64,000 nt of DNA, taken from contig CM073327.1 in the NCBI GenBank assembly GCA_037043015.1, forward strand, positions 11,266,727 to 11,330,726. The letters run 5' to 3'. Positions 1 to 64,000 of the stretch are shown here, piece by piece. The notes beneath the pieces are model-generated. The model did no database searches and was not told the origin of the DNA. It saw only the letters and a program-made list of their open reading frames with translations. This DNA comes from Bryum argenteum. Taxonomy: Eukaryota > Streptophyta > Bryopsida > Bryales > Bryaceae. Each line of letters starts with the position of its first letter. Within the stretch, counting starts at the first letter, position 1. A program made the position numbers and the translations under genes.

Positions 1-328
1 CGACTATAAATATCATCGACTAAACTCGTGGTTGTGCGAGATGATTTAGATCCTCAATGGGTATATCATTAGACTGGGTAGACCGCAAGGAGGTGCCACA
101 CAGTGAGTGCTTTTCATACGTATCATTCTTTTTACACAAAATTATTTGGAGCCCGAGGCCAACCATTTATTTTGAATCACGGGCTTGAATCAAGAGGAAC
201 GATACACGATGACAGAATTCATTGTATCCGGACTTCAGCCGACCAGTCGGCTCCTTCAAAATTATTTTCTGTGACGATCTTGAGGATATCGTGGGTAGTG
301 TCTGGTTAGGTCCAGCTTGCGCTCTGTG
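1..328. other. Spacer resembling the PME1 3' flank
   Basis: No gene is seen. Roughly 118-280 aligns by eye with the region just 3' of PME1 (10775-10910): both carry TATCATTCTTT, a stretch around ACCATT, and a block reading CCGA(C/T)CAGTCGGCTCCTTC. The simplest inference is that this is the 3' flank of a further PME copy lying left of the window. It could instead be a dispersed repeat that happens to lie beside PME1. Confidence 0.4.
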
Positions 329-499
329 CACTACTAGAAAACTGTGACCGAATCAACATAAAATCAACTGATTTTTGTTGTTTGGGGCACTGCATTGACC
401 GAATTCACTGATTTTTGAGCTTTTTGTAAAAATCAACAATTTGCTAAATATGTTTTGTTGATTTGAGTAGTGTAATGACCGAATCAACAAAATTTCATC

Positions 500-745
500 A
501 AATATGGAATCTTTTGGAATCTTTTTGGAATCTTTTTGGAATCTTTTTGGAATCTTTTTGGAATCTTTTGGAATCTTTTTGGAATCTTTTTGAAATATTT
601 TTGGAATCTTTTTGGAATCTTTTTGGAATCTTTTTGGAATCTTTTTGGAATCTTTTTGGAATCTTTTTGGAATCTTGTTGGAATCTTATGAAAAATTTAA
701 GAATCTTTTTGGAATCTTTGGGAATCTTTGGGAATCTTTTGAATC
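500..745 (+). repeat. GGAATCTTTTT microsatellite
   Basis: About twenty head-to-tail copies of an 11-bp unit (GGAATCTTTTT, with length and base variants) lie inside the CACTA element. It translates as a meaningless Glu-Ser-Phe-Trp-Asn-Leu repeat; no gene is inferred. Confidence 0.9.
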
Positions 746-846
746 TTTTTATGACATTGATTAAAATGCAAAATGAAAAACGAAGATGCTTTGGGGCATC
801 CTCACTTCTTCAAAAGAAAAAAATCCAAATTTATTTGATATTTTTC

Positions 847-1282
847 CTACATGTAGAAAAATACCTGCACAAAATAGAGCATAAAGAATTTTTGATTTTT
901 TTTATTTTTTACACCGTGAAAAATATTCAAAGTCTGCTGGGCAGTAAAAAGACGCCCAAGCCTCAAAAAAAAAAAAAAAAAATTCAAAAAATTTCGAAAT
1001 TTTTTCTACATGTAGAAAAGAACCTGCATCAAATAGTGCAAAAAAAAATTTTGATTTTTTTTTTTTTTTACATCGTGAAAAATATTCAAAGTGTATTGGG
1101 CAGTAAAAAGACGCCCCAGCCTCAAAAAAAAAAGATTCAAAAAATTTTGAAATTTTTTCTATATGTAGAAAAATATCTACATGGATTAGAGCATAGAAAA
1201 ATTTTGAAAAAAAAAAAAAAAAAATTACATCGTGAAAAATATTCAAAGTCTGCTGGGCCGTAAAAAGACGCCCCAGCCTCAA

Positions 1283-1330
<48 letters not shown>

Positions 1331-1400
1331 AAATCAAAAAATTTCAAAAAAATTTCTACATGTAGAAAAATACCTGCCTGAAGTAATGCAAAAAAAATAA
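847..1400 (+). repeat. ~155-bp degenerate tandem repeat with A/T homopolymers
   Basis: Four units start near 847, 1006, 1159 and 1356. Each has CTACATGTAGAAAA, a short spacer, a T- or A-run, CATCGTGAAAAATATTCAAA and a GGGCAGTAAAAAGACGCCC-like palindromic piece. The final unit is stretched by a ~50-bp A run near 1283-1328. The same unit occurs three times in the CACTA element at 45.6-46.8 kb. Confidence 0.8.
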
Positions 1401-1537
1401 AAAAATAATTAAAAAAAATTTTAAAAAAATAAAAATTGAAAAAAAAAAAACGTTTTTACAAGGCAAATTAATAGCCAATGGGGCAGTTTCTCTATAAGTA
1501 CAAAATTAAAACGCTGATGTGCATGCGTGGACTTAGG

Positions 1538-1591
1538 TGGTGTAATGGTGAGGGACGTGGGTTGAGAGCCGGGAGGTTTGGGTTCGAGCTT
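1538..1591 (+). promoter_or_regulatory. tRNA-like segment with A-box and B-box resemblance
   Basis: TGGTGTAATGG (1538-1548) resembles a Pol III A box and GGTTCGAG (1581-1588) resembles a B box, at roughly tRNA-like spacing. A GC-rich tail follows (GGGCCCCACTTGTG). No cloverleaf is apparent, so it is read as a SINE-like or decayed tRNA-derived piece carried by the CACTA element. Confidence 0.35.
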
Positions 1592-2165
1592 GGCCCTCGG
1601 CACCTTCGGCAGCGGAGGAGTTTGAGGCGGGCCCCACTTGTGTGATGGTTGGGTCTGAGGTGGGCCCTACTAATTGTTTTAATTTTAATTTTAATCCAAT
1701 AAAAAAAATAAATTTTGCTTGACCGAATCAATATCAACACTTTTGTGTTGATCAATGTCCGGATCAACGCGTCCGAATCAACTGAAAATTTCAACGTTTT
1801 CATGTTGATTTGGACACAGAATTTTCTAGTAGTGTTGGTGGTGAGTACTTTGCGGAATCATCCGAGTAATTGTGCATTTGCACCCCATAGTCCGAAGATG
1901 AATTGGTTGATTATCTCATGATTGAGTGTCAGAGGACTTGTGGAACCTTCAAAGAGAAGGGCGAGCTTAACTAGTACCCGATTGTGTGATGATTACGACT
2001 TAAAAACATATCCTATTATCGAATATGAATAGAATTATTCAATATTGAGAGAATGTTGCAAATCAAAATTTTGCTCAATTCAAGAAAAGATTGACCGTCC
2101 TTTCCTAAAATGTCTGGTCTTGAAATGGTAAGTGAATGTAGTGTAGGGCTACGGCCAACTCCTTA

Positions 2166-2568
2166 GAGCATCGGCACCGCAAGCCCTCCAACGTAGTGCT
2201 GGAGGGGTTCATTGAGGGAGAAACTTGGAGAAAACAATGGGGGAGCTCCACCCCAAAAACTCCAAATTGATGTGATCTACCCATATCCCAACTTTCCAAG
2301 GTGTCAGTCTCAAAATAAGCCTTCCAAGGACCCAACTATGAAGGATGTTCATTCAATGCTCACCATGTGGAAGAATCTTACTTGGAGGGGAACTTTTAAG
2401 TATAGAAGGACCTCAGGAAGATTGAGGGCCAAGGGCATTTGGTGCCAGGGTATTTACCGCTCAACAAAAACGTTGGTGGGATCAACAAGGGATGGAGTGG
2501 GACATGTTTTCTATAAGGACCCTAGATCATTGAATTGGCGGGCTTTTTGGAAAGTAGTACGAGTGCTC
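2166..2568. mobile_element. Harbinger-like MITE candidate
   Basis: A 403-bp segment is flanked on both sides by TTA (2163-2165, 2569-2571), the Harbinger target. Its ends are GAGCATCGGCACC on the left and, reading inward, GAGCACTCGTACT on the right: five identical bases followed by a poorer match. The TTA flanks plus a GAGCA(T/C) start fit a Tourist/Harbinger MITE, but the weak inverted repeat leaves this tentative. No gene is seen inside. Confidence 0.4.
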
Positions 2569-2571
2569 TTA

Positions 2572-3525
2572 CGGGCACGGCCAAGGTATGGGTATCACTT
2601 TCTGTCAAGACTAATTAGGTGATTTTTGGTTGAAACATCCGAAGTTCATCATTTTTTTCCATTTTTATCAATTACAAAGAGTTCAAAATCATTTTAAATA
2701 TCGTATTTGTAATTGGGATCAAGATGCAAATTCCTAAGAAAAAAAATTATTCAAATTTTTTATTTTTGGATCATTGAACCCTCCATAGTAAATTGCATAT
2801 TGGTGGGATTTGTAGGCATCATGGTGCAAAAATTATTATTTGTATATTTGTCAAACTAACTATTTTATATAATGCACAAGTACATGTAAATCATATCCAA
2901 AAATGGTATCAAAATGTGATCATTTGATGTATCAAATGATTGTTTCTTAGGATTTTGTGTACAATTAGGACACAACTTACTTTTTCAACTAAAATACCTA
3001 ATAAAAACTCTTAATATTCTTCAATGCGAATGATTTTTATTTTTTTTCCGGTAGGCTATACCGCTATAAGTGCTGTAAATTGAAACCACATTTGGTGTTC
3101 TCATACTTAACTTTATATAGAAGATGGACATGTTTGACACACTTGCATGAGCTGAAATTGTATTTGGGACAACTTTTTAGGACACCCTTAACTTAATTGT
3201 GCCCTTACACTAGCAGCAATCCACTGTGGGATACCTAGATATGTAGCATTTATATTGTGATTAAAATTTTCATATCTCTTTCAAGATCTCTCATCATCCT
3301 AGTCACTTTTTTCGAAAATTTTAACCAACTTAACTTGCCATAATTACCTTTGTAGATAGTGTCGCATGTCAAGCCCCTCCTATGGTTAGTTAGGTACTCG
3401 CGATAACTCCTCAGTCTTGAATCCTTATTCGAGGTGCTTTAGAAAATGCACTAGAAATATACTTCTATAGCAAATCTTAGCCTCACATTCGGAAATTCTG
3501 GAGGTACACCAACAGTAGCTTTTAA
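2572..3525. other. AT-rich spacer
   Basis: No convincing ORF, RNA gene or element boundary is seen. Confidence 0.5.
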
Positions 3526-4102
3526 CCCCTAAAGATCCTTGTGTTTTTTTGGGAGCTTGAAACCTCAAAACTCCAATTTTCTACCTCTATGCACTTCAAG
3601 GGGTGCGAAACAGTTTTTTTTATTCTTTTTTAACTTTTAATCGTAGGATCTTGTACCTAAGCCAATTTTTAGTATCTGATTCAAAAATTGACCGTTGGAT
3701 GTTTACCATTTGAGAGATCATAACATTCAAAGTTTGTCTACAAAGTTTTTTTAGGCATTGTTGAGATTATTTTTGACACTTTTGGAGGCTGCCCTTGCAA
3801 AATTGGTACTCTTTGTGACTTGGAGCCCTTTGGAACTTAAGTAGTGATTTATTTATGAATATATATTTTTTAAAAATCTCAAAAAAATACTAAATATAAA
3901 TTGCCCCAACTCGGCTCGCAAACCAAGAATTGTCGTAGAGGACTCAAAAATTGGAATTTGGCTTTGCATAGTTTACCACATACACTTTGCAGTATAGGAA
4001 GCACTAATTTAAAAATTTAGGCAAAAATATTACTTTTAACCTATTCATCTAAGCTGCCCAAAATAACAAAAGCACGATTTGGTCCTCTTGGATCTTTAGG
4101 GG
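3526..4102. mobile_element. Non-autonomous element with TTAA flanks
   Basis: Perfect 13-bp inverted repeats, CCCCTAAAGATCC at 3526-3538 and its complement at 4090-4102, are each bordered by TTAA (3522-3525, 4103-4106). The 577-bp interior has no coding potential. A related sequence, starting with a near-identical repeat and sharing an inner GGGCAGCTTA-like stretch, lies at about 42663-42830 within the large hAT. TTAA is the target of piggyBac-type elements, but the superfamily cannot be assigned from this alone. Confidence 0.5.
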
Positions 4103-4106
4103 TTAA

Positions 4107-6014
4107 TTTGAGAAATTCAAGAGGTAGAGCGAGTTGCTACCCCCTTCCCCTTCAACTGAGGGCCTCTCTTGCTAACTCTAAAGTTTCAGAATGAGATTTA
4201 TTGGCACCTAAATGTGTTGCAAAATCACAAAAATGTGAGGAGAAATTCATAGGTTGCATTAATAGCTCAAGTATTTTCTAGTGCAATACTAAGTGGCGAT
4301 GTGCATGTATATAAGGGTCCAAAAATTCCACGTTCTTGATGCAATTTTTAAACAATTAGTACATTGTTTGGTTTCTAAATAAATACAAAAAAATGAAGGG
4401 TTTGCATTTGGCAATTTTCAATAGAGATTAGAATTTTCCAAACCTTGCACAATGTAATTGATATTACCTACGGAACCACTTGCCACTCTCAATGAGCCCA
4501 CTTTTCATTGAAAACCAAAACTCAAACTTGTGCTGACTTGCTGAATCTTGTAAGTAACCAATTGCAATGTAAAAAGTAAATTTTCGTCAAGGCTCTAAAC
4601 AGTTCTCTCTCATCAACCGTGTCCTGTATAATCATTCTTTTTGTGACATGGCAAGTTGACGAAGAATCATCCATGGAAATCACTTGTGCAACATTTGGGC
4701 TCAAAATGTGAAGATTACGTCAAGAGTCATTAAAGCATTTAATCAATAAAAAAAATATCCAACGAAAATCTCCAAAGAAAGCTTTAGAACTGCTCTACAA
4801 AAATCACCAACAAAAATCACTTGCGAAGTGGCAAAAAAGTGTAGAGAAGGCGGCGATGGAAGGGAAGCCGGCAATTAGCATTCGACGCACTATTTCCACA
4901 TAGTCAGGGATGTGAATACCAATAAGGGATACAAATACCAAAGGGGCATGTGCACAATCGCTTCAGGGGCGAGCGAGGAAGAGCACAAGGTCCGGAACTG
5001 GCAATTTAGGGCCACTTTATATTAGGAGCCATTTGGAGTTGGGCCCATTTGGAGTTGAGCCCACTTGGACTTGAAGTGGGCCGTAACTTTAGTTCTACTT
5101 TACAAAGTGGGTTTTAGAGTGGACCTTGCAATATGAAGTCCTTAGGCCCACTAGGAAGGCCTAAATTGAAAAATCTAGAGAGAGATATAGATTAGTATGT
5201 ACCCGTCTCCTATAATCTCACTTACAAAAACCTAAAAGGTAGTAATTATGAATATGAAGTAAGAATAATATGTGCTAAAATTCATAAGGAGGTATGAAAT
5301 TCACATGTTTTCCTTGTCCTTTCATCTCTCTTGTCCTCTCACTTTCTCTTCTATTACATCTTGTTATTTTAGACTTGCTCGTAAAGTAGGAATTTCCATT
5401 TTCAACATGCCAATTAGAGATTTTCAGAGCCAAAAAGCAGAAATATTTTACTAAAGTTAAGTGAATATTTATTAGTATTTTGATATCAATATGTCCATGT
5501 CCATGTATATTTTCAAATACCTATATACTTAAAATAAGGCCTTTTACATTACTAACTGTGTGGTATCTGTACACTATAGTGCTAGAAAGACAATTCTCTA
5601 TTTCTTAATTGTTAAAGATCCAAGAAATAAAAAACTACTTACATGAAGAGGTTAAAATTAATATTTTTAGATGTCTACAAATCATATGAGGGTAAAAATT
5701 GCATAAAAATACTCCTACTCACTTAGAAAAAAGACTGTGAAGAGCCATAGCACACAATTAGTACACAGACGGCATTCATTTGGGAATCCAAAATGCAAAT
5801 AAATAAACTTTTCAACCTCTACAATCAATTGATTGTAAAAGACCACACCTTGCAACAAGCATGCAAATTTTCTAATATCCTCATTGTAGATCCATATCAT
5901 CAACTAGCCTCAATTCTCAAGGAATCATCATCTCAAACTGAAAACCAAATACAAATCTGAGTAGTTCCTACGAACAAGGAAATAGATCAGAAAATCATAT
6001 CATGAGCTATGAAT
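4107..6014. other. AT-rich spacer
   Basis: No gene is supported. Around 5010-5085 is a short degenerate repeat of GGGCCCATTTGGAGTTG-like phrases. The phrase CACTTTATATTAGG...CCATTT there recurs at about 8211-8232, which suggests a shared decayed repeat. Confidence 0.45.
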
Positions 6015-6480
6015 TCAAAGTTTGTCAATGGACCTGTCCATCTGATTGTTTAGGATATCAGTGGTGTGGTTGAAGCTTTTCAGCAACCCCTCACTTGTCT
6101 CCACCATCTTCCCAAAAAAGACTAGCGCTTCATCATGGAACTTTGTTTTTCCAGAAGTCTTATTGGTTGAAGTCACCTTCTTAGTGCTATCTAGTGAGTT
6201 CTGCAGATCCATCTCATCCGCAAAGTCTTCCACAGGCAACTCCACATCATTAGCTGAAGCACTCACATGTTTCTAAAGAGATCTAGTTTAAAAAAACCAA
6301 GACTCAAACTGCTCATAATACTTGCATTCGTCGCGGCTTTCACCAGAAACATTGTTTGCTAGTTTGTCCTCCTTATAGACATTAAACAAGTCGTTGAACT
6401 TCTTATTTATGGCCACAATTGTTTTCTTGAAAGTAGGCATTTGGGAGAAAAGTTAACGAGCATGATTGAAGTTTTTGCCA
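6015..6480 (-). pseudogene. Myb/SANT-like DNA-binding protein fragment
   Basis: Two minus-strand pieces read like the plant Myb/SANT-like proteins that accompany Harbinger transposases. The upstream piece (about 6480-6280) contains KFNDLFNVYKEDKLANNVSG followed by a CKYYEQFESWFF-like end, matching the usual helix and 'sG...YYE' pattern. The downstream piece (6266-6015) is an acidic then Ser/Thr/Lys-rich linker and a helical tail ending near FNHTTDILNNQMDRSIDKL. The two are separated by stop codons near 6280, so the copy is broken or has an unrecognised intron. The family assignment is an inference from pattern and is not secure. Confidence 0.4.
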
Positions 6481-7282
6481 TATGTCAATCCCTGCACCAA
6501 GCAATCGCAAAAACAACAAGCCCAATATGTATCAAAACATAATTATCTCCTCAACAATATCCATAAGTGTCAATAAGTGTCTTCAAAGCATTAAAGAAAT
6601 CAATAAGAAGACCAACATCATAAGACCAAAAGAATAAGCTAGTAGGTGGATATTCTAGAAATTGAAATATTCAGAGTTTGTACGCTTCAGCTCTTAACCT
6701 CTAAACGCATTGACAATTGCATGTTGGGTCGGGAAGAGACGATTGATTGTAATGCGTTTCTATATTTTCAGCATTTGGTACCTGTTCAACTTTCAGAGGT
6801 TGTCGAACCTCGTGAATCACGAAAACTATCTTTGTCATGAGCAAACGTGGTTTCAGTATTGCCGGAGAACTATTTCAGGTACAAGATGAATTTGAACAGG
6901 TATATACTTGGATTGATTAAGCAGGAAAGCAAGAGACAATATATTTCTGGGCGATGGTTCAACCATAATTGCAGAATTGTTGGCTCAAGAAAAGGTACAT
7001 GACTTTACTTTTGTATTGCATTGATCTCTACCCAAACCAGTAGAGATTAATACATTAGTCAATAATGTAATGATTGCAGAAGTGTAGTGGACATTTGCTG
7101 AATGTTTCAGTGTTGGGGGGGGGGCATGGTAGGAGTGCCGGAAACAAAACATGGGGATATGGACCAGAAAATGCGAAGCCAAGTCTGGAACTCGTAAGCT
7201 GGCTCGTGAGAAAATGGAACAAAAGACGAAGGCTACTCACAAATGGGCGGATTCCAAGATTTGCCCTCGTGCTGCAATAATA
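6481..7282. other. Spacer
   Basis: No gene is recognised. A run of ten G residues lies near 7116-7125. Confidence 0.4.
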
Positions 7283-7408
7283 GAAGTGAAACCGAAGCTT
7301 GAGGTGGCGACTATTCAACGAGGTCAAGTGAACCCGAAGCTTATGGTGGCTACTTTTCAAGGAGCTCAAGTGAAACCGAAGCTTGAGGTGGCCACTACTC
7401 AACGAGCT
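7283..7408 (+). repeat. Three-copy 42-bp tandem repeat in an open frame
   Basis: Units 7283-7324, 7325-7366 and 7367-7408 each carry CCGAAGCTT(G/A)(A/T)GGTGG and keep an open plus-strand frame (7151-7474). They encode a 14-residue repeat of the form (Q/E)V(K/N)PKLxVATxQxx. The 107-residue ORF is basic and matches nothing I recognise. It could be an exon of an unknown gene or chance, since the repeat length is a multiple of three. Confidence 0.5.
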
Positions 7409-7887
7409 CCAGCAACAGAAGCAACCCCGATTAGGACTTTCATTCGACCTCATCAGGTTGCTACGCTTTCATAATCAGATAAGTGTAGGGGATACTTTAC
7501 CAGGTTATAAGGACTTTGGGTTTGTACGTACTTTTGATGTGTCCTTGATGACAAATTGCAGTGGGCGCAAAAGCGTCAAGAGGCAGCAGAGAGAAAAAAA
7601 CGGGCTTAGGCCGATTGTCCTAAGCTTATGAACGTAATTGCAGCAGATCTCAACGCAGATGCTACGTTACATCTCAACGTTACACAATTTGTAGGAGTGA
7701 TCGAAATTGTTCAATCAAGAAGAAACTGTGACATTACATGAAGAAAATCTTAACTTCTGTTTTGTTGTTTCTCTTGAAATCATCTTCCATCTCTTCACAT
7801 AGTGCAATAAGCATTTTGATTTCTTCGTCTTTCGATCTTGATCCTTTGTCTTCCATGCCTTCCTCCTCCGTTTTTATCATCTTTATC
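7409..7887. other. Spacer
   Basis: No gene is supported. Confidence 0.4.
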
Positions 7888-8139
7888 CCCAATTCCGTTA
7901 AAATGGCATTATGTCGCTAAAATGGCACCCCTCAACTTTTTGAACTGCAGTTCAAAAACCATGTGATATAACAGAATTTGAAGATGATATCATGAAAAAT
8001 GAGTGACAATGTCTATAAAGGAGTGATATTATCAAAAAAATTGTGATATTATAGAATACACCACTCCATGTGAGCGCATATGTAAGATTTGGTGTGACAA
8101 AATGGCACATGGCATACTGCCATTTTAACGGAATTGAGG
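7888..8139. mobile_element. MITE-like inverted-repeat element
   Basis: Inverted repeats of about 21 bp bound a 252-bp segment: CCCAATTCCGTTAAAATGGC at the left (7888-7907) and its near-perfect complement at the right (8119-8139). The interior is AT-rich and non-coding. No clean target duplication is evident, so the superfamily is unassigned. Confidence 0.55.
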
Positions 8140-9275
8140 TTAGTTCGAATTATTTATGTACCCGATTGTACAAGGGCAAAATTAAGTGGTTGGGGAGTGT
8201 CTTTAAGGGCCCACTTTATATTAGGGCCCATTTTTTGTAAAATTGTTCAAAGAACTAAAACTCTATATGTTCCATCCACAATTGACCACTGTCACTTTGT
8301 GCTTCAATTACAATGTTCATTTTCACTTGCAAAATTGATATGAGAGCCATAAGTTGTTCTTTTGATACTTGAGCTCATTGTTGAATGTTCAAAAATACTT
8401 GCTCAACCCAACCGGAGAGGTAAGATTGTAGCGAGAAATCCCGAAAAATTCAAAGTCTGACCAGCACCGACTGCACTACTGTATATTTCACCTCTCAGCG
8501 CTTCTATTGATTACAGTCTTCATGCAGCAGTGCACGTTTCACCATTTTGTGATTTTGCTAGTGCATTTTTAATAGCTATGTCGACTTGTCGACGTCCATC
8601 AAGAAAGATTACTGGAACTCTTGAAGAGAAGGTAGTTTCTGAAATCACTCTTCCACAGAACTGCAGAAATCACACTTTCACCTTATGCGGCCTCGTAGTG
8701 TAACCTTAACCTTTCTGATGTGCACACAAATGCCATACAATGTCCTGAACTAAGATCATGTATTATGAACTCAATGCTCGAAAATGACTATGGTACTCAA
8801 CCTAGAGATTTCTCCGAGAGAAAAATCGAATCGAACTCGAACCTGTCCAGTGCATGAATCTTGCCGAGTGCTTCTCCATTTCCTTCTCTTCGACAAGTGG
8901 GAGCGCATTCGAAGTTCGACCGGTTGAGCATGTGCCTCATCCTCCTTTCTTTTTTGATGAACCAATGATTTATGTAACACGTGCCACATTTTCACCAGCA
9001 AATTGAAGTCAAGTTGAGAATCTGAAGCAGCTGTTGAGGTGCGCACTCAAGCACCATGCTGTCCATTCAAAATCGCCGAATTGTCGGATCTCAAAGTCGC
9101 CAAATCCTATTTACGGTTTATTTTCTAAACTTGATTCAATTCATGTATTAAGGGTTAATCAATTGAGAGATAAACATACACGGAGTAGAGAACTGCTCGG
9201 TAAGAGGATCTATTTACGGTTCATGTTCTTCGCATCGGTCGCTCGGATCGCGGCAATTGCATGCACCTCAATCCG
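8140..9275. other. Upstream region of PME1
   Basis: No gene is supported. Near 9061-9106 are GCCGAA(T/A)(T/A) phrases resembling the GAATTGGCGGA motif found upstream of PME2 and PME3, but at a different distance from the TATA box. Confidence 0.4.
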
Positions 9276-9283
9276 TATATAAG
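9276..9283 (+). promoter_or_regulatory. TATA box of PME1
   Basis: TATATAAG lies 167 bp before the PME1 ATG. The equivalent boxes of PME2 and PME3 sit 165 and 164 bp before their ATGs, so the spacing is conserved across the family and supports all three start codons. Confidence 0.75.
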
Positions 9284-9442
9284 GCATTCAAGGTGGCGAA
9301 GAAAATCAGGTCTCTAGGTCATCAGTCCCACCAGTGCGTGGGTGGATCTCGGTTGAACATCCGCACTAGGTGTCTAGGACCTCAGGACCTCGTGAATCTG
9401 GGCATCTGTGGGTGCCGCATTGCACTGGTTGGATCAGGCACC

Positions 9443-10683
9443 ATGGCCGGACTTCGAAACGGCGCGTTGTTCGCCGCATTGCTGGTGGCCACTGCGTTCA
9501 TCGCAGCGACTACAGCGGATGCGTACTCATGGGACGAGTTTCTGGCTGATCAGCAGGCGAAGAAGGAACAATCAGATATGATGGATATCAATGCTGCGTC
9601 TACGACCAAGTTCCCTGCGAAGGGGTACACAGTGGTGATTGACAGCAAGGGCAAAGGCAAGTACAAGACGATCCAGGCGGCGATCGACGCCGTTCCTGCT
9701 GGCAACAAGAAGAGAATCATATTCGACATCAGAGACGGTGTGTACAGGCAGAAGATCAAGATTCCGTCGACGAAGGCTGGCATCTACTTCAAGTGCCAGA
9801 GCAACAAGGTGATCATCACGTGGAATGACGATGCGAACAAGGCCGGAGGAACGGCGTTGAGTGCTTCGATTGCAGTGGAGTCGGATTGGTTCCTTGCATC
9901 TGACTGCACATTCCAGGTAGGTACCGTGGTTGAGGCTGTGTGGTGTCCTTCCGTAGATCGTGTACGTGGTTCGGGTTGTGCTTGTGTGTAGGTGCCGAAA
10001 GGGACATTTTTGAGTGATGGAGGCATGCGGGGAAATGAGCGATGTGGGTGAGTGATTAATGGGTGTGTGTGATGGATGGTTTGCAGAATTCTGCACCTCC
10101 TCCGAAGGGTGGTGCCGTGGGCAAGCAGGCGGTGGCTCTGCGTATCCAGGGTGATTTTGGCGCGTTCTACCGGTGCAGATTCCTTGGAGCGCAGGACACC
10201 CTGTACGACAAGCAGGGGCGACACTTCTTCAGGAGCTGCGAGATCGTGGGAAGCATCGACTGGATCTTTGGTGACGGGCAGTCATTCTACCAGTACTGCA
10301 AGTTGACCTCGATCGCTGACGCGAACAGCGGGGCTGTGACGGCCCAGAAGCGTGAGAGCAACTCGAAGACAGGGTTCGTGTTCTTCCAGTGCTCGATCGG
10401 AGGAAGCGGGTCGATCTACCTGGGACGTGCATGGGGGGTATTCTCGCGTGTGATTTTCTACCAGTGCAAGATCGCGAACATGATCCGTCCTGAGGGATGG
10501 CAAGACTGGAACGACCCGAAGAGGCACAAGACTATCTTCTACGCAGAGTACCAGTGTTACGGTCCCGGTGCGAGCAGGAAGGGGCGAGAAAAGTGGTCAC
10601 TGGTGTTGACGGACAAGCAGGCGAAGCCCTTCGCGACGACGAGCTTCATCGACGGCAGTCAGTGGTTGGGCGAAAGAATCTAG
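9443..10683 (+). CDS. Pectin methylesterase, copy 1 (with one intron)
   Basis: Secreted enzyme that removes methyl esters from cell-wall homogalacturonan. Exon 1 is 9443-9916, the intron 9917-10086 (GTAGGT...TTGCAG, 170 bp) and exon 2 10087-10683, giving 356 residues. The junction is set by comparison with the intronless copies, which run straight through FQ-NSAP here. The order is: hydrophobic signal peptide (about 1-26), a short linker, then a family-8 PME catalytic domain. All catalytic signatures are visible: KQAVAL, GAQDTLY, SIDWIFG and LGRAW. GVYRQK replaces the usual GxYxE. No N-terminal PMEI (pro) domain is present, so it is a short group 2 type. The ATG is in the context CACCATGG shared by all copies. 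Confidence is high for function and good for gene structure. Confidence 0.93.
9917..10086 (+). other. Intron of PME1
   Basis: A 170-bp GT-AG intron (donor CAG|GTAGGT, acceptor TTTGCAG|AAT). It is absent from PME2 and PME3, whose coding sequence joins the flanking bases directly. This is the only intron in the family within the window. Confidence 0.9.
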
Positions 10684-12669
10684 ATCTTTAATCATGGGGG
10701 TAGCTGGTGGCTCTCGGAGGAGCACGAGGAGGTTAGGGTATTAGTCTGGCATGTTTCACATTAGAACGTTGCCATAGGTATCATTCTTTGACAACAAGCT
10801 CCAGAGGCTTACCATTGTTTCAGGTCACGAGATCAAATAAGACGAAGATTGACGAAAGTCGTCATCTTTTCGGGATTTTTGCCGATCAGTCGGCTCCTTC
10901 CAAAACAATTGTGTGGAACGAAGGTGATTTTAGCCGCAATGTGGGAGCACCGTACCCAATGTCCACAAAATAACACGATTGTACAGCACTGTCACGTTAA
11001 CAAACACGATCGTTTAATTTGTGGACACTGAGTACGGTACTGTCGCATTCAGGTTACGGTCGCTTTGCGAATTCATAAGAAAGTGCCGTCCGTAGTTGCG
11101 CTTACACGAAGTACAATCGGTTGCATGTGTAATGTGTACCACAGGAACCGACGTTCAGCAAGAGTGAGGTGTACTCTTCTCGCACCTGATGAGGGGTTGA
11201 TACCTGATGAGGCGTTAATTGCGACCTAGTATCACATCTTGTCATCAAATTTTGCGAAATCATTATTCTGCTCGAATGGATCGGAAATTGGCCGTCCTGA
11301 AATTGGTGTCCTGAGATGCTATTTAGGGACACTTGAAGGAGCGGATATTAGTTTCGGTGTCTTGAGGAGTTGAAATCCTCACACAGTGCTTGTGGTAATT
11401 ATACATGTGAGTCTTTGAATGAGCTCAACGTTCATCAATTCTGTAACATATGGTGCTCTAAATTGACAGACACAGAATAGGAGGAGTGGCTCACTGATTG
11501 TTTAAATTGGAATTAATTTTTAATGCACTCATCATGGTATTCTAGACTACAGTATGTTAGGAACATCTACAAGTTCAACTTCAAAAATTCATTAGGGAGT
11601 TTAGGAAAGTCCAGGAATAATTTCACCATCCCTAGTTACTAATTACTCTGCACATGATGTGCACAATTTTTTCCATGCGAACTTCACAACAGTGATTTCA
11701 AAACAGATTTTCCATGCAGCTGAAATTTGCACTATCATTCACCACCTTATCTTGGTTGCTATTCTCACGTAGCAAAGCGCGCTTCATCGAACGGAAGTTC
11801 ATGATGAATAACCCAAAAAGCACGGCGTATTTCAGCTCGAATCGAGCTAATTCACAACTTGGTGTTTCACAGCAATGTGCATAGACCACTTGGCATCTCT
11901 ATGCCAACAATTAAATGAAATATACTCTAACTTGCAAATTGGCTTCAAGTCACCGCGTCGTTACTTAACGCACGCTACTGTACTGATGAAGAAAAAGGAT
12001 CCTGTTGGACAGTTTAATCTTGCGATGCGCAAATGGCACGATTTTTCAAGTGGGTTAGAAAATGAACAAATTTATTTGAAATTGGACCATTAGAATGTCA
12101 TAATGTGGGTGATGCTTCCGGGCTCCAATGCACGCACATTGGTGATGGGCGATGCGTGCTGGTAAGATTCCAAGTGTTCGAATATTGCCACAGACTCTAT
12201 TTCGTCATCCTGCTTTTCCTAAAAAGTAACAGCTCCGCATATACTGCATCTCTCCAAGCTCAGTTTAAGTTATGAGCATATCATTCAGACAGCGAAGAAC
12301 CAGTGGATATACGCACGCGTTCGCACTAAAACTTATGAGATGCAGGATCTAGTCAGTATCTTGCCGTCATGAAAGATGAAAGAACCATTAAATTTCGTGA
12401 CAAAGGAAGCTCTACCCACAAAATGCACAGGACTGTCACGAGGATGAAATTGCAAGGAGGCCTACAGATAGGGAGAATCCAACAGGGCCATGACCAGCTG
12501 TTATGGATTCAGTTTATTCAAGCTCGTATTTTGAAACAAATGTTAGCCTAAGGCTTCCAAGAATCATGTGCTTAAAAGAATCGGAAGAATGGCAAGGTTC
12601 CACTATGAACTATGCCTCTACAGCAACACCTCGTAGTCTACCCAATCTAGAATACAAGCTGCTAACCTT
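10684..12669. other. Spacer between PME1 and PME2
   Basis: PME1 and PME2 are convergent here, so this is the 3' flank of both. The stretch 10775-10910 resembles the left edge of the window. No gene is supported. Confidence 0.45.
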
Positions 12670-13752
12670 TTAGATCTTCTCGCCCATCCACAGACTGCCG
12701 TCGATGAAGCTCGTCGTCGCGAAGGGCTTCGCCTGCTTGTCCGTCAACACCAGTGACCACTTTTCACGCCCCTTCCTGCTAGCACCGGGACCGGAACACT
12801 GGTACTCTGCGTAGAAGATAGTCTTGTGCCTCTTCGGGTCGTTCCAGTCTTGCCATCCCTCAGGACGGATCATGTTCGCGATCTTGCACTGGTAGAAAAT
12901 CACACGCGAGTACACTCCCCATGCGCGTCCCAGGTAGATTGACCCGCTTCCTCCAATAGAGCACTGGAAGAACACGAACCCTGTCTTCGAGTTGCTCTCA
13001 CGCTTCTGAGCCGTCACCGACCCGCTGTTCGCCTTCGCAATCGACGTCAGCTTGCAGTACTGGTAGAACGACTGCCCATCACCGAAGATCCAGTCGATGC
13101 TTCCCACGATCTCGCAGCTCCTGAAGAAATGTCGCCCCTGCTTGTCGTACAGTGTGTCCTGGGCTCCCAAGAATCCGCACCGGTAGAAAGCCGCGAAGTC
13201 ACCCTAAATGCGCAGAGCCACAGCTTGCTTGCCCACGGCACCGCCTGCTGGTGCAGGTGCAGAGTTCTGGAATGTGCAGTCAGACGCAATGAACCAGTCT
13301 GACTCCACCGCCGTCGAAGCACTCAACGCCGTTCCTCCGGCCTTCTTCGCATCGTCATTCCACGTGATGATCACCTTTCTGCTCTGGCACTTGAAGTAGA
13401 TGCCAGCCTTCGTCGACGGAATCTTGATCTTCTGCCTGTACACACCGTCTCTGATGTCGAAGATGATCCGCTTCTTGTTGCCAACTGGGACGGCGTCAAT
13501 CGCCGCCTGGATCGTCTTGTACTTGCCTTTGCCCTTGCTGTCAATCACCACGGTATACCCCTTGGCAGGGAACTTGGTAGTGCTTGCAGCAGCCTGAGTG
13601 TCCAGATTGTTGTTCGATTGATCAAGCTTCTTCTGTTGGTCAGCCAAAAAATCGGGCCATGAGTACGACTCTGTGGAGCTCACGGCCACAGCGAGGGACG
13701 CCGACACCATCAGCAACACGGCAAACAACGCGCCGTTCCGAAGTCCGGCCAT
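12670..13752 (-). pseudogene. Pectin methylesterase, copy 2 (early stop, intronless)
   Basis: The reading runs from ATG at 13752 to TAA at 12670-12672, 361 codons, the same length as PME3 and differing from it at only a few bases by eye. Codon 183, CAG (Gln) in PME3, is TAG here (13204-13206), a single C-to-T change. The product would stop just after the KQAVAL motif and before QDTLY, the catalytic Asp of DWIFG and the LGRAW Arg, so it cannot be an active esterase. Signal peptide and promoter look intact, so it may still be transcribed. The intron of PME1 is missing. Either a young pseudogene or a polymorphic null allele is possible. Confidence 0.9.
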
Positions 13753-13916
13753 GGTGCCTGATTCACCTACGATGTCGCACTCACAAAAGCCCGAATTGAC
13801 GAAGTCTACAGATTCTCGACGTACAGTACTGAGATTTTTTCGAGAGCCGAGCTTCACCCTCACACTGGAGGGGCTGAAGACCCTGAGACCTGGCATACTA
13901 TGTCGCCGAGGACGCC

Positions 13917-13922
13917 TTATAT
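13917..13922 (-). promoter_or_regulatory. TATA box of PME2
   Basis: On the minus strand GCATATAAGG lies 165 bp before the ATG. About 65 bp further upstream is GAATTGGCGGA (13997-13987), also present 70 bp upstream of the PME3 TATA box (19261-19271). This makes it a candidate shared control site. Confidence 0.65.
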
Positions 13923-13997
13923 GCGGACTGAGGTTCTTGCAATCATCGTGAACCAAGCCAGTCAGACGAAAACCGCCAAAAAGCAGTCCGCCAATTC

Positions 13998-15010
13998 GGC
14001 TCATGCGAGTTGACACCACTCACACCACGATGCAACATCGACGGCTGCGGCCAGAGGACTCCCAAGTCTGACGAGAACTTTCAGTGTTCCCCCAGTTTGT
14101 CCAACTGGAAAGTAAATAATGGAGAAGCACTCGGTATGATATAATGTTCCACTTTGATTGAGGTTTTCACTTGCGACTCGACGGCTCATTGGAACATTGT
14201 ATTCATTTCACATTATCTCAGTTGTGTAACATCCGGTGCTAAACTCTCTACAAAACTCTCCACAGTGGTTTAGCACAAGTGTTGGAACAGCTAGTGATAT
14301 TTCCCAGATAGGAAGAGCAGTGATAAAAATGTTAACTTGTTGGGGACTTTTTGGTTTGCATCAATGACAAAGAACATATGGCATCTAATTAGCAACATAT
14401 CTTTTGAAATTAGTCACATGGAAGCTCTTTAAAATAAAATACTCGCCAGTGGTGTCACTGGTGTGTACAACCCAATATGCACACAAGTTGTGCACACCAC
14501 CATCATCGTAATACTAACACTATTTTTTAAGATCTTATGTGCAACAATTTTTAGAGTTCAAGAGAGGTTTCCAGTTACTCATAGTAGTTCCTAGTAGGAG
14601 ATGTGACAATGAATAAAAAGCGGTTTTCAAGATGCAGAAGCGAGACAGTTCTTATGGTCAGATTCTAGTAGTGTTGGGTATTCCTCAAAGTAGTTACAAT
14701 GATATAGTACGAAGATTTGGTGACAGAGAGTGTAAAAGACAAAAAAATTTGTGGTATCTAGACCTCAAATTCTTGAAGAGCGCAATCTTCCTGATATTGC
14801 GAGGAAGTTGAACAATCAAAGTACTAGTATTGTTGCAGCTATAGGAACTAGTAAGGAAGTTGAGGTCTATGGGCATGCAATTGAGTCATAAAGTTAAAAA
14901 GAGTCTTTAGAGGCAAAACCTACGAGCATATGTCAAGTTTCAAGGTCACATCTGTCAAGTTTCAAGGTCACATCTGTCAAGGTCATATACTCTTACAACA
15001 CATGTGAAGG
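13998..15010. other. Spacer
   Basis: No gene is seen. A 22-23 bp phrase (TGTCAAGTTTCAAGGTCACA) is directly duplicated at about 14932-14980. Confidence 0.5.
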
Positions 15011-15219
15011 TCTAATACTCTTAAAAATTGGCGGTAGGCTATATGCACCACTACGAAAATGACTACAAGTAGTCATAAAATTAACTTCAAGTAACTACGA
15101 GAAATCAAATTAATCATTGAGAATTAGTCAATTAGACAGTATGACTACATTTTCTAGTAAAAGAAACGTATCTTTCTAGTAGTGCATGTAGCCTGCCGCC
15201 AAGTCATTAGAGTATTAGA
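15011..15219. mobile_element. Foldback MITE with CACTA-like inner ends
   Basis: The segment is almost wholly an imperfect inverted repeat with arms of about 50 bp. Reading inward, each arm has TCTAATACTC, then TTGGCGG(T/C)AGGCTA, ATGCAC and then (C/T)ACTA(C/G)(G/T)A. The inner CACTAC...GTAGTG pair resembles CACTA termini, but the homology continues outside it, so the true ends are probably the outer TCTAATACTC pair. No target duplication is clear. The transcript would fold into a hairpin. Confidence 0.5.
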
Positions 15220-16077
15220 TTTGTTTGGTCTGATGTTGATTTTCAAGCACAAAGAGTAGAGAACCTCAAAAAACAACTTCTTTTAGACAAATGACTATTA
15301 TAAACTTGAGGATTTGAAGAAGATGCTACTGAAAAAGTCTCCTTTATACAATCCCAATATTTAATAAGATCGTCAATCAGCCATACACATGCAACACAAT
15401 CCTTGAACTTACACAAAATAACATTGATAAAAGGACACTATTTCTGTAAAAAACTTAAAAGTTTATACAAAGTGCTACAACCATGACAAATACAATATCA
15501 TTACTTAACCGATTGTCCCCTTTTCAAAAAATCTTATTGCCATAGTAAGAAATTTATATTGGTGAAGGGTGTAGTGAAGCAAACTTGTTTGAAAGCCTTC
15601 AACTTTCAAACGGTACTCTTTCATTGATTTCTAATGCTAGTCAAGCTATATGCTCTTTACTTGATAGATATGCCCTAACTTGATATCACTTCCACAAGCT
15701 TTAATTTGGTTTGATACTATTTTGGCATGCCTCCATGCAACCTATTTATTACCAAAATCTATTTAGGAATGGCTAATGCTATAAGTAACTAGAATTTGGC
15801 ATTCAAAAAAGCCACCTCCTTTTATATCATATATCCTTAGAGTAACCGGTGTCATTTAAAAAAAATACAAATAAAACTTTCAAAATTGGCATATCAATAG
15901 AATATGAAAAGCAATGCTAAACAAATTTTAAAGTTAAAATGATAATGAATTAGCGGATGATGTTCGTTCAACCATGCAATCTACCTTAATAATCACACAT
16001 TCTCCAGACAGGATCCAGATCATGTCGCAACTCAACCCCGGAAGCAAGCATTTACTATAGTGAATTAAAGTAACCCA
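15220..16077. other. AT-rich spacer
   Basis: No gene or element is supported. Confidence 0.5.
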
Positions 16078-16640
16078 ACTATTGGGGGGGGGGGTCCTTG
16101 GACCTTGTTGTATGGGTACTTCAAAGCCCTTTGGGGGGATACTATGTCAAGTATCTTCAAGGCATTAGTAACTAGGCTAGAAACTAGCGTAGTTATAGTG
16201 TCCACCCTCGAGAGGGGGAAGTAGTATTGTTTCAATTTCCCCTTGTCCGGTGGCCATCGGGATATTAGCATTACGAACGGACACTTCATTCACGCCGGCC
16301 CCTTGGAAAGGGACCGGAGTTTCTATCTATCTATCTGAATTAAAGTGCATTGAAGTGTGCATTGAATTTTCTCAGGGGCTGGTTAGAGAACCAAACCGCA
16401 CGTTAGGAGTCATGGCAACTGGAGATTGTAGCATCAATCTCGCTTGTAGGATTTGTCAATTTGTTAGGCAAATTGGACAGCCACGAGTATTCGTCCTTGA
16501 CCACTTTTATGTACATCACGCACTCCTCTCCACTCTTGCGAGGGCGCAAAGTGGGTCGGTTTAGCATACTTCCGCCCCGTAAGGTTGTAGAAAAGCACAA
16601 GGGTAGAAGCACACTATGGTGGATCACTAAGTCTCTTTTT
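16078..16640. other. Compositionally distinct block, possibly organellar DNA
   Basis: This block is clearly less AT-rich than its surroundings and has mixed G and C runs such as a run of ten G residues near 16085, CCCTTGGAAAGGGACC and TATCTATCTATC. Open frames on both strands (16250-16564 +, 16403-16627 -) match no family I know. The texture is like plant mitochondrial or plastid intergenic sequence, so a nuclear organellar insertion is a guess, not a demonstration. Confidence 0.25.
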
Positions 16641-18502
16641 ATTTCTGTACGGGGTCATAAATTTCAACGGCCGGTTTATAAGTCCTTCAAATGCAAAAGT
16701 ACTTGTTTTTTTAACGACGATGGTGACAAATCCAATGAACAATATCATTTTATTGTACTTCACCTCAAAAAACATAGGGAACTAACATATATTTGTACTA
16801 TTCTGCCACTCAGAAAGTAGTTAATGGTATGGTAAAAATCATCAAAAGTACAAATTTCATGTTGTTTAAGGGAGCCAGGGTAGTTCAAATTAACACATTG
16901 ATTGTGAAACTACATGTTTAGAGCCTTCAAAAGCACACTTGATATGCTAAATAACTTGTAACAAATATTGTGATTTTTCCGGTCAAAAAGCCAAAATTGG
17001 TTTCGGGCCTATTTCACTCAAAAATTATCCAAACCTTGATTTTTTTGCTCACACAGTCATGATTAGGTATGTGGATGTGGGTAGTAGGCTAGTTTAGTTG
17101 AAAAACTAATAGTTTTTGGTGAAAGAGACCCCTCCCAAAATGCAGTTGACTTTTACTACAAATTTGGTACAATAGGCTGTCCAAAATTGAGCCACCTTAA
17201 CATGCTTGTACCCACAAACGTAATATAATTGAAAATTTGGTTAGATAAGAGGATTTTGAAAGAAATGGCATGCTAAATCATTGAAGACAACCATCTTCAA
17301 ATGAGATGTTATCATAGGATTTGAAGGTTACTTACCACATTACAAAATTATGTTGAAAAATAGTTATAGGACAAAAAACAAGTGATAAAAATAATGTGAC
17401 AAGACACACCATTTTGCAGGCATAAAAATACAACCTTGGTCTGACAAAATGGTGCTTGTGACACAACCATTTGAATCAGAATTTCCTATAACATTGTTGA
17501 ATTTACTAATCCTCTTAAATTGCTAAAACTTACCCTACTCTAACTTTCTAGTGCCCACACGTTCTTATGGATGTGAGCAGTTCGACCAAGTGCAGTTGCT
17601 TCGCCAAGCAATACTTTGCTCCAATTCATGATGCATTATTCGACTGATTAATGTGAATATTGGTTACTTCACAAAATAAAAAATACATAAACCATGCAAC
17701 ATATTAAATAACATGGATGATCGCTACGCATGCATAGAATAAAATATGAAAGTCAAACCGGCATCACAGAAACGATGACTAAAATAAGGAATCGAACTGA
17801 TGAGAAAACACAATACTGTACATCCAAAGCCAGCGGCGAAAGAAAGAGGGAAGGGCTGGAAGCATGGAAGCATGCACGAAAGGGGCGAGCGGGGGTGCAT
17901 TTGCAAGCGGGAGCGTCGGAGAAACGTGGGTCCTCATCAATGAATACTTGCCGAGCTTTGCAGTGCTCCGGCGGTAGCGGCGATGTAGTCGCACACACAG
18001 CCGTGAACTCGTTGACTCTTCGGCCTTACCGAGTTGCCTCCCGCTATTTGAGCTCCTGCTGGCGGAATATTCTATTCGGAAGCGGGAATCTATTTGCTTA
18101 CATTCTATTCTTTGCTATAGTGTTGTTGCAACTGTGCAGATAAGTTAGGGTGTCATCTGTCCTATTGAAGTATCATTGGATTGTGCATGTAACTTGACGC
18201 GTTTTTGTGTATTTTTATATTGAATCTCCTTCATTGGGCACATTATCCTCCAGGGTTGGTAAAAATAACTTACCTTATCTCTGTTTGCCCTGATAATCTG
18301 TTGTTTTTTTAAGCAAGTAGTTGGGTCTTGTGGAATAATGTAATGTTCTGGTTGTTATGTCTGTGTTTCTCGCTTCAGGGTTGAAGCAAGTGTGAACTCC
18401 CTGCATCACCTTGATCCTCGTTTCTTTACTCTTCAGAAGAGGTGAGCACTGTACGAGTCGGAATGGAGAACCTCATGCTTACTTGTAAAGACCATTTAAG
18501 TC
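16641..18502. other. Spacer with a GC-richer patch
   Basis: The sequence is AT-rich except for 17830-18070, which has balanced composition and open frames on both strands (17730-18143 +, 17753-17998 -). Neither resembles a known protein. It could be an exon or 5' region of an unrecognised gene. Confidence 0.35.
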
Positions 18503-18718
18503 GGGTAAGCGTTCGTAGCAGCTACCAAGGAGGATGGAGGAGGGGTAATGAGCCCCCTATTTTTTTGATGTATAGACATTAAATGCCAAGTAGTAGGCTC
18601 CCAAGGGTAACTTGGGGTCGCAACCTCAAATTTGAATTCAAAATTATCAAAAACGGCCTCGGGAGATCCCACGGATTCTAGGGTGTGCCTCCTTGGTAGC
18701 TGCCACGAACCATTGCCC
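18503..18718. mobile_element. Mutator-like MITE
   Basis: A 216-bp element has 31-bp inverted repeats with about four mismatches; the inner 15 bases GCAGCTACCAAGGAG are identical. It is flanked by a perfect 9-bp direct repeat ATTTAAGTC (18494-18502 and 18719-18727). Long inverted repeats with a 9-bp target duplication are diagnostic of Mutator-type elements. It has no coding capacity, so it would need a transposase from elsewhere. The intact duplication suggests a fairly recent insertion. Confidence 0.85.
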
Positions 18719-18727
18719 ATTTAAGTC

Positions 18728-19260
18728 CCTTTCGGGGAGCTTGTTGACTCCAATTACATCATGATTGATGCAGTAATTAATTGTTTCGAATAAAGGAGAG
18801 ATGAGTCCAATCACACAATCACAAAAAAGAAGAAAGATTATTTGAGACCCTTTTTCAACAGAAGAAGACTCCACAATGGACTATGACAAGGTAGTGCACT
18901 CATCACAAAGGCGTGTTATCTGTCTCTAAGCTCACTTGGAAAGTGTTATGATCTTCATGCTCGTGGAATTGGAGAAAACTGCAGGAACGTGATACCATTT
19001 AAAAGCTACATGAAGGTGAAAGACTTGTGAAATTTGTTTACTTTTTTGTTAAACCAATTAATGTAATTATCAAGTTAATGAACCGAAGCAAGAGCCTTGC
19101 TTGGGGATGATGAGGTCAATATTTTTCGCTTACAACAAGTGGGAATCGAGGCGAAAGTGAATGCTTTTCTAGCGCTAGTATTCATTTCCCACCGACTAAC
19201 CGGGGGACTTCACAGGCAAGAGTCCAAGAGAATCGACATGAGTGCCAATTTGAATGAGCA
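18728..19260. other. Upstream region of PME3
   Basis: No gene is supported. The PME3 upstream motif GAATTGGCGGA begins at 19261. Confidence 0.45.
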
Positions 19261-19340
19261 GAATTGGCGGATCTTCGAATCGAGCACCTGCTTCTCATGC
19301 TTGGCCTAGTTCACGCGGCTTGCAAGAACCACAGCCTGCA

Positions 19341-19347
19341 TATAAAG
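19341..19347 (+). promoter_or_regulatory. TATA box of PME3
   Basis: TATAAAG lies 164 bp before the ATG and 70 bp after the shared motif GAATTGGCGGA at 19261-19271. The leader retains recognisable similarity to those of PME1 and PME2 (for example CAGCCCCTC and TCAGGCACC just before the ATG) but is much more diverged than the coding sequence. Confidence 0.75.
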
Positions 19348-19504
19348 TGCTCCAGGCCACACAGTTCTTCAAGCATCCAGTCCTACAGCCCCTCTAGCGT
19401 GAGGGTGGAACCTCGCTGCCTCAGCTGTCTGAGACCTCCGGACCTCTTCAATTCAGGCATTTTTGGGTGCCGTGTTGCAGATTATTTTGGTAGTGTCAGG
19501 CACC

Positions 19505-20587
19505 ATGGCCGGACTTCGGAACGGCGCTTTGTTTGCCGTGTTGCTGATGGTGTCGGCGTCCCTCGCTGTGGCCGTGAGCTCCACAGAGTCGTACTCATGG
19601 CCCGATTTTTTGGCTGACCAACAGAAGAAGCTTGATCAATCGAACAACAATCTGGACACTCAGGCTGCTGCAAGCACTACCAAGTTCCCTGCCAAGGGGT
19701 ATACCGTGGTGATTGACAGCAAGGGCAAAGGCAAGTACAAGACGATCCAGGCGGCGATTGACGCCGTCCCAGTTGGCAACAAGAAGCGGATCATCTTCGA
19801 CATCAGAGACGGTGTGTACAGGCAGAAGATCAAGATTCCGTCGACGAAGGCTGGCATCTACTTCAAGTGCCAGAGCAGAAAGGTGATCATCACGTGGAAT
19901 GACGATGCGAAGAAGGCCGGAGGAACGGCGTTGAGTGCTTCGACGGCGGTGGAGTCAGACTGGTTCATTGCGTCTGACTGCACATTCCAGAACTCTGCAC
20001 CTGCACCAGCAGGCGGTGCCGTGGGCAAGCAAGCTGTGGCTCTGCGCATTCAGGGTGACTTCGCGGCTTTCTACCGGTGCGGATTCTTGGGAGCCCAGGA
20101 CACACTGTACGACAAGCAGGGGCGACATTTCTTCAGGAGCTGCGAGATCGTGGGAAGCATCGACTGGATCTTCGGTGATGGGCAGTCGTTCTACCAGTAC
20201 TGCAAGCTGACGTCGATTGCGAAGGCGAACAGCGGGTCGGTGACGGCTCAGAAGCGTGAGAGCAACTCGAAGACAGGGTTCGTGTTCTTCCAGTGCTCTA
20301 TTGGAGGAAGCGGGTCAATCTACCTGGGACGCGCATGGGGAGTGTACTCGCGTGTGATTTTCTACCAGTGCAAGATCGCGAACATGATCCGTCCTGAGGG
20401 ATGGCAAGACTGGAACGACCCGAAGAGGCACAAGACTATCTTCTACGCAGAGTACCAGTGTTCCGGTCCCGGTGCTAGCAGGAAGGGGCGTGAAAAGTGG
20501 TCACTGGTGTTGACGGACAAGCAGGCGAAGCCCTTCGCGACGACGAGCTTCATCGACGGCAGTCTGTGGATGGGCGAGAAGATCTAG
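19505..20587 (+). CDS. Pectin methylesterase, copy 3 (intact, intronless)
   Basis: A 360-residue secreted pectin methylesterase acting on cell-wall homogalacturonan. Residues 1-26 are a signal peptide (hydrophobic stretch ALFAVLLMVSASLAVAV) and about 64-350 form the right-handed beta-helix catalytic domain. The expected active-site residues are all present: Gln176 (KQAVAL), Gln198 and Asp199 (AQDTLY), Asp220 (IDWIFG) and Arg276 (LGRAW). There is no PMEI pro-domain. The start is the ATG in CACCATGG shared by all three copies; an upstream in-frame ATG at 19463 lies outside the homologous coding block. The coding sequence is GC-rich against AT-rich spacer. It differs from PME2 at very few positions, yet identity stops at the start and stop codons. 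Confidence 0.95.
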   Translation: MAGLRNGALFAVLLMVSASLAVAVSSTESYSWPDFLADQQKKLDQSNNNLDTQAAASTTKFPAKGYTVVIDSKGKGKYKTIQAAIDAVPVGNKKRIIFDIRDGVYRQKIKIPSTKAGIYFKCQSRKVIITWNDDAKKAGGTALSASTAVESDWFIASDCTFQNSAPAPAGGAVGKQAVALRIQGDFAAFYRCGFLGAQDTLYDKQGRHFFRSCEIVGSIDWIFGDGQSFYQYCKLTSIAKANSGSVTAQKRESNSKTGFVFFQCSIGGSGSIYLGRAWGVYSRVIFYQCKIANMIRPEGWQDWNDPKRHKTIFYAEYQCSGPGASRKGREKWSLVLTDKQAKPFATTSFIDGSLWMGEKI

Positions 20588-22150
20588 ATAGCCAAGCATT
20601 AGATTGAGGTATATCTCACATTGAGATTTCTAAATAGCTCAGTTGTAGGAACAAATCAATTCTTTTGTGTACATGATTCTTGAGGCATGATTCAGTTCTG
20701 TCTCACAGTGGTCGCCAAAATTAAATACAGCGGTGGCAGAGAAATCTGTACATTGCTTCAAACTCGACCATATTTGGACCATTTCGCTGCGTTCTTTCAT
20801 ATTTCGACGCCGAAGAAATACTTAAATTTCGGAAGGAGTCGAGCGGCAGGCGGTCGATGATATCTACACGTCATTTAATCTCTCGAGAGGGAAACCTCTG
20901 CTACAGTCTGTTCCAACTATCGGTGGCACTGGAAACAGAGAAATGAACGAGCGGAGAGAACAGGATTGCTGTCCAGTCACTTAATAGGCACATTTGCAAG
21001 TACATAATCCTATAGAGACGACGGAGAGCATCGACAAAGTTCCATTACATTCAACAGCCATCTTTCAAGAAAATCAATGAAGGAGACTATTCAGTGACCA
21101 ATTTGTGATTTTTTTATTTTAGGAAAAGACAGATGTGACATAACTTTAAACATTGGAAACTGCACTTATAAAGTAATGCTTTATTGATAAGTTGAGGTGA
21201 CGCACAATTGTTGGAAATTTTGTTGACTTAAGTAATGTTGTAATCAGAGTTTCGTATCAATAGCGGGCTTGCAGCCAAACGTTGGAGCTATGGTACAGTA
21301 CAAGAAGATTGTGGGCGAAGGAAAGGTTACATTAAAGATAAAAACGAAATTCCAAAAATGAATGCTACTCTTCTTCCCCTCCATCTTCATCTCTTAAAGC
21401 GTCCACAATGCCTTGAGCCACTACTAACGGGTCGGAACTTACCATGCTCTGCTTCGATTTCAGGCCCTAATGCTCACGCCATAATCCACTTCACGTCATC
21501 TTAGCGCGTCCCGTTGGGCAAATTTCCTCCACTTAGCGTGACTTCGTCCATGTCACATTATCGACAGGGAAAATTCACGAAAGCCACGAAGGTGCTAAAA
21601 ACAAGAGCTAGCATGTCTGGAGCGACATCACTTGAGTTGTGATTAGCAAAGAGGTTTGAGATTTTCACGGAAATCATTGAGTAATTATCCACAGCTTTAT
21701 ATTCAACCGTTTTTATCACATTACAGGCACCAAGATAGATGTTTGGTTTGTGAGTCTTCCATCTTCTAATCCCGCCATGAGTAGTTGTGGTTGTCTAGCT
21801 GTGCACAAAATCCTTCTTGGCTGTCGTGAAGAATTTGATGATGTTCATTGAATGATGATAGGATAAGTGTAAGAGTGTCGGTTAAAAATTTGTAGAAAGT
21901 GTTTGCTAGTGCTATGGTTTGTAAGTTGGACAGGGTTAGCTTTCCTATATAGGAGTATGGTAAGGCCGATTTCCATGATATTGGTATTTGTTGTTGTTTG
22001 TAGCAGTGGAAAAAAGATCAAAAGAGGAGTTTGAGGAAGCTTTCTGGCTTGTTTTTTAGTGTTGATTTGGGAATTCTATCCGGGTGGGGCATTATGTTTT
22101 TAGCTAAGTGCTTAAGGCATAAATCATATGTTTCTTTGATAAAATATTCA
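20588..22150. other. Spacer downstream of PME3
   Basis: No gene is supported on either strand. Confidence 0.5.
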
Positions 22151-22232
22151 TAACACCATATTCGTTAAATTGGCCCAATCCCCGTTATATTTGGCCGCAC
22201 ACTATTCAAATAAATAGAGTAAAGTGTAACAT
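22151..22232 (+). repeat. Dispersed ~80-bp repeat, copy 1
   Basis: Starting at ACACCATATTCGTTAAATTGG, this is about 85-90% identical by eye to 52749-52832, including TTATATTTGGCCGCACACTA. The second copy lies just outside the right end of the large hAT. Its nature is unknown; it may be the edge of a decayed element. Confidence 0.7.
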
Positions 22233-22679
22233 AGAGGGGGTCTCTAATACTATGGGTATGGAAAATAGTAATATTATTAATTGCTAAATGTGATGGTTGT
22301 GTGAGGTGGCGATAATATGTTGCAAATGCAAATACAATGCGCGATAAAATATGGAGAAGATAAAGATTTTTTCAGTAAAGGAAAGAGGTAAAGAAATACG
22401 GTATAGGCAAAAGATATGTCTGTATTTGTAAAAGAAAAATATTGGAAAGAAAAGAAGCGGAAGTAAAAGATAAAGAAACCGAAAGATAAAGAAAAAGAAA
22501 ACTAGTATAGAAAAAGAAGCACATAAAATGAAAAAGAAATGGAACGAGAACTCTAAGGCATAGAGATATTTCAAATTGGTACGTTAAAGTGAACATATTA
22601 AAATAGATATCCTACTTGCAACAATCGAGCCTTAAAGAGAGTTGTTCAAGCATGTTGTATGAAGTGTATCTCATTCTCA
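22233..22679. other. Purine-rich spacer
   Basis: A/G-rich plus strand (AAAGAAAAAG-like runs at 22430-22540) gives spurious Phe-rich minus-strand frames. No gene is supported. Confidence 0.5.
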
Positions 22680-25223
22680 CTAGGATTCTTCAAACTCTAT
22701 GATGCGGCGTAGATTGTCAAGAAGCAAATGGATCTGCGATGCCGGCAAATTGTATCCCCGCCTTTTCGAGAGGCCTCCAAGAAGCAACAACGCTATCTCG
22801 TAGATATCGTATCTTCTCATTTTTGTTGAAATATCTAACTTGTATGGAAATTCGTGAATCGTATCCCATCCTCGGTACAACTCCGCAATAGGGTTGTCAT
22901 TGTTGTCCAAGACCCACCAACGCACTTTGAATGTCTTGAAATTTGGTTGCGTTGGGTCCATTTGTGGTTGGTTCATAACCTTCCCTAGCCATATTGGTTC
23001 CTCGCAACCTTCCTCACGGTCTTACAAAAACCAAGAATCCCTTCAAAATATCTCGTCTCAGAGCGAAAGACGGCGGTGGTCTCCGTCTCTATTGTTCCAA
23101 TATAATGGTCTTCTTCTTCCTCCACGCCGTCTCTCCAAAGACCACCTCCGCTTCGTGTCCCTTCTCGCTATTCGATTTGCATCGATTGTACATCGTCTAT
23201 GGAAAGCTCGGCTTGTTTACCAAAATCCACATTTCAACGGCAAGACATCACCTTCAATACCAACAACACTTGTCATCGACCTAATTGCATCTCGCACTCG
23301 CTCTAGACTCCACGTAATGAGAATGCTCTCCTCCAATGCGGGAGTCACGTTCGCATTCAAGAAGATATCAGAATGCCAGAATGAATCCATCAATACCCTT
23401 CAAGATCTCATCTTCACGCTTCAATCCTTTTGATTTCACAAAGAACGGCTCAAAGATCCTCGTGGAGGTAATATAGGCCGCTTCTTTCGTCGACCTTCCA
23501 CAATTTGATCCCAACCGAATGTGTTGGTTTCCATTTTTCTTCCGTATACGCTAATAATTTGTATTGCATTAAAGGCCATCCGTCCTCATGGATAAAGAAT
23601 CAATTGACTTCCTCACATGGCGGCCTTTTAGCCTCGTCCTTCGAGCCTTTGCCATGTATGGAAGAATGAACTTCTTGAAATCCGGAACTTCCTCAATAAG
23701 GTGCGGAATCATGGGAGCCATCCTTCTGTCTGATCCACGTAAGATTTCATTAGCATGGGAAGTGTTGGATGATTCTTCTCTTTCAAAACCGCACTCCACC
23801 TCCCAAACGAAGATCAATGTCTTCACGCGTATGTCCCCACCATCACGAATGATACTACCACTTCTCTCACAATCCTCTTCGCCACTATCAACGACCAAAA
23901 CGAAAAGAGTATCTATTTTTGTTCTCCCTCCAACAATTATCCAATTGGATATGCAATACCGTGCAAGCGGTCGTGCTACTCTTGAACTCTCGGTTGGTTC
24001 TCGAGAGATGCTAAACACATTTTTTTCCCCGCAAAATGGCTTTGTACAATGCGGTGCTTTCACTTTGTGGAAATAATGCTCTCGACGATGTTGTTGCCGG
24101 CGTGTCTTCTATATCACGCAACAATTTGGCAATGCACCCACCGTGAAGTTTACTATCATTAGAAACATATCCATCAGTATAGTGAACGTCGCTCGAATCC
24201 CCATGTCCACGAGCATATGCCCGTCACGAAATGGGTAGCTTCATCGCGCATCAAAATCTTTTGTCCGAGATCTAAGACATGGAAGTGCACTTTTGGAGTG
24301 GTCCATCTTATCGTGCAAAATGGTCACAAATTCCAGTTTTTCTTCTTCGAATGTGTTCGATCCGACCAATATCTGTGCGCGGCCGTTTGAGCGTTTGTAT
24401 GTTTGGTGTCTTGAATCATCTTTCTTTGTGTTCTTCCGATCCGAATCTTTTGGCGATTGTTTCAACGTGTTATATGTATCGACGACTTGGAACATCTTGA
24501 GAATGAGTCTCCCCCGACTGATCCGGTCTTTCGGCGAAATTGATATGCGTATTCGACTTAGAAGAGTTCTTTGAGATAGGTGCGAGTCCGAATTTGGTAT
24601 TCACCTAACAACAATTTTGCGATTATTGAGTCGATAAAAAAATCGAGGTTGATTTGCAAAGTATATGACTAACGTCTTTCTTTTGAAACATGCAAGTAAT
24701 GCATCGCCGTTCATTCACTTAAGAAATTGATTCCATCGTATTCCAGTTGGAAGAATCTTTTGCAAACACGTTCGCACGATGGTAATGTACATGGATAAGG
24801 CATTTGGTCGTGAGTTCACGATCATACTCTCCAAAACAAAAGCCGCATGTGCCGTAGATGCCCCGGTTTAGATTTCCCGTATTGCCGTGCGGACGTCTGC
24901 CATGGCCCTCTTTAGCCTGCTTCTCATACCGAAATGTCGCATTCGATCTCCATGGATGAGCTTCCAACCTTTCACACACACTTCTTTGAATTGAAACATC
25001 ACAAGATCCTCATTGCCATCAATCAACGAAACTTTGACGATGAATGTCGAGGTTCTTCGAACGTCTCTCTTGATGTCCCTTAAGAACATTTCTCGACGTG
25101 CCACTCGGATTATACTTTCGGAGGAACATTCTAATGCAATGACGGTCGCAACATTCTCCCATGTATGCACCTTAGCAATCTCGTCTTGGATATCCTCCAA
25201 TCTTGTGTTTTCTTAGTTTTGTA
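22680..25223 (-). pseudogene. Unidentified decayed minus-strand coding region, part 1
   Basis: Several minus-strand frames have protein-like composition and lie end to end: 25200-24868 (contains NEDLVMFQFKEVCVKGWKLI), 24063-23569 (contains VPDFKKFILPYMAKARR), a frame near 23575-23440 (contains YTEEKWKPTHSVGIKLWKV) and 22976-22680 (contains FKVRWWVLDNNDNPIAELYR). Breaks between them are frequent, so it is a decayed gene of about 2.5 kb. The chromovirus inserted at its upstream end; further coding continues at 30590-31060. No domain is recognised. It may be a cargo or replication gene of an unknown element, or a host gene. Confidence 0.45.
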
Positions 25224-25455
25224 TGTAAGAGTCTAGCTGTCAAAACAAGCAAAAACTACAAAAGAAATATATTGATCCAAGACTTAGGTTTACAATGAAT
25301 AAGAGTCCCTTATATACTAATCTCTTGGCTCAATCCGAGGCTATACTTTAGCTCTCTCTTTGAGGCTATACTTTAGGCTCTACTACCAAGTTCTATTTAT
25401 AAAATTAATAGCGAGTGAACATCCGAGCTTATCAACGAGGCCTTGGCCCATGACA
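25224..25455 (-). repeat. 3' LTR of the chromovirus
   Basis: 232 bp, bounded by TG...CA. The first ~110 and last ~65 bases equal the other LTR; the middle differs in a short internal repeat (GAGGCTATACTTTAG). A run of AGG triplets on the minus strand at 25480-25460 beside it is the likely polypurine tract. Confidence 0.92.
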
Positions 25456-28400
25456 AATGCCTCCTCCTCCTCCTCCTCCTGTGCTAATGAATTAACAAGT
25501 GTCATACAAGAGAATGTGCCCAAGGAATATCAAGACTGGGCACGCGCAACAATGCGCTCGTAATCGTCTAAGGCCATGACATTTTGTAATTGGCAAACCT
25601 GTTCCCAAGTAGGCTCCGCCATCCTCGTCCCACTTTACAAGTAGTTGCCAACCGCGCCACGACGTCGATGTTGCAACACTCTTTCAACAAAGATACTCGT
25701 CCTCGCTAGTGGATGCCTCGAAAGCGGGATTGCTCAAAAAACAACACGGCTCATTATCACGAGGTAGTTGGGAAGGCAACGGATCCTCACCGCCTTCTTC
25801 ACTAAACTCACATGAAAAAGCAGGATGAATACCGACGGTGTATTCAAACGAACCGCATGTGTACCTCACGCACTCCAATACACGATAAGGAAGAGCAATC
25901 CAATCAAGCTTCTTGATTGGCGGGACGCGTGTTGATGTTCTTCAACTTCAACCACACACGATCACCGGGACGAAAATCCTCGCCACCGAAATACGTCGTG
26001 TATTTGACTAGCGTTCTTGAGTCTCTTGCGCAATGGCCATTGCCGTTGTTGCGATTCACTTGAATTACGCCAATCTTTCAAACAAGCTTGCGTCCTTTTT
26101 CCGCCGGTGACAACGAAGAACCCGCTTCCTCGGGTATAGTAATATTCATGACCGAATGATGATAACCGTGAGTCATAAAAATGCGAGACATACCTATAGA
26201 TCGCGACACACGATTATTCAACGCCATCATCGCGATCGGCAAATCGAAAAGCCCAATCTTCTTGCTCAAATGTCGTGAAAATACGAAGATATGTTTCAAG
26301 CTCTTGATTCGCCTCTCTCTCTTGCACCATCATCTGCCTCCGGATGGAAAGTCATCGACAACCGACATGTAATCTTCATCAATCTGCATACTTCTGTCCA
26401 AAACTTGCTCTAAAAGTTTGTGAGCCACATCAAGTGCACGAATTGTCTTCATAAAAGACAAAGAATGATAGATTTGGACAAACGGTCCATCACAACCATG
26501 ATATTTGTGCGATCGCCGTCAGCCCAATCCGTAATAAAATCAATGGAGAGCTCGGTCAAATCCGTGCGGAATTGGCAAAGGTTTTAGAACCCTCGCTTCG
26601 CTCCCCGCCAAAATCTTCGATTTTCCACACACGTTGCGCCTCCGTATAAATCTCCGAACATCTTGTCTCAACCTGCGCCACGATATTCACGCGCAATCAA
26701 GTCACGCTGCACCCTCACGACCTGGATGTCCTGCTAGTGGTGAATCATGAGTAGATTGGATCAAACGCGTCCGAAGAGGTTCGTGCGCGGAATCCATATT
26801 CGTCCACGCCAACGCAATCGATGACGCAAATCTACGAACACTCACTAATCGTGATAGGTAAGCCCCATTCTTTAGGTAGTCGGCGCTCACCATCCATAAC
26901 CGCCTTTCGCATCTTCCAATAACGATGATTTGTTTGCGGGCAACATCCCATAATGCAATCATCTCTGCGTCAATAAATGGACATATGGGACGGGGTCATT
27001 ATCGACTCAGAAGCGAGAGCCTCTTTTTCTCAATCGCATCACCATCTCGCGATCCATGCGGATTTAGCGACAACCTTCAAAGCGCCATCATCTCGGTCCA
27101 AAAGTTGATGATATCGATTCACGATTCGATCATCATCTGCGTGTTGGGGAAGATCCTGCTAAAACGAAAAGTGCATCCGATTGAACTTGATCCTTGCCAG
27201 GCTTGTGCGCGATCTCAAAGTCAAAATCATTCAACTCGTAGGCCCAACGATTTGCTCTCTCAATAAATGTTGTTTCTTCCGAAAATAAGCCAAATTGCGA
27301 TGATCAACTCACTTCAAAATGTTGGCCAACAAGTAATGTACGCCACTCGCGGATGCAATGTATAAATCGCTAGCATTTCCTTGTCATGAATCGGATAATT
27401 GGACTCACGGACCGTTTTCTTCGAAAATAAGCAACCGCATGCCAAAGTCCGTCCACCTTTTGCATTAAGGTGCCACCAACAAAGATAACCAGGAGGAATC
27501 ACATTCAATGGTTGTTTCCAAACCTCAAGTCCATTTAACGAAGACTGGCGCATGAATTAATGCCTCCTTCAATCGATCAAAGGCATGTTGACATTTCGAT
27601 GTCCAATGGAAAGGTTGATCTTTCCGCGTTAGTCGAGTAAGAGGTTACGCAATGTTAGAATATCCATCTATGAATTGTCGATAATAATTGCGAAAAACCT
27701 AAAAATCCACGAACTCCTTTCACTTTTCTCTGCGGCTCCCATCGACGAATTGCCTCAAGTTTTCTTTGGATCACCGCAAACCCCAACCGGTCTTCACCAA
27801 ATATCCAAGATATCTAATAGTGTCCTGCTTCAAACTCGCTCTTATCAAAATCAAGTTGAAGCCTGCGTTAGCAAGCTTACGGATGATCCTCGAGAATCGC
27901 ATCACGATGTTCTTTTTGAGTATCACTATAGATCACCACGCCATCAATATATGCGAGCAAAGATATATCCAATTAAATCGCGAAGTATCCAATTGATATA
28001 TCATTTGAAAAGTTGCGGTCGCGCCCGTCGGTCAAAACGGTGTGACCAACCACTCATATAAGTCAAAGCGTGTTTTGAACGCCGTCTTCCACTCGTCACC
28101 TTCTTTCACACGTATCCGATGAAACGCAGAGATTACATCAACCTTGAGATATATTCGGCCGCAAAGAATGGATCTTAACGTCTCATCAATGCGCGGAATC
28201 GGATAGTCATCTTTCCGACTCATCTCGTTCAATCGCCGATAGTCAACACGTAATCGCAATCCTCCGCCAGGTTTCTTCACAAATATGACCGAGAGGCTGC
28301 TGCGGGTGAATTACTTACGCGAATAAATCTATTATCCAACAACTCCGTAAGGGTCTTGCGCAAAACTAATAATTGATCCTCGGACATCCGATACAAATGG

Positions 28401-30342
28401 CACGGCAGGGATGTCATCATTAGTCTTCCTTCAATAAGATTGATCTCGTGATCAATCCCTTTCCTATCTTGGGGAAACGACTTTGCATCTTGTCGATTAA
28501 AAGCGTCAATAATCGGCATGAGCGATCGGGAGCATGTTGTGCGGGTCCCTATACACCTTCTGTTGTAGTGCCTTCTGGATGTCAACCAAGCTGGCACTAA
28601 AAACCTCTACTGGTTCACCGCTTCTCTGCAAAGTTTGAATTACTGATGCACGTATCTCTTGCATTGGCTCCAACGTAATCGGTCGAGTCTTCACAATCAT
28701 CTTGAAAGGTTTTGGAATGCAAACCTCTTCTTTAGCAAGGCCGAACACTCGCATCATGTCGCTCCATCCAACCTTTTCCCAAGATTATATCATCTATCTG
28801 TCCTGGAATAACATAGGCAACAATCCTCTCCTCTATACCATCAATATCGGCCATAAAATTTGCAATTTGGCAAATCATAGGCCGCTTCTTCATTGTCGTA
28901 ACTTGCTCCAAAGATCTAGGTTGAATAGATGACGATCCAACCCTCTCCGTCGAACAAATTGCTCGATACGCTTCTAAAGCATTGGCATCCAGAATCACAC
29001 AAAGCACGAGTAGATATAGTTGAGTTTATTAAAACATCAACATACATACCACCCGTGTCTAAGTTGTCTCCTAGATTCTTGACATTGCTCTTCTTTCTCA
29101 CTGCGCGCACTATCGAAGTTTTGTCCGCGCTCTCTTTCTTCTTCTTCTCATTGCCTTCACTCTTGCTTGGATGAATAAATATTTGCACGGTGGCCTCGCT
29201 TCAAACATAAAAAACAGCGTCCCTCTTGGCGACACCGTTGTTGTTCCTCCAAACTCAAGACGTCTTGAAGCTTGCTTATTTGGACTGTAGGCATCCAATC
29301 CATCTCATCTCCATCTGGCCATACGCGATTTGATGTCGCGATCGGAGCTGCACGACCCTTCTGATATTGCAAGCAATCAAGTTGAGAGCCAACCGCCAAC
29401 AAAGCTTGGACAAACATACCATAATCGATGTACGTCATTTGGTCCAATCATCGCGCGTTGCATCTCGAGTTGAGAGCACCGCGAAGATATCCTATCTTCA
29501 CCATATCCGAACCATGGTAAGTTGACTCTCACCAAGCTCCTTCTCAAACTTGGGCAAGAATGTTGCGAATGACTCCCTACCCCGCTTCATTGTTTGAAGC
29601 CGATTCAATCTCACGTTCTTCTTTGCATTCGGTCGATGTAAACGCTGTCAAGATGTTGAATAAAAGTCATTGCATTGCAACCACGTTGATTTTGGTAGAA
29701 AGATACTACCATCATCTGCGCTTTCAGCGTCCATCCTCGAAAACAAGTATGCGGCTTGATCTTGAGGTGTACCAAATCTGACTCCATCAATTCGAAGTCT
29801 TGTTATCCGCTTCGACCTTCCATATCGGGTAGCCCTTGCGACTCCCGTTAACTTTGAAATATCGGGAAACGCTTTCGCAAAGCGACGGGGCTTTTTTCCT
29901 ATTTTTTCTCGCATCGATTGCGGCATTAACCTGCGATGAAGACGGACCTCCTAAACTCGTGAATTGTCCAAATTACTGAGCCACTGCGCGATCAAGTGCA
30001 ACCAACTGCTCGATAGCCAACTTCTTAGCTTGCTGAGAAGCTTGAAGTTGTGTGCGCAACCTCACGATCTCCTGTTGATAGTCTTCCGCCGTAATTTCTC
30101 CTTGCGCCTGCTGCTGCTGCTGCTGCAAGATCTCATCATCGATCATCTGGGCGTTCTCCATCTCAAAAAGCAACACCTCTCAATCAACTCTTCAGGCTTC
30201 GCAATGCCTTCAAATGCATCCCGGTTCTGTGGCTATCTTCAATCACTACCACGAGGGTGGATAAGTTCCTCAATCTAATCAATGTCCTACTTTTGTCGTT
30301 TGAAAAAACAAGGGAGGATGAAGCCCTTCAGAAAATCAAGAG

Positions 30343-30353
30343 AAGTCTTGGAT
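30343..30353 (-). promoter_or_regulatory. Candidate self-priming primer-binding site
   Basis: Two bases inside the 5' LTR, the minus strand reads ATCCAAGACTT. This is the exact complement of AAGTCTTGGAT at 30417-30407 in the LTR, where transcription should begin judging from the TATA box. An 11-nt match between transcript start and primer site is the arrangement known for Tf1/sushi elements that prime reverse transcription with their own RNA. The sequence does not begin with the TGG that typically starts a tRNA primer site. Confidence 0.6.
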
Positions 30354-30355
30354 TA

Positions 30356-30589
30356 TGTAAGAGTCTAGCTGTCAAAACAAGCAAAAACTACAAAAGAAAT
30401 ATATTGATCCAAGACTTAGGTTTACAATGAATAAGAGTCCCTTATATACTAATCTCTTGGCTCAACTGCCGAGGCTATACTTTAGCTCTACTGCCGAGGC
30501 TATACTTTAGCTCTACTGCCGAAGTTCTATTTATAAAATTAATAGCGAGTGAACATCCGAGCTTATCAACGAGGCCTTGGCCCATGACA
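30356..30589 (-). repeat. 5' LTR of the chromovirus
   Basis: 234 bp, bounded by TG...CA. Reading on the minus strand it has a TATATAAGG box followed about 30 bases later by AAGTCTTGGAT (30417-30407), the candidate transcript start. A second AT-rich TATA-like box (TTATAAATAG) lies further upstream. Confidence 0.92.
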
Positions 30590-31060
30590 TTGTACGCCCT
30601 ATTAGTGGTGTCATAGCGGCGCTTTCCTTTACGGTCAAACTTTCTCATCTCATCCTCGTGTACGATATAAGCGTGCTTTCTAAGATGGTCATAAACACTC
30701 ACACTCTTTAGAAATAGAGACCGAATGGGCCAATAGATACACATGTTGCGGAGTGCCGAGTCCCCATCAAATATTGCACACACCACAACGCCAAAGTTCA
30801 TGTTACCTAGTTCATGGGATTTGTAGCAGAAACAAGGACATCGGCAAATTTTCGCCCGTTGCTGTGCACAGCCTCTACCATTAGACCCTTCCACTCATCC
30901 CTACTAATACCATCACAATCAGGGATGGGAGAATTATCAATGATATCCTCCACATTGAGATCATCTTGTCCCACATCTGCGGTTGATGCAGTACCCTATA
31001 CACGACAATTTACGTGACTGTCTCAGTATATCGCACCATTCTGATCAACGTATAGATCAT
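30590..31060 (-). pseudogene. Unidentified decayed coding region, part 2 (upstream side)
   Basis: On the minus strand, frames from about 31000 to 30595 read as protein. They include an acidic stretch around DDLNVEDIIDNSPIPDCDG, then a hydrophobic FGVVVCAIFDGDSALRN and a basic DEMRKFDRKGKRRYDTTNRA. The reading reaches the chromovirus TTGTA target site, and similar-looking coding resumes on the far side (25200 downward), so both belong to one interrupted region. No family is recognised. A minus-strand promoter candidate lies further upstream at about 32.4 kb. Confidence 0.45.
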
Positions 31061-32099
31061 TGCGGCTAACACACACCATGTACTAATATTATAAAACCTT
31101 TGAAACGGGAAAACTTTCGGTTCACCCAATCTTGTTACTAAGCTCAATCATTTATACATGCTAGTTGATAAAGCTTTCTTATTCCTACCAAATCGGTTCC
31201 TACTTAGTTGAATCCGATGAGTAGTATATACTATAAAGAGAAAGGTATTGATATTACGAGCGTACCCATTCGCTCACATCATCTGCGATGCAGGGGCCAG
31301 ACCCGTTCAACTCCTCATTCTCCCATACTGAAGCAGATTCCATACCTTGAACACCAGGACCTACACAACACACAACAATGCCTCTGCTTCCATTAGTTAT
31401 TCGTAATCTTAATCACCCACGCTATCCTGCACGTAATGGCATCCAGACCAGCGCTCTCCTACTCAATCTAAATTTGACACTACTGCATGTGCGGACCGCT
31501 AAGGATGCAAACATTGAAGGTGCTCGGACGACACTCAAATTGATGCAGGCGGTACGATGCATAGTTCATAAGTTCGTTATCATAGGAAGCAGACATTGCA
31601 TTCACAATCAATGCTTTGCGTCCAGTGCATCGCTAAAGAAAAACTCCATCGATCATCCACCAACTTGACCTATACCCAGAATTTCATATCGATCGCCTCA
31701 ACCTCAAAGCTGCCATTAGCGAACTACAGTTCGTAAATCCAAATTGCTTTGGCCTCCACAATGATTCAGGTAAAATTGATACCGGCCATCAACACAGCGA
31801 AGCTCCCTCTAGTATCAGAAAGGTGCGTGACAACAACATTCAAATTGTGATTACAAAGGAGAGGTCGTAAAACTTTTACTGCCAAACGCGGCAAGTGCTA
31901 CTCCGCAAGGATTTAAAATTCGGAGCAAAACACTTAACAGAGAAGCGAAAACAATTGTTGCATTTCAAGCGTGCTATACTTTACGAACGGTAGTTCGTAT
32001 ACCGTGAACTGTCGGTTACATTGAAATGTAAGTGTCTTTGTTCGTGTCCGACGTGACACACGATTTTGCGGATCCCTTCATATAAAAAAGACGAACTCC
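31061..32099. other. Spacer
   Basis: A plus-strand ORF at 31378-31668 (96 residues) matches nothing recognised and is not supported. This may be the 5' untranslated or intronic part of the unidentified minus-strand gene. Confidence 0.35.
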
Positions 32100-32222
32100 G
32101 GATCTTAATTTAACGAATCGATTCGTAAAACTTACTGAATCTGATTCGTCAACTTACGAATCTGAGTTCAGAAAACTTACGAATCGCGATTCGTCAACTT
32201 ACGAACGGCGATTCGTAAAATC
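32100..32222. repeat. Short palindromic tandem repeat
   Basis: Four to five copies of a unit built from ACTTACGAATC and GATTCGT with alternating spacers (AAAACTTAC, CAACTTACG). The units are themselves near-palindromic, so the array could fold into a stem. Confidence 0.7.
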
Positions 32223-32226
32223 GAGA

Positions 32227-32418
32227 TGACGTCATTTTGCGACGACGATCGACATCGACACGTCGGCAAAGTAACTCGACATCGACTAATCATAATGACG
32301 TCATTAAAGTGATGACGTCACGAAAATGCTAACCTCAACCCTCCAAGAGAGAACGACGAAGGGAGCGGAAAAAAACTCATGAAATGGGAGCTCATTGTGA
32401 GGGGCGGGCCTTTATATA
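32227..32418 (-). promoter_or_regulatory. Candidate promoter: TATA box with three TGACGTCA sites
   Basis: On the minus strand GTATATAAAGG (32418-32408) is a strong TATA box. Downstream of it in that direction are three perfect TGACGTCA palindromes (32320-32313, 32303-32296, 32234-32227), the consensus for bZIP factors. A short ORF runs 32388-32318 with a possible splice donor. The promoter points towards the unidentified coding region at 31.0-22.7 kb. Function is inferred only from motifs. Confidence 0.45.
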
Positions 32419-32879
32419 CCCCCCGAATTTTGGAGGAGGCTGCCCTGCCCGAATATAAACTTTCATTGAACTGCCCGCAATGATGAGCCGCGCGCGGCAT
32501 TCAATATGGTCATAAATTATTGTGCGGCCCCCACATACAACGGGTTAAATATGGTCCTTGTACCCATAACCACCAATATAAGGAAATTTGCCCATTTATA
32601 GCTGGTCTTTTTATAATGGGTAATATTTTTTGGGTATCAAGATACTTTTTAAGAAGGTTTACAACTTTTTCATATTTTTTTGTGAAACACACGAATTATT
32701 ACAAATCTTCAAACAGTAAAGTAGTGCAGGACTCGTAATCAACCTATGGGGTAATTCTGCAAACACCACCTTAGGTGTTATAAATTTCCATTCATGATTC
32801 GACCCAAAATCAATAGCTTCTTTACTGTTTTGATAGATCAATTTAAATTGAGTGTTCTAACAATTCTAGTTTAGGCTAG

Positions 32880-34657
32880 GTGCGGTTATTGGGAGACCTA
32901 CGTGTTGATAGTGGCGGTGCTAGTGGTTTTAGGTACTTCTACCATAAATGTGTGCAAAAAACTCAATTTTGGTATGGCGAAGATCCACATATTCGGATGT
33001 AAACCGAAATAGAATATTTGATGTGGTATATTTATTGAGCTCGTTAAGTGTTACTTGATTTATTCAATTGTTATTGAACATTGAAGTACAATATCTAAAA
33101 TAATTTCTTATTTTAGCATGTGTTGCAAATTTGTTGTAATTTGGTATTGTATATGATTTTCCTAAATAACAATATTGGGAATATATTTATGTCAATTGTA
33201 ATTTAAAAACCTACCTTCACATATAATTAGGAAATTTAAAAGTTAATTCTACCTCGGTTTGTATGGCAATCTTTAAATTCAACTTTTTCCTAGTTTAATT
33301 TAAGAACATATAATAGTTGCTTGTTTTTGGGCTTCAACCCAACCATATCTTTACGACAGATGCATGATTGAGATATTGCTTAGGACATTTTACCACATAT
33401 CCTAGAGCCAAACCCGTAAACCCTAATCCCTAAACAACTAAAACCAAAACCGTAAACCCTTACTAGTCTCTCCCCTAATCCTCATTTATGATAGATCTAA
33501 AACAAATTGTATCCTGAACTTTAATTTTGACATACCTTCACAAACATGTGAATCTTGTGCAAAATAGTCATTTTGAGTGGATGGCCTCGAGATAACGTTT
33601 ACGATATGTAATTTAGCATGTGTTGCAAATTTGTTCTTATTTGGTTGTGTATCTGTTCTAAAGAATAGAATTAGGATTAAATTTATGTGAATTAGGATTT
33701 CAAAACGTACCTTAATGTATAATTAGGAAATTTAGATTAAAATCTACCTTGGTTTGTATGGCAATCTTTATATTCAACTTTTTTTTCAAGTTTTATTTAA
33801 GAACGGATAATAGTTGATTGTATTGGGCTCCAAACCAATCATATCTTCACGACAGATGCATTATTGAGATTTTGCTTAGGATATTTTACCAAATACCCAA
33901 GAGCGAAGCCCGTAAATTCTAAACCCTACACGACTAGAACCAAACCCCTACACCCTAATCTCTACTCTAGACCACATTAATATTAAATGTAAAAGATATT
34001 GTATTGCGAACTCAATTTTTGATATACTTTCACATATTTGGTTGTGTATATGTTTAAAATAACAAAAGTGAGAAAGAATTTATGTGAATTATGATTTTGA
34101 GGCGTTCCTTCACATGTAACTAACAAATTATGTAGTTAAATCTACCTCGGTTTGTATCGCACTCTTTAAGTCCAACTTGTTTTTCGTCTTTTAATTTAAG
34201 AACGAATTATAGTTGCTTGTTTCGGGCTTGAAACCAAATATATCTTTACAAATGTTGCATAATTGATATATTGCTTAGGGCATTTTACCACATAGCATAG
34301 AGCGAAACCCGTAAACCCTAAACCGTAAACGACTCAAACAAAAACCCTAAGTCCTAATCCCTATCGTAAACCACATGTAAGGTAAATATAAAAGAAATAT
34401 TATCGTGAACTCAAATTTTGACATACTTTTGCATGAACATCATTTAATACCTTCAGGAACATTTGAATCATGTGTTATGAAGTGATTTTGAGTGTACAGC
34501 GTGGAGAAAACATTTACGATATGTAATTTAGCATGTATTGCAAATTTTTTCTAATTTGGTTTTGTATATGTTATCACTAATAGAATTGGGAATAAGATTA
34601 TGTGAATTATGATTTAAAAATGTACCTGTACATACTGTAATATTAGCGACTTTTGAA
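32880..34657. repeat. Telomere-like satellite array, left part
   Basis: Degenerate units of roughly 400-500 bp repeat near 33370, 33875 and 34270. Each contains TTGCTTAGGACATTTTACCA, then AACCCGTAAACCCTAAACC-type text (telomere-like CCCTAAA) and a stretch reading GGTTTGTATGGCAATCTTTA. The array continues on the far side of the hAT at 52673, showing that the hAT inserted into it. Confidence 0.75.
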
Positions 34658-34696
34658 CAGGGATGTCAATCCGGATGTCTTTTGGGTTTTTTTGGT

Positions 34697-34741
34697 CGGA
34701 CGGACGTCCGTCCGTCCAGGACCGTCCGGACGTCCGTCCGG
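34697..34741. repeat. Left subterminal GGACGTCC palindromes of the hAT
   Basis: Overlapping GGACGTCC / GGACGGACGTCC repeats lie 30-80 bp inside the left end, and the same palindrome recurs 5-35 bp inside the right end (52638-52657). Subterminal repeats of this kind are transposase-binding sites in Ac and other hATs; that role is inferred here. Confidence 0.65.
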
Positions 34742-34857
34742 GGGGTAAATCGGAATTACTATGCATGTAGTAAATTTTTTAACCGTCAGATCGTATTGAA
34801 AATCGCATCGTAGCCGTTCAAATAGTGTTGTGAGTGTAGGTGTTTACCGTTGGATTC

Positions 34858-35316
34858 AATCGGGCGGCCCAGGACCGTCCGATTGGCCTTGCCGACCGAC
34901 CGGTCGACGCCGTCGGATCGGTCGTAGCCGACGGATCGGTCGCTTGATCGGACGCCGGCCGTCCGATCGGTCGCGGTTTCGGTCGGCCGTGCGGATGGGC
35001 CCCGGTCGGTGTCGGTCGCGGTCGGCGTCGGCCGACCGATTGGTCGCGGTCTCCGTCGGCCGTACGATCGGCCGCGACCGGCCGGTCGGCGCCGGCCGTC
35101 CGATCGGTCGGCCGATCGGTCGGGTCGGCCGCCGGTGATCGGTCGGGTGGGCCGGGCCGATCGGTCGGTCGGCCGCGGCTGATCGGTCGGCCGCGGCTGA
35201 TCGGTCGCGCCGGTCGGCGCCGGCCGTCAGATCGGTCGGGCCAGTCGGCCATCGGCCGTCCGATCTAGGTCGCCGGTCGGCCATGCGACCGCGGCCTATA
35301 TTAGGCCGACCGGTCC
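34858..35316 (+). promoter_or_regulatory. GC-rich block A, promoter of the kinase-like gene
   Basis: About 450 bp of degenerate CGGTCGGCC / CCGATCGGTCG repeats in an otherwise AT-rich region. It is followed at its right edge by a TATA-like CTATATTA (35296-35303), then a pyrimidine-rich leader and the kinase-like coding region. It is similar to blocks B to E elsewhere in the element. Confidence 0.6.
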
Positions 35317-35477
35317 TCCACTCTCCTCACTTCTTTCCTTCCTTTTCAGGGTGCGGAGTAGCTGTAGGTTGGAAATTTTTTTAATTTTCATCCACTGGCT
35401 CCTTATCCTGGGGAGGAAAGAAGTCTTTCCGTTTGTAAGGGGAGAGATTTTGCTTTTTTTTTTTTTTTTTTCAAAAG

Positions 35478-36964
35478 ATGCCCAAACATGGGTCAAAGGG
35501 ATGGGGGAATCGAGGCCGGAGACCAAGGGTTGTCGGACATTTGGAGAAGTGGGAGCACCCATCCAATAAGTGCAAGAACTTTCTTCGGAGAATGTAATCG
35601 TGCGATTTTATGAGGCTAACAGTCTTCCACGTTTGTTCAAAGAAATCGTGAGATACAAAAAGGAAGTTGTGGCCAAATTCAAGGACGACATGATGGACCT
35701 CATGATGGAAGCGCTCCAAGATCCGGTGTGGAGAGAACGGGAGACCGATAAGCGTGGTTTCTGGATGGATGGAGGATAGATTAATTGATGCTCTCGGAAT
35801 CTTTGTCGACATATTGAAGAGGTATGAGAGAACCACTCGAGCGGGTGATGATGAGTTCAGGGATGTGGTATTGAGGGCGGAGGCTTTTCAAGAAGCGATG
35901 AGGCCGTATTCCAATAATGCAAACCGGGTTGGTTCCATAGGATGGTGGCGCACGGAACAAGGAAGGTTAATGGAGCTGGTTCGTACGAATAATTTGGTAG
36001 TAATTCCTATGACGGCCCGTATTATCGAGCTTGAGAAGAGGACTCTAAGGAGAGGATACGGCACAATTTCCAAAGTTCACATAAGAGGGGTTGTGGGTAT
36101 TGAAGAGTTTTGGGAATTTGCTGCAAAGACTCCCATCCATGCTGTGACACGACCTGACTTGGCCAAGGTGGAGCATCAGAATGAGGCGCTTGCTGTGAGG
36201 ATACAACATCCAGGTGTTATTCGTTTTATAGCCATTCATGCAAATAAATTCCAAGGCTATACGTATTGGTGGAATGGCGGCACGATTCGATCGATGTTGG
36301 CCCTCGATGCAAGGTATGGAGATGATGTTCATGGAGAGATCGGACTCTCACCTCATTCTGATGATGAGCTTATTCGAGCTTGGCAGTTGGTCCGGTTCCG
36401 CAAAAAACGAACAGAGTTTGCTTGGGCTTTAGTGCATATCATGTGTGAAGTCCACCGGTTGAACTACCTCCACAACGATGTGTCTCCAGACAACATACTT
36501 CTTCACTTCCCTCAAGATGAATCACGGGTGTATATTGGAGTATGTGATTGGGGGCTAACTACGAGCATGGATGATAAAATGAGGTCCTTGTATACGTTCA
36601 CAAAACCCCAAGAGCGAATTGATACTCTACAAGCACGATATTGGGTAGATCCTCGGGTGGCATACTTGTACAAACGGAGTGATGACATTCACGTTATTCC
36701 CCTTCTTGATTGCGCTTCGGAGGAGTTTGCTACGGCACGAATAGCACAACGCATCCTCAAGAAGAGCATGTCGAAGGCCTACGAGAATTGCCAAAGTACA
36801 ACGGGGCCTGACCGGTGGTGCAATCAAGACTTTGCAAATGCTTTTGACCAATAGTTGGAGATAGTGGCTGATGCAAAGTATACGTTGACCCACGTTGTCA
36901 ACCGCTTCATGGAATCATTCCATTGGCCGGTGCCAAATGATCATTATCGCACCAAGTATGATTA
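35478..36964 (+). pseudogene. Protein-kinase-like gene carried by the hAT, damaged
   Basis: The first ATG after the TATA box is 35478. The long ORF 35754-36854 (366 residues) contains a recognisable kinase fold, numbered in that ORF: Gly-rich loop near 101-107 (GYGTIS), candidate Lys125 (FAAK), candidate helix-C Glu144, catalytic loop HNDVSPDNILL at 240-250 (Asp242, Asn247) and metal-binding DWG at 265-267 in place of DFG. RYWVDP at 295-300 resembles the YWxAPE segment. An upstream piece (35570-35779) in another frame reads as part of the same protein, and the frame stays open for 36 codons after the TAG at 36852-36854. The copy therefore has at least one frameshift and one stop. Substrate is unknown; similarity is to eukaryotic protein kinases in general. 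Confidence 0.75.
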
Positions 36965-37679
36965 GCAAATTAGTTATGCGCATTTCTTTTAGTTCTTGCG
37001 GCTTTATTAGATTTTTAGATTCTTCATTGAAGTTCTGATGTAGATGTAAGCAAATTTTTTGTAGTAAAATGTATTACATGCCTTCTATATGTATCGGCTT
37101 CAAGTACATTCTTGTTTATATATACCTTGCACTGATTCTAATGAATGACTTCTTCTCCATTGTTTGTTATTTTATTTTATTACTTCTTACCTTCAATAGA
37201 AATATCTCCAAATCTTCATGAACAATATTTGAGAATGTATAATGAATTGTGGAACTTCTTCATTACATCAACCTTGCCTAGTTGCGATATTAATGGTTTG
37301 TCCGAAGTCAGCTCAAGCATAATATGACTTTTCTTACATATGCTTTTTTTTGAATGAATTGATGAACATATTATATGTTGGTGAGAGTGTGAGATCAAAA
37401 AAAGGCTTAAAGCCAAACAGAAGAAATTATTACCACCAAGTGAACTTATAGTATAAAATACAAAGACATCGCGATAAAATCCTTGAAATAACAAATTGCA
37501 TAGTATATTAATATACAACGATATAGTCCGATATTGGATAATCCATTCATAAACAAAATATGGATTTCTGTATTCTCAAAATTGGCCCCTAGCAAGGCGA
37601 TAATGGTGTAGACATTATCCGTTGCCAAAAACTACATAACCTTCACTATAATGACACTATGTATGATGATTTGTCATTC
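36965..37679. other. AT-rich tail between two convergent genes
   Basis: Shared 3' region of the kinase-like gene (+) and the Gly/Tyr-rich gene (-). No further gene is seen. Confidence 0.5.
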
Positions 37680-38897
37680 TTAATCCGATTCTTCATCATC
37701 GTGTTTACGACTTGGCGCAGCGCCGTAAGAAGGTGGTCCTCGAGAAGATTCTCCAAACAAGTACGTTTGCCTAAAGTTTCTTTCGGCTTCAAGCTGTTCA
37801 ATGTATTCCTGCTGACTTAGAAGTGTGGCTTGTTGCAGATCTTGTTGGTACCTCGCCTCTTCGTCCTCCGGAGATAGATAAGGTGCTGAAGGCAGGTCGT
37901 TACTTCCGTATGCATTCTGACCATATCCATAATTTGTGTAGCCAACAATGTCTGATCTTCTATCATATTGACCTCCATACTCGTATGTTTCCTTCGGGTG
38001 TGATGGCCTACGGTACTCGGGACTTCCGAATGTTGTACCGTATTGGTTTCCACGATTGTATGGGTTTATAGGATGAGTTGGGCTTGAGTTGCATTGAGCA
38101 TTGGATCCGCTACCCTGCTCACCTCCTAAACCATGTGTACCTCCTGTATACATTGGAGATGGGTAGTTCGAACTAGATCCACCTCTACCGTACTCGCGTT
38201 CGGCTCCGTACGTGTTTTGCTGATGAGGTGGCATATAACTCACCGGAGTACTGAATTGGTGGTTTCCATGGTAATACCCCTCACTTCCTGTGCCAAAGGA
38301 TACTGGTGCTTGATGATCGTCATGGTTTGAGTCTTGCTGAGTGCCCCCATATGCCCTTGGAGTTCCATGTTGTTGAAGTTGGGCATCCATATCAGCTGAA
38401 CGTTCTGAATACGTAGTATAACAATCGCTTGGTCCCATCCAATTTGTGGGAATGAATCGGTTGCTGCGATCCAATAAATGCACGTTCAAACCTATCACAG
38501 TGGTCCAGTCAATGTCCTTGTGCAGGACTATTTCAGCCCACACCATGGCCATGGTAGAATACAACATCAATTCTGGCCTTGTGTTCTTGATTCCAACTGC
38601 AATTGTGACTTCGTGATATCTGTGCGCAAAATGGTCGCTCTTGCAACTCTTCACTGGGCCTTCACGACGAGGACCATATTTCTCTGCTTCGTGCCGCGGC
38701 CATAACTTCATGATGTGGTACATCTTCACGTACTTCTTGCACATGGTGCAATTCCAAATGTCCGCCCTCTCCTCTCGCCAACCCGGCTCTGCAACACAGT
38801 TTGGGTCACTCCATGCTTCCCAATCCATTTTTGGAGGGTCGCCCTTTGGTCGTGGAGACTTGGCCTCGCCCCTCGAACGTGAAAACTTCGGCGCCAT
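37680..38897 (-). CDS. Cys-motif, Gly/Tyr/Ser/Asn-rich protein of the hAT
   Basis: An uninterrupted 405-codon gene. I start it at ATG 38897 because the TATA box at 39044-39036 places transcription near 39010, downstream of the in-frame ATG at 39029. Residues 1-30 are basic with SPRPKG-type text. Around 48-72 is WNCTMCKKYVKMYHIMKLWP followed by RHEAEKYG, a C-x2-C plus His pattern like a BED or other small zinc finger. A globular part follows to about 150 (FIPTNWMGPSDCYT). From there to about 340 it is low-complexity, rich in Gly, Tyr, Ser, Asn and Gln. The C-terminus is a charged helix with LLSQQEYIEQLEAERNF and ends DDEESD. It may be a DNA-binding accessory protein; no family is recognised. 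It is the best preserved gene of the element. Confidence 0.7.
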   Translation of the reverse strand: MAPKFSRSRGEAKSPRPKGDPPKMDWEAWSDPNCVAEPGWREERADIWNCTMCKKYVKMYHIMKLWPRHEAEKYGPRREGPVKSCKSDHFAHRYHEVTIAVGIKNTRPELMLYSTMAMVWAEIVLHKDIDWTTVIGLNVHLLDRSNRFIPTNWMGPSDCYTTYSERSADMDAQLQQHGTPRAYGGTQQDSNHDDHQAPVSFGTGSEGYYHGNHQFSTPVSYMPPHQQNTYGAEREYGRGGSSSNYPSPMYTGGTHGLGGEQGSGSNAQCNSSPTHPINPYNRGNQYGTTFGSPEYRRPSHPKETYEYGGQYDRRSDIVGYTNYGYGQNAYGSNDLPSAPYLSPEDEEARYQQDLQQATLLSQQEYIEQLEAERNFRQTYLFGESSRGPPSYGAAPSRKHDDEESD

Positions 38898-39035
38898 TTC
38901 CAGCAGCGACAAGTATGCACAGTGTGGGCGTGGGTGACCCACGCGGACTCTGAATAACGCAGTCGATGCAGCTTTAAAAAAAGCCGCAACGTACAGCTCG
39001 TTCACCAGAGTGAGAGACAATGAGCCCATCCCCTC

Positions 39036-39315
39036 CTATTTATGCCGACCGGGATCGGACGCCATTGGCCAGCTGGCATTGGCCGTCCGATCTCGGCCGG
39101 CAGCCGTCAAATCGGCGATCCGGCGGCCGGTACGACCGATCGGGGTCGCACGTCCGATCGGTGGATCGGGGCCGTCCGATGGCGCGGCCGATTGGTCGAT
39201 CGGGGCCGCCGATCCCGACCGACCGGCGACCGGCATCCGGCCATCCGACCGGGCCGGCGACCGACCCCGTCCCCCGGGCGACCGGTCGGTCGCTCCTTCC
39301 GCGTCCCCCCTTCCC
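39036..39315 (-). promoter_or_regulatory. GC-rich block B, promoter of the Gly/Tyr-rich gene
   Basis: A block of CGGTCGGCC-like repeats whose left edge has TAAATA (minus strand, 39043-39037) within CATAAATAGG, oriented towards the gene at 38897. The mirror arrangement to block A supports a promoter role. Confidence 0.6.
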
Positions 39316-39760
39316 CCTCCTCCTCTTGCCTCACCCCAAAACTCCCCGTTTGCACAACTTCGATCACTTCCTCGCCTTGCATACCTGCATTTTCAAAAGT
39401 TCTATATTTAGCCTGTTTGGTCCACGTGGCGTCTAAATAAGGACAGGGAATGTTCTGACAAGGGAATGTCGGGAATGTCTTTTCGTCATAAACGGGAATG
39501 TTTTATGACAAAGATACTATCGGCTTTAAATAAATCTATAATAAGGGACTCTTTGCAAGAGGAGGGAAGGCCAACAAATCTCCAAGCCAATTCACGCACT
39601 TTTTGAGTTATGTTGCCGAATTAGCTTTAATTGAACAATACATTTAACAACCAATTTAGTGGGGCCAATTTTCCGAGTCGTGAAGTCCTTTGGAGTTGAA
39701 GCCCATGTCTAGAAGGAGAGCCAAGGCCATGGGGCCAATTCTTATTATTAACTAGAGTCC
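39268..39760 (+). repeat. Direct repeat within the hAT, copy 1
   Basis: From the phrase GCGACCGGTCGGTCGCTCC through a CCTCCTCTTGCC-type pyrimidine stretch, TATTTAGCCTGT, GGACAGGGAAT and GGGGCCAATTCTTATTAT. It recurs about 2.86 kb downstream at 42134-42630 with high similarity over about 300 bp and decreasing similarity afterwards. Confidence 0.8.
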
Positions 39761-42002
39761 ATGTTTTTTTTTTTGTACACATTTATTTTTTATTTTTTAT
39801 TTTTTGGAATTATTCTTCCTTAACACCTTAACAACCATGGCCACCATTTCGTCTTTTATCGTCACGGCCAAAAAATGTTTCATATTCAATTTCAAATGTT
39901 ATGATCTCGCATCTAGTGATGATCCAACGGTTGAAGATTTCACACTACTACATATGGTAGTTTACTCAAGATCCTATGGTTGAAATTATAAACTATATCC
40001 AAAAATATTGGACATAGCCCCTTTATAGTGAAACCACCTATTCTCGTACACTTAAGGAAAATTGAGGGAATCTATATACTTGGTGTGAGAAAGGAGTGGG
40101 TTACTATTTTTCACGGATAGGAAATAGAGATAGACAAGCTAACCCTATTTATGTGCTTTTTTAAAGCACACACATAAAGAAATAAAAATTTTATAAGGAG
40201 AAGCCTAAAGGCGGGCACCCTAAATATGTACGCATAATGTAAATGCACGGGAGGTGAGATCTTTATAAAGGCAAGAATCTTTGCCTCCCGCATTTAGGTG
40301 GTTTCATCATAGTTCATAGTGGTGAGTGCTAGTATTGCAAGCTCCCATGGATTCACATTCATTTCTTCTATCTCCCAACTTTTGTCAAAATTTATCCATT
40401 CTCACTAGGAGATTTTGCCATGTCTTGCAGGTTATTCATGACTTGCCCCATACTGTGTACCCTGAGGTGGCCCTAAATCCCCTCTGATTACATTCCATAA
40501 ATTTTACCTAGTCCTTAGGGAGAGTATATTGATGTCTCACATTGGAGAGATCCAAGTATATATGAAATGTAGGTGATCATGTGTGAGCATTTACTTTTTA
40601 TAACTTTGGTCTTACTGAGTTTGTCAATATTTAGACTTTCTATTTGGGCCTTAACATTTCCACATTGTATGGTCTATATTAATTGATGGGTATTTGGAAA
40701 TTACTCCATCGTTGTGTATTCTAATTAGTAGTACTTATTATAAAAAATATGGTGCATAAACAATTATTTCTATTATTCGCTATTTTTTGTTTGACAATCT
40801 TCAACTAACCTAGGAGAATATATATAATCTAGTACATATGATTAATTGTAGCATTATTCTTATTGTAAGGATTTGAATAGTTACTTATTTCCCTCTTACA
40901 AAGGTAATTGAAATAAGTTTTCATTGTTACTATTTTCGCAATCATAAAATAAGAGAAATAAATAGGGAGACAAATAAATTTTAAAAAATATCCCACCCTA
41001 TAAGTGTTTAACATATGGCAATAATGGCATCAACTTCTAAATTTTTAAGCATATTTGATATTGTACAAGTATAGTACATTAGTACTAGGATTAGATGTTA
41101 TATCAAATTGATTATTCGTATACTATGATTGATTGATTTGGGAATAGAATATTTTCAAGAGCCATCACTTCTTCATTTACAGTATGTAATGGATACATTC
41201 TCTTGTGGATAAACTTTAAGTTCTTGGTTAAAGATGTATGAATTACTATGTAGGCCTCTAGGGTATAGGGTTTAGGGTATAGGGTTTAGGGTTTAGGGTT
41301 TATGGGCTAGAGGATTTGGGGTGGATTTCATTTTAATCCTAGTTTTTGTGTTGCAAAGCTTTGCAAACACAATTGTGTGTGGATGTAAAATAATGGATTA
41401 ATGTATGTATGGTGTAGTTCTCAATTATATTTTACATGGATACAAGTTGCACTTCTCTACATCGCATACTTAATGTGTGCAAAATAATCTATTTTGTATT
41501 TATCATTTTTGATTGAAGATGTTATTGACATGGAATAAATCACACATTTATTGCAAAGAATATATAGGTACAATATTCAACCTCAACATACGAATTATGA
41601 TTCCAGAGTCTTCAATCTCATAGCCTATTTTAAACCAATATTGGAATAGAGTTACTATTGTAGGTCATGTGGCTCAGAGTTTAATTCATAGAGCCTCATA
41701 GATCATAACGTATGAGTACTGGAGTAGTGTTTGTACGAAACATCTTTGAATTCGTGAAGATCTATACTTTTATGGAGTCCACTCGAAATGGTTATGAACT
41801 TAAAATTTAAAGTTCAAATGTATCCGTGAAAAAAGAATACTTAGCATTTCAGAAATCAACATAGGATTTTTTTTTCATTGTGTAGTAATTACTGAAAATC
41901 GAGTAACAGAAATCTTTGAGAAATAAAAAAAGGATCCTATGCAATTTTATCTCATTTTAGTTATATATTTAAGGAAAAATTAAAAAAAAAAAAAAAACTG
42001 TA
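39761..42002. other. AT-rich interior of the hAT without genes
   Basis: No gene is supported. The stretch from about 41090 to 42020, with ACATAGGATTTTTTTTCATT and AAAAAGGATCCTATGC, is repeated in shortened form at about 43060-43690. Confidence 0.5.
41256..41304 (+). repeat. Interstitial TTTAGGG-type telomere-like repeats
   Basis: Four to five copies of GGGTTTA or GGGTATA in tandem, the Arabidopsis-type telomere unit used by most plants. It is too short to be a chromosome end. Confidence 0.8.
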
Positions 42003-42165
42003 CTGCGGCCGCCCATATCGGTTGGCCGCCATCGGGGCGGGTGTGCGACCGGCCCGGCGTCTGGCGACCGGCCCGGCGTCCGGCAACCGGCCCGGCGACC
42101 GCCGACCGGTCTGGGGACCGACCACGTTCCCCGGGCGACCGGTCGGTCGCTCCTTCCGCGTCCCC
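42003..42165. promoter_or_regulatory. GC-rich block C
   Basis: Similar CGGCC-rich repeats (GCGACCGGCCCGGCGTC twice) directly after a 16-base A run. It opens with GCGGCCGCCCATATCGG, close to the opening of block D. It is joined to direct-repeat copy 2 and has no clear TATA box or gene, so it looks like a duplicated promoter fragment. Confidence 0.5.
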
Positions 42166-42630
42166 CCTTCCCCCTCCTCCTCTTGCCTCTCCCCAAACTC
42201 CCCGTTGCACAACTTCGATCACTTCCTCGCCTTGCATACCTGCATTTTCAAAAGTACTATATTTAGCTTGTATGATCCACGTGGCGACTAAATAAGGACA
42301 GGGAATTTTCTGACAAGAGAATGTCGGGAATATCTCTTTGTCCCACGCGAGAATGTTTTATGACAAAGATACTCTTGGCTTTAAATATATTCATAGTAAG
42401 GGACTCTCTTCAAGGGGAGTTAAGGCGAGCAAATCTCCACGCCAATACACTCACTTTTTGAGTTGTTGTGCCCAATTGGCTTGAATCAAAGTAAACATTT
42501 AACAATCAATATAGTGTGGTCAATTTTTTCATTTGTGAAGGCATTGAGAGTTGATGCCCTTGTTTATAAGGAAAGCAAAGGCAATGGGGCCAATTCTTAT
42601 TATAAGTTAGAGTCCATGCTTTTGATTGTA
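42134..42630 (+). repeat. Direct repeat within the hAT, copy 2
   Basis: Partner of 39268-39760. Together with the 41.1/43.1 kb pair it shows that the middle of the element was built by overlapping internal duplications. Confidence 0.8.
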
Positions 42631-43605
42631 CACCTTAATTTATTACTGTTAAAATATTCCTTCTTAACCCCCTAAAGATCCATGGACACCAAAGTGGAGG
42701 TTTCCTATTTCGGGCAGCTTATATGAAGAGGTCAAAAGTAATAATTTTTTATTAAATTTTTTCTAGGTGCTCCTTACACCGCCAAGTGCATGTGGTAAAA
42801 TTTGCATATCCAAATTCCAAATTTACAACCTACATTTAGAATATTTAGGTCTGAAGTCCATTAAGGGCAGTTAAATTTAGTCTTTGTTTGAAATTCTTTT
42901 TTGGAAATATGTTCATGAACAATTTACTACTTCAGTTCCAAAGTGACCCAAGTCAAAATGTTTGTCAATTTCACAAGGGTAGCCTTGAGAGATTCCAAAA
43001 ATAATCTTCACAATTTCTAGTAATTTCCGAATTAACTCTTCCTTCGATTGATTGTTTTGAAAATATAAAATTTTAAATAGGCATCACTTCTTCATTTAGA
43101 GTATCTAGTGGATAAAATCACTTGTGGATAGGATTTGTGGTTTATGGTTTAGGATGTATGAATAACTCTTTAGGATGAGTTCCAAAATAAGTGTCCTACA
43201 TTAAGATGAGGATAGTCAGGATACTCCAATTGACATTCTAAACCATGCAATATTGGAATAGAGTTACTGTTGTAGGTCATGTGGTTAAAAGTTTGATTCA
43301 TGAAGCCAATAGTCAATTAAATTACAAAAGGAAAATAGAGAAGAAAGATATTGATTCGAAACCAAATGAATGCCTTATGTTTGAAACATCTATGAATTTG
43401 TGAAGATTTACACTTTAAAGAGTCCACTCAAAACGGTTATGAACTTAAAATTTAGAGTTAAGATGTATCCGTGAGAAAATAATATATTGCATTTCAGAAA
43501 TCAACATAGGATTCCTTTTTTCAGTGTGTAATAATCACTGAGAATCAAATAACAAAAAACTTTGCGAAATAAAAAAGGATCCTATGCTATGTAAGATTTC
43601 TGAAT

Positions 43606-43639
<34 letters not shown>

Positions 43640-43668
43640 TTTTTTAAAAAAATTAAAAAAAAAACCGC
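42631..43668. other. AT-rich interior of the hAT
   Basis: No gene is supported. At 42663-42830 is a relative of the TTAA-flanked element at 3526-4102, starting with CCCCCTAAAGATCC. An (AT)n microsatellite lies at about 43606-43625. Confidence 0.5.
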
Positions 43669-43991
43669 AGCGGCCGCCCAGATCGGTCGGCCGCGTTGGT
43701 CGACCGGCATCGGTCGGCCGCGTTGGTCGACCGGCATCGGTCGGCCAACATCGAGCGGCCACGATCGGCCGTAATCGGTCGGCCGATCGTGGCCGGTCGG
43801 CAGCGACCGGTCGGTAGCGATTGGCCGGCCCGAACGACCGGCCACGATCGGCCGGCCCCGATCCGTCGACCGGATCGACCGGCCACGATCAGTCGGCCGG
43901 ACCGGCGGGCCAGCATCGGTCGCGGCCGTGATTGGCCGAGCGACCGGTCCGTGCGGCCGGTCTCTAGGGTTGGGAGGGAGGGGGGATAAAA
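43669..43991 (+). promoter_or_regulatory. GC-rich block D with TATA box
   Basis: CGGTCGGCC-type repeats including two perfect 27-bp tandem units (43684-43710, 43711-43737). The block ends in GGGATAAAAGG (43983-43993), a TATA-like box oriented to the right and followed by a pyrimidine-rich leader like that of the kinase-like gene. Confidence 0.6.
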
Positions 43992-44186
43992 GGCCTTTGG
44001 GGCCTCATTTCCCCTCACTTCTCCTTGTATTCATCCATCTCAACTGAGCTGCAACCGTGGGCATTAGCTTCTCGTGTGCTGCATTTGTGGTGGCGGGGGG
44101 AAGTCAGCGTGATACTTGCGGCTGCTGCATCGAATTTTTGCATACTTGGGATATCTTCGGGGTATTTTAAATACTCCCTACTCTTC

Positions 44187-44345
44187 ATGGCGACGGATAT
44201 TGATAACACGAACATGGAAGCTGATTCTGAACAGACCTTGAGGTCACCTACATATATATATATGTTTTTTTTAGATTGTATGGTTGTTGTTTTAAAAATG
44301 ATGAAAATGCCACCATTGATCCATGGGGCCTTATTTTTGAAGTAA
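44187..44345 (+). CDS. Short remnant ORF behind block D
   Basis: The first in-frame ATG after the block D TATA box begins MATDIDNTNMEADSEQTLRS and runs 52 codons into AT-rich sequence. The acidic start looks like a true N-terminus; the rest (hydrophobic, Met-rich) may be intron, since AG|GT candidates occur after LRS. No continuation is found before the transposase tail at 44591, so the gene appears truncated. Function is unknown. Confidence 0.35.
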   Translation: MATDIDNTNMEADSEQTLRSPTYIYMFFLDCMVVVLKMMKMPPLIHGALFLK

Positions 44346-45582
44346 AGGGTTACAATCTTTTTGATTTAATGTGCATTTCTTTTGTATGCTTGAGAGTGAA
44401 GACTATCGTACGACAAGTATGTAAAAATATATGTAATATTTTTCAAAACATTAAATGTAGTCATGTAGACAATAGAATCTCCAAATGCATTTGGAGTATA
44501 ACAATAAAGTACTACAGTAAACTATAACTACAATTTCTATAATAAGTATGAGTCCTATGAACCTATACTATATAAAGATGCGAAATTCAACTACTCATCA
44601 GGACCAGAGGATTGCTCATAATCGCTATCTCCCTTCACTTCAGCTCCACTAGATCCCGTAGGATCATATTCATAATCGCTTGGAACCTCCTCTTTAATCT
44701 TGGGTTTATTCTCAGGACATTTTATATTCCCATACTTATGCCAAGTATCAAATTCGGGGAGATTAACAAGGATCTTCGGTTTATTAGGCGGAACAATTGG
44801 AACCGTTGCAGATTTCCGTTTATGCGACTTGGAAGTGCCAAGCATGTGCTGTAACCCCGTGGCAGTACGAAGAACATTGGCATTCTTTAAATACCTGCCC
44901 AACGGTATATCAGAGTCACTAGAGATGCTCCCATATTTGGCTCTTGAAAGGGATACTAAACCCTTAGACGATTTCTCCAAGGTTGTCGTAACCCTTGTAG
45001 TAGAGGGTTGAAATAAAGCGCGGGGAGTAGCACATTGATCAGATACTTGATCCTTACTACCGGATGCGATATTTTCCGCGACCGGATCAAAGCTCATAGT
45101 GCCCGCAGTTGTGTTGCACGCAGTGGTCTTCGCATCTATCGCCTCCTTTTCCAACCGTAAACCACTAGCGATAACAGGTAGGACGTTATTTGATTTGTCC
45201 ATGCCGCCTTGTGTCATTAACCGGGATAACGGCTGCTCATCATCTAGATCATCCGCTGAAAGACCATGAGCGATAAAATCACCATTACCATCATGAACAT
45301 TTGGAGCATCTTCATCATTTGAAGCGGGGAAGAAAATCATATCATCATCTTCATCGCCAAATTCAAAAACATCGTTGTCATCAGACTCTGATTCGTCCTC
45401 GACAGCTCCTCATCATTCTCATGTACTTGGTCTTCCTCTAAATCCAAGTTCTCTCTATACCACCGCCCATCATCACTCAACTTATCATTCGCGAGCAATT
45501 TCGAGTTGGAATATATGTAGACCAAGTCATCAGCTCTACCCGGTAGTAACCGATTCCGTTTTTTGTCGTGAACATAAGAGTA

Positions 45583-46822
45583 CACTACAAGGAAATGGGG
45601 CCCGAGATGACAAATAGTTGACAAAAAAATGTCTGAAATGACGAAGTCAGCATCTCGCAGCCCAACTCTGTCACTTTGGACATTATTAATGTTTTTGTCA
45701 ACTTCTTGTCAAATTCTAGTCAACTTCTTGTCAATTTATTTTATTTACGACAAGCATGGAATTGCTAAAACTTTTTGTAGACTTTAACCGTAGGATCTTG
45801 TAATTTACTTGTTTTTGAGCTACCGCTGAAATTTTCAACCGTTGGATCTTCTCCATTTGTGAGATCATAACGTTCAAAGTTGATGCAAAATGTCAAAATA
45901 CGACATTTTGCATGAAGGGCAGAAACTTTGAAGAACTATAACTTCTTCATCCGGACTCCGTTTTGGACAAAATCACTTGGGTTGGTTTTCATATAGAAAA
46001 ATACCTGCATGAAATATTGCAAAAAAAATTTTGAAAAAAAAAAGTTTTTTTACATCGTGAAAAATATTCAAAGTGTGCTCGGTAGTAAAAAAAGGCCCTA
46101 GCATAAAAACAAAATAATTTCAAAAAAAATTGAAATTTTTTATACATATAAAAAAATACCTGCATGGAATATTTCAAAAAAAAATTTTGAAAATTTTTTT
46201 TTTTTTACATCGTGAAAAATATTCAAAGTCTGCTGGGTAGTAAAAAATGGCCCCAGCCTCAAAAAAAAAAAAATAAAAAAATAAATTGAAAATTTTTATA
46301 CATGTAGAAAAAGACCTGCATGGAATAGTGCAAAAAAAAATTTTGAGAAAAAAAATTTTTTTACATCGTGAAAAATATTCAAAGTCTACTGTACTTGTAC
46401 TTAAAGCATATATATATAAAAAAAAACATACCTTCGGACATGAAATTGGATAGTAGGTGAGTTGGCTAGTCACTTAGACTATGCCCGTGAGGTCAAGGGA
46501 TCGAATCCCCTAGCATACCACTTGTGAGCCTCCACCGGTGGGGCCCGCATTGCCCGCGGTAGGGCCCTCGCTACCCCCTTGATGGGGCCCGCGCTATTTT
46601 TCGTTGTGCCAACGCTGCTGCCCGGCGTGCCCGGGCAGAGAAATGTTTCCTCAAAATTTCCGAATTTTTAATTTTTTTGCATTGTGGAACTTCGTCCAAA
46701 TTGACAAATGAATGATAGAATTCTGTCAATTGAGTGACCGAATCAGGGTCTCCTAATTGACGGAGCAATTGGCGGGTTTTACACAAAATTTCGTCAATTA
46801 GGATACTATTCTCCTTGTAGTG
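45583..46822. mobile_element. Non-autonomous CACTA element inside the hAT transposase
   Basis: Inverted ends CACTACAAGGA (45583-45593) and TTCTCCTTGTAGTG (46809-46822) are flanked by a perfect 3-bp duplication GTA (45580-45582, 46823-46825), the CACTA signature. No transposase is present. The interior has three ~155-bp units (near 45990, 46143, 46298) matching those of the element at 329-1834, and a tRNA-like segment. It interrupts the dimerisation region of the hAT transposase, so it is younger than the hAT insertion or was carried along by it. Confidence 0.9.
46463..46508 (+). promoter_or_regulatory. tRNA-like segment in the CACTA element
   Basis: TGGCTAGTCAC (46463-46473) resembles an A box and GGATCGAATCC (46498-46508) is a near-perfect B box, with AGGGATCGAATCCCCT looking like a T-arm stem-loop. 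A GC-rich GTGGGGCCCGC tail follows, as in the tRNA-like segment at 1538-1591. Probably a SINE-like or tRNA-derived piece, not a working tRNA gene. Confidence 0.5.
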
Positions 46823-46988
46823 GTAGCTACTCGATTTTGCGTCATGGCCGACGCGGGACACGGTCTGCGCTAGTATTCGCTTTGCAATTGGAGAGAGGAG
46901 CTTAGCACAAGCACCTTCAAACTCCCACCATGCATGTGGAGCTAGTTTTTGAGTATTAGGCTCCAGCATGTCATGGAATAGTGGACCC

Positions 46989-49900
46989 TGTCGGATGCCA
47001 TGTATTCAGTTTATCTTCCCTTACACGTTTATTGGTGTAAAACCCGTGTTCGAGTGACTCGTGTATCGTTCCGGGGATTACGTGAAGTGACCAAGGCAAG
47101 TAGTGCTAAAACAACCAAAACCACAAACGCGTCCTAGTCCCAACTTATGTTTTAGCCTTGCGCAGCGGGTATCCCTTTGCAAGAGGGGATGCACAAAGAC
47201 TCTTTCCCTTATGTTTATCGTGGCGGAAACTTCCACACTTAGACTCTACACACACACACACACATACTAAGGCACACATTACGTCCTCACAACTAATCCG
47301 TCCTATCCGTCCGAACTAGCGGTCACGCAGCCGTCCCGGTTACCCTATCACCCTTACTACAATGACAGGACTCCAAGAGCTCGAATCCGGCTAGAAGACG
47401 TCTACACGTATTCTCAGTCACGTCGCGCTTCATCCGTCTTCTCGAGACTACGAGAGGAACCCAAGTCACAGTGGCGGTGGAGGTCGGATTGGAATCCGCC
47501 TCACACACTCTACTCCTGCACTCTCCCGGACCGTAAGTGTCTACCACATGATTTCCCTCTCTCAGACGCCTAGACCAGTTCAAGACACAAGGCACTCAAG
47601 AATACGCCCAACCCGACTTCAATTCCACAGAAACGATCTAACAAAGAATCCGGATTCCTAACTCCCAACTCACACACACAAAGTAGATCCGGCTTTCCAA
47701 GCACTCAACTGAAAAGGAGACAGGGAAATGAACACGCCGAATATGCGCGTAAGAAGGTTCGATTAACACTCAAGCAAGGAATGCTTTGGTGGACAAAACT
47801 CCCACCTATAAGTACTTCTAAGTCAACGACTTAGATCCCTAACTGGATTGCGGCGCCGGCCTACCACGCCTACTCCTCAAAAAGCGGCACGCATTCCCAA
47901 AAAGAAAACACTATACTGGCCTAGGACGGATACCAATCTGACCTCCTAACTCTGGCCGTCCTTTGACTGCCGGCCTCTAAGACGTCCTACCTCTTTCTTC
48001 GCGAACTAACTCCGTGCTTGGCCGCTTGATGGCGTCGGCTGCGATACGTCCCGCTTTCACTCTCTTGCCCGTCGGGTGATCACGTACTCGTCCTCGCCGG
48101 AGTTAGTCTCGTCCCCGCTCTTCAACTCTTCCTCTTCGGAATGCTCGAGGCCGATGTCGTGAAGCTTCTGCGCCCCGGGAGACTTCTCGTATTCCTCGGC
48201 CGTGAGCTTCCTCTTCGCGGTGCGCGTGTTCTTGGCCGGCGAGTCTGCTGGGGCGGGTGCATCCGACTCCGTCTTCACCTTCGCCTTGCCCTTCGTGTCG
48301 GTCGGATCGAGGGGCCGAATCCGTCCTCGTCAGATCCGGCCGCGGGGTCTTGGCCGGAGTAGAAGTGAAGGCCGGCATCACTACCTCCTTCATCTGCTCC
48401 CGGACGGCGTCGAGCAGCACCTTGACCTCGGCGTTGCTCTTCTCTACTTTCGTGGCGTACGTCTTCGCCGCCAAGAGGAATTTCTTGAATGTCTCCGCCT
48501 TGAAAACCTCCGACTCCGGATTCCGGCCTCGAAGGTTTCGCCCTCTGCAGCACCTCGGCCGTAACCTCGATTTCCACGAGCTTTACGACCGCTGCTCGTT
48601 TGCCGTGATTACGGCTGCCTTCCGACCAGGAGTTCCTCCTCCTTCTCCGACCGTCTCGCGAAGACGTCTATTCTCCCGATTAGCTTGGTCACTTGCTTCT
48701 CCGTGCAGCCGGAATCGCTCCTCGTCCGGTTTGGAGTCCCACTGCTTGACCTCCAACAACGTCTTCACTCCAAATTCTTGGCATAGCTTCGCCAGCCAGA
48801 TCCTTGGTAGAGGAAGTGCGGCACCGCTTCCGTGAAGTGGTGCCATGCTCGCCTCATGGGATCCGGGTGATTGGCGGACGGACCGAGAGGTGGGGAGTCG
48901 GGGTCGTTCGGATTCATGGGGTTCTCCCAATCGGCCGTAACTTCCCCTTCATCCACCGGCCTCGAGGTTGTCCCCTCTCGATCCCGAGTTCCGCCTCGGT
49001 CGGATTCGTGGGAGGGGACAGGGGACGGAAGGATGATTACCTGCGACGCGTCCGCGGTGGGGTTGCCTCCGAGCCGCTCTCCAGTGCGTCGGGTGGAATG
49101 TCCCCTTCGTCGATCCGACCTCGTCCTCCTCCTCTTCCGAGTACACGGCCTTGCTATCCGTACTCTCCTCGACTCGAACACGCCGTTGTTTTGCGGCGAC
49201 AGTAGCGATCTCATAGTTCGACTCCTCCTCATCCGTCAACCTCCTCCTCCTTCTTGTACGGTGGTAAAGAAAAGGAGTAATAGGGCTAGGACGGGTTTTA
49301 CCTACGTTTTCCATAAGCCGGGCGACTAAGTCGCGGATGATCATCCCCATCCCGTCTCCCGTTCGCGCGCAGAGCCCAGGCGGTGTTGGCCACCGTACGG
49401 TGATCCGTGCGGCTTCTCTCCGTGAATAATCGGCGCCAAAAACTTGATGACGGCGCGCTCCCTCGGTTCCCGCAATCCTCGATCGAGTAGCCATTGTTCT
49501 TGTGTGGATCCCGTGGAACGCCTTCTTCGCCCACTTGTGTTTCCGGCCGCACAACCCTACTCCGTTGTTTACGGTCGGGCCGTAAACACTCTCCGATCTT
49601 TCGGCCGTCCGGAAGCGGCTTCCCTCTAACCGTCCCCTCGAATCGGTTTTGGCGCGCCGACCTTGATCTCGCGCACCATCTCCGCGTCGCGCAATCCCGG
49701 GCGTATCCAAAGAGGCCGGCTAACCCCATCCTCTCGAGGTCTTCCGTCAAGGACTTCTTCTCATTCTCCTCGATCGGAATACACGGCGACACGAGCTTGA
49801 TGGAAATCTTGACTCCTCTTGCTCCTGAGCGGAAGCGGACGCCGTTCCTGCCATCGGAAAGAAGTGCGCAAGGAAATAGAGAGTCGCCGGGCTGAGGTCG

Positions 49901-50392
49901 GCCAGTGGGCCGGATCGCAGCTAAGGACGGAAAGCAGAAAGACGGAGGGCAGGAGCGCAAGACGACAAGGGGCGCAGAAACGAGGAGGCGGTGACGACAA
50001 GGGGCGGACGGGTGGCCTTTTATCGAGGGGGCCGGAGTTAAGTCCGACCATCATGACATGGTCCGCCGCCATAATTGTCCTCCCCGTACGGAGTCGCCTT
50101 CTAGATTTCTCGCCATTATTAAATTCTTTGCCACTCCGTCCTTCACCTACCATCATAACTCCTAATCCGTCCTCTGACAGCACGTCCTAGCCGTACGGGG
50201 ACAGAGTACGGATTGGCAAATCCGTCCTACTTAACATAAACTAGAGTTTAACTAATTCCTTTATTTGTAAAAACGTAATTGCCTTATAGTATACGGCTTA
50301 GCAAATACATAGGTCGGATTCTAGACACTATACTTATTCTTAATGCGCATTAGAACATAATGGCCAAAAATCGAAAAAAACGGGGTCCGACA
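46989..50392 (-). mobile_element. LTR-retroelement-derived insertion (solo LTR or internally deleted), fossil
   Basis: A 3404-bp segment begins TGTCGGA, ends TCCGACA and is flanked by a perfect 5-bp duplication GACCC (46984-46988, 50393-50397). These ends fit an LTR retroelement. No second LTR is evident, so it may be a very long solo LTR or an internally deleted element. The GC-rich minus strand (about 49.96-48.06 kb) carries a broken coding region with charged, Arg-rich composition and a motif block around PSPITPFLYH that resembles the antisense ORF at 58.3-57.3 kb. A GATAAAAGG box lies on the minus strand near 50.02 kb. Several breaks are present. It interrupts the hAT transposase. Confidence 0.7.
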
Positions 50393-52147
50393 GACCCCTT
50401 ACTCGAAACGCAAGAAATTCACTCACCACGTCAGCGTAATCATCCGCGGGACATAATTTTTGTAAAACACGCTTGCAAGCTATTGTAAGATCGGGATCGT
50501 CAGCTAACTCTTGGTCTTGTAGTAAATAAGGATTTAAAAGTGCAGCCGCGCCATGTAAATCCGTTGTCATGAGTCGTTTCCGATGGTAAAACTCCTCTTT
50601 TGCGGTGGCCACCTCAAGTGGTTCCAATGAGATGGGCGGTGCGTGCAAAGTATGGACATGTCTCTCAAGATCACGCATGATATGCCATGCCTTGCCCGTA
50701 CTAGAAGCCTTGCCGTCGAATTCTCTCAGAGCGTACACCACGGGGGCAACCATATCCCGTAGTCTTTTGCATTGCTTCCAAAACTCATCGCTCAACACCA
50801 CCTTCTTGACCTTACGTGAGAATATAAGTTTATCTCTAGCGATATACCGTCTTCTTCGAGGCATAGGTCATGAACATAGGGTCGACAACAACTTGCTCCC
50901 AATGATTCCTTGACCTCCAACAAGCGATCTATCATTATGAATTGACTAGCAAATCTTGTTTTCCTGGCATCGTGAGGGTCAATTTCGCCTCGTGTTTACG
51001 AAACACAGACTAGGGGCATTTGTCGCCTCTTGATAAACTTGACCATTTTCTTCGCCATGACCAAAGTATTCGCCATCCATCCATCCTTTTCCCAATCCTC
51101 CAACAACAAGTCCATTGCATGTGTCGCACACCCTTGCATGAAAATGTGCGGATATTTCTCAAGGACTATTCTTGAGGCATTGAGCATTCTGAAGCATTGT
51201 CTCATGCATACTTGAACAATGTTCTCTGGTCCAACTTGTTCTATGTACTTCAACATGAGAGTTGACATGTACACCGCTATTTTTTCTTGGCCAGTAGTAT
51301 CGACAGCACCAAGAAAAAGCTCTCCGGCTTGAGTCACGAGCATCGCATTCACCAAAGGGCGACTAGTCACAGATGACCATCCATCCATAGTCAAAGTTCC
51401 TCCAAACTTCCGAAGGCTCTCAGAGAGTCTACTATCTAGTTTCTTTTGTAACTCCGTCTTTACTTCTCCTAACAACCTTGTCCGAATGTCATGGTAGGAT
51501 GGTGGAGCATAGGATTTTCGAAATCCCGCAGTCTTCATCACGGCAGCTTTGAACGCATCATTGCGGGCTACTGAGAATGGTATATTTGCTTCGTAAAAAA
51601 ATTTCGCCCAAAGTTTATCCAACTCTCGCCTATCCGCTTCTACAAAAGTAGCTTCAATTGAAGATTGCTTCGTTTGCTTCATAGATCCAAACATCGGGCG
51701 AGTATCCCTTATTCCCCTCATAAGCATGGAAGAAGCAGAGGTTGACCCTACCAAAAGATTTGTTGAATTCATGGGGGTGCCTAGCGAGGACCCTACACAA
51801 GAGTCACTCCTAGGGGTTTTGAGAATGTCATGTTTTGAAGCACCTGGAACGTCCGTGGATGGAGTGAGAGAACATTCACCGAGAAATAGTTCCAATTCTC
51901 CGTTATATGGAGGGAACTCCCCACCACATCTTAAAAATAACTGCCTAATTTCCCTAGGCAGCTTTGGGCAAAGGGCAGAACTCGAATCCCTATGTCCAGG
52001 AATCTTTTCGTACCCATAATGGCTCAAATTCCGACTCTTCTTCTTCGAAACAATTACATGACATAGTGAGCACAGTAGGAAGGACCCAGACGCTTTGCCT
52101 TCCTTCTCGATGTCTCTAAACCAAGGCTCATGTGGAGCAGGGCCCAT
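50393..52147 (-). pseudogene. hAT transposase, N-terminal and central part
   Basis: From ATG 52147 an open frame of 383 codons runs to a TAA at 50998-50996. It has a BED-like finger (C26-x2-C29, H43, H52), a Ser-rich linker, and a DUF659 domain from about 214 including TLTMDGWSS (Asp255 as a candidate catalytic residue) and CATHAMDLLLEDW (C340, H343). The usual 'VCMDN' Asp is replaced by VCMRQ at about 313-317, probably from small indels. After the TAA the same frame continues with TRFASQFIMIDRLLEVKESL, then coding shifts frame and runs 50864-50393 (contains WHIMRDLERHVHTLH and LLNPYLLQDQEL) up to the LTR-type insertion. The TATA box GTATATAAG is at 52355-52347. This is a DUF659-type plant hAT transposase, inactive. 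Confidence 0.88.
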
Positions 52148-52431
52148 TTTGATAAATAGGACGCCTCAAAGTCTTAAACAATGGTGGGACCGTGACGGGA
52201 AAAAAATGGCAAGAGTTCCTTACGGAAATCCTCACTTCCGAACTCAATACCTACCAAGCAATGTACACATAAAATGAATTATGTGGCTCAAAGCTCTTGG
52301 AAAGTGTTCAAAATTCGGAAGTGAAATGAGACTCAATGTCTCTTCTCTTATATACCATCCAACTCCGAGTATGACCGTTGCAATTTGAAGTTGAAATGCT
52401 CCTAAACCGTTGGATGCTCAAAAGGGCCATC

Positions 52432-52555
52432 TGGCCATTGGCGGTCGCCGGATGCGAGGGCCGGTCGCAGTGGCCGACGGCCGGTCGCCCTGGCCAGCCG
52501 ACCGGTCGGTCGGGCCGACGGAGAGGTCGGGGACCGGTCGACGGGGTGGTTCGAC
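52432..52555 (-). promoter_or_regulatory. GC-rich block E upstream of the transposase
   Basis: CGGTCGGTCGGGCC-type repeats near the right end of the hAT, 75-100 bp upstream of the minus-strand TATA box (52355-52347). It completes the set in which every gene of the element has a GC-rich block beside its start. Confidence 0.55.
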
Positions 52556-52672
52556 CAATGAACGCACCCCGTTGGTCATTTACCCTTAGTAAAACGACCA
52601 GATTTTCTAAGTCACGGACGGTCCCCGGACCCCTGCCGGACGTCCGGACGTCCGGACGCTGTGACATCCCTG

Positions 52673-53530
52673 CTTTTGAAGGAAAATCAACCTCTGATTG
52701 TATGGCCATCTTGAAATTCAACTATTTATTCTAGTTTCATTTAAGAAGTAATACGCCATATTCGTTAAATTGGCCCCATCCCTTTTATATTTGGCCGCAC
52801 ACTATTGAAATAAGTAGAGTGAAAAGAAACAAAACAGTTTTAAGATGGGAAAATATATTAATAATTTATTTTCGTCCACTCAAGGCATGTTGATTTCAAT
52901 GCAATTATCTACATGGCATTGTTTTCATTTGTGCTATATACATTATTTCAAGCTGCCAAAATAATAGGGATTGGCGAATTCATGGCGTCTAATAATAGTT
53001 GCTTAATTAGGACTTCAAACCAAAAATACCTTGATTAATGTTGCATTATTGAGATATGGCTTAGGATATTTTACCACATACCCTAGAGCCAAACCCGTAA
53101 ATACTAAACCCTAAACAACAAACACGAAAATCTTAAACCCTAATTTGTACCCAAACCCACATTTAAGGTAACTAAGAAATTTTTTTTTCCGTGAACTCAA
53201 ATTTGGTTCAGTCTACGTTCAAAGTTGAAATAAGTTTATGTGAATTATGATTTCAAAATGTAACTTCACATATTATTAGCAAATCTTGAAGTTCATTGCA
53301 TCTCCGTTTGTAACGCAATCTTTAAATTCAACTTCTTGTTTGTAGTTTCATTTAAGAAGTAATGATAGTTGTTTGATTTGGGCTTCAAACCAAAAATATC
53401 TTCACGAAGGTTGCAATATTGAGATATTTTAGGATATTTTACCACATACCGTAGAACCAAACCCCTAAACGACTAAAAACAAAACCTTAAACCCTAATTC
53501 CTACCTTGGAAGACGCTAAAAAAGGCTCGA
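52673..53530. repeat. Telomere-like satellite array, right part
   Basis: Units near 53060 and 53420 carry AGGATATTTTACCACATACC followed by AAACCC(G/C)TAAA-type text, as on the other side of the hAT. A copy of the dispersed ~80-bp repeat (52749-52832) is included. Confidence 0.75.
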
Positions 53531-53796
53531 AAGTCAGATGAACAAGTCTAAGAAGTCGCTTAAGAAGTCTCGGTAGTAGCTTCGTATCTGGTGGTATATA
53601 TAAGAGTCTTAACTTATATCTTGATGTTCTAACTGAGTCTTCTTTGTTCGCGTTGCTTGTGTTCCCTTCTTTTCTTAATCTTAGTTCATTTAAGTTTCAG
53701 TTCTTATTATCCTTTCATTTCATGTCCTTGACGTATTATTAGCGAATAATCTAATTTTGTTTTGAATTTGTTCTAAATAACAGAAGAAGGAATATA
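53531..53796. other. Short spacer between two satellites
   Basis: No feature is recognised. A TATATATAAG sequence at 53592-53601 could be a TATA box but no gene follows. Confidence 0.4.
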
Positions 53797-54676
53797 TTTT
53801 TATGTATTCTAATTTCAATTCTTGAATACTAAATTAAAATATGCTATTTCTAAAATTTTAGTTCTTTTTAAATATGTTATAAAATAAAAAAATTGCAAAT
53901 GTTTTTTTGTGAATTCTAAGTTCACTTCTTCAATACTAAATTAAAATATGCTAGTTCTAAACTTTTAGTTTCTAAAATTATGTTATAAATAAGAAATTTA
54001 TGAATTTTTTTTTGTGAATTCTAAGTTCACTTCTTGAATACTTAATTAGAATATGCTAGTTCTAAACTTTGAGTTTTTTAAAAATATGTTATAAATAAAA
54101 AAATTGCTAATTTTTTTCTGTGAATTCTAATTTCACTTGTTTAATACTAAACTAAAATATGCTAGTTGTAAGCTTTTAGTTTTCTTAAAATATGTTATAA
54201 ATAAAAAATTGCGAATAAATTATTGTGAATTCTAATTTCACTTCTTGAATACTAAATTAAAATATGCTAGTTCTAAACTTTAAGTTTTTTTTAAATATGT
54301 CATAAATAAAAAAATTGCAAATTTTTTTTTGTGAATTCTAATTTCACTTCTTCAATACCAAATTAAAATATGCTACTTCTAAACTTTTAGGTCTTTTTTA
54401 AATATGTTATAAATATAAAAATTGCGAATTTTTTTTTGTGAATTCTAATTTCACTTCTTGAATACTAAATTAAAATATGCTAGTTCTAAACTTTAAGTTT
54501 TTTTAAAATGTGTCATAAATAAAAAAATTGCAAATTTTTTTTTGTGAATTCTAATTTCACTTGTTCAATACTAAATTAAAATATGCTAGTTGTAAGCTTT
54601 TAGTTTTTTTTAAATATGTTATACATAAAAAAATTCGAATAAATTTTTGTGAATTCTAATTTCACTTCTTGAATAC
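53797..54676 (+). repeat. ~107-bp AT-rich satellite, about eight to nine units
   Basis: The marker TGTGAATTCTAA recurs near 53908, 54013, 54119, 54223, 54330, 54437, 54543 and 54648, a period of 104-108 bp. Each unit also contains TACTAAATTAAAATATGCTA. The array stops abruptly at about 54676, where GC-richer element sequence begins. Confidence 0.9.
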
Positions 54677-57600
54677 TAAATTTTACTTATACAACCTAGC
54701 AAAATGGTCCACCTTCCGGGTAACGTTCTACGGAGATTCTATGAAGTGTGAAAGCAAGATAAAGACCGGTTTGGCTACCGGTTTGACGCTACAACGACCA
54801 ACCCAACCTGAGTACACCGGGTCAGCAGGCTCGGTGGTTTAGACCTCTTTGTTTCCTTGACCCAAAAACCCCAGGGTGACCTATTTGGTGCTGATCCGGT
54901 TTCTCCTTTCAGCTCAAATGGTACCCCATCCGGTTAGGACCTAGTAACCAGGGGTGATTTAGTTTAACCTCCGTAAATCCTCGGAGGGATCCTTCCTATT
55001 AGTTTGGAAAAGCGCGGAATTTCGCTCTCTACCGGATGTTCCAGGTGACCGGAGTTTCACCTTTGTACATTCTATTCTCCTCACTCCTCCTGGAGTTAGT
55101 CCCTTATTACAACTGCCACTTTCCGGGTTCCATCCCAAACAGTGGGTCACACAGCTGACAATCCGGTTCTCTCCTCTTACTTAATCCAAGAAGGGGGGTT
55201 TTTACTTGCCACTCGGAGTTCAGTGAGTGGCATCCCACCACTAGACTTGTGAAGTCCCCACTAACGGATCCGGGAAGGGTTTGTCAATAACCAAGGCTGC
55301 GTACACCTCCGGGGTGGAGCTCCCTCAACCGAATATCCCGTCCGGGAGGTTGACGGTTAGAGCGGCTTTACTCGCCACCGCGACGTCTCTGCCCACTCCG
55401 GGATGATGTAGCAATTCTCACTAATCGACTAAACACGCTCTCGAGACTAGTCGGGTTCTCTCACTCGGACTTCTCCCTGACCGTACTACCCCTTCAACAC
55501 TCCTTCACCGAGTGCTAAAATGGCGACTACCGAATCAGCAAGGGACTCTCTGTGCCCACTCCAGCGTCCAGACCTTACTTACATGCACACAACCCCGGAA
55601 TCCCCAGACTCACAACAAATACAACAAGGGTACGGGTTTATGGGACGCAAGTTCAACCTTTACTCACAATTGTGGAAATCACAGAGAAGACCCGAAGTGC
55701 TCCGCAGAGCCTTCGCTAAGTACAGGGGGGTTCCGGATTTCCCGGAACCCTATCAGATCCGGAATTCCCGGGCCTCCGAGATTCCCGGGTGAGTGGCCAA
55801 AAAGGCATCTACTATTTCTAACTATTTCTAACCTAACTAATTACTAATTAATATCTTCTTCCGGCGGCGTGGGGCGGCTCGAGGGGTCTGGCGGCGGGGT
55901 ATTCCTCCTGGGAGTGCCTTTCCACTCGCGGGGAGGGGAATCTGCCTCTTTGATCGACCCGAGTGTCGATGTAAAACCTCGGGTTTTACTGTGTCCTCCG
56001 GCTCTTCCACCTGTCCCGGAGTGCCTTCAACTTCGATGGAGGGGGCACGGGTTGGACTTCCACTTCTTCTTGAGGGACCACGGGCTCCTCCTGCTGTTCC
56101 TGAGGGGCCACGAGTTCATCCTGCTGGTCCTGTTCGCCCGGATCTCCCACCTCGTTGACTTGGGCCTCCGGGTGAGGTACTACCTCCTCAACCTGCTCGG
56201 GGAGTCCTGCCCCTTCTCCCGTGATACCGTCCACCGGGTTCTCATCCGGTTGTTGAGAGGGGTTAACCTCTCCTTCCACCACCTCTTCCACCTCGGAGGG
56301 ACCGGGTAGCCCTACTTCACTCGGGATGTCACCTCCCCGAGGGGGAGTTACATCTCGATCTTCCTCCCTGTCCTCCGGAACGCCACCATCAACTGGGATT
56401 CCCTGCTCTTCCGAAACGGGCAGGGACACCTCCTCGATCTCCATGGGCACCGGCCCCTCCGTGGGCACCTCTGGGGGTGCGAGCACCTCCTCTTCCGGAA
56501 GGGCTTCCTTCATCTCCACGTGGGGGAGGGCCCCCAGCAACCTTCCCGTGAGGCTTCGGAACTCCTTGAGGCACTGGTTGATACCGGTTGCGTGCCTCCT
56601 GAGCAACTCCGGGGATTGGGGAGATTCGGCCGATCCCAATCCGGGCATCATAGAAGGCCGCCTTCGTCAAGCGCCTCGATCCGGTTGCAACACCTTCGAG
56701 GATGGAGTGCAACACCGTCTGTCGATGTTCTGCGGCTTCCGGTGCGACCTCCTGCTCTGCTGCACAATCCTCCGGGGGCTCCACCTCCGGATGTGCCTCC
56801 GTGTCCGAGGGGTCCGATATGCACCGAACTCCCACGGATGCATTCTCCTTCGGCCGGGCCTTGACACAGACTCTACCTTCTCCTCCTTAGCCGGGTCTCT
56901 CTCGCCGCATCTCCTCGGCTAACTCCGGATACCTCTCCACGTTGGGGTCCGGAAGACCTGCTCGAGTCGCGCCCGGGAGGTGAACAAATCGTTCATTCTC
57001 CCGATCTACCTCCTCCATGGCTAACCGGATGGGGTGGAGGATACCCTCATTGGTATCCGGTAGTAGGGACGGGGAGCAGGGGTGGTGTTTCCCGTCCCGG
57101 TCACAACCCCCTGTGGGACGACTCAGGGGCTGCCAACGATCTTTGGGGTGGCGGGGCTGGGTCGCTCCTGCTCCGGTAACTCCGGCCGGGAGGTGTGGTC
57201 TCTCCGGAGTGTCTTCCTCCTCCGTGATAATCGGCCTTCTCTTCACCTTGGGCTGGCTCTCCGGGATCGGTTCTTCTACCGGAGTAGGGGCCGGGTCTCG
57301 CATTAGTACGGGGTCCGGACTTGGGGCTGCTCCTCCTCGATGGCCCTCGGTTGTACTACCGGACTCGCCGACCTCTTCCTCTTCTTGGCCTTGCGCTTGG
57401 GTTGGGCACTCTCCCTCCTCAGGGGTCTCTCTCCGGTGGAGGCACCTCCGCATTGGCCCCATGCAGCCCACCTCCTCCTCGTCGGGCCTCCTGTTCTACC
57501 GGGAGGGAGTCGGACGGGAGAACGTCTCCTCCCAAAACCCGTCGTGTCCTTCCTCCTCACCCCTCGGGATGGTCTTGCCTGTCGAGGTGGGGCTTCCTCT

Positions 57601-58685
57601 TCTTCCTCTTCCTCGTCGTCTTCGTCCTGGTCGTCCTCCTCTGCGGACTGGTCTCCACCCGCCTCGGCTATCTCCTCGGCCCTCCTCTGTTGGACTCTTG
57701 TCCTCCGGATGAGGGGGACGACCTCTTCTTCTTCTTCCTCTTCCTTCTCTGCATTCGGCATGAACAGGGAGGGCATCGTCTGGTGAGCTCGGGTAGGATT
57801 CACCCGGTTGCTTCCTCCTTCTTGCGCGGCCACCCGGGGTGCTGTGCTGGGTCCGGCTTGGCTGGGTCCCACCGCCCTGGTCTGTCGAGTGGCTGGTTCC
57901 GGTGACCCCTCCAGGTCAGTGGCCTGGACTTCCTCCATCTCGTCCCCGGATTCAGAAGAGGTCGGCCCCTGCGGATCCCCGGATGGGAGATCGTGCTTCG
58001 TGCCGATGAAGATCTCCCGGTCGGTGAGGATGCCGTGCCGTTGATAGAGGTGGAAGAGGTAGGGGGCCAGGGGGCACCCCTTCTGATTTCCGATCTTCCC
58101 CACCTCCCGCTGCACCACCTCGTTGATGATGTGATGCCATCCGACCTGCATCTGCCCATCGTAAATTGCCAGGATGGCCTTCATCAGCTTCACGGTGCAG
58201 GTGGTCGGCTTATCCGGGCTGAGTATGGGAAGGAGAAACCGGAGGAGGCGCATCACCCGGGGGTCCTTGCAGTCTTCCGGTTTGAACCCGACCTTCTCTG
58301 TCGGCCCCCTGCGGAACCGGTTCCTCAACCCGTCGTCGCCCTTCTTCTTGATGTAGCCAATCGGGGAGTCCGGGAATTTGTAGGTCGCCCTCCAATGGCG
58401 AGGTCCCCAGTTATCCGTCTTCCCCCTCAGGGTATCAACCGGATACCAATACGGATATCCAGTAAGCTCAAAAATCCCCTAAGGTTAGCCGGAGGGATCC
58501 TAACACACAATTACTATCTACGAACCGGTTTAAGCCGACCGATTTTTATTTCTACTTGCTAAAATTACCATTTTACTCCTAATTAATTGCTAAAAACAAA
58601 AATATTGGAGAACAGGGTTCGACAGCTGGTGTGGAGCTGGACCTCCAGCTTGTACTCCTCCATGGACTTACGAGCCGTGGCCTGG
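54677..58685. mobile_element. Decayed LTR-retroelement-like segment with an antisense ORF, fossil
   Basis: GC-rich against its surroundings and bounded by the satellite on the left and the next LTR on the right. Clear terminal repeats were not found, so the limits are approximate. The minus strand carries a long ORF (58328-57303, 341 codons). Its N-terminal part is globular (GWHHIINEVVQREVGK, then CPLAPYLFHLYQRHG) and the rest is Glu/Arg-rich; further open stretches with Pro/Glu/Val-rich text run to 55986. The globular part resembles the 'putative plant transposon protein' domain found as an extra ORF in Tat-type gypsy elements. The copy has several breaks. Confidence 0.5.
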
Positions 58686-59456
58686 TGTTACCCGCCTCGG
58701 TGCCGCGGGTATCATTACCGAAGACCAACACCCCGGGGAAGACCAGGAATTAAACAGCCACGGGGCTCGAGGCCGAGGCAGTGACCAGAGGACCACGAGG
58801 ATCGAGAGCAGGGGCGCAGGGAGTTAAGGCGAAGAACAACAAGAATTAGGTTTTATTATAAATAGAGGAGGATTTACACAATAGCTTGATTCTCTCAGTA
58901 GTGCACGAATGTCGTGATAGCCACAACGCATGCTTGCGATTTACTGTACCCTTGGGCGTTCACAATTCAATGCAAACAGGACTCACCATTTCCCCCACTT
59001 CTAACATTGCGCTTATTCCTCTCCCCTCCTTCCCTATTTCTAAACCCCCGCATTCTACATCTTGCAATCGCCGTGGCACCGTGGAAATCCGGGTTGGGAC
59101 CGTTGTCTCGATCACGCTACGTGGTTGAAGAGACCACTCCTCGTGGAGTTTTCCCGTCGACGGACCTACACTGCAGAGGACACACACACACGCGCCGCGC
59201 CGCGGAGTCGCACGCAGAGAGAGAACCCCGCAAGGCACAATAACCCCAGGGACTCGGTAGACAGAGTACTACCCCGAGCTCACTGGATTGACTTACCCGG
59301 CCTAATCACTGAGTGATTACGGCCTCTAGTCAACGACCTACCCGGACCCGAGGCTAACTGTGATTGAAACCCCGAGCCCCCGGTTCTTACCCATCTCACG
59401 ACCCATACAGCCCGTTCCTCACACCTCGGGCACCTCCATCAAGACCCCGGCTAACA
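58686..59456 (+). repeat. Proposed 5' LTR of the Tat/Athila-like element
   Basis: Begins TGTTACCCG and ends CGGCTAACA, whose complement TGTTAGCCG differs at one base. It contains TTATTATAAATAGAGG (58852-58867), a good TATA box, and ends directly before the primer-site region. The partner LTR is outside the window, so the start is inferred from the inverted ends. Confidence 0.6.
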
Positions 59457-62400
59457 TTTTGGCGACCATCTTTGGGGATGGAGTCTTTAAAGGTAAAAAA
59501 AAAAAAAAAAAAAAAAAAAGAGAGAAAAGAAGAAGAGATCTCCGCCACGAGCCTGAAGGGAGGAAAAGATGCCCCCAAGAAGAAATGCCGCGGAAAGAGC
59601 CGTGGAAAATGTGGTTGCGGATATGGAAGAAATCGTGCAACAAGAAGACGAGACCAGAGAGTCAAGTACAATGGATGAAGCAACGGATGACGGATCTAGT
59701 TGCTCAAAACAAGGCTACGAATGCCAAACTGAAATTACTCACCTTAAGTACCGGGACATCCAAGGCAATGTAGCTCCCGAGGTCATTGCTTCCACGCCAG
59801 TGTGGAAGAACCACCAAAGCGAAGAAGGTCTCGCAACCATACCTGGAGAGAACAATGCCGCGGCGGTGTAAAGCACGTCGGGAATGCCCTCGCCGGCACC
59901 AGATGGCGTTATCCGCGCAGGGATACCTCCTGTGTCACACCACCCCGGAAGCCTTGACACCCAGGCCAAGTTACCCAAGATTCCTTACCCCGTGTTTGAC
60001 GAGTCTGGGGACCCGGATTGGCACATCCGGAGGTTTAAAGTGATAGCCTGTCTGAACGGCATTTTCCATGCCACGGATTTACAAAACATTTTTGGTACCA
60101 CGCTCCAAGGGAATCATATTAATCGGTACATTGACTTGAATCCGAACACAACAATGCCAGGTTGGGAAGATATGGAGCGTAGTTTTTTGCATAAGTTCAG
60201 AAAACTCAAAACAAGTTCGGAAGTCCTCCGAGCGTTGGGATCGATTACACAATCCACGAACGAGCCGGTGGATAAGTTTTATGATAGATTTAAACAGTTG
60301 GCCGACAAACTTAGCCAACGGCCCGAGGAGGAATACATGTGTGAATGGTTCAAAAAGGTTTACTTCCATGGATCCAAAGGGTATTGTTATCCGTGGAGTC
60401 AAAACACTACCAGACATCCTCTCCGCGGCAAATGACATCAGCCGGGAACTTATGGCGCTTAAACAAATGCAGACACCCATACTACCCTTACCCTCGGCAC
60501 GGCAAGATGCTCGGATGGCACCACCGTTATGTGAGACGTGCGGGAAGACACACCATGGGAGATGTTGGTACTCTGCCAATGCCACCCCGCCCCGAGGATC
60601 ACAAAGCGACCTAGGAACACCACGGCCTCGGTATACCCCGAGGAGGTTAACGTGGATGCATTCCAACCGGGACGTTCGACGCGTCTTTGGGAATGCGGAG
60701 GTTTGGACCATCGGCGAAGTCGGTGTCCCGTATTCAAGCGTGGACCCAAGGTCGAAACACCGCTCCCGGGGGCATCCAAACACTAACCCCACGGCCCATA
60801 GGAGAGGAGGAGTAACATTGACCGAGGTCCACGGGCGAAAACAAATGTGTCCATGATTTTAGCCGCCGTGGTGACTACCCGGTCAAAAGCAATTCCCGCC
60901 AACCACGCGTGATAGAGCACCGGAAGCCATTTCCGGAACATCATCAACGACTACATAACATGAGGACGAATCTCCGTAGGACCTGAAACCGCGCCTGGAT
61001 CAAAGGTGTGCCACGGACCGCACCTGCAAAGAAATTCTAGACACGACCAACGTCACCATCACCCTGGCAAAGCTTGTACAAATCAGCCCGGAGTTACAAC
61101 AATACTTGCAAAGGGCTGTGATAACGGAAACCAAACCCGACCCCACGTTCGTGGAAGTCAACGCCGCCACGATAGACCCCGACGCGGCAGTAATCCACGT
61201 ACAATTAGGGGGACAGACACTGACCAACGTCCTCGTTGATGGGGGGTCCGGCGTGAATGTAATGAGCAACCACGTTCGACGGGCATTAGGACTACCACAA
61301 CCCCGGAGTGCCCGGTTTATTTTACGCATGGCTAACGACGCCCCCGTCACACCCCTGGGAATTCTCACCATGGTGGGGATTACGATACACGGGGTATCAA
61401 TACCAGCAACGTTCGTAATAATCGAGATGCCTCAAAACAGCGGTTTTCCGGTAATCTTAGGAAGACCTTGGTTACGAGACATGCAGGCAATACATGACTG
61501 GACCAAAAATCAGATCCACATTCAACGCCACGGGAGAACCGTGGTTATACCCGTGGATAGTTGCATAACTCGTGCTAAGATCAGTCAGATCCGGACCTCC
61601 ACAGGGACTGATTGGCCAAAAGAATTTACAAACGAACAGGAAGCCCTAGTACTCCACGTTCACCCCAGCTTAATACCCGTGGCCGAAATTCATTTAGCTA
61701 GCTTAGTACAGGAAGAGAAACTAGATATTCCCGAACATTTCACTCAAGAGATAGCCGGGGACGTGGTGGTAAATGTTGTCCCTGCAAAAGAAGCATTGTA
61801 TCATGAGACCATCACGGGATGGACGCACGGGGCCAAGGAACGGGTGCAGCTAGTAAACCTCGGAACAACAGAGGAGCCCAAATACATCAAAATCAACACA
61901 GATGCGCCCCCAGCCATCAAGCAGGCGGCCATCGCCCTGTTCCACGAGTACAAAGACATATTCGCCTGGAACCACGAGGACCTGAAGGGTATTCCCAATG
62001 CCCTGGCTGAACATACCATCGACCTCGTCCCCGGAGCAACCCCAGTACAGCAAAGGCGATACAGAATGAACCCAAACTACGCCGCTCGGGTCAAAGCGGA
62101 ATTGGACAAACTTCTCCACGCCAAGTTCATTTCCCCCGTGGATGCAGCACCTTGGCTCTCTCCCATGGTTATTATTCCCAAGAAAAACGGCACGTTGCGT
62201 ATCTGCGTGGATTTCCGAAAACTCAACGCAGCAACAAAAAAGGATCACTACCCATTACCATACATGGAGGAGATCATCGATGAGGTTGCCGGACATGAGA
62301 TGTACTCGTTCCTCGGTTGCTTCTCGGGATATTACCAAGTAGCCATGGTTGAGCAGGATAAAGGAAAGACAGCTTTTTCCACGGAATGGGGGCCGTACCA

Positions 62401-64000
62401 ATTTGAACGAATGCCATTTGGGGCCAAAAACGCATCCATGACATTCCAACACGTCATGGAATTAATTTTCAGACCGTACCTCAAACAATTTTTCAGAATC
62501 TACCTGGACGATGGAACCGTCTACGGCAAAATGAAGGACCACGTCTCACACCTCAGGCAAATTTTCCACGCCTGCAGAACCAACGGGGTGAGTCTCAACG
62601 CTGACAAGTGCATGTTCCTGCATTTCGCCGGGGTCATCTTGGGTTACATCGTTTGCAAGCACGGCAAACTCCCTGACCCCGAGAAAATCAAGGATATCCT
62701 GGACATGACACCACCACTAAATCAAAAGGGTGTACAACGGCTCCTGGGCTTAGCACAGTTCAACCGAATCTACATCGAAAAATTGGCACACATCACCGCA
62801 CCAATCACCGCACTGAACCATGCCAAGTATACGTACCCCCGGGACTGGACGCCGGAGGCCCAAGCAGCCCTGGAGAAGATAAAAAATGCCTATTCAAACG
62901 CACCCATTCTCATTGCTCCAGACTGGTCTAAACCGTTCCACGTCCACACCGATGCATCTAACATTGCCGTGGGGGTGATGTTAGCACAGAAAATAAATGG
63001 CAAGCACGATCAACCCGTGGCATACGCTAGCCGACTACTCAACCAAGCCGAGCGAAATTACTCCACCACGGAACGTGAGGCCCTGCAATGATTTACTGTT
63101 GTTAAAAATTTAGACATTACCTCCTCGGGAAGAAATTTAGTTTCATGGTCGACCACCACAGCTTGTCCTACCTCGTAAATCAAACCTTGGTCACGGGGAG
63201 GGTAGCCCGGTGGATCATGATACTACTCGAATACGACTTCGAAGTGGTCTACGTCCCTGGGAAGAGGCACATCATGACCAGGGATACCAACACTGCCGCG
63301 GAAGGAATCGATGATTCTTTCAATGAGGCATATGTGCAGGCTACCCAAATAGCCACGGACACCGAGGAACACAAGGCAGATTGGAGGGCCGATATCATAC
63401 GATACCTCACCACGGGCCACACCCCCGTAGGCATAACCGGGACCCGCAAGATTAGCTTCGTACAAACAACACTGCCCTACACCGTGGTCCAAGCAAAGCT
63501 GTACAAACGAGGACCGGATCAGGAAATCCGGTTGTGCGTACCCGCTCACCAGCAGCAGCAGATCATAGCGCACCTCCACGATGGACCCGCGGGAGGTCAC
63601 CAAGGCCCCGACACCACGGTAAAAAGATCCTCTCCGCAAAAACCGTGGCCGACATTGCACAAGGACGTCATTACCTATGTCAAGAACTGCCACGCCTGCC
63701 AAATATCCACGACAAACTTTCAGCACCAAGGTCGAGTACCCATGAAGGCCATACCACCATTGGGACCATTCCAAAGGTGGGGATTAGACTTCGTAGGTCC
63801 GATAAAACCAGCCACACGCCAAGGGTACAAGTATATCCTCGTGGCCACGGACTATACCACGAAATGGGTCGAGGCCAAACCATTGCGCACTAACACCGCA
63901 GTTGTCACGGCCTCGTTTATCTACAAAAATATAATCACGAGGTTTGGATGCCCCCTGGAAATAGTATCAGATCAGGGTACCCATTTTGTGAATACCGTCA
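58686..64000 (+). mobile_element. Ty3/gypsy Tat/Athila-like element, runs off the window, fossil
   Basis: A 5' LTR (58686-59456) is followed by a primer-site region (TTTTGGCGACC...) similar in position and text to the TTGGCGCC sites of plant Tat/Athila elements, an A-rich leader, gag and pol. Gag starts at ATG 59569 and has a Retrotrans_gag core around 59980-60350. Pol has protease (LVDGGSGVNVMS at about 61235), RT with the YLDD active site near 62500, RNase H near 62940-63085, and integrase with the zinc-binding H/C region near 63560-63705 and a core starting WGLDFVGPI near 63780. The order PR-RT-RH-INT is Ty3/gypsy. A handful of breaks occur, mostly in gag and after RNase H. The 3' part lies beyond the window. 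Confidence 0.88.

What the first reader, a model, noticed from the sequence alone, without database searches (positions are those of the whole stretch)
34658..52672. An 18-kb multigene hAT transposon
Perfect 11-bp inverted ends and a perfect 8-bp target duplication (CTTTTGAA) enclose 18,015 bp. The element holds a DUF659-type hAT transposase plus a kinase-like gene, an intact gene for a Cys-motif low-complexity protein and a truncated gene. Known autonomous hATs usually carry one transposase gene in 3-5 kb. Even without later insertions this one is about 13.4 kb. The sequence shows the ends and genes directly; that the cargo genes are an integral part of a transposon family, and not a chance capture, is inference.
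Basis: partly seen in the sequence, partly recalled or inferred. Interest (0 to 1): 0.88.

Follow-up and report, generated by a model that had tools for sequence, protein, structure and literature searches.

The report
Four-gene 17-kb hAT transposon family
A plant genome, probably a moss, holds many copies of an unusually large "cut-and-paste" jumping gene that carries, besides its own transposase, a kinase-like gene and two zinc-finger-type genes in fixed order, where such elements normally carry one gene.

Summary
In detail: perfect 11-bp inverted ends and 8-bp CTTTTGAA duplications enclose 18,015 bp, and six of six fetched empty sites have one CTTTTGAA and no element. The cargo is part of a family. 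End patterns occur 128 and 191 times. On contigs C1-C3, 34 of 62 left ends pair with a right end within 60 kb (controls 0 and 1), sizes peaking at 16.6-17.7 kb. Of 25 pairs with both ends located, 19 have perfect duplications. Three further copies read in full carry four genes in one order: kinase-like, Cys-domain/Gly-Tyr-rich, Cys-domain+RING, hAT transposase. dN/dS is below 1 in 35 of 36 comparisons. The window copy is defective: most of the RING gene is gone and two later insertions split the transposase. Ends, duplication and domains make it a hAT; about 17 kb and four genes is a new variant (longest of 276 surveyed plant hATs: 7,144 bp). The genome-wide transposase search did not complete. 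Cargo function is inferred: most likely element-serving regulation or anti-silencing.

The parts
34650..34657 (.). left target-site duplication CTTTTGAA
   Evidence: single copy in 6 of 6 fetched empty sites
34658..34668 (+). left 11-bp terminal inverted repeat CAGGGATGTCA
   Evidence: 30-base left-end pattern found 128 times at up to 2 mismatches
34700..34745 (.). left subterminal GGACGTCC-type repeats
34860..35290 (.). GC-rich CGGTCGG-type repeat cluster upstream of the kinase-like gene
35706..36851 (+). protein-kinase-like ORF (382 aa; lacks the N-terminal part present in the 496-aa copy L006)
37683..38897 (-). intact gene for a Cys-domain protein with Gly/Tyr/Gln-rich tail (405 aa)
39053..39340 (.). 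GC-rich repeat cluster upstream of the Cys/Gly-Tyr gene
42026..42197 (.). further GC-rich cluster, part of a duplicate of the block at 39220-39644, with no gene recognised beside it
43682..43922 (.). GC-rich repeat cluster upstream of the Cys-RING gene remnant
43968..44249 (+). leader and first about 21 codons (44187-44249) of the Cys-RING gene (1,039-1,102 aa in relatives elsewhere); the rest, about 3.3 kb, is deleted in this copy
44594..45582 (-). C-terminal part of the hAT transposase gene, with acidic tail
45583..46822 (.). later insertion 1, ends CACTACAAGGA... (CACTA-like, name recalled), duplication GTA
46826..46987 (-). transposase fragment between the two insertions, with the start of the hAT dimerisation region
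46988..50393 (.). later insertion 2, ends CTGTCGGA, duplication ACC
50397..52165 (-). N-terminal and DUF659 part of the hAT transposase gene, frame broken
52455..52521 (.). GC-rich repeat cluster upstream of the transposase gene
52610..52661 (.). right subterminal GGACGTCC repeats
52662..52672 (-). right 11-bp terminal inverted repeat TGACATCCCTG
   Evidence: right-end pattern, 191 hits
52673..52680 (.). right target-site duplication CTTTTGAA

Best explanation
The interval is one defective copy of a large, high-copy hAT-superfamily DNA transposon. Shown: the family's full length is about 17 kb; it has 11-bp CAGGGATGTCA ends and 8-bp target duplications; and the copies read in full carry four genes in fixed order, a kinase-like gene (+), a Cys-domain/Gly-Tyr-rich gene (-), a Cys-domain+RING gene (+) and a hAT transposase (-). 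Inferred: the transposase binds the subterminal GGACGTCC repeats and moves the whole 17 kb by cut-and-paste. The three extra genes are long-standing parts of the element that serve its own expression or propagation. My best single guess is that the Cys-domain proteins bind the GC-rich CGGTCGG clusters in front of every gene and keep them expressed, the RING partner removes a host silencing factor, and the kinase-like protein modifies the transposase or a host factor.
For: 27 of 30 kinase loci (the 30 best hits; the window itself is one of the 27) have the same left end upstream, with different flanks. Ends pair in one orientation, 34 of 62 on C1-C3 (controls 0 and 1), with lengths peaking at 16.6-17.7 kb. 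Perfect 8-bp duplications in 19 of 25 end pairs with both ends located. Same four genes in order in copies C1:40351361-40368448, C2:3727397-3744258 and C4:18062479-18084962, each with a perfect duplication. Empty sites with one CTTTTGAA in 6 of 6 fetched. DUF659 E 1.4e-31 and hAT dimerisation E 1.2e-12 in the C1 copy. Kinase dN/dS 0.45 summed over 300 pairs of 25 copies; 35 of 36 comparisons of the four genes below 1. Positions K218, E237, D335, N340 and D358, which I read as catalytic (from general knowledge), are invariant in 29 aligned kinase-family proteins. The Cys-gene and Cys-RING proteins share one N-terminal domain (hhalign probability 99.7, E 1.9e-26). GC-rich clusters lie before each gene in the C1, C2 and window copies.
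Against: No functional data. The genome-wide transposase search did not complete, so whether every transposase copy travels with the cargo is untested. Only 35 of 62 left ends have a kinase among the 110 best hits; 3 of the others were looked at, and all 3 have kinase matches in pieces, with frames apparently broken. 28 of 62 left ends have no right end within 60 kb, though the right-end pattern allowed no mismatch. Of the 25 end pairs, 3 match at 7/8, 2 at 6/8 and 1 not at all, and in one further case no left end was found. The element's own kinase copies score below Pfam's kinase cutoff. Some young kinase pairs have dN/dS above 1 (maximum 1.4) and many values of 0.5-0.8, one of 1.01, show weak or decayed constraint. 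Whether the genes travel together in other species is untested.
Confidence: 0.85

Rival explanations
1. A hAT element once captured host genes by chance (Pack-hAT-like) and the passengers were amplified with it, without a role in the transposon.
For: Gene capture by plant hATs is documented as Pack-hAT (PMC8903248, passages). Many copies have stops inside the kinase. No search for parent host genes outside the element was made.
Against: The transposase is in the same element; the cargo is whole genes by comparison with relatives elsewhere; order is constant in the copies read; dN/dS is below 1 for the cargo at levels like the transposase's; two cargo genes share a duplicated domain, which suggests evolution within the element (inference).
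Confidence: 0.1
2. The cargo proteins are transposition cofactors rather than anti-silencing factors: the kinase-like protein tunes the transposase and the Cys-domain proteins help pair or protect the ends of a 17-kb substrate.
For: Kinase-type positions are conserved. GGACGTCC-type subterminal repeats lie at both ends.
Against: The CGGTCGG-type clusters sit in front of internal genes too, not only at the ends, which fits gene regulation better.
Confidence: 0.3
3. Macrotransposon: two neighbouring small hAT elements moved together and carried the DNA between them.
For: hAT mobility needs mainly the terminal sequences (recalled).
Against: One transposase gene lies at one end of each copy read; no internal copy of the ends was found in the 20-kb C8 stretch, the only one scanned for them; 15 of the 34 paired lengths fall within 16.6-17.7 kb.
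Confidence: 0.02
4. The cargo benefits the host plant (for example stress or sex-linked functions) and the transposon is kept for that reason.
For: Right ends are about three times denser on the largest contig C1 (54 in 44.1 Mb against 14 in 34.6 Mb on C2 and 12 in 30.6 Mb on C3).
Against: High copy number with much decay is typical of selfish elements; no host link is shown.
Confidence: 0.04

Closest known systems
hAT superfamily (Ac, Tam3, Gulliver and relatives)
   Same: 8-bp duplication; ends CAGGGATG fit the plant pattern [T/C]AGNGNNG (PMC6027215, passages); DUF659 and hAT dimerisation domains
   Different: About 17 kb with four genes. The longest of the 276 plant hAT sequences in that survey was 7,144 bp, and it found no hAT in the moss Physcomitrella.
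Pack-hAT / Pack-TYPE elements (PMC8903248, passages seen)
   Same: Non-transposase coding DNA between hAT ends
   Different: Pack-TYPE elements are non-autonomous and hold captured gene fragments; here cargo genes accompany a transposase gene in all 3 further copies read in full
VANDAL21 of Arabidopsis, with the VANC anti-silencing protein (PMC5735166, abstract and section list seen)
   Same: TE-encoded accessory protein; target motifs that form tandem repeats
   Different: Recalled to be of another superfamily (Mutator-like); no homology tested; anti-silencing is only a proposal here
Multigene giant elements such as Starships, Teratorn and Maverick/Polinton (recalled, nothing read)
   Same: Large multi-gene DNA element
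   Different: Those use other recombinases or polymerases (recalled); here a hAT transposase

Membership tests
hAT superfamily | 8-bp target-site duplication | tested here: met
   19 of 25 end pairs perfect, 3 at 7/8, 2 at 6/8, 1 not matching; one further pair had no recognisable left end
hAT superfamily | short terminal inverted repeats fitting [T/C]AGNGNNG | tested here: met
   CAGGGATGTCA at both ends; pattern from PMC6027215 passages
hAT superfamily | transposase with hAT dimerisation domain (and DUF659) | tested here: met
   E 1.2e-12 and 1.4e-31 in the C1 copy; dimerisation match just below cutoff in the broken window copy
hAT superfamily | cut-and-paste activity of the transposase | not testable with these tools
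   needs an excision assay
Pack-TYPE (Pack-hAT) | non-autonomous, no transposase in the element | tested here: not met
   transposase sequence lies inside copies C1, C2, C4 and the window, although the frames read here are broken
Pack-TYPE (Pack-hAT) | captured fragments of host genes | tested here: inconclusive
   relatives elsewhere are whole proteins of similar length, so the cargo is not fragments; host parent genes were not searched for
VANDAL/VANC-like anti-silencing element | accessory protein that removes DNA methylation from the element | not testable with these tools
   needs expression and bisulfite sequencing

The most novel reading that the evidence does not exclude
A lineage of hAT transposons in mosses has become a self-contained four-gene parasite: besides its transposase it encodes a dedicated kinase and two proteins sharing a new zinc-binding-like domain, one fused to a RING ubiquitin ligase, which act through repeat clusters in front of each gene to overcome host silencing. 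As far as my ten paper searches show, it would be the first hAT known to carry its own counter-defence set.
Probability: 0.3. Interest if true: 0.88.

Novelty: new variant of a known kind. Interest (0 to 1): 0.75.

Why it matters
hAT transposons are usually small one-gene elements (recalled; in one survey the longest of 276 plant sequences was 7,144 bp). A high-copy family that moves about 17 kb with a kinase-like and a RING gene under apparent selection widens what this superfamily can carry. It supplies a plant system for asking how transposons evolve accessory, possibly anti-silencing, genes. It also warns that such genes can be annotated as host genes; one kinase relative is a hypothetical protein of Ceratodon purpureus.

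Tried and rejected
Chance ends: rejected by copy number, pairing and empty sites. Kinase as a later insertion into the element: rejected, since 27 of 30 kinase loci have the left end. Viral or prokaryotic origin of the cargo: two scans of viral contigs gave no relative and one of genome contigs gave one weak match (35% over 58 residues). Structured RNA above Rfam's gathering score in 34600-52700 and tRNA genes in the window: none. The solved-structure search gave only weak protein-kinase matches for the kinase profile and nothing meaningful for the transposase part. Pfam gives only a weak zf-C3HC match (best E 0.0054) for 9 of 27 Cys-gene relatives. Ten paper searches (open-access library, listings seen; one search showed 25 of 136 papers, 6 of 10, 15 of 30) listed no multigene or giant hAT.
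Full report
Observation. The interval 34658-52672 begins with CAGGGATGTCA and ends with its reverse complement, flanked on both sides by CTTTTGAA. I joined the two flanks with one CTTTTGAA (277 bases) and searched the window's own genome (258.8 Mb, 25 contigs). Of 44 matches (40 of 274 candidates were scored), 2 are the window's own flanks and 23 run from end to end (one of them from base 2) at 83-97% identity, 16 of these at 94% or more. Six of the 23 were fetched, and all six show a single CTTTTGAA where the element sits in the window; all six also lack 5 bases that the window has about 11 bases to the left of the duplication. The whole 18,015 bp is therefore an insertion into a repeat.

Family. 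A search with the kinase-like protein gave 110 matches; 108 of 1,066 first-look candidates were scored. Of the 30 loci returned, which are the best hits and include the window, 27 have the same extended left end upstream of the kinase, with different flanks. The left-end pattern occurs 128 times (up to 2 mismatches) and the right-end pattern 191 times (no mismatch; overlapping spacer choices count some places twice), with 0 hits for the patterns read backwards. Only the first 100 places of each search are listed. On C1-C3, 34 of 62 listed left ends have a same-strand right end within 60 kb; the controls gave 0 (opposite strand) and 1 (upstream). Fifteen of the 34 lengths lie between 16.6 and 17.7 kb; two of these share one right end.

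Target duplications. Of 15 end pairs examined, one had no recognisable left end; of the other 14, 10 have a perfect 8-bp duplication, one matches at 7/8, two at 6/8 and one does not match. Of 10 more, 8 are perfect and 2 match at 7/8. With the window that is 19 perfect of 25. The pairs were chosen by me, not at random. Perfect cases include lengths of 15.3 kb (my arithmetic) and 27.3, 30.8 and 35.4 kb, presumably short through deletion or long through nested insertions (inference).

Gene content. Three further copies, each with a perfect duplication, were read in full: C1:40351361-40368448 (17,088 bp), C2:3727397-3744258 (16,862 bp) and C4:18062479-18084962 (22,484 bp). The C4 copy has about 5.6 kb more than C1 inside the third gene, which I read by eye as a retroelement and did not test. 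Each copy has, in order, kinase-like (+), Cys/Gly-Tyr (-), Cys-RING (+) and transposase (-), with frames broken in places. A fourth stretch, C8:16425600-16445599, has the left end, kinase, Cys, Cys-RING and the C-terminal part of the transposase, but no right end and no N-terminal transposase part within the 20 kb read. Three left ends that lacked a kinase in the best-hit list were checked, and all three have kinase matches in pieces.

The genes. The kinase-like family (29 aligned: L006 with 496 aa and 28 of the 54 hits) matches Pkinase at E 0.001 or better in 26 of 29 members; the element's own copies score below Pfam's cutoff. K218, E237, H333-N334-D335, N340 and D358-W359 are invariant (reading them as catalytic positions is from general knowledge). 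The Cys/Gly-Tyr protein has a conserved N-terminal domain with Cys and His positions and a variable low-complexity tail. Pfam gives only a weak zf-C3HC match (best E 0.0054) in 9 of 27 members. The third gene has a RING finger (zf-RING_2, E 3.2e-9) and three relatives of 1,039-1,102 aa elsewhere. Its N-terminus shares the Cys domain (hhalign probability 99.7, E 1.9e-26). The transposase has DUF659 and hAT dimerisation domains. The best-scoring kinase relative with an organism name is a hypothetical protein of the moss Ceratodon purpureus, 57% identity; another, 47%, is labelled as from a Bacilli metagenome bin, which I take for contamination (inference). That the genome is a moss is therefore likely but not shown.

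Selection. Over 25 kinase copies of equal length (300 pairs) the summed dN/dS is 0.45; the median falls from 0.58 at dS below 0.05 (range 0.32-1.4) to 0.40 at dS 0.10-0.15. Between the window, C1, C2, C4 and C8 copies the ratios are 0.33-0.78 (kinase, 10 comparisons), 0.22-0.77 (Cys, 10), 0.55-0.72 (Cys-RING, 6) and 0.45-1.01 (transposase, 10); broken frames probably inflate some. This fits constraint on the cargo in the past plus decay of individual copies. The nearest other kinase matches over at least 360 of the 382 residues are 96% identical, so there is no sign of very recent movement of this copy.

The window copy. It lacks about 3.3 kb, most of the Cys-RING gene (junction near 44249). 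Its transposase is interrupted by a 1,240-bp element with CACTA-like ends (45583-46822, duplication GTA; superfamily name recalled) and a 3,406-bp element with ends CTGTCGGA (46988-50393, duplication ACC). It is a defective member.

Regulatory layout. CGGTCGG-type clusters lie in front of the kinase, Cys, Cys-RING and transposase genes, and at one further place without a recognised gene, in the C1, C2 and window copies; GGACGTCC-type repeats lie at both termini. Function is inferred: shared binding sites for an element-encoded regulator, comparable in logic to VANC of VANDAL21 (PMC5735166, abstract and section list).

Comparison. By ends, duplication and transposase it is a hAT. By size and content it is not like the plant hATs surveyed in PMC6027215 (passages): 276 sequences, longest 7,144 bp, none found in Physcomitrella. 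It does not fit Pack-hAT as defined in PMC8903248 (passages), because a transposase gene is present. Ten paper searches listed no multigene hAT; the library holds open-access papers only and three of the listings were partial.

Noticed in passing
window 9167-9988, 13204-14016, 19433-20584: Three pectinesterase-type ORFs (Pfam PF01095), a small gene cluster left of the element.
   Followed up: no
window 60980-63091: ORF with reverse transcriptase and RNase H domains and weak protease matches, part of an LTR-type retroelement (inference).
   Followed up: no
window 53790-54682: AT-rich tandem array of a 106-bp unit (8.4 copies) about 1.1 kb right of the element.
   Followed up: no
window 39220-39644 and 42077-42499: A block upstream of the Cys gene is duplicated about 2.86 kb away at 85-87% identity, with a fifth GC-rich cluster but no recognised gene; possibly the remains of a lost gene or a non-coding unit.
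   Followed up: partly
contig C1 of G000 (44.1 Mb): Right ends are about three times denser here (54 distinct) than on C2 (14) and C3 (12); C1 might be a sex chromosome or otherwise TE-rich (inference).
   Followed up: no
window 45990-46391 and 812-1302: A 156-159-bp tandem repeat inside the CACTA-like insertion recurs near the left edge of the window at about 80% identity.
   Followed up: no
C4:5255616-5307284 (L011/L050): End pair 51.7 kb apart (my arithmetic) with a 7/8 matching duplication, perhaps a copy swollen by nested insertions.
   Followed up: no
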